From IMG/VR virus record IMGVR_UViG_3300029893_000034, positions 1-38,692 of that record: DNA of 38,692 bases. One strand, given 5' to 3'. Positions 1-38,692 of this stretch are shown here, piece after piece (position 1 is the stretch's first letter; each line of letters begins with the position of its first letter). The stretch is from a virus. The translations under genes and the position numbers were made by a program. The notes beneath the pieces are model-generated. The model worked only from the letters and a program-made list of their open reading frames with translations. It made no database searches and was not told the origin of the DNA.

Positions 1-89
1 TGGATCTTGTCCGATGCGTCGTCCTTGGCACTGGCGAGCGAAAGCCAGCAACACAGACAGAGCGTGACGATTTCAATGAGTCTTCGCAT
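1..89 (-). CDS. Partial secreted or lipoprotein-like protein (N-terminus only)
   Basis: Only the first 29 codons are in the window; the gene runs off the left edge. The ATG at 89-87 has a strong Shine-Dalgarno (GGAGGTG on the minus strand) five to six bases upstream. The peptide starts with a basic MRRL, then a hydrophobic core (EIVTLCLCCWLSLASA), then a polar KDDASDKI, which is the layout of a Sec signal peptide with an ALA-type cleavage at SLASA. Several Cys in the core could allow lipoprotein processing, but there is no clean lipobox. It is divergent from the genes that start at 186 and 230. Function is unknown; it may belong to the same leftward late region as the tail genes if the genome is circular. 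Confidence 0.6.
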   Translation of the reverse strand, partial: MRRLIEIVTLCLCCWLSLASAKDDASDKI

Positions 90-185
90 GGGCACCTCCA
101 GCAGTTGAGCGGCCAGGCTACGCCCAATTCGCGACGATGTCCATTCAACGACCTTGTGACCAGCCAGGAGGGGAGGCATTCCTGA

Positions 186-233
186 ATGACTCAGCGGTTA
201 ACAGCGGCCGTGGTTAACGGAGCGGCGGCATGA
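186..233 (+). CDS. Putative 15-codon leader peptide coupled to the next gene
   Basis: A short frame MTQRLTAAVVNGAAA starts at ATG 186, nine bases after a strong Shine-Dalgarno (AGGAGGGGAGG, 166-176). Its stop TGA (231-233) overlaps the ATG (230) of the next gene as ATGA, the same coupling used throughout this genome. The next gene has only a weak ribosome site of its own, so the leader may supply its ribosomes. Two GTTAAC hexamers lie inside the leader. This is inferred from start, stop and spacing only; there is no homology evidence. Confidence 0.4.
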   Translation: MTQRLTAAVVNGAAA

Positions 234-474
234 GTATCGCGGCCCAGATCGTGTGCGATGGCTGCGGCCAAGCCGTAAGTTGCGGTTCTGGCAGGGATCG
301 CAAGTACGCACATCAGGTGCGCACCGAGCTTGCCCGTGCCGGGTGGAGCGTCTCTGGGGCTCCCGATGGTGACCTGTGCGACGCCTGCCGACCGGCCAGG
401 CGGAAGCTCGGGTCCGGTTCAACCGCGCCCAATCCGGTTAACAGCGCTGAAGGAGGTCATCGTGGTTAACAGCG
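196..474. repeat. Cluster of four GTTAAC motifs (three within GGTTAACAGCG)
   Basis: The 11-mer GGTTAACAGCG occurs exactly at 196-206, 436-446 and 464-474, and a fourth core GGTTAACGGAGCG is at 212-224. GTTAAC should be rare at this base composition, yet four copies lie within 280 bases, flanking the small zinc-ribbon gene and touching the start of the methyltransferase gene. They could be operator sites for a regulator (GTTAAC is itself a palindrome), recognition sites that the methyltransferase modifies to control its own expression, or duplicated remnants. Confidence 0.5.
230..469 (+). CDS. Small zinc-ribbon protein (79 aa)
   Basis: A 79-residue protein with two Cys pairs (CDGCG near residue 9 and CDAC near residue 50), the spacing of a small zinc ribbon, and a basic C-terminal tail. 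The ATG at 230 overlaps the stop of the putative leader peptide, and the 3' end overlaps the GTG start (462) of the methyltransferase gene, so the three genes are probably translated together. The last codons contain two GTTAAC repeats and the Shine-Dalgarno AAGGAGG of the methyltransferase. No family is recognised. It could be a nucleic-acid-binding regulator of the methyltransferase gene, but this is only inferred from position. Confidence 0.55.
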   Translation: MSIAAQIVCDGCGQAVSCGSGRDRKYAHQVRTELARAGWSVSGAPDGDLCDACRPARRKLGSGSTAPNPVNSAEGGHRG

Positions 475-1412
475 GGGCCTACTTCAACGAGCTTGATCCG
501 TTCGCCTGCGGGTGGCTCGAAAACCTGCAATCGGCCGGGGTCGTTGTCCCCGGTTTCGTGGACGATCGAACCATCCACCAAGTGCAACCGGAGGACGTTC
601 ATGCGGCGGCCCAAGCCCACTTTTTTGCCGGAATCGGCGTCTGGTCCCACGCCCTGCGCCTCGCCGGATGGCCAGATGACGTTCCGGTTTGGACCGGAAG
701 CTGCCCCTGCCAACCTTTTAGCGTCGCCGGTAAGGGGCGGGGAACAGACGATGAACGCCACCTCTGGCCCGAATGGTTCCGGCTCATCCGCGAGTGCCGC
801 CCTCCAGTCGTCTTTGGAGAGCAGGTTGCGAGCCCGGCTGGAAGGGCGTGGTTCGACGCTGTTTCGGCTGACTTGGAAGGAGTGGGTTACGCCTGCGGGG
901 CGGCCGATCTGTGCGCTGCGAGCGTGGGCGCCCCGCATATCCGACAACGGCTGTTCTTCGTGGCTGTCGCCGACGAGGGACGATGCTGGCCGCAGGGGCT
1001 CCGACGAGATGGCGGATCGGTGGGCCGCAGGCGAGAAGGTGCCGTTCCATCACCAGAGGCTCCGCACACAGGTGAAGGTGGCGCCATATCCGACACCGCG
1101 TGCCATCGACGGACGAGCGAAGGGCAATGGACCTCGGCCGGATACGCTCAGCGGCTTGATGACATACGACGAGAACAGGCGGCGACGCAGGGTTTCTGGG
1201 CTGATGCAGAGTGGGTGCTCTGTCGAGATGGAAAGGCTCGCGCACTTGAACCCGGAACATGCCCGGTGGCTGATGGGGCTCCCACCAGAGTGGGGACACT
1301 TCGCGCCTACGGAAATGCCATAGTCCCGCAGGTCGCTGCCGCGTTCATTGCGTCAGCGATGGACGTATTTCGTGATCTCACGGCAGGAGTCTCGGGTGAG
1401 TTCGTTGATTAA
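462..1412 (+). CDS. DNA (cytosine-5)-methyltransferase
   Basis: Transfers a methyl group from SAM to C5 of cytosine in DNA. Motifs appear in family order: motif I HFFAGIGVWSHALRLAGW, motif IV with the catalytic Cys in GSCPCQPFS, motif VI as FGEQV (EQV for the usual ENV), motif VIII-like IRQRLFFV, and motifs IX/X in LRAYGNAIVPQVAAAF at the C-terminus. At 316 residues it is near the short end for the family, with a small target-recognition region. GTG 462 is chosen because AAGGAGG lies six bases upstream and motif I falls about 50 residues in; an upstream ATG at 330 would add 44 residues unlike the family. Likely role: protecting phage DNA from host restriction. The central part also encodes another protein in the +1 frame (601-1323). 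Confidence 0.88.
   Translation: MVNSGAYFNELDPFACGWLENLQSAGVVVPGFVDDRTIHQVQPEDVHAAAQAHFFAGIGVWSHALRLAGWPDDVPVWTGSCPCQPFSVAGKGRGTDDERHLWPEWFRLIRECRPPVVFGEQVASPAGRAWFDAVSADLEGVGYACGAADLCAASVGAPHIRQRLFFVAVADEGRCWPQGLRRDGGSVGRRREGAVPSPEAPHTGEGGAISDTACHRRTSEGQWTSAGYAQRLDDIRREQAATQGFWADAEWVLCRDGKARALEPGTCPVADGAPTRVGTLRAYGNAIVPQVAAAFIASAMDVFRDLTAGVSGEFVD
601..1323 (+). CDS. Overlapping gene nested in the C5-methyltransferase (alternate frame)
   Basis: A 240-residue open frame lies entirely inside the methyltransferase gene, shifted by one base. ATG 601 has GGAGG (590-594) at ideal spacing; the frame stays open upstream to 493. Its protein contains SGSSASAALQSSLESRLRAR, STLFRLTWKEWVTPAGRPIC, RISDNGCSSWLSPTRDD and, near the end, LNPEHARWLMGLPPEW. 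From memory these strings recur in phage proteins annotated beside or overlapping C5-methyltransferases, which suggests a genuine double-coding region rather than a chance open frame. Function is unknown. The alternative is that high GC keeps the frame open and that database copies are themselves over-annotated. Confidence 0.5.
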   Translation: MRRPKPTFLPESASGPTPCASPDGQMTFRFGPEAAPANLLASPVRGGEQTMNATSGPNGSGSSASAALQSSLESRLRARLEGRGSTLFRLTWKEWVTPAGRPICALRAWAPRISDNGCSSWLSPTRDDAGRRGSDEMADRWAAGEKVPFHHQRLRTQVKVAPYPTPRAIDGRAKGNGPRPDTLSGLMTYDENRRRRRVSGLMQSGCSVEMERLAHLNPEHARWLMGLPPEWGHFAPTEMP

Positions 1413-1612
1413 CAACAATGCGGACGCTGCCGCTCGTCACCTTGCGGGGCCGGCCCGGGGCGCTCCGGGCGCAGCACGGCAGGTGCCGAGCAGGGTGCGA
1501 GGCCCCGCGCCAAGGGCGGTGAGTGTCGGGTGACACAACGTGCTGCCGGGTTCGAGTCCCGGACCGTCCTCCTTTGAGCCAGTAACCCGTTCGGCGGTTG
1601 CAGGAGCGATCC
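1413..1612 (+). other. Non-coding gap with a tRNA T-arm-like hairpin
   Basis: This 200-base gap has no gene. At 1546-1562 it contains a textbook T-arm: stem CCGGG, loop TTCGAGT, stem CCCGG, followed by ACCGTCC as a possible acceptor strand. I could not find a matching 5' acceptor strand, D-arm or anticodon arm within 75-95 bases upstream, so it is not a complete tRNA. A perfect hairpin GTGTC-GGGT-GACAC lies just upstream (1523-1536). Options are a degenerate tRNA, a tRNA 3'-end fragment acting as a phage attachment core, or chance. Confidence 0.3.
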
Positions 1613-2029
1613 ATGCGCTACGACAAGCCCGACGAGATCCTTCACCAGTGGGCGGCCGAGCTCCGCGCCGCTGGCGACCAGGAGCAGTGGAACACGCTCT
1701 ACGACCTGGCCGAGTCGGTGCGCGAGATCCGCGAGGCGCGCGACGTTGCAGCTGTGGCCGCCGACGCCGCGACGGCTCGCGCTGACGAGGCCGAGGGCGG
1801 CGACGACTGCGAGGAGTGCCGAGCCAAGGACGTCGAGATCGCGCGGCTGAACCGGAAAGCGGACGACGCGTGGGCGGAGACGTGCCGCTACCGTGAGCAG
1901 GCGACCGCCGCCATGACGAAGACGTCCAAGCAGGCGCACGAGATCGTGCAGCTGCGGGCGAAGAACGAGCGCTTTGCCGACGCCGTGACCGCTGCTGTCA
2001 AGGCGTTTCGGGTCGAGGAGTCCGCGTGA
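1613..2029 (+). CDS. Coiled-coil protein of unknown function (138 aa)
   Basis: ATG 1613 is chosen over the TTG at 1598 because GGAG (1603-1606) is six bases upstream of it. The protein is largely helical and charged, with heptad-like stretches (EIARLNRKADDAWAETCR and EIVQLRAKNERFADAV) typical of a coiled coil, and one CEEC pair near residue 68. It opens the operon that continues to 8.7 kb; its stop overlaps the GTG of the next gene (GTGA at 2026). No family is recognised and no catalytic motif is visible. Confidence 0.65.
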   Translation: MRYDKPDEILHQWAAELRAAGDQEQWNTLYDLAESVREIREARDVAAVAADAATARADEAEGGDDCEECRAKDVEIARLNRKADDAWAETCRYREQATAAMTKTSKQAHEIVQLRAKNERFADAVTAAVKAFRVEESA

Positions 2030-2274
2030 TCGCCGCGGCTCCCCGACTGGCCTGCGTGGCCGAGGTCGACGCCTGCCAGGCCCTGCGAGAGGCCGCGCGG
2101 GCGCGCATGCTCGACGCGCCGAACCGGAAGGCCGGCTACCCCGCCCGGGCCTGGTACTACGCGGCGAGCGCGCGACTGGCGGCGCTGCATGGTGACGGCG
2201 CGGCGTTCCTGGCCCTCGGCAAGCACGTCGAGATCTACCTGGACCTCGCACACACGGACAGGTGGCCGGGATGA
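2026..2274 (+). CDS. Small conserved-type phage protein (82 aa)
   Basis: Starts at GTG 2026, overlapping the previous stop (GTGA), and ends in an ATGA overlap with the nuclease gene at 2271, so it is locked into the operon by translational coupling. The 82 residues are alanine-rich and helical (ACQALREAARARMLDAPNR, AWYYAASARLAALHGDGAAF), with no Cys pair, membrane segment or known motif. Function unknown. Coupling to the RecB-like nuclease suggests a role in early DNA metabolism, which is inference only. Confidence 0.6.
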   Translation: MIAAAPRLACVAEVDACQALREAARARMLDAPNRKAGYPARAWYYAASARLAALHGDGAAFLALGKHVEIYLDLAHTDRWPG

Positions 2275-4625
2275 GCATCGCGCAGCCCGTCGGTACCACG
2301 TCCGTGTTCGCCGCCGCCGCCGGCACCGCGCCGACCGACACCCGACCCCCCGAGGAGATCCTGGCCTCGATCCAGCCCAAGCCGTGGCGCATGGCATCGG
2401 CGAGCCAGATCACGACGTTCCGCCGGTGTCCGAGGCGGTGGTGGTTCCGCAGCGTCGGCAAGCTCGAGGAGCCGACGCGGCCGAGTGCCCAGCTCGGCAC
2501 TGACGTCCACGCGGTGATCGAGCGGTACACCCGCGACGGTGTGACGCCGGGCGGCGACGAGGCCGGGGCGATCGCGTCGGCGGCGCTGCATCACCTGCCG
2601 CTGCCGGGAACGGTGCCGGCCGATCGGGTCGAGGCGGCGTTCTGTCTGCGCGGCAGCGCAGATCTGCCCCTGGCCCGGCCGATCATCGGCAAGATCGACC
2701 GGATCGACCTGCCGACGCCGCTCAGCCCGGGCGTCTACATGCCGGGCAGGGTGGTCGACTACAAGACGCTGAGCGACTTCCGCTACATGCGGACGGCCGA
2801 GGACCTGCAGCAGGACGTCCAGGCGATCGTCTACGGCACAGTGTCGGCGGAGTACTTCGCCGGACGAAAACTCCCTGCCCTCCGCCTCGGCGACTCGCTG
2901 TTCCACGGATATGTTGTGCAGCCGGGCTGGCTACGGCACGTTCGGTTCCAGCACCTCTACCTGCGCACGACGAAGCCGTACAAGTCCGACACCTGCCAGA
3001 CCGTGCTCACGCCGGACGGGCTGCTCGCAGGCCTGCGCGGGATCGCGTCGAGCCTGGACGCCATGGCCGAGGTCTCGCGGATCGCGCTGCCCGGCGAGGT
3101 GGCCGGCAATCTCGAGGCCTGCGGCGACTACGGCGGCTGCCCTCGGCGAGACCTCTGCGCCCACCTGGCGGGCGCCGGATCGATCTTCGGCCGGGCGGCT
3201 GCCGCGGCCATGCCTTCCACTTCGATCACAGGAGACACCATGACGACCCCGAGCAACCCGTTCCTGCGCCCGGCGCCGGCGGCCCCTGCGCCGCCCGCTG
3301 CCCCGCTTGCGGGAGAGGCGCTGAAAGATGCGCTGAACGCGAGCCAGCCAGCGCAGACAGCGCCGGCCCCGGCCCCTGCTCCCGCGCAGACGTCGCCGGC
3401 CCCGGCCGCCCCGGCCCCGGCTGCGCCGGTCGCTTCCGGCGTTCGTGCCGAGGTGCGGACGCACGCGCAGCAGTGGAAGGCCGCGGGGCACGACCGCCGC
3501 GCCGTGTTGGAGGGGCTACTCACGTGGGTGGCCAACATGCATCACGAGATGCATATCCCCGGCGCTGAGATCGTGGCCATCGTCGACGAGGTCTACGGTC
3601 CCGCGACGCCGGCTGCCGCAGTGCCCTCGCCGGCTGTCGCAGTGCCCTCGCCGGCTGTCGCAGCGCCGGTCCCGACGAACGTCCCGCAGCCGGCGGCGCC
3701 TCCGGCCGCTCCCTCGCCGGCCCCGATGGCGCCCCCGGCAGCACCTGCCGCTGCGGCGGGGCCGGCATCTCCCGTCCCTGGCGGCCTGATCAACCCCCCG
3801 GACGGAACGCCGATGGATGACCCGGCCGTCGCGCAGGAGGGGGAGGACGACAAGAAAGGCAGCGCGCGCGATCCGCGCCTGCCGGACCACGAGATCCTCG
3901 GCAAGTGGCGCAACGAGAGGCTGCCCGGGATCCGCAAGGATTCTGCTCTCGAGTGCGTCGTTGAGCTCCGCGCGAAGCTCGACCCGGCGCAGAAGGCCTA
4001 CTACCTCGGCGCCAGCAAGCTGCCCGCCAAGGGCCAGACCCGGGCGGAGCTGCTCGAGGACGCCCAGCTGATCGCCTCGATCCTCGTGGGTGGCGAGGTG
4101 GGCGGGGGCGCCGGTCCGGTCCCGGCCGCGCCCTCGGTGCCGACGCCGCCCGCCGTCCAGGCACCGGCCCAGCCCGCCCCGGCCGTCCAGGCCCCGGCCG
4201 CGCCGGCCCAGCTTGCCGTCCAGGCACCGGCCCCGGCCGCGCCGCCGCAGCCCGCTGCTCCGCCCGCCGCGCCTCCGGCGCCGTTGCCGCGCACCGGCAA
4301 CGACCTCGACAACACCGCCGCGATCGGAGGCACGGTGATCTACCTCGACTGCCACCCGCGGCGGACGGCGGTGACCTACCTGCACGAGGTGCTGGCGCCG
4401 TACGCGGACGCCGTCGCCCGGGAGCTCCAGGTCCCGCACTACAGCCTCCCCGACTACAAGAAGGGCGAGCGGGGAGTCCTGGGCTACCTGCAGCGCGACC
4501 TCGACGCGGGGACGCTGCGGCTGCCGGCGCACCTCGTGATCGATCGGCGCCTGCCGCTCGGCGACGCCGCGGCCGAGATCCTCCTGCCGCGCGCGGCCCT
4601 CGTGGTCGAGCGGATCGGAGGCTGA
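2271..4625 (+). CDS. RecB/Cas4-like PD-(D/E)XK exonuclease fused to a Pro/Ala-linked multidomain tail
   Basis: Residues about 40-310 form a RecB-like PD-(D/E)XK nuclease: SASQITTFRRCPRRWW at 43-58, an Asp near 140 (GKIDRI), VVDYKTL near 161-167 (the D-x-K core), QQDVQAIVYG (the Q/Y motif), and a Cys cluster made of Cys53 and Cys284, 290 and 296 that would bind 4Fe-4S as in AddB and Cas4. After residue 325 the protein becomes Pro/Ala linkers joining three islands: a helical domain at about 391-443 (also found in the 7963-8700 protein), a central helical segment near 540-610, and a C-terminal domain of about 110 residues. Start ATG 2271 overlaps the previous stop. An in-frame ATG at 3240 has its own Shine-Dalgarno, so this may be two fused genes. 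Likely role: recombination or replication exonuclease. Confidence 0.75.
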   Translation: MSIAQPVGTTSVFAAAAGTAPTDTRPPEEILASIQPKPWRMASASQITTFRRCPRRWWFRSVGKLEEPTRPSAQLGTDVHAVIERYTRDGVTPGGDEAGAIASAALHHLPLPGTVPADRVEAAFCLRGSADLPLARPIIGKIDRIDLPTPLSPGVYMPGRVVDYKTLSDFRYMRTAEDLQQDVQAIVYGTVSAEYFAGRKLPALRLGDSLFHGYVVQPGWLRHVRFQHLYLRTTKPYKSDTCQTVLTPDGLLAGLRGIASSLDAMAEVSRIALPGEVAGNLEACGDYGGCPRRDLCAHLAGAGSIFGRAAAAAMPSTSITGDTMTTPSNPFLRPAPAAPAPPAAPLAGEALKDALNASQPAQTAPAPAPAPAQTSPAPAAPAPAAPVASGVRAEVRTHAQQWKAAGHDRRAVLEGLLTWVANMHHEMHIPGAEIVAIVDEVYGPATPAAAVPSPAVAVPSPAVAAPVPTNVPQPAAPPAAPSPAPMAPPAAPAAAAGPASPVPGGLINPPDGTPMDDPAVAQEGEDDKKGSARDPRLPDHEILGKWRNERLPGIRKDSALECVVELRAKLDPAQKAYYLGASKLPAKGQTRAELLEDAQLIASILVGGEVGGGAGPVPAAPSVPTPPAVQAPAQPAPAVQAPAAPAQLAVQAPAPAAPPQPAAPPAAPPAPLPRTGNDLDNTAAIGGTVIYLDCHPRRTAVTYLHEVLAPYADAVARELQVPHYSLPDYKKGERGVLGYLQRDLDAGTLRLPAHLVIDRRLPLGDAAAEILLPRAALVVERIGG
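3240..4625 (+). CDS. Internal in-frame start: linker-rich protein (461 aa)
   Basis: Inside the nuclease gene, ATG 3240 follows an ideal Shine-Dalgarno (CAGGAG, GGAG at 3231-3234, five bases spacing) exactly where the nuclease domain ends. The product would begin MTTPSNPFLRPAPAAP and contain only the linker-joined islands. This looks like a normal gene start whose upstream neighbour lost its stop codon, or a programmed internal start giving two products from one frame. The protein shares a roughly 50-residue domain with the putative ssDNA-binding protein at 7963-8700, which suggests it works with DNA-replication proteins. Translation from this start has not been shown. Confidence 0.5.
   Translation: MTTPSNPFLRPAPAAPAPPAAPLAGEALKDALNASQPAQTAPAPAPAPAQTSPAPAAPAPAAPVASGVRAEVRTHAQQWKAAGHDRRAVLEGLLTWVANMHHEMHIPGAEIVAIVDEVYGPATPAAAVPSPAVAVPSPAVAAPVPTNVPQPAAPPAAPSPAPMAPPAAPAAAAGPASPVPGGLINPPDGTPMDDPAVAQEGEDDKKGSARDPRLPDHEILGKWRNERLPGIRKDSALECVVELRAKLDPAQKAYYLGASKLPAKGQTRAELLEDAQLIASILVGGEVGGGAGPVPAAPSVPTPPAVQAPAQPAPAVQAPAAPAQLAVQAPAPAAPPQPAAPPAAPPAPLPRTGNDLDNTAAIGGTVIYLDCHPRRTAVTYLHEVLAPYADAVARELQVPHYSLPDYKKGERGVLGYLQRDLDAGTLRLPAHLVIDRRLPLGDAAAEILLPRAALVVERIGG
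3618..3659 (+). repeat. Two tandem 21-bp units in the Pro/Ala linker
   Basis: Two identical 21-base units (3618-3638 and 3639-3659) encode AVPSPAV twice, with a third partial unit after them. The repeat lies in the low-complexity linker of the nuclease-fusion protein and keeps the frame, so linker length probably varies by slippage between related phages. Confidence 0.7.
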
Positions 4626-4626
4626 C

Positions 4627-4872
4627 GTGCTGCTCGTTACACAGAAGTACGACATCGTCGACACGGCAGACAAGCCCTGGAAGCTGGCCACTGACCGCCT
4701 CGGACGTCTCATGCTTTACGTGTACGCCGCCGGACTGGAGGTGCCTGAAACGACACACCTCGTATTCGACGGGTCTCCGCAGGACATTCGGGATGTACAG
4801 CTGCAGTTGATCTCGCGCCTCGCCAAGACGGGACTTGCTGACGTGATCAACTTCAGCGGGATCGGAGGCTGA
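4627..4872 (+). CDS. Small protein, first of a tandem paralogous pair (81 aa)
   Basis: GTG 4627 follows GGATCGGAGG with five bases spacing. The protein begins MLLVTQKYDIVDTADKPWKL and aligns over its length with its neighbour (4874-5128): hydrophobic start, Q at position 6, a PW(K/S)L motif near 17-20, a VF(D/E)G(S/T) turn and an amphipathic helix near the C-terminus. The two genes also share the identical upstream string GGATCGGAGGCTGACGTG, so they probably arose by tandem duplication. The alternating strands and helix suggest a small alpha/beta fold. Function unknown. Confidence 0.6.
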   Translation: MLLVTQKYDIVDTADKPWKLATDRLGRLMLYVYAAGLEVPETTHLVFDGSPQDIRDVQLQLISRLAKTGLADVINFSGIGG

Positions 4873-4873
4873 C

Positions 4874-5128
4874 GTGATCGTGATCGCTCAGGACGCCACG
4901 ATCCACGACTGCGCTCGGCTGCCGTGGTCGCTCGGGTACCACGGCAGACAGCCTGGTGTGCTCGTCCTCGTCCGCAACATCGAGACGGGCGGTGGGAACA
5001 TCGCCAAGGTCTTCGAGGGCACGTCGCAGCAGGCGACGGCTGTCATGTGTGCGGTCGCAGACCAGATCACGTCGCTCGGCGGCGACATGGAAGTGATCGA
5101 CCTGCGCCTGATCGGACAGGGGGTCTGA
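4874..5128 (+). CDS. Small protein, second of a tandem paralogous pair (84 aa)
   Basis: GTG 4874 with GGAGG upstream, one base after the preceding stop. The protein (MIVIAQDATIHDCARLPWSL at the start) has the same layout as 4627-4872: PWSL, then hydrophobic strands (GVLVLVRNIE), VFEGTS, a helix (ATAVMCAVADQITSLG) and a final strand (MEVIDLRLI). No enzyme motif is visible. Keeping both copies in a compact operon suggests they have diverged in job or form a heterodimer; that is inference. Confidence 0.6.
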   Translation: MIVIAQDATIHDCARLPWSLGYHGRQPGVLVLVRNIETGGGNIAKVFEGTSQQATAVMCAVADQITSLGGDMEVIDLRLIGQGV

Positions 5129-5129
5129 C

Positions 5130-5426
5130 ATGCACGAGCAGCAGACCCCGACTCCGACGCCGACTCCGACCACGCAGCTCCGGCAGCAGCCGATCCGCTG
5201 GGCCATCGCGATCCGCGAGGGTCACGTGGTGCTGGCGTTCGACCGCCCGCTCGAGGGCGTGGGGCTCACGGCCCGCGAGGCCGAGGACATGGCGCATCGC
5301 CTGGCCTTGACGGCCCGGAAGTTGCGCGAGGTCGAGGGCGCGACCAAGCCCCGCGGCCGACGGATCAAGCCCTCCAAGGCGGGCAAGCTTTCCAAGGCGG
5401 GCAAGCGTCCCGAGCAGGAGGCCTGA
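5130..5426 (+). CDS. Small basic-tailed protein with PT repeats (98 aa)
   Basis: ATG 5130 starts one base after the preceding stop, behind a G-rich Shine-Dalgarno (AGGGGG). The N-terminus holds a Pro-Thr repeat (PTPTPTPTPTT), the middle a short strand-helix unit (WAIAIREGHVVLAFDRPLEG, then a helix REAEDMAHRLALTARKLREV), and the C-terminus a lysine-rich tail with SKAGK repeats that could bind nucleic acid. It is followed four bases later by the helicase gene. No family is recognised. Confidence 0.6.
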   Translation: MHEQQTPTPTPTPTTQLRQQPIRWAIAIREGHVVLAFDRPLEGVGLTAREAEDMAHRLALTARKLREVEGATKPRGRRIKPSKAGKLSKAGKRPEQEA

Positions 5427-5430
5427 TCCC

Positions 5431-7257
5431 GTGACGCCCCTCTCCCCCGGCCTGCGCCTCGTCGCGCCGCCTCCGCCGCCCCCGCCGCTGCCGGTGCGGG
5501 CCGTGGTGGCGCCGGTCCGGCTGCCGTCGGCGGCGGATCTCGAGGCGCAGGCCCGGACGGAGACGCACCGGTGCGTGCTGGTGCCGCAGGTGTCGTTCGC
5601 CGGCGTGGACCTGACGGCGGAGCTGCGCAAGCCGGGCAGCACGGCGACGCTCAAGCCGATCCAGTCCGAGGCACTGGCGGCGATCCGGGCCTGCGGGGGG
5701 CTGCTCGCGCCGATCGGCGTCGGCCATGGCAAGACTCTGGTCTCGCTCTTGGCGGGCACAGTCCTCGGTGTCTCGGCGGTCCTCGTGCTGACCAAGGCGG
5801 GCGTGGTCGATCAGATGCTGCGGGACTTTGATCACTGGAAGGATCACTTCCGGATGGTCCCGACCATGATCCGCAGCTACTCGACGCTGTCTCGGCCGGA
5901 GTCGACACGGCTGCTCGAGGACTTGGCCAAGAGGTTCGTGACCGACCGGCAGAGCGGGGGCCTGGCGCTCGTGTGTGACGAGGCGCACGCGCTGAAGCAC
6001 CAGACGAGCGCGCGGACCAAGCGGGTGATCCGCTTCATGCAGTCGCACCCCCAGGTCCGGTTCGTGGCGCTGTCGGGGACGATCACCAGCAAGTCGGTCC
6101 GGGACTACGCGCACCTGTCCGAGCTGGCGCTGCGGCATCTGTCGCCGGTCCCGCGGGACCAGCACCACGTGGACGCCTGGGCCGAGGCGTTCGACGCCGA
6201 CGGCAAGCCGGGCGAAGCGGAGTGGGCGCAGGTCCGGCCGGTGCTGGACGCCTTCGGTGAGCCTGGCGGCGAGTGGTTGCGCGGCGAGGACCGGAAGTCC
6301 TGGGCCCGGCGCGCGCTGCAGCGTCGGCTGCGCACCGCCCCGGGCGTGGTGATGACCGACGAGACATCGATCGGCTGCTCTCTGGTGATCCACACGATCG
6401 AGGACCTGGCGGTCCCGCGCGAGATCGTGGACGCGCTCGATCACGTTGAGTCCGACCAGTGTGATCCGCAGGGAGATCCGATCCCCGATGACGCGACGCG
6501 GTGGCGGATCGCGCGGCAGCTGACGGCCGGGTTCTTCTACAGGTGGGTCTGGCCCGAGGGGAAGGTCGACTGGCTCTGGCTCGAGGCCCGACGCGACTGG
6601 CACCGGCACGTGCGCGCCGAGCTCGAGCACCGAAGCCGCGCGGGCTACGACAGCCCGCTTCTGGTGTGGAACCACGTGGCCCGCGAGGTGAGGGAAGCGG
6701 ACGCCGAGGGCCGCAAGCTCGACTCGATCCAGCGGGCCTGGGTCGGCTGGCACGGGCAGAAGCACAAGCCGGCGCCGCCGACGGTGTGGAACTGGATCGA
6801 CACGTACCTGGTCGAGCACGCGGCGGCCTGGGCCCGGGCGCAGGTGGACGAGACCGGCAAGCCCATGCCGGTGATCCTCTGGTACGAGACGCGCGCGGTG
6901 GGCGAGGCGCTCCGGCTGCTCGGGCTGCCTGTCTACGGGCAGGGCGTCGAGATCCCGGCCGACCGGCCGCACACCTGCGCGGCGTCGATCCGCGTGCACG
7001 GCACCGGCCGCAACCTGCAGGCCTGGAGCCGGCAGCTGGTCGTGGAGCCACCGTCGTCCGGCGAGACGTGGGAGCAGCTGCTGGGCCGGACGCACCGGCA
7101 GGGCCAGACCGCCGACGAGGTGGAGGTGTGGGTCTACCACCACGCCGCGGCGTTCCGACAGGCCTTGAAGACGGCACGTCGTGACGCGCGGTACATCGAG
7201 GACACGACGGGGAATGTGCAGAAGCTGAACTTCGCGACGTGGAGCAAGGAGGCCTGA
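5431..7257 (+). CDS. SNF2/SF2-type helicase-like ATPase
   Basis: A 608-residue superfamily 2 ATPase. Walker A is APIGVGHGKT near residues 93-102, Walker B/DEAH is LVCDEAHALK near 180-190, motif III is ALSGTITS, and the C-terminal RecA lobe ends with motif VI in LLGRTHRQGQT, the GRxHRxGQ form typical of SNF2-like proteins. This combination is common in phage replication modules. It probably moves along dsDNA or remodels replication or recombination intermediates. GTG 5431 has GGAGG nine bases upstream. A proline-rich N-terminal segment of about 30 residues precedes the first domain. A second, shorter helicase of the same superfamily is at 11687-13081. Confidence 0.8.
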   Translation: MTPLSPGLRLVAPPPPPPPLPVRAVVAPVRLPSAADLEAQARTETHRCVLVPQVSFAGVDLTAELRKPGSTATLKPIQSEALAAIRACGGLLAPIGVGHGKTLVSLLAGTVLGVSAVLVLTKAGVVDQMLRDFDHWKDHFRMVPTMIRSYSTLSRPESTRLLEDLAKRFVTDRQSGGLALVCDEAHALKHQTSARTKRVIRFMQSHPQVRFVALSGTITSKSVRDYAHLSELALRHLSPVPRDQHHVDAWAEAFDADGKPGEAEWAQVRPVLDAFGEPGGEWLRGEDRKSWARRALQRRLRTAPGVVMTDETSIGCSLVIHTIEDLAVPREIVDALDHVESDQCDPQGDPIPDDATRWRIARQLTAGFFYRWVWPEGKVDWLWLEARRDWHRHVRAELEHRSRAGYDSPLLVWNHVAREVREADAEGRKLDSIQRAWVGWHGQKHKPAPPTVWNWIDTYLVEHAAAWARAQVDETGKPMPVILWYETRAVGEALRLLGLPVYGQGVEIPADRPHTCAASIRVHGTGRNLQAWSRQLVVEPPSSGETWEQLLGRTHRQGQTADEVEVWVYHHAAAFRQALKTARRDARYIEDTTGNVQKLNFATWSKEA

Positions 7258-7259
7258 CC

Positions 7260-7916
7260 ATGGCGTGTCCGAACTGCGCAGAGCTGGGCAGCGCCTGCCG
7301 TGCATGCAAGAGCACCCGCAGCGGCGACGACAAGACCCCGGGGCAGGTGTGGCAGAGCCCCCGCGGCGAGGTGCCCGGCTGCCGCGCGGACCACTGCGGC
7401 AACGTGGCCGAGGGCCCGGACGGCTACTGCTGGCGGCACTTGGCGCAGAGCATCGTGACGGGCCAGCACGCGGCGACGCAAACCCGGACCGACTGCGTGT
7501 CCTGCGGGGCGACCGACGGTATGCACGACGCGGAGTGCGGCCGGACAGAGGCCCCTGTCCAAAGCGACGCGGAGTGCGGCCGGCCGCTGGCCGTCGCTTT
7601 CGACCCGCAGCTGCACAGCGCGCGCACACCGGACGAGAAGGGGCATCGTTCACCGTCCGGAATGGCGCAGTCGCCCTACTACGACGCAGGCGGGCCGGAG
7701 CTGACTCCGACGGTGCGCGCATGGGGCCTGAGCTGGCCTCTGGCCAACGTCGTCAAGTACGTGCGGCGCGCCGGCCGAAAGGTCCCGCCAGGCGAGATGC
7801 CCGAGGTGGCGGCACTGCGGGACCTGCACAAGGCCCGGGAGTATCTCGACTTCGAGATCCGCCACCTGGAGTCACAGATCACGAACACATCGGCCGGGGG
7901 AGCCTCGGCTGAGTGA
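7260..7916 (+). CDS. Zinc-finger/DUF3310 fusion protein (218 aa)
   Basis: The C-terminal 70 residues match the DUF3310 pattern of phage proteins: SWPLANVVKYVRRAGRK, then ALRDLHKAREYLDFEI, i.e. the VxKYxxRxGRK and DLxKAxxYLxxEI blocks. Proteins with this domain occur in phage nucleotide-metabolism or replication clusters, but their activity is not firmly known to me. The N-terminal half is Cys/His-rich (CPNC, CRAC, a C-x5-C knuckle in the GCRADHCG region, CVSC, DAEC twice), suggesting two or more zinc-binding knuckles. ATG 7260 has AAGGAGG eight bases upstream, overlapping the helicase end. Confidence 0.7.
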   Translation: MACPNCAELGSACRACKSTRSGDDKTPGQVWQSPRGEVPGCRADHCGNVAEGPDGYCWRHLAQSIVTGQHAATQTRTDCVSCGATDGMHDAECGRTEAPVQSDAECGRPLAVAFDPQLHSARTPDEKGHRSPSGMAQSPYYDAGGPELTPTVRAWGLSWPLANVVKYVRRAGRKVPPGEMPEVAALRDLHKAREYLDFEIRHLESQITNTSAGGASAE

Positions 7917-7962
7917 TGGCAGAGAGCAAGGCAGAGACATAGGAAAGGACAGAGGAAACAGC

Positions 7963-8700
7963 ATGGGAATCTTCGATGAGGCAGGAAAGGCGACGCCCGG
8001 CGGTTCCAGCCGGCCGATCGCCAAGGGCCGGCACATCTTCGAGATCCAGGAGATGCTCGCGCGAGTGTCCAAGGACCCGACGAAGAAGGGCGCGGTCTAC
8101 ATGATCGTGGAGCTTGGCACGGTCGAGTCCCCCGTGCACCAGGTCGGCGAGGGCCGGTCGTGGCTCGTGGACGTCAAGGATTCGATGGGCGCGGGCGACG
8201 CCAAGGCGTTCTGTCTGGCGTTGCTGAAGTGCCAGATCCCGGACGCCACCGACGCCACCCTGACGCAGGAGGAGTGGTCCAAGTTCATGGAAGACCTGGT
8301 GTCGCCGGCCCAGCCCGTCAAGGGGCTGCGTCTGCTCGGCGAGGGCTACGAGAAGCAGGGCAAGCGGGACCCGAACAAGACCTACGTGATCGTCGCGTGG
8401 TCGCCGGTGCCCGGCCAGCTCGTCAACCTGCCGCTGCCGGCGCGCCTCGGCGGGCAGGCCAGCCCGGCGGCCCCCGCCGCGGCGCCGGCCCTCGCCCCCG
8501 CCCCCGCCCCGGCTCCGGCGGCCCCGGCTCCGGCGGCCCCGGCCAACCCGGTGCTGCAGTTGGTGCAGGGGCACGCGCGGACCTGGCGCAGCCAGGGGCA
8601 CAGCGTCGAGGCGGCGATCGGCGGCCTCGTGCCGTGGGCCACGCCGCAGGGCGTGTCGGCGGCTGAGGTGGAGCAGGCGATCCGGCAGGTCTACGCCTGA
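7963..8700 (+). CDS. Putative ssDNA-binding/DUF669-like protein with extra C-terminal domain
   Basis: Residues 1-150 (MGIFDEAGKAT..., then RHIFEIQEMLAR, KKGAVYMIVELGTVES, SWLVDVKDSMGAGDAKAF) have the strand-rich layout of phage DUF669-type proteins, often found beside replication genes and suspected to bind ssDNA. A Pro/Ala linker follows, then residues about 197-244 form a helical domain (VQGHARTWRSQGHSVEAAI and VEQAIRQVY) that clearly resembles residues 391-443 of the nuclease-fusion protein. ATG 7963 has GAGG about nine bases upstream. It is the last gene before the 16-bp inverted repeat and dnaN. The ssDNA-binding role is an inference; the shared domain is seen directly. Confidence 0.6.
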   Translation: MGIFDEAGKATPGGSSRPIAKGRHIFEIQEMLARVSKDPTKKGAVYMIVELGTVESPVHQVGEGRSWLVDVKDSMGAGDAKAFCLALLKCQIPDATDATLTQEEWSKFMEDLVSPAQPVKGLRLLGEGYEKQGKRDPNKTYVIVAWSPVPGQLVNLPLPARLGGQASPAAPAAAPALAPAPAPAPAAPAPAAPANPVLQLVQGHARTWRSQGHSVEAAIGGLVPWATPQGVSAAEVEQAIRQVYA

Positions 8701-8710
8701 TCGGATCCAG

Positions 8711-8762
8711 GTGAACCCCCGGGGGCAGACTTCCCGCCCTACGAAGGCCCCCGGGGGTTCAC
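8711..8762. terminator. Perfect 16-bp inverted repeat upstream of dnaN
   Basis: GTGAACCCCCGGGGGC (8711-8726) is followed after a 20-base loop by its exact reverse complement (8747-8762). Each arm is itself rich in the palindromic CCCCCGGGGG. It lies between the stop at 8700 and the dnaN start at 8788. There is no T-run on either side, so it is not a classical intrinsic terminator. It could be a Rho-independent-like stop, an mRNA-stabilising hairpin separating two expression levels, or an origin-associated structure beside the sliding clamp gene. Confidence 0.75.
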
Positions 8763-8787
8763 ATCTCAGAGGGACTGGAGAGTGAGT

Positions 8788-9918
8788 ATGCAGACAGCCA
8801 TGCAGATCACAGTGGACCGATCCGCCCTGCGTCGGGGCGTCGAGATGGCGGCGCGCGCGGGCTTCCTCGTGCTGATCGAGGCGGGCGCCTCGCTGACGGT
8901 CGAGGGCCGCGGGCACGAGTGCACGTTCCGGACGATCGTGCCGGCCGAGGTGCACGCCCCCGGCCGGGTCGTGTTCGACGCCGCGATCCTGCGCAACCTG
9001 ATCTCCCACCTCTCAGACGAGCCGATCCGGATCGAGTACTCCGGAAACGAGCGGGTGGTGAACTCCAACGGATCCCGAGTCCCGGCCGCCGTGGTGCGGC
9101 AGGGGGCGCGCATGAAGATCCAGGTCGTCGACCCCTACTCGCTGCCCGAGGCGTGGCCTTCGCCGAGCGGGACCGACTCCCGGATCCTGCGCGCCGCGCC
9201 GACGGATCTCGCCGCGGGGCTGCGGCAGGTGGTCTACGCCCACGCCACCGACGGCCACGAGATGTGGTCGGCGGTGCACGTCCGCGACGGCGGAGATCGG
9301 CTGCTGGCACTCTGGGCCACCAACGGCCACCGCCTCGCGCATACGACGGTCACGGGCACCGCCACCGGTGATCGGCCAGAGGCGATCGGGATCCCCCGGG
9401 CCGCCCTGCCCGCCGTGCAGGCGCTGATCGCCGACGCCGCGGGTGAGGTGGTCGAGGTCGTCGCCGACGCGCTGCACCTGGAGGTGCACTGCGGCGTGGA
9501 CGTGGTGCGTGCGGCGCGGATCGACTGCGGCGTGGACTTCCATCGCGTCGTCCCCCAGGGAGTGCCGGCGCACGCGATCACCGTTGGCGTGGCCGAACTC
9601 GTGGAAGCCGTCCACCGCGTCAGGATCTTCGACGAGGGCAAGATGTTTCTGGCCGTCCCCGACGCCCAGACGCTGAAGCTCACGACCTCGAGCCCGGTGC
9701 TCGGCGACGGCGAGGACATGATCACCGCCGAGGTCCTCGGCACGCCGTCCGAGGATCGGATCGTCCGGCTGTCGCCGAAGTACCTCAAGCAGGCGCTCGG
9801 TGCGATCAGCTCGAGCAAGGTGGTGATCAAGGTGTGGGATCCCGAGCGGCCGGTGCTGATCGCGCCGGTCGAGGGCCCCGGCATCCACGTGATCATGCAG
9901 CTCGGTGAGAAGCGATGA
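8788..9918 (+). CDS. dnaN: DNA polymerase sliding clamp (beta subunit-like)
   Basis: A 376-residue protein with the three-domain layout of the bacterial beta clamp (typical length about 370). Visible markers: an early MQITVDRSALRRGVEMAARA, the first-domain strand RVVFDAAILRNLISHLSDEP, ALWATNGHRLAHTTV (matching the clamp ATDGHRLA signature), IGIPRAALPAVQAL, and the C-terminal RLSPKYLKQALGAI, then PVLIAPVEGPGIHVIMQL (matching the PxLI...yvIMPxR end). It forms a ring that tethers DNA polymerase to DNA. ATG 8788 is preferred over GTG 8782 because GGAG (8777-8780) is seven bases upstream. Its stop overlaps the next ATG (9915). A phage-encoded clamp beside a family A polymerase is unusual and suggests a custom processivity factor. 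Confidence 0.92.
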   Translation: MQTAMQITVDRSALRRGVEMAARAGFLVLIEAGASLTVEGRGHECTFRTIVPAEVHAPGRVVFDAAILRNLISHLSDEPIRIEYSGNERVVNSNGSRVPAAVVRQGARMKIQVVDPYSLPEAWPSPSGTDSRILRAAPTDLAAGLRQVVYAHATDGHEMWSAVHVRDGGDRLLALWATNGHRLAHTTVTGTATGDRPEAIGIPRAALPAVQALIADAAGEVVEVVADALHLEVHCGVDVVRAARIDCGVDFHRVVPQGVPAHAITVGVAELVEAVHRVRIFDEGKMFLAVPDAQTLKLTTSSPVLGDGEDMITAEVLGTPSEDRIVRLSPKYLKQALGAISSSKVVIKVWDPERPVLIAPVEGPGIHVIMQLGEKR

Positions 9919-11690
9919 CCGCCGAGATCCAGACCGTGGCGGTCGCAGACCTCGTGCTCGACGCGAGGTTCCAGCCGCGGAGCGAGGTCTACCGACCGGA
10001 CGTGATCGAGGCGATGGCGGCCGAGGGCAGGGCCCGCGGCGAGGCGTCTGGCTGGTGCGCGACGCTCTACGATCCGATCCACGTGTGGCAAGGGTCCGAC
10101 GCCCGCCTCTACGTGCTCGAGGGCTTTCACCGCTCCGCTCTCGCCCAGCACACCGGGCAGACGACGATCGCCGCGGTCGTCCACCGGGGGATCCCCGAGG
10201 AGGCAGCGCGGGAGCTCGCCGACCGTAGCAACCTGAAGGCGCGGCCGATGGACGCGATCGAGGAGGCGGACGCCTACCGCCGCGCCCTCGAGGCGGGCAA
10301 GTCGTCCGACGAGGTGGCCCGGGCGTTCGGCTGCCGGACGGCGGGGCATGTGGATCGGCGCGTGACGCTGGCGTTCCTGGCGCCGCGGCTGCGCGAGGAC
10401 GTCCAGCGCCGGATGCTGCCGATCGACTACGCCGAGGTGATCGGCCAGGCCGCGCGGGACGGGGCGTCGCCGGCGTTCCAGTCGCGCCTGGCCGAGGTCG
10501 CCCGGACGACGAAGGCCCGCGTCGACCTGTTCCGCCGGCTTGTCGCGGTCATGGTCGCCGAGGCCAAGCAAGGCCCGGCCCGGCCCGGGCAGGACGTGGG
10601 CCTGGCGCTGTTCGACCTCGAGGCGCTGACGGACACGTCGGTCTCTGCGGCGACAGAGGTGCTGTCGCGGGCGGCGCAGAGCGCGGGGATCCGGGACGGC
10701 TGGGACGAGATCCTGCGCACCGTCCGGGCCCAGCTCCGGCGGATCGACCGGTCCGGGGCGGAGGCGCCGCCGGCGCTTGCGGGCCTGCTGGCCGAGGTGG
10801 ATCGGCTACGGTCGGAGGCCGATCGGGCGGTCGCGGCGGCGCTCGGCGAGGACGTCGGTGGGGTCCGCGAGGCCAAGCCTTACCTGAAGTGGGTCGGCAG
10901 CAAGGCCAGCGAGGCGCCGATCCTCTTGCCGCTGATCCGCGAGCGCATGGCCGCGGGTGGGCGCTACCTCGAGCCGTTCATGGGCAGCGGGGCGGTGTTT
11001 TTCGCCCTCGCGCCCGCGCGGGCGGTGCTGAACGACGCCCTGGCGGAGCTGATGGCCTGCCATTGGGAGGTTCGGAACGACGCGCAGGCCGTCCACGCCG
11101 ACCTGCAGACCTTGATCGCCCGGGGCACGCACAAGGACGCCTACCTCGAGATCCGCGGCGAGTGGAACGACCGACAGGCAAAGGGTTACACGGGCGTCGA
11201 GGTCGCGGCGCGGACGATCTACCTGAACCGCACCGGCTTCAACGGCCTGTACCGGACGAACAAGGCGGGGGGCTTCAACGTGCCCTGGGGTGATCGGGCC
11301 AACCCGGCCTGGCCGACGCTCGGCGAGCTCGTGCGCGCCGGCGAGGTGCTCGGCGGGGCCGACCTGCGCTGTGGGGACTGGAACGAGGTGGTCCGCGAGG
11401 CGGGGCCGGGCGATGTGCTGTTCGTCGATCCGCCCTACCCCGGGATGTTCGACGGCTACGCCGGCGCGGCCTCGCACGTGGACGCGGCCGACGTGGGCAA
11501 GGCGCTCTACGCCGCTTGGCAGCGCGGGGCCGGGGTGGTCTGCACGTACCCCGCGAGCACGGCCAACGCCTTCGAGGTGTGGTGCGATCGCGTGCCGCTG
11601 GATCGGCGGACGGGTGTGGCGGCCTCCGCCGGGGCCCGGGGCCGGCTCGATCAGGTCGCGTGGGTGTCGCGGATCGGAGGTGGCCGGTGA
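9915..11690 (+). CDS. ParB/Srx-like domain fused to a Dam-type N6-adenine methyltransferase
   Basis: Residues 1-200 are ParB/sulfiredoxin-like: IQTVAVADLVLDARFQPR, then LYVLEGFHRSALAQ (the GxHRxxA motif), EEAARELADRSNLK and a helical partner. Residues about 315-591 are a D12-class adenine methyltransferase: PYLKWVGSK (KWxGGK SAM motif), YLEPFMGSGAVFF (FxGxG), a region with LNRTGFNGLYR, and the catalytic LFVDPPYPG (DPPY). Length 591 against about 270 for Dam alone confirms a fusion. The ParB part may bind or use nucleotides to steer the methylase, which is inference. ATG overlaps dnaN's stop. Probable role: modification of phage DNA or replication marking. Confidence 0.85.
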   Translation: MTAEIQTVAVADLVLDARFQPRSEVYRPDVIEAMAAEGRARGEASGWCATLYDPIHVWQGSDARLYVLEGFHRSALAQHTGQTTIAAVVHRGIPEEAARELADRSNLKARPMDAIEEADAYRRALEAGKSSDEVARAFGCRTAGHVDRRVTLAFLAPRLREDVQRRMLPIDYAEVIGQAARDGASPAFQSRLAEVARTTKARVDLFRRLVAVMVAEAKQGPARPGQDVGLALFDLEALTDTSVSAATEVLSRAAQSAGIRDGWDEILRTVRAQLRRIDRSGAEAPPALAGLLAEVDRLRSEADRAVAAALGEDVGGVREAKPYLKWVGSKASEAPILLPLIRERMAAGGRYLEPFMGSGAVFFALAPARAVLNDALAELMACHWEVRNDAQAVHADLQTLIARGTHKDAYLEIRGEWNDRQAKGYTGVEVAARTIYLNRTGFNGLYRTNKAGGFNVPWGDRANPAWPTLGELVRAGEVLGGADLRCGDWNEVVREAGPGDVLFVDPPYPGMFDGYAGAASHVDAADVGKALYAAWQRGAGVVCTYPASTANAFEVWCDRVPLDRRTGVAASAGARGRLDQVAWVSRIGGGR

Positions 11691-13081
11691 CGGACTACCT
11701 CGACTTCATCGCGCGCAAGGCCGTCAAGGCGACGCCGTCGGGCTTCGCGGCCGGCCCGATCCTGACGCCCCTGTTCCCGTTTCAGCGGCAGTCCGTCCAG
11801 TGGGCCCTCCGGCAGGGCCGCGCGGCCCTCTTCCTCGACACGGGCCTCGGCAAGACGCGCTGCCAGCTCGAATGGGCCCGGCAGGTCACCGACCAGACCG
11901 GCCGGCCCGTGCTGATCCTGGCGCCCCTGGCGGTCGCGCAGCAGACCGTCCGGGAGGCACGCGCCTGCGGCCTCGGCGGCGTCGGCTACGCCACCGACGC
12001 GGGCGCCGTGGCGGGCCTGCGGACGTGCGTGACCAACTACGAGCGCCTCGGGCGGTTCAACACGGACGCGTTCGGCGGGGTCGTGCTGGACGAGTCTTCG
12101 ATCCTGAAGGCCTACAGCGGCACGACCAAGCGGCAGATCCTCGAAGCGTTCGCGGTGACCCCGTACAAGCTGGCGTGCAGCGCGACACCAGCGCCGAACG
12201 ACCACCTGGAGCTGGGCAACCACGCCGAGTTCCTGTCGGTCATGTCGTCGCACGAGATGATCGCACGCTGGTTCATCAATGACACGTCGCAGTTCGGCAC
12301 GTACCGGCTCAAGGGGCACGCCGTCGAAGACTTCTGGGATTGGGTGTCCTCGTGGGCGGTCATGGCCTCGCGGCCGTCGGACCTCGGCGACTACGCCGAC
12401 GAGGGCTACGTGCTGCCCGCGCTACAGACGCACGTGCACACGGTGGACGTGAACCTCTACGCCGACGAGGGCAGCCGCACGCTGTTTCGGCAGGTCGAGA
12501 TGAACGCCACCTCGATCCACGCCGAGCGGCGGCGGACGGCGGCCGACCGGGCGGCGCGCGTGGCCCAGCTCGTCGCCGCGGAGCCCGAGGAGTGCTGGCT
12601 CGTCTGGTGTGAGACCGACTACGAAGCCGACGCCCTCATGGCCGCGCTCGGGTCGGCGGCGGTCGAGGTCCGCGGATCGGACTCGCTTGCGCAGAAGGAG
12701 GATCGACTCGTTGGGTTCTCCGAGGGTCGGATCCAGGTTCTGGTTACCAAGCCCAAGATCGCAGGGTTCGGCCTCAACTGGCAGCACTGCGCCCGGGTGG
12801 CGTTCGTCGGCGCCACGTTCAGCTTTGAGAGCTACTACCAGGCGATCCGGCGCACCTGGCGCTTCGGCCAGCGGCGGCCCGTGCATGTGCACGTCGTGAT
12901 GGCCGAGACCGAGCGCCCCGTCTGGGCCGTGCTCGACCGCAAGCGGCAGGACTTCGACGCCATGAAGGCGGCCATGTTCACGGCCGCGCTGCGCAACCGG
13001 CAGCGGGTCGCGGCCTCGGGCCGCTACCGCGCTGCGACGCCGATGGCGCTGCCCATCTGGCACCGGAGGAGGGCGGGATGA
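11687..13081 (+). CDS. SNF2-like helicase (second copy, methyltransferase-associated)
   Basis: A 464-residue SF2 ATPase: an N-terminal Q-like region LFPFQRQSVQWAL, Walker A LFLDTGLGKT near residues 50-58, Walker B VVLDESSILK near 132-141 (DESS rather than DEAH), motif III ACSATPAPND, and a C-terminal lobe with KPKIAGFGLNWQHC and motif VI QAIRRTWRFGQ. It lies between two DNA methyltransferase genes and overlaps both (GTGA at 11687 and ATGA at 13078), an arrangement often seen in phages and mobile elements. It could load or assist the methyltransferases or act in replication; this is inferred from position. GTG 11687 has GGAGG ten bases upstream. Confidence 0.85.
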   Translation: MTDYLDFIARKAVKATPSGFAAGPILTPLFPFQRQSVQWALRQGRAALFLDTGLGKTRCQLEWARQVTDQTGRPVLILAPLAVAQQTVREARACGLGGVGYATDAGAVAGLRTCVTNYERLGRFNTDAFGGVVLDESSILKAYSGTTKRQILEAFAVTPYKLACSATPAPNDHLELGNHAEFLSVMSSHEMIARWFINDTSQFGTYRLKGHAVEDFWDWVSSWAVMASRPSDLGDYADEGYVLPALQTHVHTVDVNLYADEGSRTLFRQVEMNATSIHAERRRTAADRAARVAQLVAAEPEECWLVWCETDYEADALMAALGSAAVEVRGSDSLAQKEDRLVGFSEGRIQVLVTKPKIAGFGLNWQHCARVAFVGATFSFESYYQAIRRTWRFGQRRPVHVHVVMAETERPVWAVLDRKRQDFDAMKAAMFTAALRNRQRVAASGRYRAATPMALPIWHRRRAG

Positions 13082-13965
13082 ACGTGCTGGATCAGATCCA
13101 TCGGCCGCAGTGGAGTCTCTACAACGGCGACTCCGTGGAGGTGATCCGGGGCCTGCCGGACCAGAGCGTGGACCTGTCGGTCTACTCGCCGCCATTCTCG
13201 TCGCTCTACACGTACTCCGCCTCGGAGCGTGACATGGGCAACGCGGCGAACGACGCCGAGTTCCTGGAGCACTACGGATTCCTCGTCGGGGAGCTGCTCC
13301 GGATCACTAAGCCCGGCCGCCTCTGCGCCGTGCACTGCAAGGATCTCGTGGACTACAAGGGCAGCGCCGGCCGGGCCGGGCTGCGCGACTTCCCCGGCGA
13401 TCTGATCCGCGTGCACGAGTCGAAGGGGTGGAAGTACCACTCTCGGTGCACGGTGTGGAAGTCGCCCGTGGTCGAGATGCAGCGGACCAAGGCGCACGGC
13501 CTGCTTTACAAGCAGCTCCGGTCCGACTCGACGTTCAGCCGCATGGGGCTTGCCGAGTACGTCCTCTACTTCCGGCGCTGGGCCGCCGAGGGCGAGGACG
13601 TCGTGCCGGTCACCCACACGCAGGACAGCTTCCCGCTCGCGCAGTGGCAGGAGTGGGCCTCGCCGGTCTGGATGACGATCGACCAGACGAACGTGCTCAA
13701 CGTCGAGCAGGCCCGATCGGACCGTGACGAGAAACACATGTGCCCGCTGCAGCTCGACCTCATCGAGCGGGTCGTGCGGCTCTACAGCAACGCTGGAGAG
13801 GTCGTGTTTAGCCCCTTCGCCGGCATCGGCTCAGAGGGTGTGGTGGCGCTCCGGTGTGACCGACGCTTCGTCGGCGTCGAGCTCAAGCCCGAGTACTACG
13901 CGCACGCCCTTCGCAACCTCGACGCTGCGGACCGTCAGCTCGGACTGTTCGGAGGTGTCCTGTGA
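13078..13965 (+). CDS. DNA N4-cytosine/N6-adenine methyltransferase (SPPF type)
   Basis: A 295-residue amino-methyltransferase with class-beta motif order: the catalytic SPPF (LSVYSPPFSSLYTYS, near residues 33-47) comes first and the SAM-binding FSPFAGIGSEG (near 244-254) comes late, followed by RRFVGVELKPEYY. An SPP(Y/F) motif favours N4-cytosine but also occurs in adenine enzymes, so the target base is open. It overlaps the helicase upstream and the polymerase downstream (GTGA). With the C5 enzyme at 462-1412 and the Dam fusion at 9915-11690, the phage carries three separate DNA methylases, which points to broad protection from restriction. Confidence 0.85.
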   Translation: MNVLDQIHRPQWSLYNGDSVEVIRGLPDQSVDLSVYSPPFSSLYTYSASERDMGNAANDAEFLEHYGFLVGELLRITKPGRLCAVHCKDLVDYKGSAGRAGLRDFPGDLIRVHESKGWKYHSRCTVWKSPVVEMQRTKAHGLLYKQLRSDSTFSRMGLAEYVLYFRRWAAEGEDVVPVTHTQDSFPLAQWQEWASPVWMTIDQTNVLNVEQARSDRDEKHMCPLQLDLIERVVRLYSNAGEVVFSPFAGIGSEGVVALRCDRRFVGVELKPEYYAHALRNLDAADRQLGLFGGVL

Positions 13966-16121
13966 GACCGATCGCGTTCGACACGGAGACCTGGTTGATC
14001 GCCCCGGGGAGGTTGGCGCCGCGGCTCGTCTGCCTGTCGTGGTGCGACGGCGCGGGCAACGGGCTGCTCGACCGGGACGAGGGCCTACGGTGGATCCGGG
14101 AAAAGCTCAAGGACCCGACCGTCGTGCTCGTCGGGCACAACGTGGCCTACGACTTCGGCGTGGTGTGCGAGGCCGACCCGAGCCTCCTGCCTCTGGTGTT
14201 CGGCGCCTACGACGCCGACCGCGTGATCGACACGGGGATCGTGGAGATGCTCCACCTGATCGCCCTCGGGCGCCTAGGGTTCGACCCGGCCCTCGGCCGG
14301 CCGCCGAAGTTCCGCCTGGCCGAGCTGGTCGAGAAGCATCTCGGCGAGAAGGTGGAGGGGAAGGAAGGGCCGGACGTCTGGCGCTTGCGCTACCACGAGC
14401 TCGACGGCGTGCCGATCGACACGTGGCCGGAGGCGGCGCGGGAGTACGCCCGGCTGGACGCGGCGTACACCTACCGGGTCGCTGCCCGGCAATACGATCA
14501 CGGCACGCCGGCGACGCTGGCGGACCAGTGCCGGGCGGCGTGGGCGCTGCACCTCATGGGCGCCTGGGGCCTGCGAACGGATCCCGAGGCCGTGGCGTCG
14601 CTCAAGGCGACGCTGACCGCGCACGTCGAGGCAGCGAACGCCAAGCTCGTCCAGGCCGGGCTGGTCCGGCCGGACGGCAGCAAGGACACGAAGGCGATCC
14701 AGGCCCGGGTGGTGCAGGCGTTCGGGCAGGACGTGATCGACTCCGACCCGAACCGGCGGACACCGGGCGGCGGGGTACGGATCGACGCGGACACCCTGCG
14801 GCAGTCGGGCGATCCGGACCTGCAGTTGCTGGCGGACATCGGCGAAGACGCGAAGGAGCTGAGCACGTACGTCCCGATCCTCGAGCGGGGCACCCGGCGG
14901 CCGATCAACGCGCGCTTCAACGTGCTCGTCGCCTCGGGCCGGACAAGCTGTCGGGGCCCGAACCTGCAGAACCAGCCGCGCCGGCCGGGCGTGCGCGAGT
15001 GCTACATCGCCCGGCCGGGCACCCTGCTCTGCTCGGTCGACTGGAACTCGGCCGAGATGCGCACGCTCGCGCAGCTCCTCGTCGACTGGTTCGGGCACTC
15101 GGAGCTGGCCGAGACCCTGAACGCCGGCCGAGACCCCCACCTGGAGACCGCGGCCCACCGCCTCGGGATCACCTACGAGGAGGCGGTCGCCAGGTACGAG
15201 GCGGGCGACAAGGAACTCGACGAGCACCGGACGCTGAGCAAGGCCGAGAACTTCGGCCGGCCGGGCGGCCTCGGCGACGACGCGTTCATCGCGTTCGCGC
15301 GCGCCACCTACGGCCTCGAGATCACCGCCGAGCGCGCGGCGGAGTCGAAGGCATCCTGGTTCGGCCGGTTCCCCGAGATGCAGTACTACTTCCGCGAGAT
15401 CAGCCGTCGGACGAACGAGGGCGGCGGACGGTTTACGTACGTGGTCGAGCGGACCGGGTTCGTTCGGGGCGACGTCGGCTACACCGACGGCTGCAACCAC
15501 GGCTTCCAGCACCCCGTCGCGCACGCCGGCAAGGCGGCCTGCTACCGCGTGGCGAAGGAGTGCTACCTCGGGGTGTGCTCCTGCGGTAACCCCTCGGCGC
15601 GTGCGCACTGCGAGGCCTGCGGAGGCACGGGCCGATCCCCGCTGTACGGCACGCGCCCGGTCGCGTTCATCCACGACGAGATCCTGGCGGAGGTGCCGGA
15701 GGCGACGGCGCACGAGGCCGCGCACCGCCTCGCCGAGATCATGCTGGAGGAGCTCAAGCGGCTCTGCCCGGACGTGCCGGTCAAGGCGGAGCCGGCGTTG
15801 ATGCGGCGCTGGTACAAGGGCGTGAAGACGGTCTACGACGAGCACGGGCGGCTTGTGCCTTGGGAGCCGAAGCGGCAGGAGCCGAAGCGACAGGAGCCGC
15901 AGCGGCAGGAGCCTGCGCCGGCCCCGCTCCTGATCGCTCCACCTTCGGCGCCTCTGCCCACAGCCCTGCCGGCCTGGCACGGCCCGGTGACGCCGGAGAA
16001 CCTGGACGCCTACGTGTCGGTGCACGGGCACGAGCCCGCGTTCCGGTACTACAACCTGGAGACGTACCGCGAGGCGGTGGCCGGGGCCGGCTGCCAGTGC
16101 CGCGGGGAGGTGACGCCGTGA
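13962..16121 (+). CDS. polA: Family A DNA polymerase with 3'-5' exonuclease
   Basis: Residues 1-190 are a DnaQ-like exonuclease: Exo I FDTET (Asp7, Glu9), Exo II GHNVAYDF, Exo III YARLDAAYTY. The polymerase domain has motif A SVDWNSAEMR (catalytic Asp360), motif B SKAENFGRPGGLG (Lys427, Phe431) and motif C FIHDEI (Asp near 571). In motif B the residue matching E. coli Tyr766 is Gly435. A Cys-rich insert (CSCGNP...HCEACGGTG, about 537-557) before motif C could bind zinc. After about residue 625 a non-family tail holds three EP(K/Q)RQ repeats, a proline linker and a small C-terminal domain. There is no 5'-3' exonuclease domain. GTG 13962 overlaps the preceding stop and has GGAGG upstream. This is the phage replicative polymerase, presumably held by the clamp at 8788. 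Confidence 0.92.
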   Translation: MRPIAFDTETWLIAPGRLAPRLVCLSWCDGAGNGLLDRDEGLRWIREKLKDPTVVLVGHNVAYDFGVVCEADPSLLPLVFGAYDADRVIDTGIVEMLHLIALGRLGFDPALGRPPKFRLAELVEKHLGEKVEGKEGPDVWRLRYHELDGVPIDTWPEAAREYARLDAAYTYRVAARQYDHGTPATLADQCRAAWALHLMGAWGLRTDPEAVASLKATLTAHVEAANAKLVQAGLVRPDGSKDTKAIQARVVQAFGQDVIDSDPNRRTPGGGVRIDADTLRQSGDPDLQLLADIGEDAKELSTYVPILERGTRRPINARFNVLVASGRTSCRGPNLQNQPRRPGVRECYIARPGTLLCSVDWNSAEMRTLAQLLVDWFGHSELAETLNAGRDPHLETAAHRLGITYEEAVARYEAGDKELDEHRTLSKAENFGRPGGLGDDAFIAFARATYGLEITAERAAESKASWFGRFPEMQYYFREISRRTNEGGGRFTYVVERTGFVRGDVGYTDGCNHGFQHPVAHAGKAACYRVAKECYLGVCSCGNPSARAHCEACGGTGRSPLYGTRPVAFIHDEILAEVPEATAHEAAHRLAEIMLEELKRLCPDVPVKAEPALMRRWYKGVKTVYDEHGRLVPWEPKRQEPKRQEPQRQEPAPAPLLIAPPSAPLPTALPAWHGPVTPENLDAYVSVHGHEPAFRYYNLETYREAVAGAGCQCRGEVTP
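15864..15908 (+). repeat. Three tandem 15-bp units in the polymerase tail
   Basis: Three near-identical 15-base units (15864-15878, 15879-15893, 15894-15908) encode EPKRQ, EPKRQ and EPQRQ. They form a flexible charged linker between the polymerase core and a short C-terminal domain, where a clamp-binding or partner-binding peptide could sit. Confidence 0.7.
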
Positions 16122-16735
16122 CGGAGACCTGCGACGTGTGCGGGCGGCCCGTCGCCGACCCGGCCACCGCCGGCTGCGAGAGGGCCTGGATGGCCCGGTA
16201 CGGGGTCGAGCCCATGACGGGGGTGCTGTTCGCGTGCGAGCGCGCCGGCCGGCTGCGGGCGGAGGCCCGACTGGTCGAGTACGAAGCCTGCCGCGGTACG
16301 CCGCCCGACACCGCCCGCGCGGTGGCTCGGCGGGCGGCCGAGGACCTGGGGCTCAGCGCACGGGCCGAGGACCGCATTCACACCGCGGTCTACGGCTACG
16401 GACTGGCAGTGGTCGAGCGGGCAGAGCAGGAGCGGGACGAGGCGCTCGCCGAAGCCGAGGCATTGCGTGCGAGCGTCCGCGCGTCAGCCGATGCGCTTGC
16501 GGCGTGGAGCGCGCTCGTGGACACGCTCCGCCAGGCCGCCGGCATCGCGACCGACGCCACGCCGGCGCAGGTCGTGGCCGGCACCATCAGGTGCTACAGG
16601 GCACGCGGCGATGGGTACGTCATGCTGGAGCGGGAGCGGGACGAGGCGCGTGCAGAGCGGGACGCGCTTCACGCCGAGTGGATGCAGCTGGCCGCGCCGC
16701 ACCTGCCGGGCGGGGTGGAGGCCGACGATGGATGA
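16118..16735 (+). CDS. Zinc-knuckle and coiled-coil protein (205 aa)
   Basis: GTG 16118 overlaps the polymerase stop (GTGA) and has GGGGAGG seven bases upstream. The N-terminus has a CDVCG pair and two further Cys (GCERAW, ACERAG), enough for one zinc site. Most of the rest is helical and charged, with strong heptads (ERAEQERDEALAEAEALRAS and LERERDEARAERDALHAEW) that predict a coiled coil. No catalytic motif is visible. Proteins of this design in phage operons are mostly uncharacterised; it could be a scaffold or DNA-binding accessory factor. Confidence 0.6.
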   Translation: MTETCDVCGRPVADPATAGCERAWMARYGVEPMTGVLFACERAGRLRAEARLVEYEACRGTPPDTARAVARRAAEDLGLSARAEDRIHTAVYGYGLAVVERAEQERDEALAEAEALRASVRASADALAAWSALVDTLRQAAGIATDATPAQVVAGTIRCYRARGDGYVMLERERDEARAERDALHAEWMQLAAPHLPGGVEADDG

Positions 16736-16913
16736 CACCCTTCCCCGCGACGTCGCCCGCTGCTCGGGGACGCGTTGCTCGACCCGGGATCGCTGCCTGC
16801 GGTACCTCGCCGGGCAGCGGGACGACGGACCTGCGACGTGGTTCGTGCCCCTGCGGACCGGCGAGCAGTGCCAGCACATGATCCCGGTGCAGCCGGAGGT
16901 GGCTCGTGGATGA
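16728..16913 (+). CDS. Small Cys-rich protein (61 aa)
   Basis: ATG 16728 lies inside the end of the previous gene, and its stop overlaps the next GTG (16906). The 61 residues begin MDDTLPRDVARCSGTRCSTR and hold four Cys (CSGTRC, DRC, EQC) that could form a small zinc site. The pattern SxGTRCSxRDxCLRY resembles short phage proteins near replication genes, but no function is known to me. It is too short for a confident family call. Confidence 0.5.
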   Translation: MDDTLPRDVARCSGTRCSTRDRCLRYLAGQRDDGPATWFVPLRTGEQCQHMIPVQPEVARG

Positions 16914-17286
16914 CCTACTGACCCGCGCCCAGGCCCTCGGACTGCGGCTGCTGGAGTGCGCGACCTGCCGCGGCACCGGCCTCTGGTGCGACTCGTGCCC
17001 CGACGTGCACGGCACCTGGCCCACGCGCGAGGCGTCGTGCTCGTGCTGCCACGACTGCCCCGCCTGCAACGGCACCGGCGAGGACCGGACGCCGGGCGGG
17101 GTGCTGATGGCGGTGGCGATCTGGGCTATCGGCGCCGGCCGTTACACGTGCGTCTGGGACGACCACGTGACTGTGGTTCTTGGCCGCCATGGGGACGTGC
17201 AGGCGGCGGACCACGACGGCACCCCCGAGAGCATCGCCCGGGCCGCACTCACGGCGTTCGTTCGGGCGGTGGGAGGGGAGCCGTGA
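16906..17286 (+). CDS. DnaJ-type zinc-finger protein (126 aa)
   Basis: The N-terminal 60 residues contain two CxxCxGTG units (CATCRGTG and CPACNGTG) with intervening CDSC and CSCC pairs, the signature of a DnaJ-like Cys-rich domain binding two zincs. There is no J-domain, so it is a free-standing zinc module, as is common in phages. The C-terminal half is a small domain with VVLGRHGDVQAADHDGTPE and a closing helix. GTG 16906 has AGGAGGT about six to ten bases upstream (GGAGGT at 16895-16900). Likely roles are protein or nucleic acid binding in the replication operon. Confidence 0.6.
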   Translation: MDDLLTRAQALGLRLLECATCRGTGLWCDSCPDVHGTWPTREASCSCCHDCPACNGTGEDRTPGGVLMAVAIWAIGAGRYTCVWDDHVTVVLGRHGDVQAADHDGTPESIARAALTAFVRAVGGEP

Positions 17287-17936
17287 CAGAGCGACCGATC
17301 CTCATGTCCGGGCCGCTGGTCCGGTCGACGCTGAAGGACCGCAAAACGCAGACGCGGCGGCTGCTGCGCGTGCAGCCGGACAGGTGGGAGGCGGCTCGTG
17401 ACGAGTCCGCCATCGTAGCCTGCCCCGATGGTGTGTGGGTTCTGACCGTCGGCGGCGTGGTGCGGCAGTCGCTCGGCAAGTGCCCCTACGGCGCCCCCGG
17501 CGATCGGCTGTGGGTGCGGGAGACGTGGGCGCTGGTCCAGCGCGGCGACTGCGCGCCCGGCGGCTGGCCCTACGACCCCTACCGCCTGTACCGCGCCACA
17601 GACGACGAGCCCGATCTGCCGGACTGGGCCCTGGCTGAGCCGTTCCGCTGGCGCCCCTCCATCCACATGCCCCGCTGGGCCAGCCGCCTGACGCTGGAGG
17701 TGACCGGCGTCCGGGTCGAGCGGTTGCGGGCGATCACGCAGGCGGATGCCGTCGCTGAGGGCATGCCTGACAGCCGGGATCTGTGGTGCATGCCGGCCAG
17801 CTCGCTCTCGGACACGAGCCTGGCCGGACCACGAGCGGCCTTTGCCACCGTATGGGACAGCCTCAAGCCCAAGCCCGGCGCCGCCTGGGCGGACAACCCG
17901 TGGGTGTGGGTGATCGAGTTCCGGAGGGCGGCGTGA
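17283..17936 (+). CDS. ASCH-like phage protein (217 aa)
   Basis: Begins MTERPILMSGPLVRSTLKDR, then KTQTRRLLRVQP, CPYGAPGDRLWVRETW, a central RYRATD-type strand, HMPRWASRLTLEVTGVRVER, LRAITQADAVAEG and, at the end, NPWVWVIEF. This order matches a well-known phage family whose core is an ASCH (PUA-like) beta-barrel, possibly an RNA- or modified-base-binding fold; members are often mislabelled morphogenetic protein. The GTG start overlaps the previous stop. Its cellular role is not established. It may read modified bases or RNA, which would fit a phage with three DNA methylases, but that is inference. Confidence 0.7.
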   Translation: MTERPILMSGPLVRSTLKDRKTQTRRLLRVQPDRWEAARDESAIVACPDGVWVLTVGGVVRQSLGKCPYGAPGDRLWVRETWALVQRGDCAPGGWPYDPYRLYRATDDEPDLPDWALAEPFRWRPSIHMPRWASRLTLEVTGVRVERLRAITQADAVAEGMPDSRDLWCMPASSLSDTSLAGPRAAFATVWDSLKPKPGAAWADNPWVWVIEFRRAA

Positions 17937-18625
17937 CCACCCACCGCCGCTACAGCCTGCGCGACTTCGCCGCCGCGTTCGGCTACGGCCTGGTGACGCT
18001 CCAGGGCTGGGCGCGCCGCGGGGTGGTGCCGCCGCCGGCGAGCCACTACGAGCGGCCGGCCGGGCGCGGGGGGCGGATCTACCTTGCCGTGCCGGAGGTG
18101 GTGCAGCCCGAGGCCCCGGTCGCGCCCCGGCGGGAGACGGCGGCGGAGAAGTCGGAAGCTCCTGCTGGAGATCGAGGTGCTGGAGAGACAACTGGCAGGG
18201 ACGAGCCCGGCGCCCGGGCGGCCGGTGGAGGACTGAGCATGGACACGACGGCGCTTCGGGACCGAGCGCGACGCGGCGACGCGCGGTTCAGCGAGATGAT
18301 CGCCCTCTGCGACGAGGTGGACCGCCTCCGCGCCCGCGTGGCGGAGCTGGAGGCGGAGCGCGACGCGCCCCTCGTCCGGCTCCGGCCGGGGCAGGTGGCG
18401 ATAACGGAGTGGCAGGGCTACTGGGTAGGGATCGCGACGGCGGGTGCGTACTCGACCGACGGCCGCTCGCTGCAGCTCGGCGCCGCCGCGAGCGGCCAGT
18501 GGAGGGTACTGGACAGCGACGCCGGCACGGTTTTGGCCTCCGACTCCGGCACCGCCCCCGACCTCGACGCCGCCAAACGCGCGGCCGAGGAGGCGGTCGT
18601 GCGGCTGGCGCGGGGGGAGTCGTGA
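17933..18625 (+). CDS. HTH protein joined in frame to the next gene, probably by a frameshift
   Basis: As sequenced, one frame runs from GTG 17933 (GTGA overlap) to 18625, 230 residues. Residues 1-50 look like a MerR/excisionase-style helix-turn-helix (YSLRDFAAAFGYGLVTLQGW, then ARRGVVPPP). Residues about 72-102 are low-complexity Gly/Ala/Glu. In the +1 frame the same DNA reads SRKLLLEIEVLERQLAG, then TSPAPGRPVED and stops at TGA 18234-18236, just before a proper gene start (ATG 18239, Shine-Dalgarno GGAGG). The natural HTH gene is therefore probably 17933-18236 with a one-base shift near 18122-18160, and the long frame an artefact or a recent fusion. HTH plus terminal coiled coil would suit a small DNA-binding regulator or terminase-small-subunit-like protein. 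Confidence 0.5.
   Translation: MTTHRRYSLRDFAAAFGYGLVTLQGWARRGVVPPPASHYERPAGRGGRIYLAVPEVVQPEAPVAPRRETAAEKSEAPAGDRGAGETTGRDEPGARAAGGGLSMDTTALRDRARRGDARFSEMIALCDEVDRLRARVAELEAERDAPLVRLRPGQVAITEWQGYWVGIATAGAYSTDGRSLQLGAAASGQWRVLDSDAGTVLASDSGTAPDLDAAKRAAEEAVVRLARGES
18239..18625 (+). CDS. Coiled-coil plus beta-domain protein (128 aa)
   Basis: ATG 18239 has GGAGG (18227-18231) seven bases upstream, making it a believable independent start even though the upstream frame is open into it. Residues 1-45 are helical with heptads (EMIALCDEVDRLRARVAELE). Residues 55-110 form short strands (RPGQVAITEWQGYWVGI, SLQLGAAASGQWRVLD, GTVLASDSGTAPDLDAA). The stop overlaps the csf1 GTG (GTGA at 18622), so this gene is translationally coupled to the CRISPR operon. 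No family is recognised; by position it may be the gene just ahead of the csf operon rather than part of it. Confidence 0.5.
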   Translation: MDTTALRDRARRGDARFSEMIALCDEVDRLRARVAELEAERDAPLVRLRPGQVAITEWQGYWVGIATAGAYSTDGRSLQLGAAASGQWRVLDSDAGTVLASDSGTAPDLDAAKRAAEEAVVRLARGES

Positions 18626-19428
18626 AACAACTCGACCTCCTATCCTACACGGCCCCCAGGCCCCCGCCGGAGCCGCCCGCGGTCCGCGCCGAGGCCCCGC
18701 CCCCCACGCTCTCCGGGCGCCTGTGGCTGGACGCGGGGCGGCCCAAGCCCCCAGGCGCCGGCGGCCCGGGCGTCTGCTACGTCTGCGGCTGGGAAGCGCC
18801 GGCGACCCTGCCCCGGCGCAAGGCCCTGTCGGACGTGTTCACCGCTCACGACCAGTGCGCTGCCACCGGCAGCGATCGCGTCTGCGCGGGGTGCGCGTGG
18901 ACGATGGGCGGCCGGAGCTCGGCGACGCTCCACACCTGGCGGCTCTACTGCGTGCTCTGGCGCGAGGACGGCGCCGTGCCCGATCGCATCCACCCGGCTG
19001 CGCCCGACGGCGGCACCCGAGCCTGGTGCGCCAACCGGAGCGACCTGCGGCCCCTCTTGCGCTGCCTGCTGGCCCCGCCGCCGTGCGCCTGGTCGGCGTC
19101 GTTCGCCGTCTCGGGCCAGGCGCAGTGCGTCCCGTTCGCGCCCCTTGTGCCGGCCGGCGGGCGCCCCCGGGTGCTGGTCGAGCGGAGCGTACTCGACGTG
19201 GCCGAGGCGCCCGTCCTGCTGCCGCACGTCGCGGCGCTGCGGGCGGCTGGCGTGGACGCCGACACGATCACGAGCGGGCGGCTGGACGCCGGGGCGTGCA
19301 TGCGCCTCGGGGCTGCCGCCCGCCGCCACCTGGACGCGCTGCGGACCCACCGCGGCGATCCTCTGGTCTACCTACTGGCGTGGGCGCTGAAGCGTGACCA
19401 CGCCGAGGAGTTCACCGATGACCGATGA
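18622..19428 (+). CDS. csf1: Type IV CRISPR-associated protein Csf1 (Cas8-like large subunit)
   Basis: A 268-residue protein with the Csf1 signature: a four-Cys zinc finger made of CYVCG (near residue 50) and CAGC (near 91), with FTAHDQCAATGSDRVCAGC between them. This matches the family pattern of CxxC, a basic loop, FTxHDxxAxxxSxxVCxxCxW. A short Pro-rich N-terminus precedes it. The rest is alpha/beta with further Cys. Csf1 is the small Cas8-like subunit of type IV complexes. Here it leads csf1-cas11-csf2-csf3-cysH, the gene set of type IV-B. GTG 18622 overlaps the previous stop; cas11 overlaps its 3' end by 11 bases. The call rests on the zinc-finger pattern and above all on the four genes that follow. 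Confidence 0.78.
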   Translation: MKQLDLLSYTAPRPPPEPPAVRAEAPPPTLSGRLWLDAGRPKPPGAGGPGVCYVCGWEAPATLPRRKALSDVFTAHDQCAATGSDRVCAGCAWTMGGRSSATLHTWRLYCVLWREDGAVPDRIHPAAPDGGTRAWCANRSDLRPLLRCLLAPPPCAWSASFAVSGQAQCVPFAPLVPAGGRPRVLVERSVLDVAEAPVLLPHVAALRAAGVDADTITSGRLDAGACMRLGAAARRHLDALRTHRGDPLVYLLAWALKRDHAEEFTDDR

Positions 19429-19792
19429 CACGCTGCGGAGCATGGCCGCGGAGGTGGTGCTGGCGGTGATGCGCGACGCCAGCACACAGAAGATCGACCC
19501 GCGCAAGTGGTGGGAGAGGGCGACGACGGCACTCCGCGCGGCGGCTAACGCGGCCGGATCGTGGAGCCAGTTCGCTTCCCGGCTCGCCCGCCACCTGCAG
19601 ATCGACACCTACAGCGCCGAGGGAGGGGCCAAGCTGGGGCACGTGGCGGAGTACCTGGGCAACCCGGCCGACCTGCGACGATTCTTCCGGTTGTGCCGGG
19701 AAGAGGCCGAGTGGATCATCGTGGAAGCGCGGGCGCTCCGAGACGCCATGCGTGAAGCACAGAGGGCAGAGCACGAGGGAGGAGCATCATGA
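19418..19792 (+). CDS. cas11: Type IV small subunit (Cas11-like)
   Basis: A 124-residue, almost fully helical protein between csf1 and csf2, where type IV-B operons place their small subunit. Helices visible: DDTLRSMAAEVVLAVMRDA, WWERATTALRAAANAAG, WSQFASRLARHLQI, LGHVAEYLGNPADLRRFFRL and a long last helix EAEWIIVEARALRDAMREAQ. Small subunits are poorly conserved, so the call comes mostly from size, fold and position. In known complexes Cas11 lines the backbone filament beside Cas7. ATG 19418 has GGAG seven bases upstream and lies inside csf1; the stop overlaps csf2 (ATGA). Confidence 0.6.
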   Translation: MTDDTLRSMAAEVVLAVMRDASTQKIDPRKWWERATTALRAAANAAGSWSQFASRLARHLQIDTYSAEGGAKLGHVAEYLGNPADLRRFFRLCREEAEWIIVEARALRDAMREAQRAEHEGGAS

Positions 19793-20793
19793 TCGACCGA
19801 CAGACCGGGCGCGTGGACCTGCGGGTCACGCTGCTGCAGCCATTCCACCACGGGGCAGGGAGCAGCGGCACGACCGCGATGCTCCGGACCAAGCCCGTGA
19901 TCGACCCCGAGACAGGCGAGCGGTACGACGTGCCGTACCTTTCGGCCAACTCGGTGCGCCATAGGATCCGGGCGTCGGCCGCCTGGCACGCGATCCGGAC
20001 GGCTGGGATCGATGACGGATCGCTGTCCCGCGGCGCCGTCCACCTGCTGATGAGCGGCGGATCGCTCTCGGCCACGGGCAGCTCGGTCAACCTCCGGCAG
20101 GCGCGGCGCCTCGCGGAGCTGGTGCCAGGGCTTGCCCTCATGGGGTTCAGCGCCGGCAACCGCATGCCGGCAGGCAAGCTGATGGTGTCAGACCTCGACC
20201 TGGTATGCGCCGAGAACCGCTGGCGGGCTCCCGAGGACGTGCGCGACGACGGCCGCTCCGGCACCCCGTTCGGCGTGTGGGTGGACGACTGCATGTCCAC
20301 CCGCAAGAGCCCGCTCGGGGACGACGACGTGCGGCGCCTGCTACCCGCCGCCGAGCGTGAGGCCCTGGACGATGACGCATCCAAGCGCCTCGCCAAGAGC
20401 CGCCGCGGCGAGCGGTCCGAGGGAGACCCTGAGAGCCTGCAGGCGATCTACGAGCACCAGATCCTGGTCACGGGCGCGGGATTCTGGGGTGACATCCACT
20501 ACCGCGGCCTCGACGCGCTCGAGCGGGCGGCCTTGGTGGCGGCCCTGTCCTGGTGGTGCATCGGGGAGCACGCCGACGGCCGGCCCCTGTTCCACCTCGG
20601 CGCCCGCGAGAGCCACGGGTGGGGCCGTGCGGCGATCGAGTTCCGCGGCGTGACGTTCGCCCGCCCTGCCGAGCGACCCTCGGACCTGCGGCCCGTGGCG
20701 CCCGGGGCCCGGCCGCCCGAGCTCGTCGCCTACGAGGAGCACCTGCGCGAGCACGCGGCCGAGATCCGCGCCATGCTGCAGGAGGCCGCATGA
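19789..20793 (+). CDS. csf2: Type IV CRISPR backbone subunit Csf2 (Cas7-like)
   Basis: A 334-residue RAMP/Cas7 protein. The N-terminus runs LRVTLLQPFHHGAGSSGTT, then a domain with PYLSANSVRHRIRASAAW, the PxxxxNSxRxxxR element of the Cas7 RRM fold, and later ALMGFSAGNRMPAGKLMVSD, YEHQILVTGAGFWGDIHY and HLGARESHGWGRAAIEF, a glycine-rich late element as in RAMPs. Length fits Csf2 (about 330-370). Csf2 polymerises along guide RNA to form the helical backbone of the type IV complex. ATG 19789 overlaps cas11's stop and has GGAGG upstream; csf3 overlaps its end. Confidence 0.82.
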   Translation: MIDRQTGRVDLRVTLLQPFHHGAGSSGTTAMLRTKPVIDPETGERYDVPYLSANSVRHRIRASAAWHAIRTAGIDDGSLSRGAVHLLMSGGSLSATGSSVNLRQARRLAELVPGLALMGFSAGNRMPAGKLMVSDLDLVCAENRWRAPEDVRDDGRSGTPFGVWVDDCMSTRKSPLGDDDVRRLLPAAEREALDDDASKRLAKSRRGERSEGDPESLQAIYEHQILVTGAGFWGDIHYRGLDALERAALVAALSWWCIGEHADGRPLFHLGARESHGWGRAAIEFRGVTFARPAERPSDLRPVAPGARPPELVAYEEHLREHAAEIRAMLQEAA

Positions 20794-21491
20794 GGGTCAT
20801 CATCGACCACGACCGGGGCACGCGCCCGCTCGCCATCACGGCGACGCTCGCCGAGCGGATCCTCGTGCGGATCGGGGACCTGCCGCAGATCGACGGCATC
20901 TTCGCCGTCCAGCGCCTCCGGATGCTTGGCGACGAGCGGCCCGAGCAGATCGAACGGCACGACCCGAGGCCCGCCGAGGTGGGGCTCCGGCTCGCCAAGT
21001 GGCGCGTGGGCGACCTGTGGGGCTACGTCGTGACTGAGCCGCTGCCGGTGGGCGAGGTCCGCTACGGCCGGGCCGAGATCCGGAAGATGCCCGACACCGA
21101 TGCGATGGCGGAGCTGACCGACGCCCCGTCCGTCACCGTCTCGGCGGGCGCGACCAAGGCCTACGACCTGACGCTGCCCACGGTGCAGTGCTCGGCGCTC
21201 AAGTGGTGGGTGATCGGCAAAAGCAAGGAGATCCGGCGGCGGTACCTGCGACTCGACGCAGAGGGCCGGAGCCAGGCCGTGCACTCCATCGGCAGCAAGC
21301 GCGGGCTCGGGTTCGGCCGCGTGCTCCGGTGGGCGGTGGACGAGGCGCCCGAGGTGGACGCGGACTGGATCCTCGCCCGGCGGTGGATGCCCGAGGGCTA
21401 CCGGGAGGGGCGGACTAGCCTGCGCGGGATCCGGCCGCCCTACTGGCACCCGGCGCGGCAGGTGACGTGCGTGGAGCCCGCGTGGGACTGA
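20790..21491 (+). CDS. csf3: Type IV CRISPR subunit Csf3 (Cas5-like)
   Basis: A 233-residue RAMP/Cas5-like protein. After an RRM-like N-terminus (RPLAITATLAERILVRIGDL), it has KWRVGDLWGYVVTEPLPVGE, a central LTLPTVQCSALKWWVIGKSK and a late glycine loop SIGSKRGLGFGRVLRW, the G-rich loop typical of Cas5/Cas6 RAMPs. The C-terminus carries LRGIRPPYWHPARQ. Cas5-type subunits cap the guide RNA 5' handle next to the Cas8-like subunit. ATG 20790 overlaps csf2 (ATGA) and its stop lies inside the cysH-like gene. Confidence is high as part of the operon and moderate alone. Confidence 0.8.
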   Translation: MRVIIDHDRGTRPLAITATLAERILVRIGDLPQIDGIFAVQRLRMLGDERPEQIERHDPRPAEVGLRLAKWRVGDLWGYVVTEPLPVGEVRYGRAEIRKMPDTDAMAELTDAPSVTVSAGATKAYDLTLPTVQCSALKWWVIGKSKEIRRRYLRLDAEGRSQAVHSIGSKRGLGFGRVLRWAVDEAPEVDADWILARRWMPEGYREGRTSLRGIRPPYWHPARQVTCVEPAWD

Positions 21492-22222
21492 TCCCGAGCC
21501 CTCGCCACACGGCGGCGGACCTCGCAGCCTGGGAGCGGTGGGCAGCGCTGGATCGGCGGCTAGCGCAGAGCCCGGCGCTCGCCCGGCGGGAGGCGGCGGC
21601 GCTGGATGCGCTGCGGACGTTCGCGGCGGCGGGGCCGTGCTACGTCGGCGTGAGCTGGGGGAAGGACAGCGTGGTGGTCGCGCACCTGGCGCGCCAGGTG
21701 TCGCCCGATCTGCCGCTCGTGTGGGTGCGCCTGTCGGAGGCGCGCGACAACCCCGACTGCTACGCCGTGCGCGATGCGTTCCTCGCGCGCTGGCCGGGCG
21801 AGTACCACGAGGTGTGGTCGGGGCACCAGGACGACGGCGGTCAACTCGCGACCGGCGCCCGACGCGGCGGTTACGCGGAGGCCGGCAGGCGGTTCGGCGA
21901 CCGCTACGTCTCGGGCGTTCGGGCCGACGAATCGCGCGAGCGGCGGCTGCGCGTGGCACGCTGGGGCGTGGCGACGGAACGGACCTGCGCCCCTCTTGCG
22001 CGCTGGTCCGGCGCGGACGTGTTCGCCTACCTCGAACGCTACGACCTGCCGATCCATCCGGCCTACGCCTGCACGTTCGGGGGGGCGCTGGATCGCTGCC
22101 GGATCCGGGTGGCGTCGCTCGGCGGCGAGCGCGGGACCGGACACGGCCGACAGGAGTGGGAGGCGGCGTACTACCGCGCCGAGGTGGCGGCGCTCGCCCG
22201 CGGGATCCGGACCACCAAATGA
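21482..22222 (+). CDS. cysH: CysH-like PP-loop ATPase of type IV-B systems
   Basis: A 246-residue adenine-nucleotide alpha-hydrolase (PAPS-reductase family). The PP-loop is YVGVSWGKDSVVVAHLARQ (SxGKDS form), followed by PLVWVRLSEARDNPDCY, RYVSGVRADESRERR and LARWSGADVFAYLERYDLP, all in family order. The catalytic ECGxH C-terminal motif of true sulfate-reducing CysH is not visible, so sulfate assimilation is unlikely. From published surveys I recall that cysH-like genes are the characteristic accessory of type IV-B loci, with unknown role. GTG 21482 is preferred to 21467 because GGAG (21473-21476) is five bases upstream. It overlaps csf3's stop and ends the csf operon. Confidence 0.82.
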   Translation: MGLIPSPRHTAADLAAWERWAALDRRLAQSPALARREAAALDALRTFAAAGPCYVGVSWGKDSVVVAHLARQVSPDLPLVWVRLSEARDNPDCYAVRDAFLARWPGEYHEVWSGHQDDGGQLATGARRGGYAEAGRRFGDRYVSGVRADESRERRLRVARWGVATERTCAPLARWSGADVFAYLERYDLPIHPAYACTFGGALDRCRIRVASLGGERGTGHGRQEWEAAYYRAEVAALARGIRTTK

Positions 22223-22413
22223 CGACGCCCCGAGCCGAAACCCGAGGCGTCCAATGGGGCCGGGCACGATGACCCGGAAGCGAGCGCGCGGATGGCTTCG
22301 GGTTTCCCGTCAGCGTTCAAATGGGGCCGCGCGCCCGTGGGATGGACATTGCTCCTGGCTCGGGGCGGTGTCAAGCTCTTGCGTGACGTTTTCCGCTCGC
22401 GTAATCTGACCTC
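22223..22413 (+). other. Structured non-coding gap after the csf operon, with two imperfect repeats
   Basis: There is no gene in these 190 bases. Two strings match 17 of about 20 positions: GCGTCCAATGGGGCCGGGC (22247-22265) and GCGTTCAAATGGGGCCGCGC (22313-22332), 67 bases apart, with the exact core AATGGGGCCG at 22253 and 22320. An inverted pair, GAAACCCGAGGC (22237-22248) and GCTTCGGGTTTC (22295-22306), can form a 12-pair stem with one G-U. GACGCC/GGCGTC (22227-22251) gives a shorter hairpin. It could be a degenerate two-repeat CRISPR, a guide-like small RNA, or a terminator region. Confidence 0.35.
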
Positions 22414-22782
22414 GTGACCGTCTACCGCCAGGACCCGGCAACGGGGCTACGGATCGCGCCCTCGTGGGCGTGCCCCGCGCCTATCGTTTCCGTCCGCCGC
22501 AGGCGCCCTACGCGGGGCTCGGGCCGGGAGGAGCGGGTCATCCGCGCCCAGGTGCTCGAGCGGCACGGCGGCCTCTGCGCCTACTGCGGGGTGGCCCCGG
22601 CAACGACGGTGGACCACATCCTGCCTGCCTCCCGGGGTGGCCCCTGGACCGCCGCGAACCTCGAGCCCGCGTGCGGGCCGTGCAACTCGGACAAGGGGCC
22701 CCTGCTCCCGGCGGAGTGGCTCGAGGTGCGGGCCGCTCGAGGGGACGCGCTCCCCAGTGGATCCTACTGGAGCCGGCCGTGA
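22414..22782 (+). CDS. HNH endonuclease (122 aa)
   Basis: A clear HNH fold: CAYCGVAPATTVDHILPASR (zinc Cys pair, catalytic-type DH), then GGPWTAANLEPACGPCNSDK (NL, the second Cys pair CGPC, and the N of the motif). The protein is 122 residues with a basic N-terminal region (RRRRPTRGSGR). Small HNH proteins act as homing nucleases, packaging nicking factors or effectors. Here it is the first gene after the type IV-B operon, so it could be a cargo homing nuclease that helps the island move, or a functional partner; neither is proved. The GTG start lacks a strong Shine-Dalgarno. Its stop overlaps the next GTG (22779). Confidence 0.85.
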   Translation: MTVYRQDPATGLRIAPSWACPAPIVSVRRRRPTRGSGREERVIRAQVLERHGGLCAYCGVAPATTVDHILPASRGGPWTAANLEPACGPCNSDKGPLLPAEWLEVRAARGDALPSGSYWSRP

Positions 22783-23030
22783 CCCGCGCCCAAGAGCTAC
22801 GAGACGTCGTGCGCCAGCTCCACGCGGCCGGCGTGCGGATGAGCGTGATCGCGGCCCGGCTCGGGGCGACACGCAACACCCTCGCGTGCTGGCTCCGACA
22901 GGCCGAGGCCGACGACGCGGGCGACACCTCGCCGTCCCGCGCGCGCTGGCAGCCACCCGAGGACGGGCACGCGGCCCGGATCGCGGACCTGCGAGCGCTG
23001 CTTTCCGCCTTCCATCCTGCCGAGTTATAA
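22779..23030 (+). CDS. Small helix-turn-helix protein (83 aa)
   Basis: The GTG start overlaps the HNH stop (GTGA). Residues 5-45 form a helix-turn-helix: RAQELRDVVRQLHAAGVRMS, then VIAARLGATRNTLACWLRQA, the phage Xis/transposase-like HTH pattern of helix, turn, recognition helix with TLxxW. The remaining half is charged and probably helical. It may regulate the accessory genes that start at 23128, whose promoter region begins right after it. No other domain is visible. Confidence 0.65.
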   Translation: MTRAQELRDVVRQLHAAGVRMSVIAARLGATRNTLACWLRQAEADDAGDTSPSRARWQPPEDGHAARIADLRALLSAFHPAEL

Positions 23031-23059
23031 GTCTTACACTGTAGCGTTACGTTTCCGTC

Positions 23060-23088
23060 TTGCGGGGGTTTCGGCCCTGGCGTACTCT
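23060..23088 (+). promoter_or_regulatory. Candidate sigma70-type promoter for the accessory cluster
   Basis: In the 97-base gap before the gene at 23128, TTGCGG (23060-23065) and TACTCT (23083-23088) are separated by exactly 17 bases, a permissive -35/-10 spacing. An AT-rich patch (GTTATAAGTCTTACACTGTA, 23025-23044) just upstream stands out in this GC-rich region and could hold an UP element or a second -10. This gap has no stop-start overlap, so a new transcript here is plausible. The -10 match is only moderate. Confidence 0.4.
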
Positions 23089-23127
23089 CCGGGTGTGAGC
23101 AACGCAACCCAGCACACGGAGGACGAC

Positions 23128-23535
23128 ATGAGCAAGGCCATCGAGACCAGCATCACCGCCGCCATCAAGACCAGCCGAAACGAGAACCGCATCGTGGACG
23201 TCGAGCTGCCGGCCGGGACCAACCTGATCGACGCGCTCGTGGACGCGGGGGTCGCGGACTACGACTACAGCTACGTGAACCACGGGGACGCGGACTACTT
23301 CGACGTCTGGGATGCCAGCCACGACGACGACACGATGGACTGGCGGCTCCGCGTCACGGTCGCGGACTGCGACGAGTTCGACATCACCGACGAGCAGATC
23401 GAGGCTCTCCGCGACGAGGCCGGGTCCGCCGGCGACAACGCGCAGGTCGCGCTCTGCGACCGGGCGCTCGACGGCGACGACGAGGCCCGGGCCGAGTGTG
23501 CGCGGGTCATCGCCGACGCGGCGGCGCAGGGCTGA
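23128..23535 (+). CDS. Highly acidic protein (135 aa), possible DNA mimic
   Basis: Contains about 33 Asp/Glu against about 10 Lys/Arg, with dense runs such as DYDYSYVNHGDADYFDVWD and SHDDDTMDW. The first 25 residues are basic to neutral and the rest strongly negative. Phage anti-restriction, anti-CRISPR and DNA-mimic proteins often have this charge pattern, but no family is recognised, so that role is a hypothesis. ATG 23128 is chosen over GTG 23095 for the GGAGG at 23117-23121. It is the first gene of the accessory cluster behind a candidate promoter. Confidence 0.65.
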   Translation: MSKAIETSITAAIKTSRNENRIVDVELPAGTNLIDALVDAGVADYDYSYVNHGDADYFDVWDASHDDDTMDWRLRVTVADCDEFDITDEQIEALRDEAGSAGDNAQVALCDRALDGDDEARAECARVIADAAAQG

Positions 23536-23538
23536 CCG

Positions 23539-23877
23539 ATGCGCATCGAGACCCACAAGACGCAGTGGCTCGTGCTCGAGCTGCGCGAGCGACTGTTCCC
23601 GGGCGACGGCGGCGCACACGTCATCGACTACCACGTGACCCACGATCACGAGCCGCACATCGTGCTCGTGGGCCTGCTCGACGAGCCCGCCGCCTATCCG
23701 GCGGCGGCGCTGCGGGCGTGGCTCAACGAGACCAAGGCCGAGCCCGTGCCCGAGGGCGGCTGGCTCGCGGCCTTCCTGCGCGAGGTGACGCCGGCGCCGC
23801 CCACCGGCGGGCTCGGGCGGCGGGTGTGGAAGATCGTGCGCGTGCGGCTCGGGGGCTGGACGCCAGCAGGCTCCTGA
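23539..23877 (+). CDS. Unknown accessory protein (112 aa)
   Basis: ATG 23539 follows the acidic gene after three bases. The 112-residue protein has alternating strands and helices (QWLVLELRERLFPGDGGAH, HVIDYHVTHDHEPHIVLVG, YPAAALRAWLNETKAE), several His/Asp and a basic C-terminus (GRRVWKIVRVRLGG). The HVTHDHEPH stretch could bind metal, but it is not a known motif. It is followed by a 69-base gap holding the first copy of a 37-base direct repeat. No family is recognised. Confidence 0.55.
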   Translation: MRIETHKTQWLVLELRERLFPGDGGAHVIDYHVTHDHEPHIVLVGLLDEPAAYPAAALRAWLNETKAEPVPEGGWLAAFLREVTPAPPTGGLGRRVWKIVRVRLGGWTPAGS

Positions 23878-23895
23878 CGCCTGCGTGGGCGTCCC

Positions 23896-23932
23896 GAGGC
23901 GGCTCGGGGCGCTCGCGGAGTCGCACAGGCAC
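23896..23932 (+). repeat. 37-bp direct repeat, copy 1
   Basis: Positions 23896-23932 match 24198-24234 with three mismatches; the first 28 bases are identical. Each copy sits 14-16 bases before a start codon (23947 and 24250). In copy 2 it is inside a truncated HTH gene, in copy 1 it is non-coding. It looks like a segmental duplication that carried a gene's upstream region. Confidence 0.75.
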
Positions 23933-23946
23933 AAGGGGATCAAGCC

Positions 23947-24135
23947 ATGCACCAGACGCTAGAGCACAACCGAGCCGCCTTCCTCGCGATCGCCAACGCG
24001 GCGTTCGACGAGGCCGCGCGACTGCAGCACATGCGCTGCACGGGCGCCGACGCGAACGCCATGACGGCGCAGGCAGCGCGGGCCGAGCGGGCCCGGCGGC
24101 GACTGGAGCGGACGTGCTCGGAGATGACTCGATGA
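23947..24135 (+). CDS. Small helical protein (62 aa)
   Basis: ATG 23947 follows a GGGG Shine-Dalgarno-like run and the first 37-base repeat. The protein is one long helix-rich chain (RAAFLAIANAAFDEAARLQH and AARAERARRRLERTCSEM), Ala/Arg/Glu-rich with no domain I can name. Its stop overlaps the ATG of the HTH fragment at 24132 (ATGA). Function unknown. Confidence 0.5.
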   Translation: MHQTLEHNRAAFLAIANAAFDEAARLQHMRCTGADANAMTAQAARAERARRRLERTCSEMTR

Positions 24136-24263
24136 CCCCCGGCGAAGAGATCCGCTGGATCCGGGACAAGCTCGGCTGGAGCCAGCAACGGCTCGGCGAG
24201 GCGGCTCGGGGCGCTCGCGGAGTCGTGCAGGTACACGCGGAGGAAACCCATGGCTGCGACTGA
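24132..24263 (+). CDS. Truncated Xre/Cro-type HTH protein (43 aa)
   Basis: Begins MTPGEEIRWIRDKLGWSQQR LGEAAR, the first two helices of a Cro/C1-type HTH (helix, turn, SQxxLxEA). It then runs into the duplicated 37-base segment and ends after 43 residues without the recognition helix and third helix. It looks like a regulator cut by the segmental duplication at 24198, or a mini-HTH that needs a partner. ATG overlaps the previous stop, and its 3' end overlaps the gene at 24250 by 14 bases. Confidence 0.5.
   Translation: MTPGEEIRWIRDKLGWSQQRLGEAARGARGVVQVHAEETHGCD
24198..24234 (+). repeat. 37-bp direct repeat, copy 2
   Basis: Second copy of the repeat at 23896-23932, 302 bases downstream. Here it overlaps the 3' part of the truncated HTH frame, and its end lies just before the Shine-Dalgarno CGGAGGAAACCC of the gene at 24250. 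Confidence 0.75.
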
Positions 24264-24540
24264 AACACAGTGCGTGCGAGAGGACCGGCGAGGAGTTCGC
24301 TGCTGTTACGGCGATAAGCACAGCATCGCATGTCGCTTCGGCCCGACCGACCTGGAGGAGCGCCACTACACGCGCCTCCGCGCTTTGCGCCAACGAACCA
24401 TCGATACGTTCGGCGTGGATGCCATGGATCGGGCCCTTGCCAACCGAGGCTTCGCCCGGCTTCAGCCCATCGGTATGCGCTGGTGGCGTGTCGCCATAAC
24501 GCCGGCCGGCGCCCGCGCTCTCCAGGATGAGCCGGCATAG
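24250..24540 (+). CDS. Unknown accessory protein (96 aa)
   Basis: ATG 24250 has GGAGG six to ten bases upstream. The N-terminus is Cys-rich (QCVREDRRGVRCCYGDKHSI AC), the C-terminus a small winged-helix-like unit (TIDTFGVDAMDRALANRGFA, then RWWRVAITPAGARAL). The last element resembles the beta-hairpin and final helix of winged-helix domains with a TPAGRxxL end, suggesting DNA binding, but the match is weak. It is followed by a leader hairpin repeat at 24547. Confidence 0.55.
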   Translation: MAATETQCVREDRRGVRCCYGDKHSIACRFGPTDLEERHYTRLRALRQRTIDTFGVDAMDRALANRGFARLQPIGMRWWRVAITPAGARALQDEPA

Positions 24541-24546
24541 GTCAGA

Positions 24547-24573
24547 CACGTAACCCCGGTGAGTCCGGGGGAG
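24547..24573 (+). promoter_or_regulatory. Leader hairpin repeat, copy 1
   Basis: The string starting CACGTAACCCCGG and ending GTCCGGGGGAG forms a hairpin CCCCGG (24554-24559) / CCGGGG (24565-24570) with a five-base loop, directly before the Shine-Dalgarno GAGAGGAG of the gene at 24586. A second copy at 25241-25267 has a C-to-T change in the left arm (giving a T-G pair) that keeps the stem. This conserved-structure pattern suggests an RNA element controlling translation. Confidence 0.55.
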
Positions 24574-24585
24574 AGGAGCAATAGC

Positions 24586-24852
24586 ATGGCGCGAATCTTT
24601 TTCGACAGCCACGGCGCGGCGCACATCACGTGCGACGCGACCGCTGCCGGCGCCGGGGCCTTCGGGCCGACCGGAGTCAGCCGGCGTCTCACCGACGCCG
24701 AACTGCGGCGCATGTGCCTGGGCGGCGACGGTTCCGGCCGGACGCCCTGGTCGTGGGCCAGGGAACAGGGAAGGTTGCGACAGCGGCTGTCCGAGCACGA
24801 GTGGGACGTGCTGGGCGACGAGCCCAGCGTCATCTGCATGGTGTCGCGATGA
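24586..24852 (+). CDS. Unknown accessory protein (88 aa)
   Basis: ATG 24586 lies behind GAGAGGAG and the leader hairpin, and is preferred over GTG 24559, which would read through the hairpin. The 88-residue protein has a short beta start (MARIFFDSHGAAHITC), a Gly/Ala loop, then SRRLTDAELRRMCLGGDGSG and a helical end (WAREQGRLRQRLSEHEWDVL). No family is recognised. Its stop overlaps the next ATG (ATGA at 24849). Confidence 0.55.
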   Translation: MARIFFDSHGAAHITCDATAAGAGAFGPTGVSRRLTDAELRRMCLGGDGSGRTPWSWAREQGRLRQRLSEHEWDVLGDEPSVICMVSR

Positions 24853-25247
24853 GACCATTCGCGATCGTTCACGACGTAACCCCGGGCATCGGCTGGTTCG
24901 GCTGGCGCGTCCGCGTTAGCGTCATGCGAGCGGGACCAGTGTACCGCCAGTCGTGGCTCAACGTGCCGTACGGCCTCCTCACGTCCGGAGAGCCCGGCGT
25001 GCAGCCGTGGGACGAAGAACTCCACGCCGCGTGCGTGGACGTCGCACGGCTGCCCGGCGACGAGCGGCAGCAGGTCGAGCGGGCCGTGCTCGAGGCCATC
25101 CGCGATGTCACTCCGGACGGGCCGACGACGAGTCTCAGCCCGCAGGAGTCGGAGTGGCTGTCACAGCGTTTGTTTGGGCAGTCGCACGTGGGCCCGATGA
25201 TGCTGAGGCAGGAGCTTCAGCGAACGTGGCGAGAGCAGAACACGTAG
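24849..25247 (+). CDS. Unknown accessory protein (132 aa)
   Basis: ATG 24849 overlaps the previous stop. The N-terminus is strand-rich (MRPFAIVHDVTPGIGWFGWR, VRVSVMRAGPVYRQSW), the middle has LPGDERQQVERAVLEAIRDV and the C-terminus SPQESEWLSQRLFGQSH, then a final helix with RQELQRTWREQ. A third partial copy of the ACGTAACCCCGG string (24874-24885) falls inside its first codons. No motif identifies a function; its place between two leader repeats suggests an accessory operon of host-interaction genes. Confidence 0.5.
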   Translation: MRPFAIVHDVTPGIGWFGWRVRVSVMRAGPVYRQSWLNVPYGLLTSGEPGVQPWDEELHAACVDVARLPGDERQQVERAVLEAIRDVTPDGPTTSLSPQESEWLSQRLFGQSHVGPMMLRQELQRTWREQNT

Positions 25248-25267
25248 CCTCGGCGCGTCCGGGGGAG
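25241..25267 (+). promoter_or_regulatory. Leader hairpin repeat, copy 2
   Basis: Homologous to 24547-24573, with about four to five differences in 27 positions. The stem is CCTCGG (25248-25253) / CCGGGG (25259-25264). It overlaps the stop codon of the previous gene and ends at the Shine-Dalgarno GGGGGAGGAG before the start at 25279. Confidence 0.55.
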
Positions 25268-25278
25268 GAGAGAAGAGA

Positions 25279-25620
25279 ATGCCGATGAGTCACGAGGAAT
25301 GGGATCAGTGCGTGCGACTCGGGCGGACGAGCGCTCGCAGGATCGAGCTGAAGGAGGGCCCGCCGCAGCCCCCGCCGGGCGTGGCGGATGGGGAGCCGGT
25401 CCCCGTGTTCGTCGTCCCCCCTGGAACCGACATGAGGCGGTTCATGGCCGACAACATGATGTGTGGCGGCGAGAGGCTCAGAGAGGTGGTCCCAGAGCTC
25501 CGGGACGGGCGCCTCGCCCCCGGCGGCGTCGCCCGCATCAGCGGGTGGGACCCGATTGGCGAGGAGGGCCGAAGCTGGATGGCCTTCTACTGGGCCCGCC
25601 CCGGCAGCGCGGAGCCCTAA
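25279..25620 (+). CDS. Unknown accessory protein (113 aa), last rightward gene
   Basis: ATG 25279 (or 25285) follows GGGGGAGGAGAGAAGAG and the second leader hairpin. The protein has a proline-rich middle (EGPPQPPPGVADGEPVPVFV), then TDMRRFMADNMMCGGERLRE, PGGVARISGWDPIGEEGRSW and an end MAFYWARPG. No known domain is recognised. Its TAA (25618-25620) overlaps the stop of the leftward spanin-like gene (25617-25619), so the two transcription units meet here with no space for a terminator between them. Confidence 0.55.
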   Translation: MPMSHEEWDQCVRLGRTSARRIELKEGPPQPPPGVADGEPVPVFVVPPGTDMRRFMADNMMCGGERLREVVPELRDGRLAPGGVARISGWDPIGEEGRSWMAFYWARPGSAEP

Positions 25621-26027
25621 AGCCCCGCCACCCACCCGACCAGAACCCCGACACCGACGCCCACCGCAACGCCCCCGACCGTCCAGACCACCAGCTCGCC
25701 GGTGCTCGGCCGGTCCTCGAGCTCGTGGGCGCGCCGCTCGAGCTGCTCGACCAGGTCGGCGGCGGCGGCGAGCTGCACGCGCGCCGCGGCTGCGTCCGCC
25801 TCCGCTCTGCCTCGCTCGAGCGCGAGCTCCGAGTCCGCCTCCGCGCGGGCCGCGTCGAGCCGGGCCTCGCACCGCTGCCGGTCGGCGTCGACCCGGGCGG
25901 CCTCGGCGGCCGCGAGCTCCCGGGGCAGGCACACCCAGGTGGGCGGCACCGGGCAGCGCGCCGGCCGGAGGGCCGGGCTGTCGCAGGGCGGGGCGGCGAG
26001 GAGGAGGGCGGCGAGGAGGGGGAGCAT
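25617..26027 (-). CDS. Spanin-like protein: N-terminal signal, coiled coil, C-terminal membrane segment
   Basis: A 136-residue protein starting MLPLLAALLLAAPPCDSP, a hydrophobic signal-like segment ending at a Cys (APPC, not a canonical lipobox). A long Ala/Glu/Arg coiled coil (ELAAAEAARVDADRQRCEAR to LVEQLERRAHELEDR) follows, then a C-terminal membrane span with Gly repeats (VGGVAVGVGVGVLVGWVAG). Outer-membrane-anchored N-terminus plus inner-membrane C-terminus is the design of a u-spanin, which fuses inner and outer membranes in the last step of lysis. It is the last gene of the lysis cassette and shares an A with the stop of the DUF2829 gene. It could instead be an unrelated membrane protein. 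Confidence 0.5.
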   Translation of the reverse strand: MLPLLAALLLAAPPCDSPALRPARCPVPPTWVCLPRELAAAEAARVDADRQRCEARLDAARAEADSELALERGRAEADAAAARVQLAAAADLVEQLERRAHELEDRPSTGELVVWTVGGVAVGVGVGVLVGWVAGL

Positions 26028-26494
26028 CAGCCGTCCAGGACGATCCAGTCCTCGGCGAGCATGTCGGCCTGGCTCGCCAGCCAGCCGGGCTGCCAGACGC
26101 CCTGGGCGGTCCACATCGCGATGTAGCCCCCGCACTCGACGTCCTGCCCCGCCGGCACGTACTTCGCCGTCCGACCGTTCACCATGCCGGCCGGGATCGT
26201 GAAGCCCGGCATGTAGGCGAGGAACATGCCCCGGCCGTTCCAGCCCTCCCGGGCGACCCGCTTGCCGGCCTTCAGCTCTCGGAGTGCGCCGCCGAAGTCC
26301 AGCGGGCCATCGGCGAGGTCGTACGTCGCCTCGAAGATGTCCGGCTTGCAGGGGTACCGCTCGCCCTTCACGCCCGTGATGATGTAGTCGCCGTCCTGCG
26401 CCAGCATGTCGCCCTCGAGCGTCGCGATGCTGAGCGGGGCGCCCCGGTGGAGCTCCGCCTCGACGACGACCGGCTTCTCCCTGTACTGAGCCAC
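26027..26494 (-). CDS. PGDYG-like domain fused to DUF2829 (Tad2-like anti-Thoeris candidate)
   Basis: A 155-residue protein. Residues 1-62 match the phage PGDYG-type domain (MAQYREKPVVVEAELHRG, then DGDYIITGVKGERYPCKPDI). Residues about 64-155 match DUF2829: LDFGGALRELKAGKRVAREG, WNGRGMFLAYMPG, then GGYIAMWTAQGVWQPGWLAS and QADMLAEDWIVLDG. The DUF2829 family includes Tad2, a phage protein reported to sequester the cyclic ADP-ribose signal of the Thoeris defence system. The key features FGxAL, REGWNGKGM and SQxDMLAxDW are present. ATG 26494 lies just after the next-upstream gene in a lysis/accessory setting. Anti-Thoeris function is inferred from family; not all DUF2829 proteins have been tested. 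Confidence 0.75.
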   Translation of the reverse strand: MAQYREKPVVVEAELHRGAPLSIATLEGDMLAQDGDYIITGVKGERYPCKPDIFEATYDLADGPLDFGGALRELKAGKRVAREGWNGRGMFLAYMPGFTIPAGMVNGRTAKYVPAGQDVECGGYIAMWTAQGVWQPGWLASQADMLAEDWIVLDG

Positions 26495-26496
26495 CG

Positions 26497-26742
26497 TCAG
26501 CCCGCCTTCCGGATCTCGATGTAGTACGTGGCCCCCGGGGCGAAGAACCCCTCCAGCGCCGGGTTCTGCAACCCAAACTCCATCGCTCCGTACGGCGTCG
26601 CACGGCTGAACCGCTGGTCATCCGGCAGCGTGTCGTCGTACCTCGTCTCGAGCTTCACGGTCCTGGTGCTGTGCCCGTGATCGGTGATCCCCGTGCACGC
26701 GAACTTGCACACCGCCGTCTGCGTCTTTCCCTTCGCGTCCAT
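26497..26742 (-). CDS. Small beta-rich protein (81 aa)
   Basis: A leftward gene with Shine-Dalgarno GGAGGGAACG before ATG 26742. The 81 residues look like a small beta sandwich (QTAVCKFACTGITDHGHSTR, TVKLETRYDD, GFFAPGATYYIEIRKAG), with PDDQRFSRATPYGAMEFGLQ in the middle. Its order of strands with a late ATYYIEI resembles small phage proteins found near DUF2829 genes, but I cannot name a family. It lies between the coiled-coil membrane protein and the Tad2-like gene; a defence-related or virion role is possible. Confidence 0.5.
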   Translation of the reverse strand: MDAKGKTQTAVCKFACTGITDHGHSTRTVKLETRYDDTLPDDQRFSRATPYGAMEFGLQNPALEGFFAPGATYYIEIRKAG

Positions 26743-26761
26743 CGTTCCCTCCCGTCTACGG

Positions 26762-27127
26762 TCAGTTGCTCCCGTCCTGCGGCCCCACCTCGAGGTCGCG
26801 GGCCCGCTGCTCCCACCAGGTGACCAGCTCCTTGTCGTCCTCGATCATGCGGGCCCGGTGGTCCAGCTCCTGGAGCTCCAGCTCCTCGAGCTGCTCGGCC
26901 AGGCCCCGGCGGATGGCCCGGACCCGCTGCTCGTGCTCGGCCTCGAGCCGCCGGCGGGCGAGGTCGGCCTCGTGCTGGGCGTCGAGGGCGCGCCGAAACA
27001 GCGGCCCCACGCTCACCCGCTGGTCCGGCCGGCGCAGCGCCCGGCGGGCGAGCAGGAAGATGACCAGCGCCGCCACGGCATACCAGACCCATGCGCGGCA
27101 CCGGTGCCAGACGGCGCGGAGAATCAC
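26762..27127 (-). CDS. Membrane-anchored coiled-coil protein (Rz/i-spanin-like)
   Basis: A 121-residue protein with one N-terminal membrane span (WVWYAVAALVIFLLARRAL), then a long charged coiled coil (ALDAQHEADLARRRLEAEHE to LEELELQELDHRARMIEDD), which is the layout of an Rz-type i-spanin. It lies downstream of the endolysin and holin-like genes. Together with the lipoprotein-like 25617-26027 gene it could complete a two-component or redundant spanin system. An alternative is a holin accessory or scaffold. No Rz sequence motif is conserved enough to be certain. Confidence 0.5.
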   Translation of the reverse strand: MILRAVWHRCRAWVWYAVAALVIFLLARRALRRPDQRVSVGPLFRRALDAQHEADLARRRLEAEHEQRVRAIRRGLAEQLEELELQELDHRARMIEDDKELVTWWEQRARDLEVGPQDGSN

Positions 27128-27176
27128 CGGTCCGGACCGAAGCAGAGCGCGGTCGGGAGACCGTCGGAGTCGAACG

Positions 27177-27401
27177 TCACGGCTCAGGCTCCTCGCCCGG
27201 CGGCGGCTCTCGGCCCAGCCGCGACGCCACGTGTTGCGACCCGAGCACGTAGCCCGCGAAGATCGTGATCAGCCCGAGCCAGCCCGACGGCACGTCGCCG
27301 TGCAGGTACGTCAAAGGAAAGGCGCCGAGGAACGCCAGCACGAGCAGCAGTCGACCGAGGCTCAAGGTGCGGCGCCCTTTGTCACGGAGCAGGGAGATCA
27401 C
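27177..27401 (-). CDS. Small two-span membrane protein, holin candidate (74 aa)
   Basis: GTG 27401 is chosen because it overlaps the previous stop (GTGA) and has GGGAGG upstream; an ATG at 27437 would add 12 residues. The 74 residues carry two hydrophobic spans (LGRLLLVLAFLGAFPLTYL and SGWLGLITIFAGYVLGS) with a basic first segment and a charged C-terminal tail (REPPPGEEPEP). Small size, two spans and position right after the amidase and another membrane protein fit a class II-like holin. The holin call is by architecture only. Confidence 0.5.
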   Translation of the reverse strand: MISLLRDKGRRTLSLGRLLLVLAFLGAFPLTYLHGDVPSGWLGLITIFAGYVLGSQHVASRLGREPPPGEEPEP

Positions 27402-27640
27402 GACGTCGCCCTCCCATTGCCCGCGGCCGGCACGCAATCTCGGTGCCCGGCCTGCTTGATCTCGACGTCGCGGATCCGCTCGGCGTGGTTGTCGAGGCGC
27501 TTGTCGATCGTGGTCAGCCGCTCCTGCATCCGGCCCCCGAGATCGTCCACCTTCTGGGCCAGCCGCCCGGCGACGTAGAACACCGACCCGACCGTCAGGA
27601 GCACGGTCAGTCCGGGGCCGATGAACGAGCTCAGGTCCAT
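27398..27640 (-). CDS. Small one-span membrane protein with coiled coil, holin-like (80 aa)
   Basis: ATG 27640 begins MDLSSFIGPGLTVLLTVGSV, a single N-terminal membrane span (to FYVAGRL), then a coiled coil (KVDDLGGRMQERLTTIDKRL, DNHAERIRDVEI) and a short tail. Phage proteins of this layout are often annotated as holins or holin-like. It overlaps the amidase gene upstream by ten bases and the next gene downstream by GTGA, so the three are co-translated as a lysis cassette. Confidence 0.5.
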   Translation of the reverse strand: MDLSSFIGPGLTVLLTVGSVFYVAGRLAQKVDDLGGRMQERLTTIDKRLDNHAERIRDVEIKQAGHRDCVPAAGNGRATS

Positions 27641-28305
27641 GACGCCTCCGTCCCTTCCATCCGCCGCCGCAGCAACCACGCCGTCCGCCGCGCGTCCGCG
27701 TGCACCCCCGAGACCCGCGATCCGTCCGGCCGCTTGCTCGGCCGGTGCCCGTGCGCGATCACCCCGCCGACCGACAGGTCCCACCACGCCGGGTGCCCGC
27801 GCGTCGGGCCGCTCAGCGACGTGGTCGGCCAGGCCAGCGGGATCTCCACCGGCCGCGCGCCCGGCAGGGACCGGCTCGTCAGCCACCGGATCAGCGCCTC
27901 GGCGGCGTCGAGCTGCGCGTCGGTGTCTGGCACCTCGCGGCGGCGCCATGCGGTCGGACTCGGCACCGGGGCCGCCCACGGCCCGCCGGCCGGGGCCTTC
28001 GTGTAGGGGTTGACGATCTCGAGCCCGAGGGACCAGCGGTTGCGCTCGTTCGCGTGGCCGTAGGAGGCGAGGGCGAGATCCCCGTAGGCGTGGATGGCGG
28101 CGTGCTCGTCGATCAGCAGGTGCACGCCGTAGCCGTTGCCGCGCAGCACGCGCTCGGTCGTCTCGCGAGACCGCGTGACCGACTGGTGCAGGACGATGCA
28201 GTTGACCACCCCGGCGGCGCGCGAGCGGGCGCCCGGGAACGGGCCGTGGTTCTCGACGGGGAACGGCGTCTGGTGCCACTCGCCGTTGATCAGGAGGGCG
28301 TTCAC
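27631..28305 (-). CDS. Endolysin: N-acetylmuramoyl-L-alanine amidase (Amidase_2)
   Basis: A 224-residue amidase that cuts the bond between MurNAc and L-Ala of peptidoglycan. Zinc and catalytic positions visible: His40 in CIVLHQSV, GYGVHLLIDEHAAIHAYGD (near 58-75), ASYGHANERNRWSLGLEIVN with Glu96, and the late HGHRPSKRPDG (zinc His and Asp, DGxR variant). Length fits phage amidases without a cell-wall-binding domain, as in most Gram-negative phages. No signal peptide, so export depends on a holin, candidates for which follow immediately. ATG 28305 overlaps the preceding gene's stop (ATGA). Confidence 0.85.
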   Translation of the reverse strand: MNALLINGEWHQTPFPVENHGPFPGARSRAAGVVNCIVLHQSVTRSRETTERVLRGNGYGVHLLIDEHAAIHAYGDLALASYGHANERNRWSLGLEIVNPYTKAPAGGPWAAPVPSPTAWRRREVPDTDAQLDAAEALIRWLTSRSLPGARPVEIPLAWPTTSLSGPTRGHPAWWDLSVGGVIAHGHRPSKRPDGSRVSGVHADARRTAWLLRRRMEGTEASWT

Positions 28306-28490
28306 GCCCCGCCCCCGCGGGCCTTCTTCCGCCCCTTACGGCCCTTCGCCTTGGGCGGCGCCTCGGCCTCCGGCTCGACGTCCTCGACCTTGGGCGGGAC
28401 CTTGGCGGGCGCCGCGCGGGCCGAGGCGGACGGCGGCGGACGGTGTGAGATCGGGAAGCTGGGCCGGGCAAATCCACCGTAGACAGGCAT
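28302..28490 (-). CDS. Small low-complexity protein (62 aa)
   Basis: ATG 28490 has GGAG about eight bases upstream. Starts MPVYGGFARPSFPISHRPPP, then Ala/Pro, an acidic stretch (VEDVEPEAEAPP) and a strongly basic tail (KAKGRKGRKKARGGGA). It is probably disordered. The basic tail could bind nucleic acid or membranes. It is coupled to the endolysin by ATGA. Function unknown; it may be a small virion-associated or lysis-accessory protein. Confidence 0.5.
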   Translation of the reverse strand: MPVYGGFARPSFPISHRPPPSASARAAPAKVPPKVEDVEPEAEAPPKAKGRKGRKKARGGGA

Positions 28491-28499
28491 TGGGGACTC

Positions 28500-28856
28500 C
28501 TAGTAGATGTTCGCGCTGGCGGCGTCCTTGTAGGCGCCGTGCCAGCACGAGGCCGTGCCACCCGCCGTCGGCGTCGCGACCACGCGGAGCCCATTCGGAT
28601 AGATCCCCTCCAGGTAGATCGTATCCGCCGTGCCGGCCGCCACGACCAGCGCAGCCGCCGCGGCGGCCCACGTGGTCCCACCGTCCGGGCTGTGCTGCGT
28701 CGCGAACGTCCACTCCCCGCCGACCGCCTGGCACACGATCTGGTGCCGGGCGTACTCGCCTCCGCCGGTCAGCGTCGCAGTCCGATCGGCGAGAACGGCA
28801 GCGGCGGCCACTCCGGAAAGCACCTGCTGATAGCTTCTACCGAGACCGAAACCCAT
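28500..28856 (-). CDS. Small virion-like protein (118 aa)
   Basis: ATG 28856 with GGAGG upstream. The protein is rich in Gly, Ala and Thr with many predicted short strands (TATLTGGGEYARHQIVCQAV, GGEWTFATQHSPDGGTTWAA, TADTIYLEGIYPNGLRVVAT), typical of a beta-sandwich tail or capsid accessory protein. The SPDGGTTW string resembles the D-box-like loops of beta-propeller or carbohydrate-binding repeats. It lies between a possible minor tail protein gene and the lysis genes. The structural role is inferred from composition and context. Confidence 0.5.
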   Translation of the reverse strand: MGFGLGRSYQQVLSGVAAAAVLADRTATLTGGGEYARHQIVCQAVGGEWTFATQHSPDGGTTWAAAAAALVVAAGTADTIYLEGIYPNGLRVVATPTAGGTASCWHGAYKDAASANIY

Positions 28857-28911
28857 GGAAGCCTCCTGCTGGCCCGGAACCTACCATATATGGGCATGGC
28901 AGGTCCATCAC

Positions 28912-29667
28912 CTAGACCTTCGCCTTCCGGCGGGCCGTCGTCATCGCCCGGAAGATCGCGTCGGAGGCGCGCTTGTGCCACTCACGCTCGACCACTTGAC
29001 GGCTCTTGCCGTAGAGGTTCCACTTGTACTTGAGCCCCATGCGCACACGGCGCACGAAGATCCACAGGACCCGGGCCGGCGCGCGGCGCGGCTTCTGCCC
29101 GCGGCGCTTCTTGTACCAGGTCTTGTAACCGCGCTGGCCCTTGCGCGGGCCGCGCGAGATGATGCCCCGGATCTTCTTCTGCATGAGGGCGATCGCGCCA
29201 GACTTCATCTCCTGGAAGAAGTAGCCGTCGCGCATCTCCTTTTCACCCTGGGCGTTCTTGCTGTCGCCGATCACCTTGCCCGGCCAGTCCTTGCGCTTCA
29301 CGATCCGGCCCTTGGCCTTGCGCGCCTCGACCGGCACGTTGATCCGCTTGGCCCGGCCGGACGGCGATCCCCGCGCCTTGCCCTCGCCCGGCCGCCGCTC
29401 CCCGCCCTCGGCCTGCTCTTTCATGTACGGGTCGAGCGATCCCACCTCCGCTTCGAGGTTCTTCTTGGTCGAGGCATTCATCCGGATCCCGCCCTCGGTC
29501 CACTTGTTCCGGATCGTGTACTGGTCCCGGAGCGCTTCCTTGACCTCTTTGCGGACGTCGGCCGCGACCTGGTTGATTGCGTAAGACGTCGCGAAGGGGA
29601 TCTGGTTGCGCGCCAGTCTCAACGCCTTCTCGATGGACTTCAGGTTCGTCTCGACTGTGATCTTCAC
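28912..29667 (-). CDS. Possible minor tail protein (251 aa)
   Basis: GTG 29667 begins KITVETNLKSIEKALRLARN, then FATSYAINQVAADVRKEVKE, RDQYTIRNKWTEGGIRMNAS and TKKNLEAEVGSLDPYM. This resembles phage minor tail or tail-completion proteins that start with an AINxxAxxVRxE helix followed by NxFTxRxxWxxxGI and a LEAxVG strand. A very basic middle and end (GPRKGQRGYKTWYKKRRG, RKAKV) follows. It lies just downstream of the second baseplate J gene. Confidence in a structural role is moderate; no exact family. Confidence 0.5.
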   Translation of the reverse strand: MKITVETNLKSIEKALRLARNQIPFATSYAINQVAADVRKEVKEALRDQYTIRNKWTEGGIRMNASTKKNLEAEVGSLDPYMKEQAEGGERRPGEGKARGSPSGRAKRINVPVEARKAKGRIVKRKDWPGKVIGDSKNAQGEKEMRDGYFFQEMKSGAIALMQKKIRGIISRGPRKGQRGYKTWYKKRRGQKPRRAPARVLWIFVRRVRMGLKYKWNLYGKSRQVVEREWHKRASDAIFRAMTTARRKAKV

Positions 29668-29680
29668 AGCGCTACACCCG

Positions 29681-30823
29681 CTACACCCACGTGACCACGC
29701 CGAGGTGGATCGCCTGCCCGGCCGTGAGCGTCACGTTCGACAGCCCCGTCCCATCGCCCTGCACGCTATCGAGCGTGAAGACCTCCATCGTCTGGCCGAT
29801 CGTGTTGCGGATCTCGGAGTTGTAGAGCCGCGCCGACCCCACCGCGTACAGCGGATTCCTCACGTCCTTTTGCCGCCGCCGGTTGATCGCCGCACAGAGG
29901 GCGTGCAGGTCGTCCTCTACGGCCGCCCGGTCGGACGCGGTGTAACCGGCGCCGTCGTTGATCGTGAGCGTCAGGGCCACCGCCGCCGGCGCCGTCGCCG
30001 TCGGGTCCGCACCGATCGGCGCCCGGTCGTCGAGCTCCGCCTGGACCGTCGTCACCTGCGCGCCGGTCGGGATCACCGCCGCGCCCTCGCCCTCGACCGT
30101 GAAGTAGACGGTGAGCGGCACGGCCGTCGGGGTCGGTGCGACGCCGACCACCGATCCCTTGATCACCCACACCGCGTCCACGGCCTCGAGCGCCGCGCGA
30201 GCCCAGGCGCGATAGTCGTGGGCGGCGCCCCCATGCGGCGGGTTGCGCAGCCGGTCCACCCACCGATCGCGCAGCCCTTCGACTTCCTCCTGATCCACGC
30301 CGTTCGTGATCCCGGGCGCCTGGATCGCGCCGTTGCTGTCGACGCCGTCGATCGGCGACAGCAGGATGACAGAGGTCGCTGTGGTCGCGTTGCCCGCGCT
30401 CCCGGCGACCACCGCCTCGATCGGCGCGATGATCGTCCCGGCCGCCTCCGACGCATCGGCCGTCGTCTCGTACTGCACGCCGTCCGTGCGCTGCATCACC
30501 GTGCCCTCGGGGATCGAGGTGCCTGCGAGGGCGGCGAACACCGCGTTGCCGGAGGCCTTGACCGCCGCCTGCTGACGGACGCCGAACACCTTGGCGCCCC
30601 GGATCACGCCGGCATCGTCGGCCCGATCGGCGATCACCTGCCGGGCGATGAAGGCCGCGAGCGCGTGGATCGCGTAGCTCACCCCGGCCGTAACCCGCAC
30701 GAGCCCCCACTGCCACGACCTCGGGATCCCGGGGTCCTCGCCGGTCCTCGTGCGGAAATCGGCCGCGGTCCGCGCGACGATCGTCGCCCAGCTTGGCGTC
30801 TCGAATCCTGTGGTCACAGGCAT
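29681..30823 (-). CDS. Baseplate J-like protein, second copy (Mu gp47 family)
   Basis: A 380-residue protein of the baseplate J family, which forms wedge parts linking the tail to the fibres. Seen: N-terminal helical domain with RTAADFRTRTGEDPGIPRSW, a domain with GNAVFAALAGTSIPEGTVMQ RTDGVQY (the typical xxIPxGTxxxxxDGxxF strand), APIEAVVAGSAGNATTATSV, and the late domain RYGW-like WVIKGSVVG. The end GDGTGLSNVTLTAGQAIHLG VVTWV parallels the other copy (GDGTGLSDVT...ITWV). ATG 30823 has GGAGGGAG upstream. Two J-like genes in one tail module suggest duplication, with specialised copies or a switch. Confidence 0.82.
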   Translation of the reverse strand: MPVTTGFETPSWATIVARTAADFRTRTGEDPGIPRSWQWGLVRVTAGVSYAIHALAAFIARQVIADRADDAGVIRGAKVFGVRQQAAVKASGNAVFAALAGTSIPEGTVMQRTDGVQYETTADASEAAGTIIAPIEAVVAGSAGNATTATSVILLSPIDGVDSNGAIQAPGITNGVDQEEVEGLRDRWVDRLRNPPHGGAAHDYRAWARAALEAVDAVWVIKGSVVGVAPTPTAVPLTVYFTVEGEGAAVIPTGAQVTTVQAELDDRAPIGADPTATAPAAVALTLTINDGAGYTASDRAAVEDDLHALCAAINRRRQKDVRNPLYAVGSARLYNSEIRNTIGQTMEVFTLDSVQGDGTGLSNVTLTAGQAIHLGVVTWV

Positions 30824-30847
30824 GGGCTACACTCCCTCCGCGGTGCG

Positions 30848-30856
30848 TGCTACGCT
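30848..30856 (+). promoter_or_regulatory. Extended -10 promoter of the moron gene
   Basis: TGCTACGCT (30848-30856) is a TGnTAnnnT extended -10 element. Its end lies six bases before the ATG at 30863, where transcription would start, so the message is probably leaderless; no Shine-Dalgarno precedes the ATG. It lies in the 39-base divergent gap before the leftward J gene. Confidence 0.45.
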
Positions 30857-30862
30857 GGGCGC

Positions 30863-31288
30863 ATGGCGATCGACATGCGCAACATCCCACCGATCTTCAA
30901 CATCGAGGACATCTTCGGCCCGCCCTACGACACGCAGGATCTGGCGGTGTCCGACAGCCCGCCGATCGACGTCTCGCGCCCCGACGGAACCGACATCACC
31001 GAGGCCGTGCTTGACGTGGCAGAACACGGCGGCCGGATCGCGCTCCGGCGGCTCGGGGGCCAGCGGCTGACGGACGATTCCGTGCGAGAGATCGAGGCCA
31101 TCGTCAACGCTCAGATTCGACTGAACGACCTCCGGGGCGTCTGGGATGAGTACACGAACGCCGAGGGTGACCCCGATGTTCGCGCGATCTCCCGGCGTGC
31201 GGCGCCGCACCTGCGCATGCAGGCGCACCGCCGAGGCTCGCACGTCGACATCGGGCCGGACCTGCGCGACCCGAGCTGCCTGTACTAG
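30863..31288 (+). CDS. Moron: rightward gene of unknown function within the tail block
   Basis: A 141-residue protein (MAIDMRNIPPIFNIEDIFGP at the start) encoded on the opposite strand to its neighbours. It starts at ATG 30863 with no Shine-Dalgarno but with an extended -10 just upstream, and ends at TAG 31286-31288, overlapping the tail-fibre stop through a shared CTAG. No membrane span or Cys. A helical centre (LTDDSVREIEAIVNAQIRLN) and charged ends. An autonomously expressed gene inside a late structural operon is the definition of a moron; such genes often serve superinfection exclusion, anti-defence or lysogenic fitness. Function cannot be assigned from sequence. Confidence 0.65.
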   Translation: MAIDMRNIPPIFNIEDIFGPPYDTQDLAVSDSPPIDVSRPDGTDITEAVLDVAEHGGRIALRRLGGQRLTDDSVREIEAIVNAQIRLNDLRGVWDEYTNAEGDPDVRAISRRAAPHLRMQAHRRGSHVDIGPDLRDPSCLY

Positions 31289-33291
31289 CCCACGAGACAC
31301 AACGCCACGCCGTACCCCTTCGCCGCGTCGAACGGCACGACGATCTCCATCGCCTCGACCGGCCGCCCCTTGCCCGGCTTGGCCGAGTGCGTGCCGATCC
31401 CGTCCTTGCCCGGGACCACGTAGCTGTCCGGCGTGACGGTGGCGTCCACCGCGATCCGGATCTGCCCGAGCAGGCCGACGCAGGTCCACTCCTCGGGCCG
31501 CTCGTCGCGCGGCGTGTAGCCCCGGCTCGGATCGTAGTCGGGCACGTCCTCCCTGATCTCGCGGGTGACGTACTCCGCGTCCTCGGGGATCGGCTGCGGC
31601 GCGCTGGCCACCGGCCCGGAGTACGCCTCGCGCACCACCTCGACCTCGCGGCGCACGGGCTCGAGCGCCAGGCGCGCGGCCTCGTGCGCGGCCTCCGCGG
31701 CGGCCATCTCGTTCAGCGCCACGACCGTCCGCTCAGCCACCTCCGCCCGCATCGCCCGGTCCGCCTCGGCCATCCGATCCTGCGCGGCCTCGAGTGCGTT
31801 CCAGAGGTGCCGGTTCTCAGGCACCTTGGCGGGCCACTTCTGCCGCGGGCGCTTCCACGGCTTGAGCGCCGCGAGCGCCTCGCGGTAGGCGTCCGACGGC
31901 CCGAGGAGGTACCGCCGCTGGTCATCCTTGTTGAGTGGCGCGGCCTTCATGATCTCACCCGCCCGGGCCAACCGCGTATGCGCCACGTGCAGCGCCTCCT
32001 CGGCGGCGACCCGCGCGGCCGTCGACCGAACCAGCTTGGGCCACCGCACCATCTCGACCTGCTTGCTGATCGGCCGGCCCCACTCGTCGGTCTGGAAGCG
32101 ACCGGCCCAGCCGAGCCGATGGCGCCCGCCGACGACGCCCGGGACCGCGGACACCGGACCGAGCACCCGATCGCCCGGCTGCGCGAGGCGGACCTTGCGG
32201 CCCTCACGGGTCGTGAGGCGGCCCGGCTCGAGAACGCCCGGCTGGGCGTTCTCGAAGTACTCCGCGTAGTCCAGCGCGCCGGTGTTGAACGTGCCGCCGG
32301 CGATCGTGTCGAAGTCGCCGGTCACGTTGTTCGCTCGCCAGGCGAGGTCTCGATCCGCACCCGCCGCGCCCAGGACCGCCGCGAATGCACCGGCCGCGAG
32401 ACAATTGGCGGTGTTGAGCCGCGCGAACTGGCTACCGACCAGCACGGAGTTGTTGCCGTCGACCGCCGAGCTGACCGATCCGATCACCGCCGAATCCGAT
32501 CCCGTCGCGGAGAACGTGCCATCGCAGGCGATCGCCGCCGATGCGTTGCCCGAGGCGTCGCCGGCGCCCGTGGACGCGATCACAGCCGCGTGCGTGCCAG
32601 TGACCGAGGCCGTCTCGCTGGCGATCGCCGCGGCCATGATCCCCGACGCGCCCACGCTGCTGCTTGCGATCGCGACGGCGCGCGTACCCGTCGCGGTGGA
32701 CGCGTTGCAAGCGATCGTGGCTACCTCGGAACCCGTGGTCGCGTCACTACCGATCGACGCGATCACCGCCGACTGCGACGTCGAAGCCGTGCCGTCGGAA
32801 CTGGCCGCCACGAGGCTCTGGCTGCCCGACGCCAGCGCGGCGCCGGCGCCGACCACCGACGCGATCACCGCCGAGGCCGTGCCCGAGGCCGTGCCCGTGC
32901 CCGTCGCGATCACCGCCGACGCGATGCCCGACGCCACCGCGCCGCTCGACGCCACGCACGCCGCGCCGGCGCCGTTGGCCCGGCCGCCGCCCGCGATGAT
33001 CGCGTTCGTGTGCGTCGTGGTGTCGACTCCCGTATCCGCCGCGGCGGTCAGGATCCCCTTGAGCGGGTTCAATCGCGTGGCGAGCTGGGTATCCAGGGCG
33101 ACATCAGCGGTCAGGCCATCGTCCTCGATCGCGTTGATCAGTTCCTCCTGGACCTGGTTGAAGAACTGTGCCCCCGGGATCGTCCCGTCCTCGACGCCCG
33201 GATTGCCGTCGGTGAAATACCCCGGCGGGTTGGCGCCCGCGGCGTAAGCAGCAAGGACCGCAGTGTTGGTGCTCGAGCTGACTCTCTGCAT
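31285..33291 (-). CDS. Tail fibre with YadA-like repeats and Peptidase_G2-like self-cleaving domain
   Basis: A 668-residue protein. The N-terminus (MQRVSSSTNTAVLAAYAAGA, PGAQFFNQVQEELINAIEDD) resembles phage fibre attachment domains. Residues about 95-290 are short repeats of the form SAxIAS/xATGT (AVIAS, AVIATGTGTASGTASAVIAS), like the head repeats of trimeric autotransporter adhesins. Residues about 310-390 (DLAWRANNVTGDFDTIAGGT, DYAEYFENAQPGVLEPGRLT, GDRVLGPVSAVPGVVGG) match Peptidase_G2 / intramolecular chaperone self-cleaving domains. A helical coiled coil and a C-terminal domain follow. It probably binds host receptors and is matured by autocleavage. It follows gp48 as expected for a fibre, and its stop overlaps the moron's. 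Confidence 0.75.
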   Translation of the reverse strand: MQRVSSSTNTAVLAAYAAGANPPGYFTDGNPGVEDGTIPGAQFFNQVQEELINAIEDDGLTADVALDTQLATRLNPLKGILTAAADTGVDTTTHTNAIIAGGGRANGAGAACVASSGAVASGIASAVIATGTGTASGTASAVIASVVGAGAALASGSQSLVAASSDGTASTSQSAVIASIGSDATTGSEVATIACNASTATGTRAVAIASSSVGASGIMAAAIASETASVTGTHAAVIASTGAGDASGNASAAIACDGTFSATGSDSAVIGSVSSAVDGNNSVLVGSQFARLNTANCLAAGAFAAVLGAAGADRDLAWRANNVTGDFDTIAGGTFNTGALDYAEYFENAQPGVLEPGRLTTREGRKVRLAQPGDRVLGPVSAVPGVVGGRHRLGWAGRFQTDEWGRPISKQVEMVRWPKLVRSTAARVAAEEALHVAHTRLARAGEIMKAAPLNKDDQRRYLLGPSDAYREALAALKPWKRPRQKWPAKVPENRHLWNALEAAQDRMAEADRAMRAEVAERTVVALNEMAAAEAAHEAARLALEPVRREVEVVREAYSGPVASAPQPIPEDAEYVTREIREDVPDYDPSRGYTPRDERPEEWTCVGLLGQIRIAVDATVTPDSYVVPGKDGIGTHSAKPGKGRPVEAMEIVVPFDAAKGYGVALCLVG

Positions 33292-33328
33292 GGCTTCGTG
33301 CCTCCCGTCTCGTTCCGTTACGGCCTGC

Positions 33329-33988
33329 TCATGGTCCGGCCGCCGTAAATACCCAGTGGAGCGTCGTGTGCGCCGGCTTCAGCGCTTCGAGCGTGCACAC
33401 GAGATCGCCCGTCCCGTAGTCGACCAGCGGCGAGTCGCACGGCGAGTCGCAGCGGAAGTACTCCTCGTTGTCGTAGGTCGCGTTCACGATCCACGCGAAC
33501 GCCCACGACTCGTCCCGGATCGGCTCGTCGCAGCCACTGGAGTCGCAGCGCCACGGCCCCAGCGGCTCGTCGATCGTGATCGTGTAGCCGAGCCGGGCAG
33601 CGACCGCGATCATGTACGCCGCCGTCGCGCCGCCCTGGGCGGCCAGCTTCGCCCCCGCGATGTCCCGCCGCTCCTCGATCGTGTAGTCCGACACCGCCAG
33701 GCCCGTGCACGGATCGGGCAGGCCCAGCACCCGCTCCCAATCCTCGAGCAGCCCGCCGAACCCGGTATCGCTCGTCGCCGAGTCCGCCGTGTTCGCCGTC
33801 CGCGGATCCGCCTCGGTCAGCGTGTCGAGCAAGCGGTTGTGGGCCCGCGCCAGCTCGTCGCCCATGGCGTGCAGGTAGAGCCCGATCCGGCTGGTCGTGA
33901 TCCGCGTCCACGCGATCCCGCGAGGCAGCAGGCCCAGCAGGACGTCTCGGTAGGTGGCCCCTGTCGCGCGCTTGGGTGTCGTAGCCAT
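33329..33988 (-). CDS. Tail protein, Mu gp48 / DUF2313 (YmfQ) family
   Basis: A 219-residue baseplate protein: TYRDVLLGLLPRGIAWTRIT near residue 12, then LHAMGDELARAHNRLLDTLT, EADPRTA and LLEDWERVLGLPDPC, the signature of the YmfQ/gp48 family (LLPxGxAW, dPRTA, DWExxLGLPdpC). It continues GAKLAAQGGATAAYMIAVAA and a Cys-bearing strand region (RCDSSGCDEPI, CDSPCDSPLVDYG). In Mu-like tails gp48 sits between the J protein (gp47) and the fibre, as here. Shine-Dalgarno GGAGGG before ATG 33988. Confidence 0.85.
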   Translation of the reverse strand: MATTPKRATGATYRDVLLGLLPRGIAWTRITTSRIGLYLHAMGDELARAHNRLLDTLTEADPRTANTADSATSDTGFGGLLEDWERVLGLPDPCTGLAVSDYTIEERRDIAGAKLAAQGGATAAYMIAVAARLGYTITIDEPLGPWRCDSSGCDEPIRDESWAFAWIVNATYDNEEYFRCDSPCDSPLVDYGTGDLVCTLEALKPAHTTLHWVFTAAGP

Positions 33989-33997
33989 GATCCCTCC

Positions 33998-35125
33998 CTA
34001 CACCCACGTGATCGAGTGAACGACCACCGACCGCTCAGAGGCCGTTACGTCCGACAGCCCGGTCCCGTCGCCGTCCACATCCGTCAGCGTGAACACGTCC
34101 ACGGCCTCGCCGATCGCGTTCCGGATCTTGGAGTTCTCGATCGTCAGCGTCCCGTCGGCGTTGCGGTTGCCCGCCTCGCGCGCCCAGAGCGCGTTGAGCG
34201 CGGCCTCGACCGCCGTGCGGTTGTCGCTCGTGTCCGTGTCCGGGTCCGCCGGATCCGGATCCAGGCTGATCGTCAGCAGCGCCGAGGTCGTGGTCATGTC
34301 ACTGCCGACAGTGAGATCCTGCGTCAGGCACCGGCGCGCCTGCACGTACGTGCTGACCGTCGTGATCTGCGCACCCGTAGGGACGATCCCCGCCCCCGAT
34401 CCATCGACCGTGAAGTAGAGCGTCCGCTGGTTCAGATCGCCCGAACCGACCACGATCCACACCGACCGCACCGCCGCCAGCGCCTCACGAGCCCAGGCCT
34501 CGTACTGCTCGACCGTCCCGCCCTCGGCCTCGTCGCGGATCCGGGCGATCACGCGCGTACGGAAGCCGTCGTTGCTCTCCTCGTCCGCCCCGCCCGCGAA
34601 CCCGTCGATCGTCGTCGCGGTCGGGTCCACGCCCGCGATCGCCGCGGTCAGGGTGAGCTCGGCGCCGGCGTCCAGGTTGCCGTTGATCCCCGTCTCGCTG
34701 CACGTCGCGGCCACGTCCACCGTGCCGTCGGCACCGATCACCGCCAGAGCGTCGGTCGTGTACGCCACGCCGTCCGGGCGCTCGACCTCTGTACCGGCCG
34801 GGATGTTCGTCGCGGCGACGCCGGTGAACCGGAGCTGCGCGGACGTGGCCGCCGTGGCCGCATCACGGGTCAGCCCGCCGAACAGGTCGCCGTGGACGTC
34901 GAGCCGATCGTCCACGGCCTCGTCCGCCCACACCTGCTGGATCACCCACCGTGCGAACGTGATCAGGTCGTGCTGCGTCTGGCCGAGGCCGTAGAGCACG
35001 GCCCGCTGCCAGGACCTGCGGATCCGCGCCCCCTGCCGTCGCACGCGTCCGATGTAGTCGCCGACCGCCCGGGCGATCAGCGTCGGCACCGTCGGCCGCT
35101 CGATCTGGTCGCGGGCGCTAGCCAC
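33998..35125 (-). CDS. Baseplate J-like protein, first copy (Mu gp47)
   Basis: A 375-residue member of the J family. Seen: RAVGDYIGRVRRQGARIRRS, DRLDVHGDLFGGLTRDAATA, ATSAQLRFTGVAATNIPAGT EVERPDGVAYTT (the IPxGTxxxxxDGxxY element), a domain with EEGSNDGFRTRV-like ADEESNDGFRTRVIARIRDE, and a late WIVVGSGDLNQRTLYFTVDG. Its position directly after gp46 and before gp48 is the canonical gp47 slot. It overlaps gp46 by eight bases. It is the regular J protein; the other copy at 29681-30823 lies beyond the fibre. Confidence 0.88.
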   Translation of the reverse strand: MASARDQIERPTVPTLIARAVGDYIGRVRRQGARIRRSWQRAVLYGLGQTQHDLITFARWVIQQVWADEAVDDRLDVHGDLFGGLTRDAATAATSAQLRFTGVAATNIPAGTEVERPDGVAYTTDALAVIGADGTVDVAATCSETGINGNLDAGAELTLTAAIAGVDPTATTIDGFAGGADEESNDGFRTRVIARIRDEAEGGTVEQYEAWAREALAAVRSVWIVVGSGDLNQRTLYFTVDGSGAGIVPTGAQITTVSTYVQARRCLTQDLTVGSDMTTTSALLTISLDPDPADPDTDTSDNRTAVEAALNALWAREAGNRNADGTLTIENSKIRNAIGEAVDVFTLTDVDGDGTGLSDVTASERSVVVHSITWV

Positions 35126-35639
35126 CGATCCCCTCCTGCGTCCAGAGGTCGCGGTACCGCGTGGCGTCGCCGCGGGTCAGCGTCACGCCGAGGGCGATGT
35201 ACGGAGTCCCGCGGGCGCGGTCCCGCCGCTCGGCCTCGACCACCACGCTGCCGGCGATCCCGTCCTCGACCAGCCAGGCCAGTGCCTCCTCGGTGTAGAG
35301 ACGCAGCCGCTGCACCGTCTCCTGCGTCACGCGCGATCGGCGCAGCAGCCAGATCCGGGATCCGAACCGATCGCCCTCAGGGCTCGAGGCGCCATCGGCC
35401 TCGCCGGCGTACGTGTCGCCCCACCACCCGCCGCGGTAGACCGGATCGCCCGAGGCGTCCGGCAGCACGTCCCCGGGCTCCGCCCGGCGGTCTGTCAGGA
35501 GCGAGACGATCACGAGCCCGCCAAGCGTCACGCCCAGGCCGTGCGGGTCGTCCGCCGCCGGCAAGAGGTCGTGGTCCGTCACGCCCGCGATCGCGAGGTT
35601 GCCGGCGTCCCACGTCAGAGCGTAGGTGGTGACGGCCAT
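35118..35639 (-). CDS. Baseplate protein, Mu gp46 family
   Basis: A 173-residue protein: LVIVSLLTDRRAEPGDVLPD, then YRGGWWGDTYAGEADG, RFGSRIWLLRRSRVTQETVQ RLRLYTEEALAWLVEDG and VEAERRDR. The order LLTDRRA, GGWWGD, GSRxWLL, YxEEALxWLxxDG is the gp46 (GpW/gp25-like) signature of Mu-type baseplates. ATG 35639 is directly next to the gp45-like stop. It functions in the baseplate wedge. Confidence 0.88.
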   Translation of the reverse strand: MAVTTYALTWDAGNLAIAGVTDHDLLPAADDPHGLGVTLGGLVIVSLLTDRRAEPGDVLPDASGDPVYRGGWWGDTYAGEADGASSPEGDRFGSRIWLLRRSRVTQETVQRLRLYTEEALAWLVEDGIAGSVVVEAERRDRARGTPYIALGVTLTRGDATRYRDLWTQEGIGG

Positions 35640-36149
35640 CTACTCCCCCTTGACCTTCGCCGAGAGGTGCGCCGCGCCCATCAGGACCGTCGGCGTGCCC
35701 GTCGATCCGCCCGCGGGCGACGGGTGGACGTGCGCGTTGTAGAGGGAAGCGAACGTGTCGCCGAGCACGAAGCTCTCGGTCGCGCCCTCGCCGAGCTCGA
35801 TCGTCCCGCCTGCCTTGCACTCGATCACGATCTTGTCGCGCTTCAAGTGCACCTTCTGGCCCTGGTCGTCGTAGAGGGCGACCTCGCCGGCGGCCAGGCC
35901 CGTCAGCCGATACCGTCGGTCCTCGACGGCGATCACGACGCCGTTGCTCCGGCTCCCACCGAGGAACACGACCACGGCCTCGGCCCCGACCTGCGGGACC
36001 GCCGTCATGCCGTAGGACTGGATCCGCTCGAGGTCGAGCACCTCGTCCCGCAGCACCTGCCCCTGCACCTCCTGGGCCTCAGTGCTGTCGGTGACGCGGG
36101 TCACGACGGCGCGCATGATCATCCCGAGGGCGCGGGCGAGGTCTTTCAC
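35640..36149 (-). CDS. Baseplate spike protein, Mu gp45 family
   Basis: A 169-residue protein: GTG 36149 (Shine-Dalgarno GGAGGTG) gives VKDLARALGMIMRAVVTRVT, then RIQSYGMTAVPQVGAEAVVV, FLGGSRSNGVVIAVEDRRYR, LTGLAAGEVALYDDQG and a repeated-strand C-terminus KVHLKRDKIVIECKAGG with THAS/HVHPSPAGGS. This is the gp45 / baseplate V layout: an OB-like N-terminal domain and a beta-helical spike, with HxH and PxxxxG loops near the tip. It is the membrane-piercing needle. An in-frame ATG 36287 would add residues not seen in the family. Confidence 0.88.
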   Translation of the reverse strand: MKDLARALGMIMRAVVTRVTDSTEAQEVQGQVLRDEVLDLERIQSYGMTAVPQVGAEAVVVFLGGSRSNGVVIAVEDRRYRLTGLAAGEVALYDDQGQKVHLKRDKIVIECKAGGTIELGEGATESFVLGDTFASLYNAHVHPSPAGGSTGTPTVLMGAAHLSAKVKGE

Positions 36150-37354
36150 GGCGCACCTCCCGCCGCCGTGCTCTGCGCCTTCGCCGTCGCGATCTCGCGG
36201 AACGCGCCGACGTTCGCGGACCCCTTCGACGCCCTGCGCGGCGGCTCCGACAGGTAGCCCTGCCGCGGCGCCAGGCGCATCGCGCACCGCGTGCCGTCGG
36301 GCCCGAGCGTGTACTGCACCTCGGTGACGAGCAGGTCCGCCTCAAGGCCGATGATCTGGTCCCGCACGGGCACGATCTGGTTCACCTGCCAGAGGTCCCC
36401 GCCATCGGTCTGCCGCCAGCCCTGCACCGTCGCCTGGTAGGAGACCGACTTGCCCGCCCGCGTCGCCGCCTCCCAGGTCGCCCGGTCCCGGCAGGTCGCC
36501 CGGTCGGCCGGGCCCTCGGCCGTCAGCACGAGCACGCGCCGCACGTCGAGCCCGTCGTCCGTCTCGGTGGCGTCCGGATGCGCCGCGCTCTCGCCATGCG
36601 TCTGGTCGTCGGCCACCGACTGCCCGCGGCACCGGTACTCCGTGTAGCGCTGCGACGCGTCGAACGACGCCGAAGCCTCGAGGACATTGTTCACCGGCCG
36701 CTTCTGCGCCGGCCGGTCCAGGTCGTCGGTCACGGCCTCCGACCATGCCGCCAGCGCGCCGGACGCCCGCGTCTCCCCCGCCCTCGTCAGGAGCAGCGTG
36801 CCATCGGGGGTGTCCGTGACCAGCAGCTGCCGCAGGCGCGCCAGCCGCTCGATCGCCGCGAACACCGTCTCCCCAGGCTCGAGCACGAAGCGCTTGACGG
36901 CGTCGCCGACGTCCACGTCAGCGTCCACGCCGACGCCGTACACGGCGGCCAGGCGTCGCGCGATCTGCAGGACGGTCTGGCCCCGGAGCTGCGGGCCCAC
37001 ATCCACCGCCGAGCAGTCCACGAGCTGGCCCGTCAGTGATCGGCCCGTCACCTGGATCGCGTGACTCGTCGCCGAGTAGGACGGCGAGACCGCGTCGATC
37101 AGGCCGTTCACCACGAGATCGGTGCCCAGGTAGACCTGGCACTCCTGCAGCGGCCGGATCCGGATCGGGTTCGGCTCGTCGGGCCAGCGCGCCGTGGCCT
37201 CGAAACCGAACGTCGCCGCCGCGCTGTCGATGCTCCGACTGACCTCGACGCGCGTCCAGCCGCGGAACTCGCGGCCGGCCACGACCAACGTCGCCTGGTC
37301 GCCGTTGACATCGCCGGCGCGCACGAGCTGCGGTGCGAGGCGGAGCACGCTCAT
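36146..37354 (-). CDS. Baseplate hub protein, Mu gp44 family (gpD-like)
   Basis: A 402-residue protein: LVVAGREFRGWTRVEVSRSI, then CQVYLGTDLVVNGLIDAVSP, SYSATSHAIQVTGRSLTGQL, VDCSA, later VFAAIERLARLRQLLVTDTP DGTLLLTRAG and, near the end, QVNQIVPVRDQIIGLEADLL VTEVQYTLGPDG. The pattern (GxxxxGYIDxxxPxY, GRSLTxxLVDxSA, VxxxIERLARxxxxxLxxxxDG) is the gp44/late-control D family, the hub that joins tail tube to spike. It overlaps gp45 and gp43 (ATGA). No lysozyme-like insertion is visible. Confidence 0.88.
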   Translation of the reverse strand: MSVLRLAPQLVRAGDVNGDQATLVVAGREFRGWTRVEVSRSIDSAAATFGFEATARWPDEPNPIRIRPLQECQVYLGTDLVVNGLIDAVSPSYSATSHAIQVTGRSLTGQLVDCSAVDVGPQLRGQTVLQIARRLAAVYGVGVDADVDVGDAVKRFVLEPGETVFAAIERLARLRQLLVTDTPDGTLLLTRAGETRASGALAAWSEAVTDDLDRPAQKRPVNNVLEASASFDASQRYTEYRCRGQSVADDQTHGESAAHPDATETDDGLDVRRVLVLTAEGPADRATCRDRATWEAATRAGKSVSYQATVQGWRQTDGGDLWQVNQIVPVRDQIIGLEADLLVTEVQYTLGPDGTRCAMRLAPRQGYLSEPPRRASKGSANVGAFREIATAKAQSTAAGGAP

Positions 37355-38535
37355 CGCGACAGCACCTGCAGCGCCCGCGCGGGCACGAGGCCCGGGTGCG
37401 GCAGCGCGTTGCGCGTGACGACCTCGTCGCCCCGCGAGGCGTCGGCGTAGAGGTCGTAGGCCAGCACCGCCGCCGGCAGCACAGCCGTCGGGGTCAGGGT
37501 CCGGATCCGCGCCAGGCTCGTCGCCCGCGTGGTCAGGTCGTCCACCACGTCGCCGCGCAGATCGCCGAGCGCCGCCACGACGTCGGCCGACTCAGACGCC
37601 TCGCCCTCGGCCGCCATCCGATCGGCCAGCAGATCGCGCAGGTCGATCGCCTCGTCGTAGCTGGTCAGGACCTTCGCCGCGACGACCACGCTGGCGCCGG
37701 CCAGCGCCTGGATCCGGATCAGTCGGTCCAGCGCCGTCTTGTTGCCGGCCACGATCTCGGCGTTGTCCGTGCTTCCAACGGGGTCCTTGGCCGCGGCACC
37801 GGCGTCCTCGGTCAGGCCCGTGAACACGTCAAGGGCCGCGTCGCCCACCGCCTCGATCGCGTCCATCACGGCCTGCAGGCTCGACACCAGATCGCCCGGG
37901 GTCCGGACGAGCGTCGCGGCCGTGTCGCCGATCACGTCGAGCTGGCGCGTGATGTCCTCGAGCTCCTCGACGGCGTCCGCCAGCGGCCCGAGGATCCGGT
38001 CCCGGATCGCGTCCACCGCCGCGGTCAGGTCGGCCGCCGCCTGCGCCAGCATCCACGCTGGGCCCTCAGTCAGGAACCGGTCGATGAAGTCCGCACCGGC
38101 CGCCGCCGCCGCCGCGTCCGCCCCCGCCTCGACCGTCGCGGCCGGGTTCAGGTAGCTGACCGGGAACGCGGCCTCGCCCGACTCGACGAAGGTGAACTCG
38201 ATCACGGCCATGCGGCCGGTCGAGTTGTCCTCCGTCACGCGATACCGCTCGCACGAGACCGTCAGCTCGCCGTAGTGCGGGTGCACCAGCACGCCCGGGC
38301 CGGGCTCCTCGCACGCCTCGATCAGCAGGTCCCGCGTCGAGTAGTAGTCGTCGCCGACCACGAGGCCCGCCAAGACGATCCGCCGCGTGCCTCGGCCCAT
38401 GTCCTCGGCGTATGGCTTGTCCTGCTGCGGATACTCGTGCACCGCCAGGCGCCGGCCCCCCTCGAAGTCCGATCCCTGGACGTCGAACGGGATCCCGCGC
38501 CAGGACGGCCGCCTCAGCCGGTCGCGCCAGCTCAT
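37351..38535 (-). CDS. DNA circularisation / baseplate hub protein, Mu gp43 family
   Basis: A 394-residue protein: WRDRLRRPSWRGIPFDVQGS, DFEGGRRLAVHEYPQQDKPY, AEDMGRGTRRIVLAGLVVGD DYYSTRDLLIEACEEPGPG, and LVHPHYGELTVSCERYRV. This N-terminal domain is the DNA_circ_N (Mu gp43) signature. Historically named DNA circulation protein, in tail genes it belongs to the baseplate hub. The rest is Ala/Asp-rich helix. ATG 38535 overlaps the tape-measure stop (TGATGA-type). It is followed by gp44 with a four-base overlap. Confidence 0.88.
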   Translation of the reverse strand: MSWRDRLRRPSWRGIPFDVQGSDFEGGRRLAVHEYPQQDKPYAEDMGRGTRRIVLAGLVVGDDYYSTRDLLIEACEEPGPGVLVHPHYGELTVSCERYRVTEDNSTGRMAVIEFTFVESGEAAFPVSYLNPAATVEAGADAAAAAAGADFIDRFLTEGPAWMLAQAAADLTAAVDAIRDRILGPLADAVEELEDITRQLDVIGDTAATLVRTPGDLVSSLQAVMDAIEAVGDAALDVFTGLTEDAGAAAKDPVGSTDNAEIVAGNKTALDRLIRIQALAGASVVVAAKVLTSYDEAIDLRDLLADRMAAEGEASESADVVAALGDLRGDVVDDLTTRATSLARIRTLTPTAVLPAAVLAYDLYADASRGDEVVTRNALPHPGLVPARALQVLSR

Positions 38536-38692
38536 CCGCCGATCACCCCCACCGCGCGCCGACCGGCGTCGGCCTTCTTGAACGGCGCGCCGGCGGCCGT
38601 GCCCGTCGTCTCGACCTGGGGCTTGAGCAACTTCTGGAGGTACTCCGAGGCCTCCAGCTTGACCTTGACCTCGCCGCTACCTTCGGCGCCGG
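38532..38692 (-). CDS. Partial tape measure protein (C-terminus)
   Basis: The window edge cuts this gene; 53 codons remain, with the last codons GVIGG and stop TGA at 38534-38532 overlapping the gp43 start. The visible end (GEVKVKLEASEYLQKLLKPQ, then VETTGTAAGAPFKKADAGRR) is compatible with a tape measure C-terminus, but identification depends mainly on position: Mu order places gp42 (tape measure) directly before gp43. The gene should continue for hundreds of codons to the right of this window. Confidence 0.5.
   Translation of the reverse strand, partial: GAEGSGEVKVKLEASEYLQKLLKPQVETTGTAAGAPFKKADAGRRAVGVIGG

Follow-up and report, generated by a model that had tools for sequence, protein, structure and literature searches.

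What would a CRISPR effector complex of type IV-B, encoded beside no CRISPR array, do for a tailed phage? The question is raised by a linear stretch of 38,692 bases, an entire IMG/VR-type virus record, which we refer to as the window. The original prediction, made from the letters of this DNA, placed five consecutive and overlapping genes in the order csf1-cas11-csf2-csf3-cysH at 18622-22222, and all five were recovered there on the + strand. The first, csf1 (18622..19428, +), encodes a 268-residue type IV large subunit of the Cas8-like kind (PADLOC Csf1_0_IV, 2.5e-14); it starts with a GTG codon that overlaps the stop of the upstream gene. The window protein has the anticipated four-Cys zinc finger (CxxC...CxxC), as do 36 of 37 Csf1 proteins examined. 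The proposed small subunit is cas11 (19418..19792, +; 124 residues; PADLOC Cas11_1_IV, 8.5e-8). It is followed by csf2 (19789..20793, +; 334 residues), the Cas7 protein predicted to form the filament backbone (PADLOC type IV Cas7, 1e-59), and by csf3 (20790..21491, +; 233 residues), a Cas5 protein (PADLOC Csf3_0_IV, 1.6e-24). The glycine-rich loop expected of Csf3 reads IGSKRGLGFGRVLRW, and a DNA pattern built from this loop recovers other csf3 genes. The last gene (21482..22222, +) encodes a CysH-like PP-loop ATPase of 246 residues counted from the GTG at 21482, with an alternative start possible at 21467; it carries the motif SWGKDS and matches PF01507 (6e-11). ATGA overlaps join cas11 to csf2 and csf2 to csf3, and in the open reading frames of the window cysH overlaps the end of csf3.

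The Cas-profile comparison suggested along with the prediction was carried out, and Csf2 and Csf3 matched type IV Cas families rather than non-Cas families. Both proteins also matched the NCBIfam csf2 and csf3 models (6.5e-5 and 1.3e-11, respectively), but scored less than the curated thresholds (130 and 140 bits), which marks them as divergent members of their families. Window Csf2 alone reached the cryo-EM structure of a IV-B Csf2 (7jhy) at 6e-9, and a profile built from it and six other Csf2 proteins did so at 4e-75; this profile also extended to Csm3 of type III. Because four independent type IV matches coincide with the canonical gene order and with start-stop overlaps, chance cannot account for them, and the identity of 18622-22222 as a type IV-B effector operon, taken by itself, is nearly beyond doubt. 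The operon is a new one within a subtype that is already established.

The operon lies in the setting of a tailed phage, as had been claimed. Upstream is a replication module (2262..16121, +) with a PD-(D/E)XK protein, two helicases, a sliding clamp, DNA methylases and a family A DNA polymerase (Pfam), and the IV-B genes are probably expressed together with these replication genes. On the 3' side of the operon, an HNH endonuclease gene (22414..22782, +; PHROG HNH, 1.6e-17) is listed as candidate context only. Tail and Mu-like baseplate genes occupy 28912..38535 on the minus strand (PHROG baseplate hub, wedge and tail families, with Baseplate_J matched twice), and a tail fibre gene is among the minus-strand genes downstream of the operon. 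No terminase was matched in the 38,692-base record, which is therefore probably a fragment.

A linear fragment of this kind, carrying a system known best from plasmids, might not be a phage at all, or it might be a phage-plasmid mis-assembly. The many tail genes of the same record speak against such an origin, as does a related 51-kb record (G013) whose PDDEXK, helicase and PolA proteins are 26-39% identical to those of the window. Since G013 unites the same backbone with a terminase, minus-strand tail genes and a IV-B operon of its own, a plasmid or chimeric origin is unlikely, and so is the view that the tail genes were brought in by faulty assembly. The mis-assembly that the prediction had named as its possible undoing was thus not what we found. 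Terminases were also encoded in 20 of 30 other IV-B virus records tested (18 by PHROG terminase families, two of them weakly, and two more by Terminase_6N), and the sequenced Skermania phage SPI1 has the operon. We regard a non-phage or chimeric record as highly improbable. Among relatives of the window DNA polymerase, the fragments L008-L010 contained no csf genes.

Virus contigs were sampled with a hand-made DNA pattern derived from the glycine loop of Csf3, mixed Csf2 or Csf3 alignments having offered no usable conserved stretch or only poor patterns. The pattern retrieved 69 virus contigs, 33 of which carried csf3, most of these with the operon. A search of virus contigs with window Csf2 alone gave no match, because this protein is too divergent. 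Csf2 trees grouped the window, with support, among virus loci and loci of actinobacterial chromosomes; the actinobacterial plasmids formed a clade of their own. Plasmids are the main source of the established type IV-B systems that have CysH and lack an array (PMC8175902, PMC9071438), and type IV has been mentioned on some phages and prophages (PMC11656645). The statement that the subtype is mostly found on plasmids therefore agrees with the literature (PMC9071438), but it understates how often these genes occur on virus records, as the 33 contigs with csf3 illustrate. So many virus-borne loci show that IV-B is common on viruses and more than a plasmid system.

Parts of other CRISPR-Cas systems were looked for as well. 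A simple exact-repeat scan detected no CRISPR array in the window, a linear fragment, and no convincing one in its relatives. PADLOC found no DinG, Cas6, Cas1 or Cas2 among the 15 window proteins scanned, in keeping with the assignment to IV-B as the csf gene set without DinG. One helicase scored 17 bits against the DinG model, no higher than against models of other helicases. A Cas10-like large subunit is absent, Csf1 having only 268 residues, and the PDDEXK protein showed a weak Cas4-like match. A non-coding RNA or an array beside the operon was considered and rejected: no Rfam family matched near the operon, the gap 3' of cysH folded no better than most of its shuffled versions (z -1.2), and no array was seen. 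Clustering of the genes within 7 kb on each side of 38 loci revealed no further neighbour common to diverse loci besides the five operon genes.

For IV-B Csf2, an aspartate in a loop (Asp42 of the JS623 protein) has been put forward, as a proposal only, as the RNase residue (PMC7937560). In the loop alignment, the corresponding segment of window Csf2 is HHGAGSSGTTAML and contains no acidic residue. The acid is kept in most, not all, Csf2 relatives, including Csf2 of actinobacterial plasmids. Because neither a nuclease nor Cas6 was found and the proposed catalytic loop lacks its acid, the complex, judged from sequence, probably does not cut.

The literature points to the fifth protein, CysH, as key to IV-B function (PMC7937560, PMC8175902). 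Over 43 relatives of CysH, the GKDS motif and a G-R-E-R pattern are invariant. No cysteine is invariant across the 43 sequences, so the catalytic C-terminal Cys of PAPS reductase is not matched. With an invariant ATP site and no invariant cysteine, window CysH probably acts as an ATP pyrophosphatase rather than as a reductase; the same argument was made earlier for plasmid CysH (PMC8175902). A structure model of CysH (pLDDT 93) most resembled PAPS/APS reductases and FAD synthase, followed by the tRNA-modifying enzymes NcsA, TtuA and TilS, with moderate TM-scores throughout.

A search with window-type CysH returned 16 genome loci and 48 virus loci, some of them the same element present in both collections. 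The genome loci belonged mostly to Actinomycetota, the others being from Myxococcota, Spirochaetota, Planctomycetota, Bacteroidota and Steroidobacteraceae bins. At 58 of these 64 loci, retrieved by CysH alone, csf genes were present. This bears on one alternative, namely that cysH is an unrelated metabolic gene for a PAPS reductase that follows the csf genes by chance. The matches to PF01507 and to phage PAPS reductase families are what such a gene would give. The missing invariant cysteine, the overlap with csf3 and the occurrence of this type almost solely beside csf genes make a chance follower scarcely credible.

The linkage is not to cysH alone. In the sample obtained with the Csf3 motif, three loci (G013, G028 and G022) lacked cysH and had, directly after csf3 and overlapping it, a gene for a radical-SAM protein (PF04055 at 2e-12, 4e-7 and 6e-8, respectively) whose best matches were B12-binding radical-SAM families. 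The fragment L059 likewise carried a radical-SAM gene in the fifth slot. Altogether, 28 loci of this sample had cysH, four had the radical-SAM gene, none had both and one (G023) had neither; the hypergeometric P for this mutual exclusion is 1.2e-4, for loci that are related to one another. Nor did the two genes occur together at any of the 88 csf loci compared. A pattern taken from the radical-SAM protein (RGCxxxCxFCELG), which carries no Cas information, retrieved no more than five virus contigs, each of them with csf genes and without cysH. In total, the virus-borne radical-SAM IV-B loci number seven (G013, G028, G022, L059 and L208-L210). B12 radical-SAM proteins as a superfamily are not confined to IV-B, since the stretches examined around relatives in Streptomyces phage SF3, Microcystis phage MaAM05 and a Kitasatospora plasmid contained no csf genes.

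The exchange can be followed by comparing two sister loci. The DNA of G013 is about 68% identical to that of L160 over the stretch that begins at the primase gene and ends with csf3, their Csf2 proteins being 78% identical, and the identity resumes in the gene following the G013 radical-SAM gene. Between the matching stretches, G013 has the radical-SAM gene, and L160 has cysH and some further sequence. On a tree of 86 Csf2 sequences, the identity of the fifth gene has to change no fewer than five times across branches that are well supported. Resemblance to the window in CysH correlates only weakly with resemblance in Csf2 (rho 0.27), which also argues for a modular fifth slot. At G023 a 240-residue protein of another kind follows csf3; its single-sequence model reached pLDDT 31, and a resemblance to transglycosylases noticed by eye was rejected when Pfam and PDB sequence searches gave no support. 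Our full-text literature search, with incomplete coverage of subscription journals, returned no paper linking radical SAM to IV-B, and the 2025 classification does not mention it (PMC12669027). The exchange is thus likely, not proven, to be novel, and it is the part of these results worth pursuing.

With these results in hand, we attempted to explain what the operon does. By homology, Csf2 and Cas11 would most likely build a filament around a short RNA, which Csf3 and Csf1 would close. The complex may then serve as a scaffold that brings the fifth-gene enzyme to the bound RNA or to paired nucleic acid. In the window, the PP-loop ATPase would adenylate the substrate, and in the sister phages the B12-type radical-SAM enzyme would do the modifying. 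The phage could gain by countering defence or by competing with other elements; the original prediction had suggested phage-phage or phage-plasmid competition, or the taming of host defence, as possible roles. Many RNA-modifying enzymes are of the PP-loop or the radical-SAM type; since members of both groups also work on proteins and metabolites, naming nucleic acid as the substrate is a guess. We know of no CRISPR type with nucleic-acid modification as its mode of action. Taken whole, the reading of an array-less phage IV-B complex as a scaffold for a modifying fifth-gene enzyme appears to us evenly balanced between right and wrong; the modification step by itself falls somewhat short of that. 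More tentative still is the extension to IV-B in general, as an RNA-loaded nucleic-acid modification machine of phages and plasmids with an exchangeable slot for its chemistry. The occupants of that slot would be a PP-loop ATPase, a B12-type radical-SAM enzyme or, in one virus, another protein. Against modification stand the mixed RNA with no visible specificity in a solved IV-B complex (PMC7937560) and G023, which has neither a cysH nor a radical-SAM gene. The evidence on which this reading is built comes from sequence.

Two other readings draw on the same complex. The filament might absorb short RNAs, host crRNAs among them, and thereby blind RNA-guided defence, with CysH as a helper. This anti-CRISPR sponge has been proposed before, a IV-B complex being known to assemble on mixed RNA of regular length (PMC7937560), and it would fit a window without an array or Cas6 and a Csf2 loop without an acid. 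It leaves unexplained, however, why a catalytic enzyme with an invariant ATP site is linked to the complex almost constantly and why an unrelated catalytic enzyme can replace it, and crRNAs were not enriched in the published complex (PMC7937560). We therefore consider a sponge possible, if rather unlikely. The complex might otherwise borrow crRNAs or short RNAs of the host or of other elements as guides for a transcription block, as in type IV-A, which represses its targets without cleavage (PMC11656645). The homology to type III and type IV effector complexes and the mini-array of one archaeal virus IV-B (PMC10848311) would agree with borrowed guides. The window has no array and no DinG, no array in the relatives examined was convincing, and the absence of enriched crRNAs from the complex studied (PMC7937560) weighs here as well; silencing of this kind seems to us quite improbable. 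The modification scaffold is favoured because sponge and silencing explain neither the near-constant enzyme linkage nor the replacement by an unrelated enzyme. The repeated exchange of CysH for radical SAM shifts the question from the role of one protein to the chemistry that both enzymes could supply next to a Csf filament, and it provides, in G013 and L160, sister loci differing at the fifth slot.

Among known systems, type IV-A shares homologues of Csf1, Csf2 and Csf3 with the window; its systems include DinG, Cas6 and an array, but not Cas11 (PMC8175902), whereas in the window the first three were not found and Cas11 is present. The megaplasmids of Mycobacterium sp. JS623, source of the Csf2 structure 7jhy (PMC7937560), and related actinobacterial plasmids have the csf1-cas11-csf2-csf3 order, no array and a CysH-like gene nearby. 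They differ from the window in being plasmids, in keeping the Csf2 loop acid and in forming a separate Csf2 clade, and in the actinobacterial plasmids examined cysH lies upstream on the opposite strand. Fuxiviridae, a proposed family of archaeal viruses of Bathyarchaeia, resemble the window in a virus-borne IV-B with CysH adjoining Csf3, and a Cas4-like nuclease is encoded in another part of their genome, to be set beside the weak Cas4-like match of the window; unlike it, they are archaeal viruses with a mini-array of two repeats (PMC10848311). Skermania phage SPI1 (KR011061), a sequenced wastewater phage, is like the window a tailed phage with the complete csf1-cas11-csf2-csf3-cysH run, its Orf40-44 being annotated as hypothetical proteins. 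It is a distant relative, a tblastn search of the phage collection with window Csf2 having found no match. If the phage stock survives, the SPI1 operon is a system for direct tests. The seven radical-SAM loci have the same csf complex as the window and differ from it in their fifth gene, a B12-type radical-SAM enzyme, and two of them, G013 and G028, are among the loci whose Csf2 is most closely related to that of the window.

In seven virus-borne type IV-B loci, the cysH position beside the csf genes was occupied by B12-type radical-SAM genes. These replace cysH at L115:13411-14643 (in G013, a virus record related to the window), L118:335-1825, L047:9005-10546, L059:214-1683, L208:2823-4163, L209:2051-3358, and L210:8189-9559. 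The virus record G023, which carries a terminase gene and has neither cysH nor a radical-SAM gene, showed a third kind of gene after csf3; its 240 aa product (L211:7401-8123) matched no family.

The type IV-B gene order was not constant among the loci L043, L135, and L138. The cysH gene was placed between csf2 and csf3 in two virus records (G019 and G031) and between csf1 and cas11 in another (G006). In some virus loci, two CysH-like genes lay 3' of csf3, one with the motif SGGKDS and the other with SWGKDS (L169:6267-8759, L173:5520-8732, and L180:6300-8753).

A complete type IV-B operon was found in a sequenced phage, Skermania phage SPI1 (KR011061 Orf40-44, L219:3840-7473), where the five genes are annotated as hypothetical proteins. 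On the IV-B plasmids of two haloarchaea and Rhodovastum, two further genes were located near the operon (L002:9410-11748, L003:8861-12057, and L004:10050-12426). One encodes a ParB domain; the other is a second gene of the PAPS-reductase family, of the DUF3440 type in two of the three plasmids.

In the window (22414-22782), G013 (L115:15466-15876), and a Frondihabitans plasmid (L006:8917-9420), the type IV-B operon has an HNH endonuclease gene after it or nearby. Because phages often carry HNH genes, this proximity may be due to chance. In the stretch that separates its HNH gene from the tail genes, the window contains a direct repeat of 73 bases (23874-23946 and 24176-24248), the copies being 75% identical and spaced by 302 bases. 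On the minus strand, two baseplate-J-like genes (29681-30823 and 33998-35125) flank the tail fibre gene, one on each side.

The window also encodes a PD-(D/E)XK protein of 787 aa (2262-4625), with a weak Cas4-like match (8e-5). The Fuxiviridae, a proposed family of archaeal viruses with type IV-B, likewise carry a Cas4 gene (PMC10848311).
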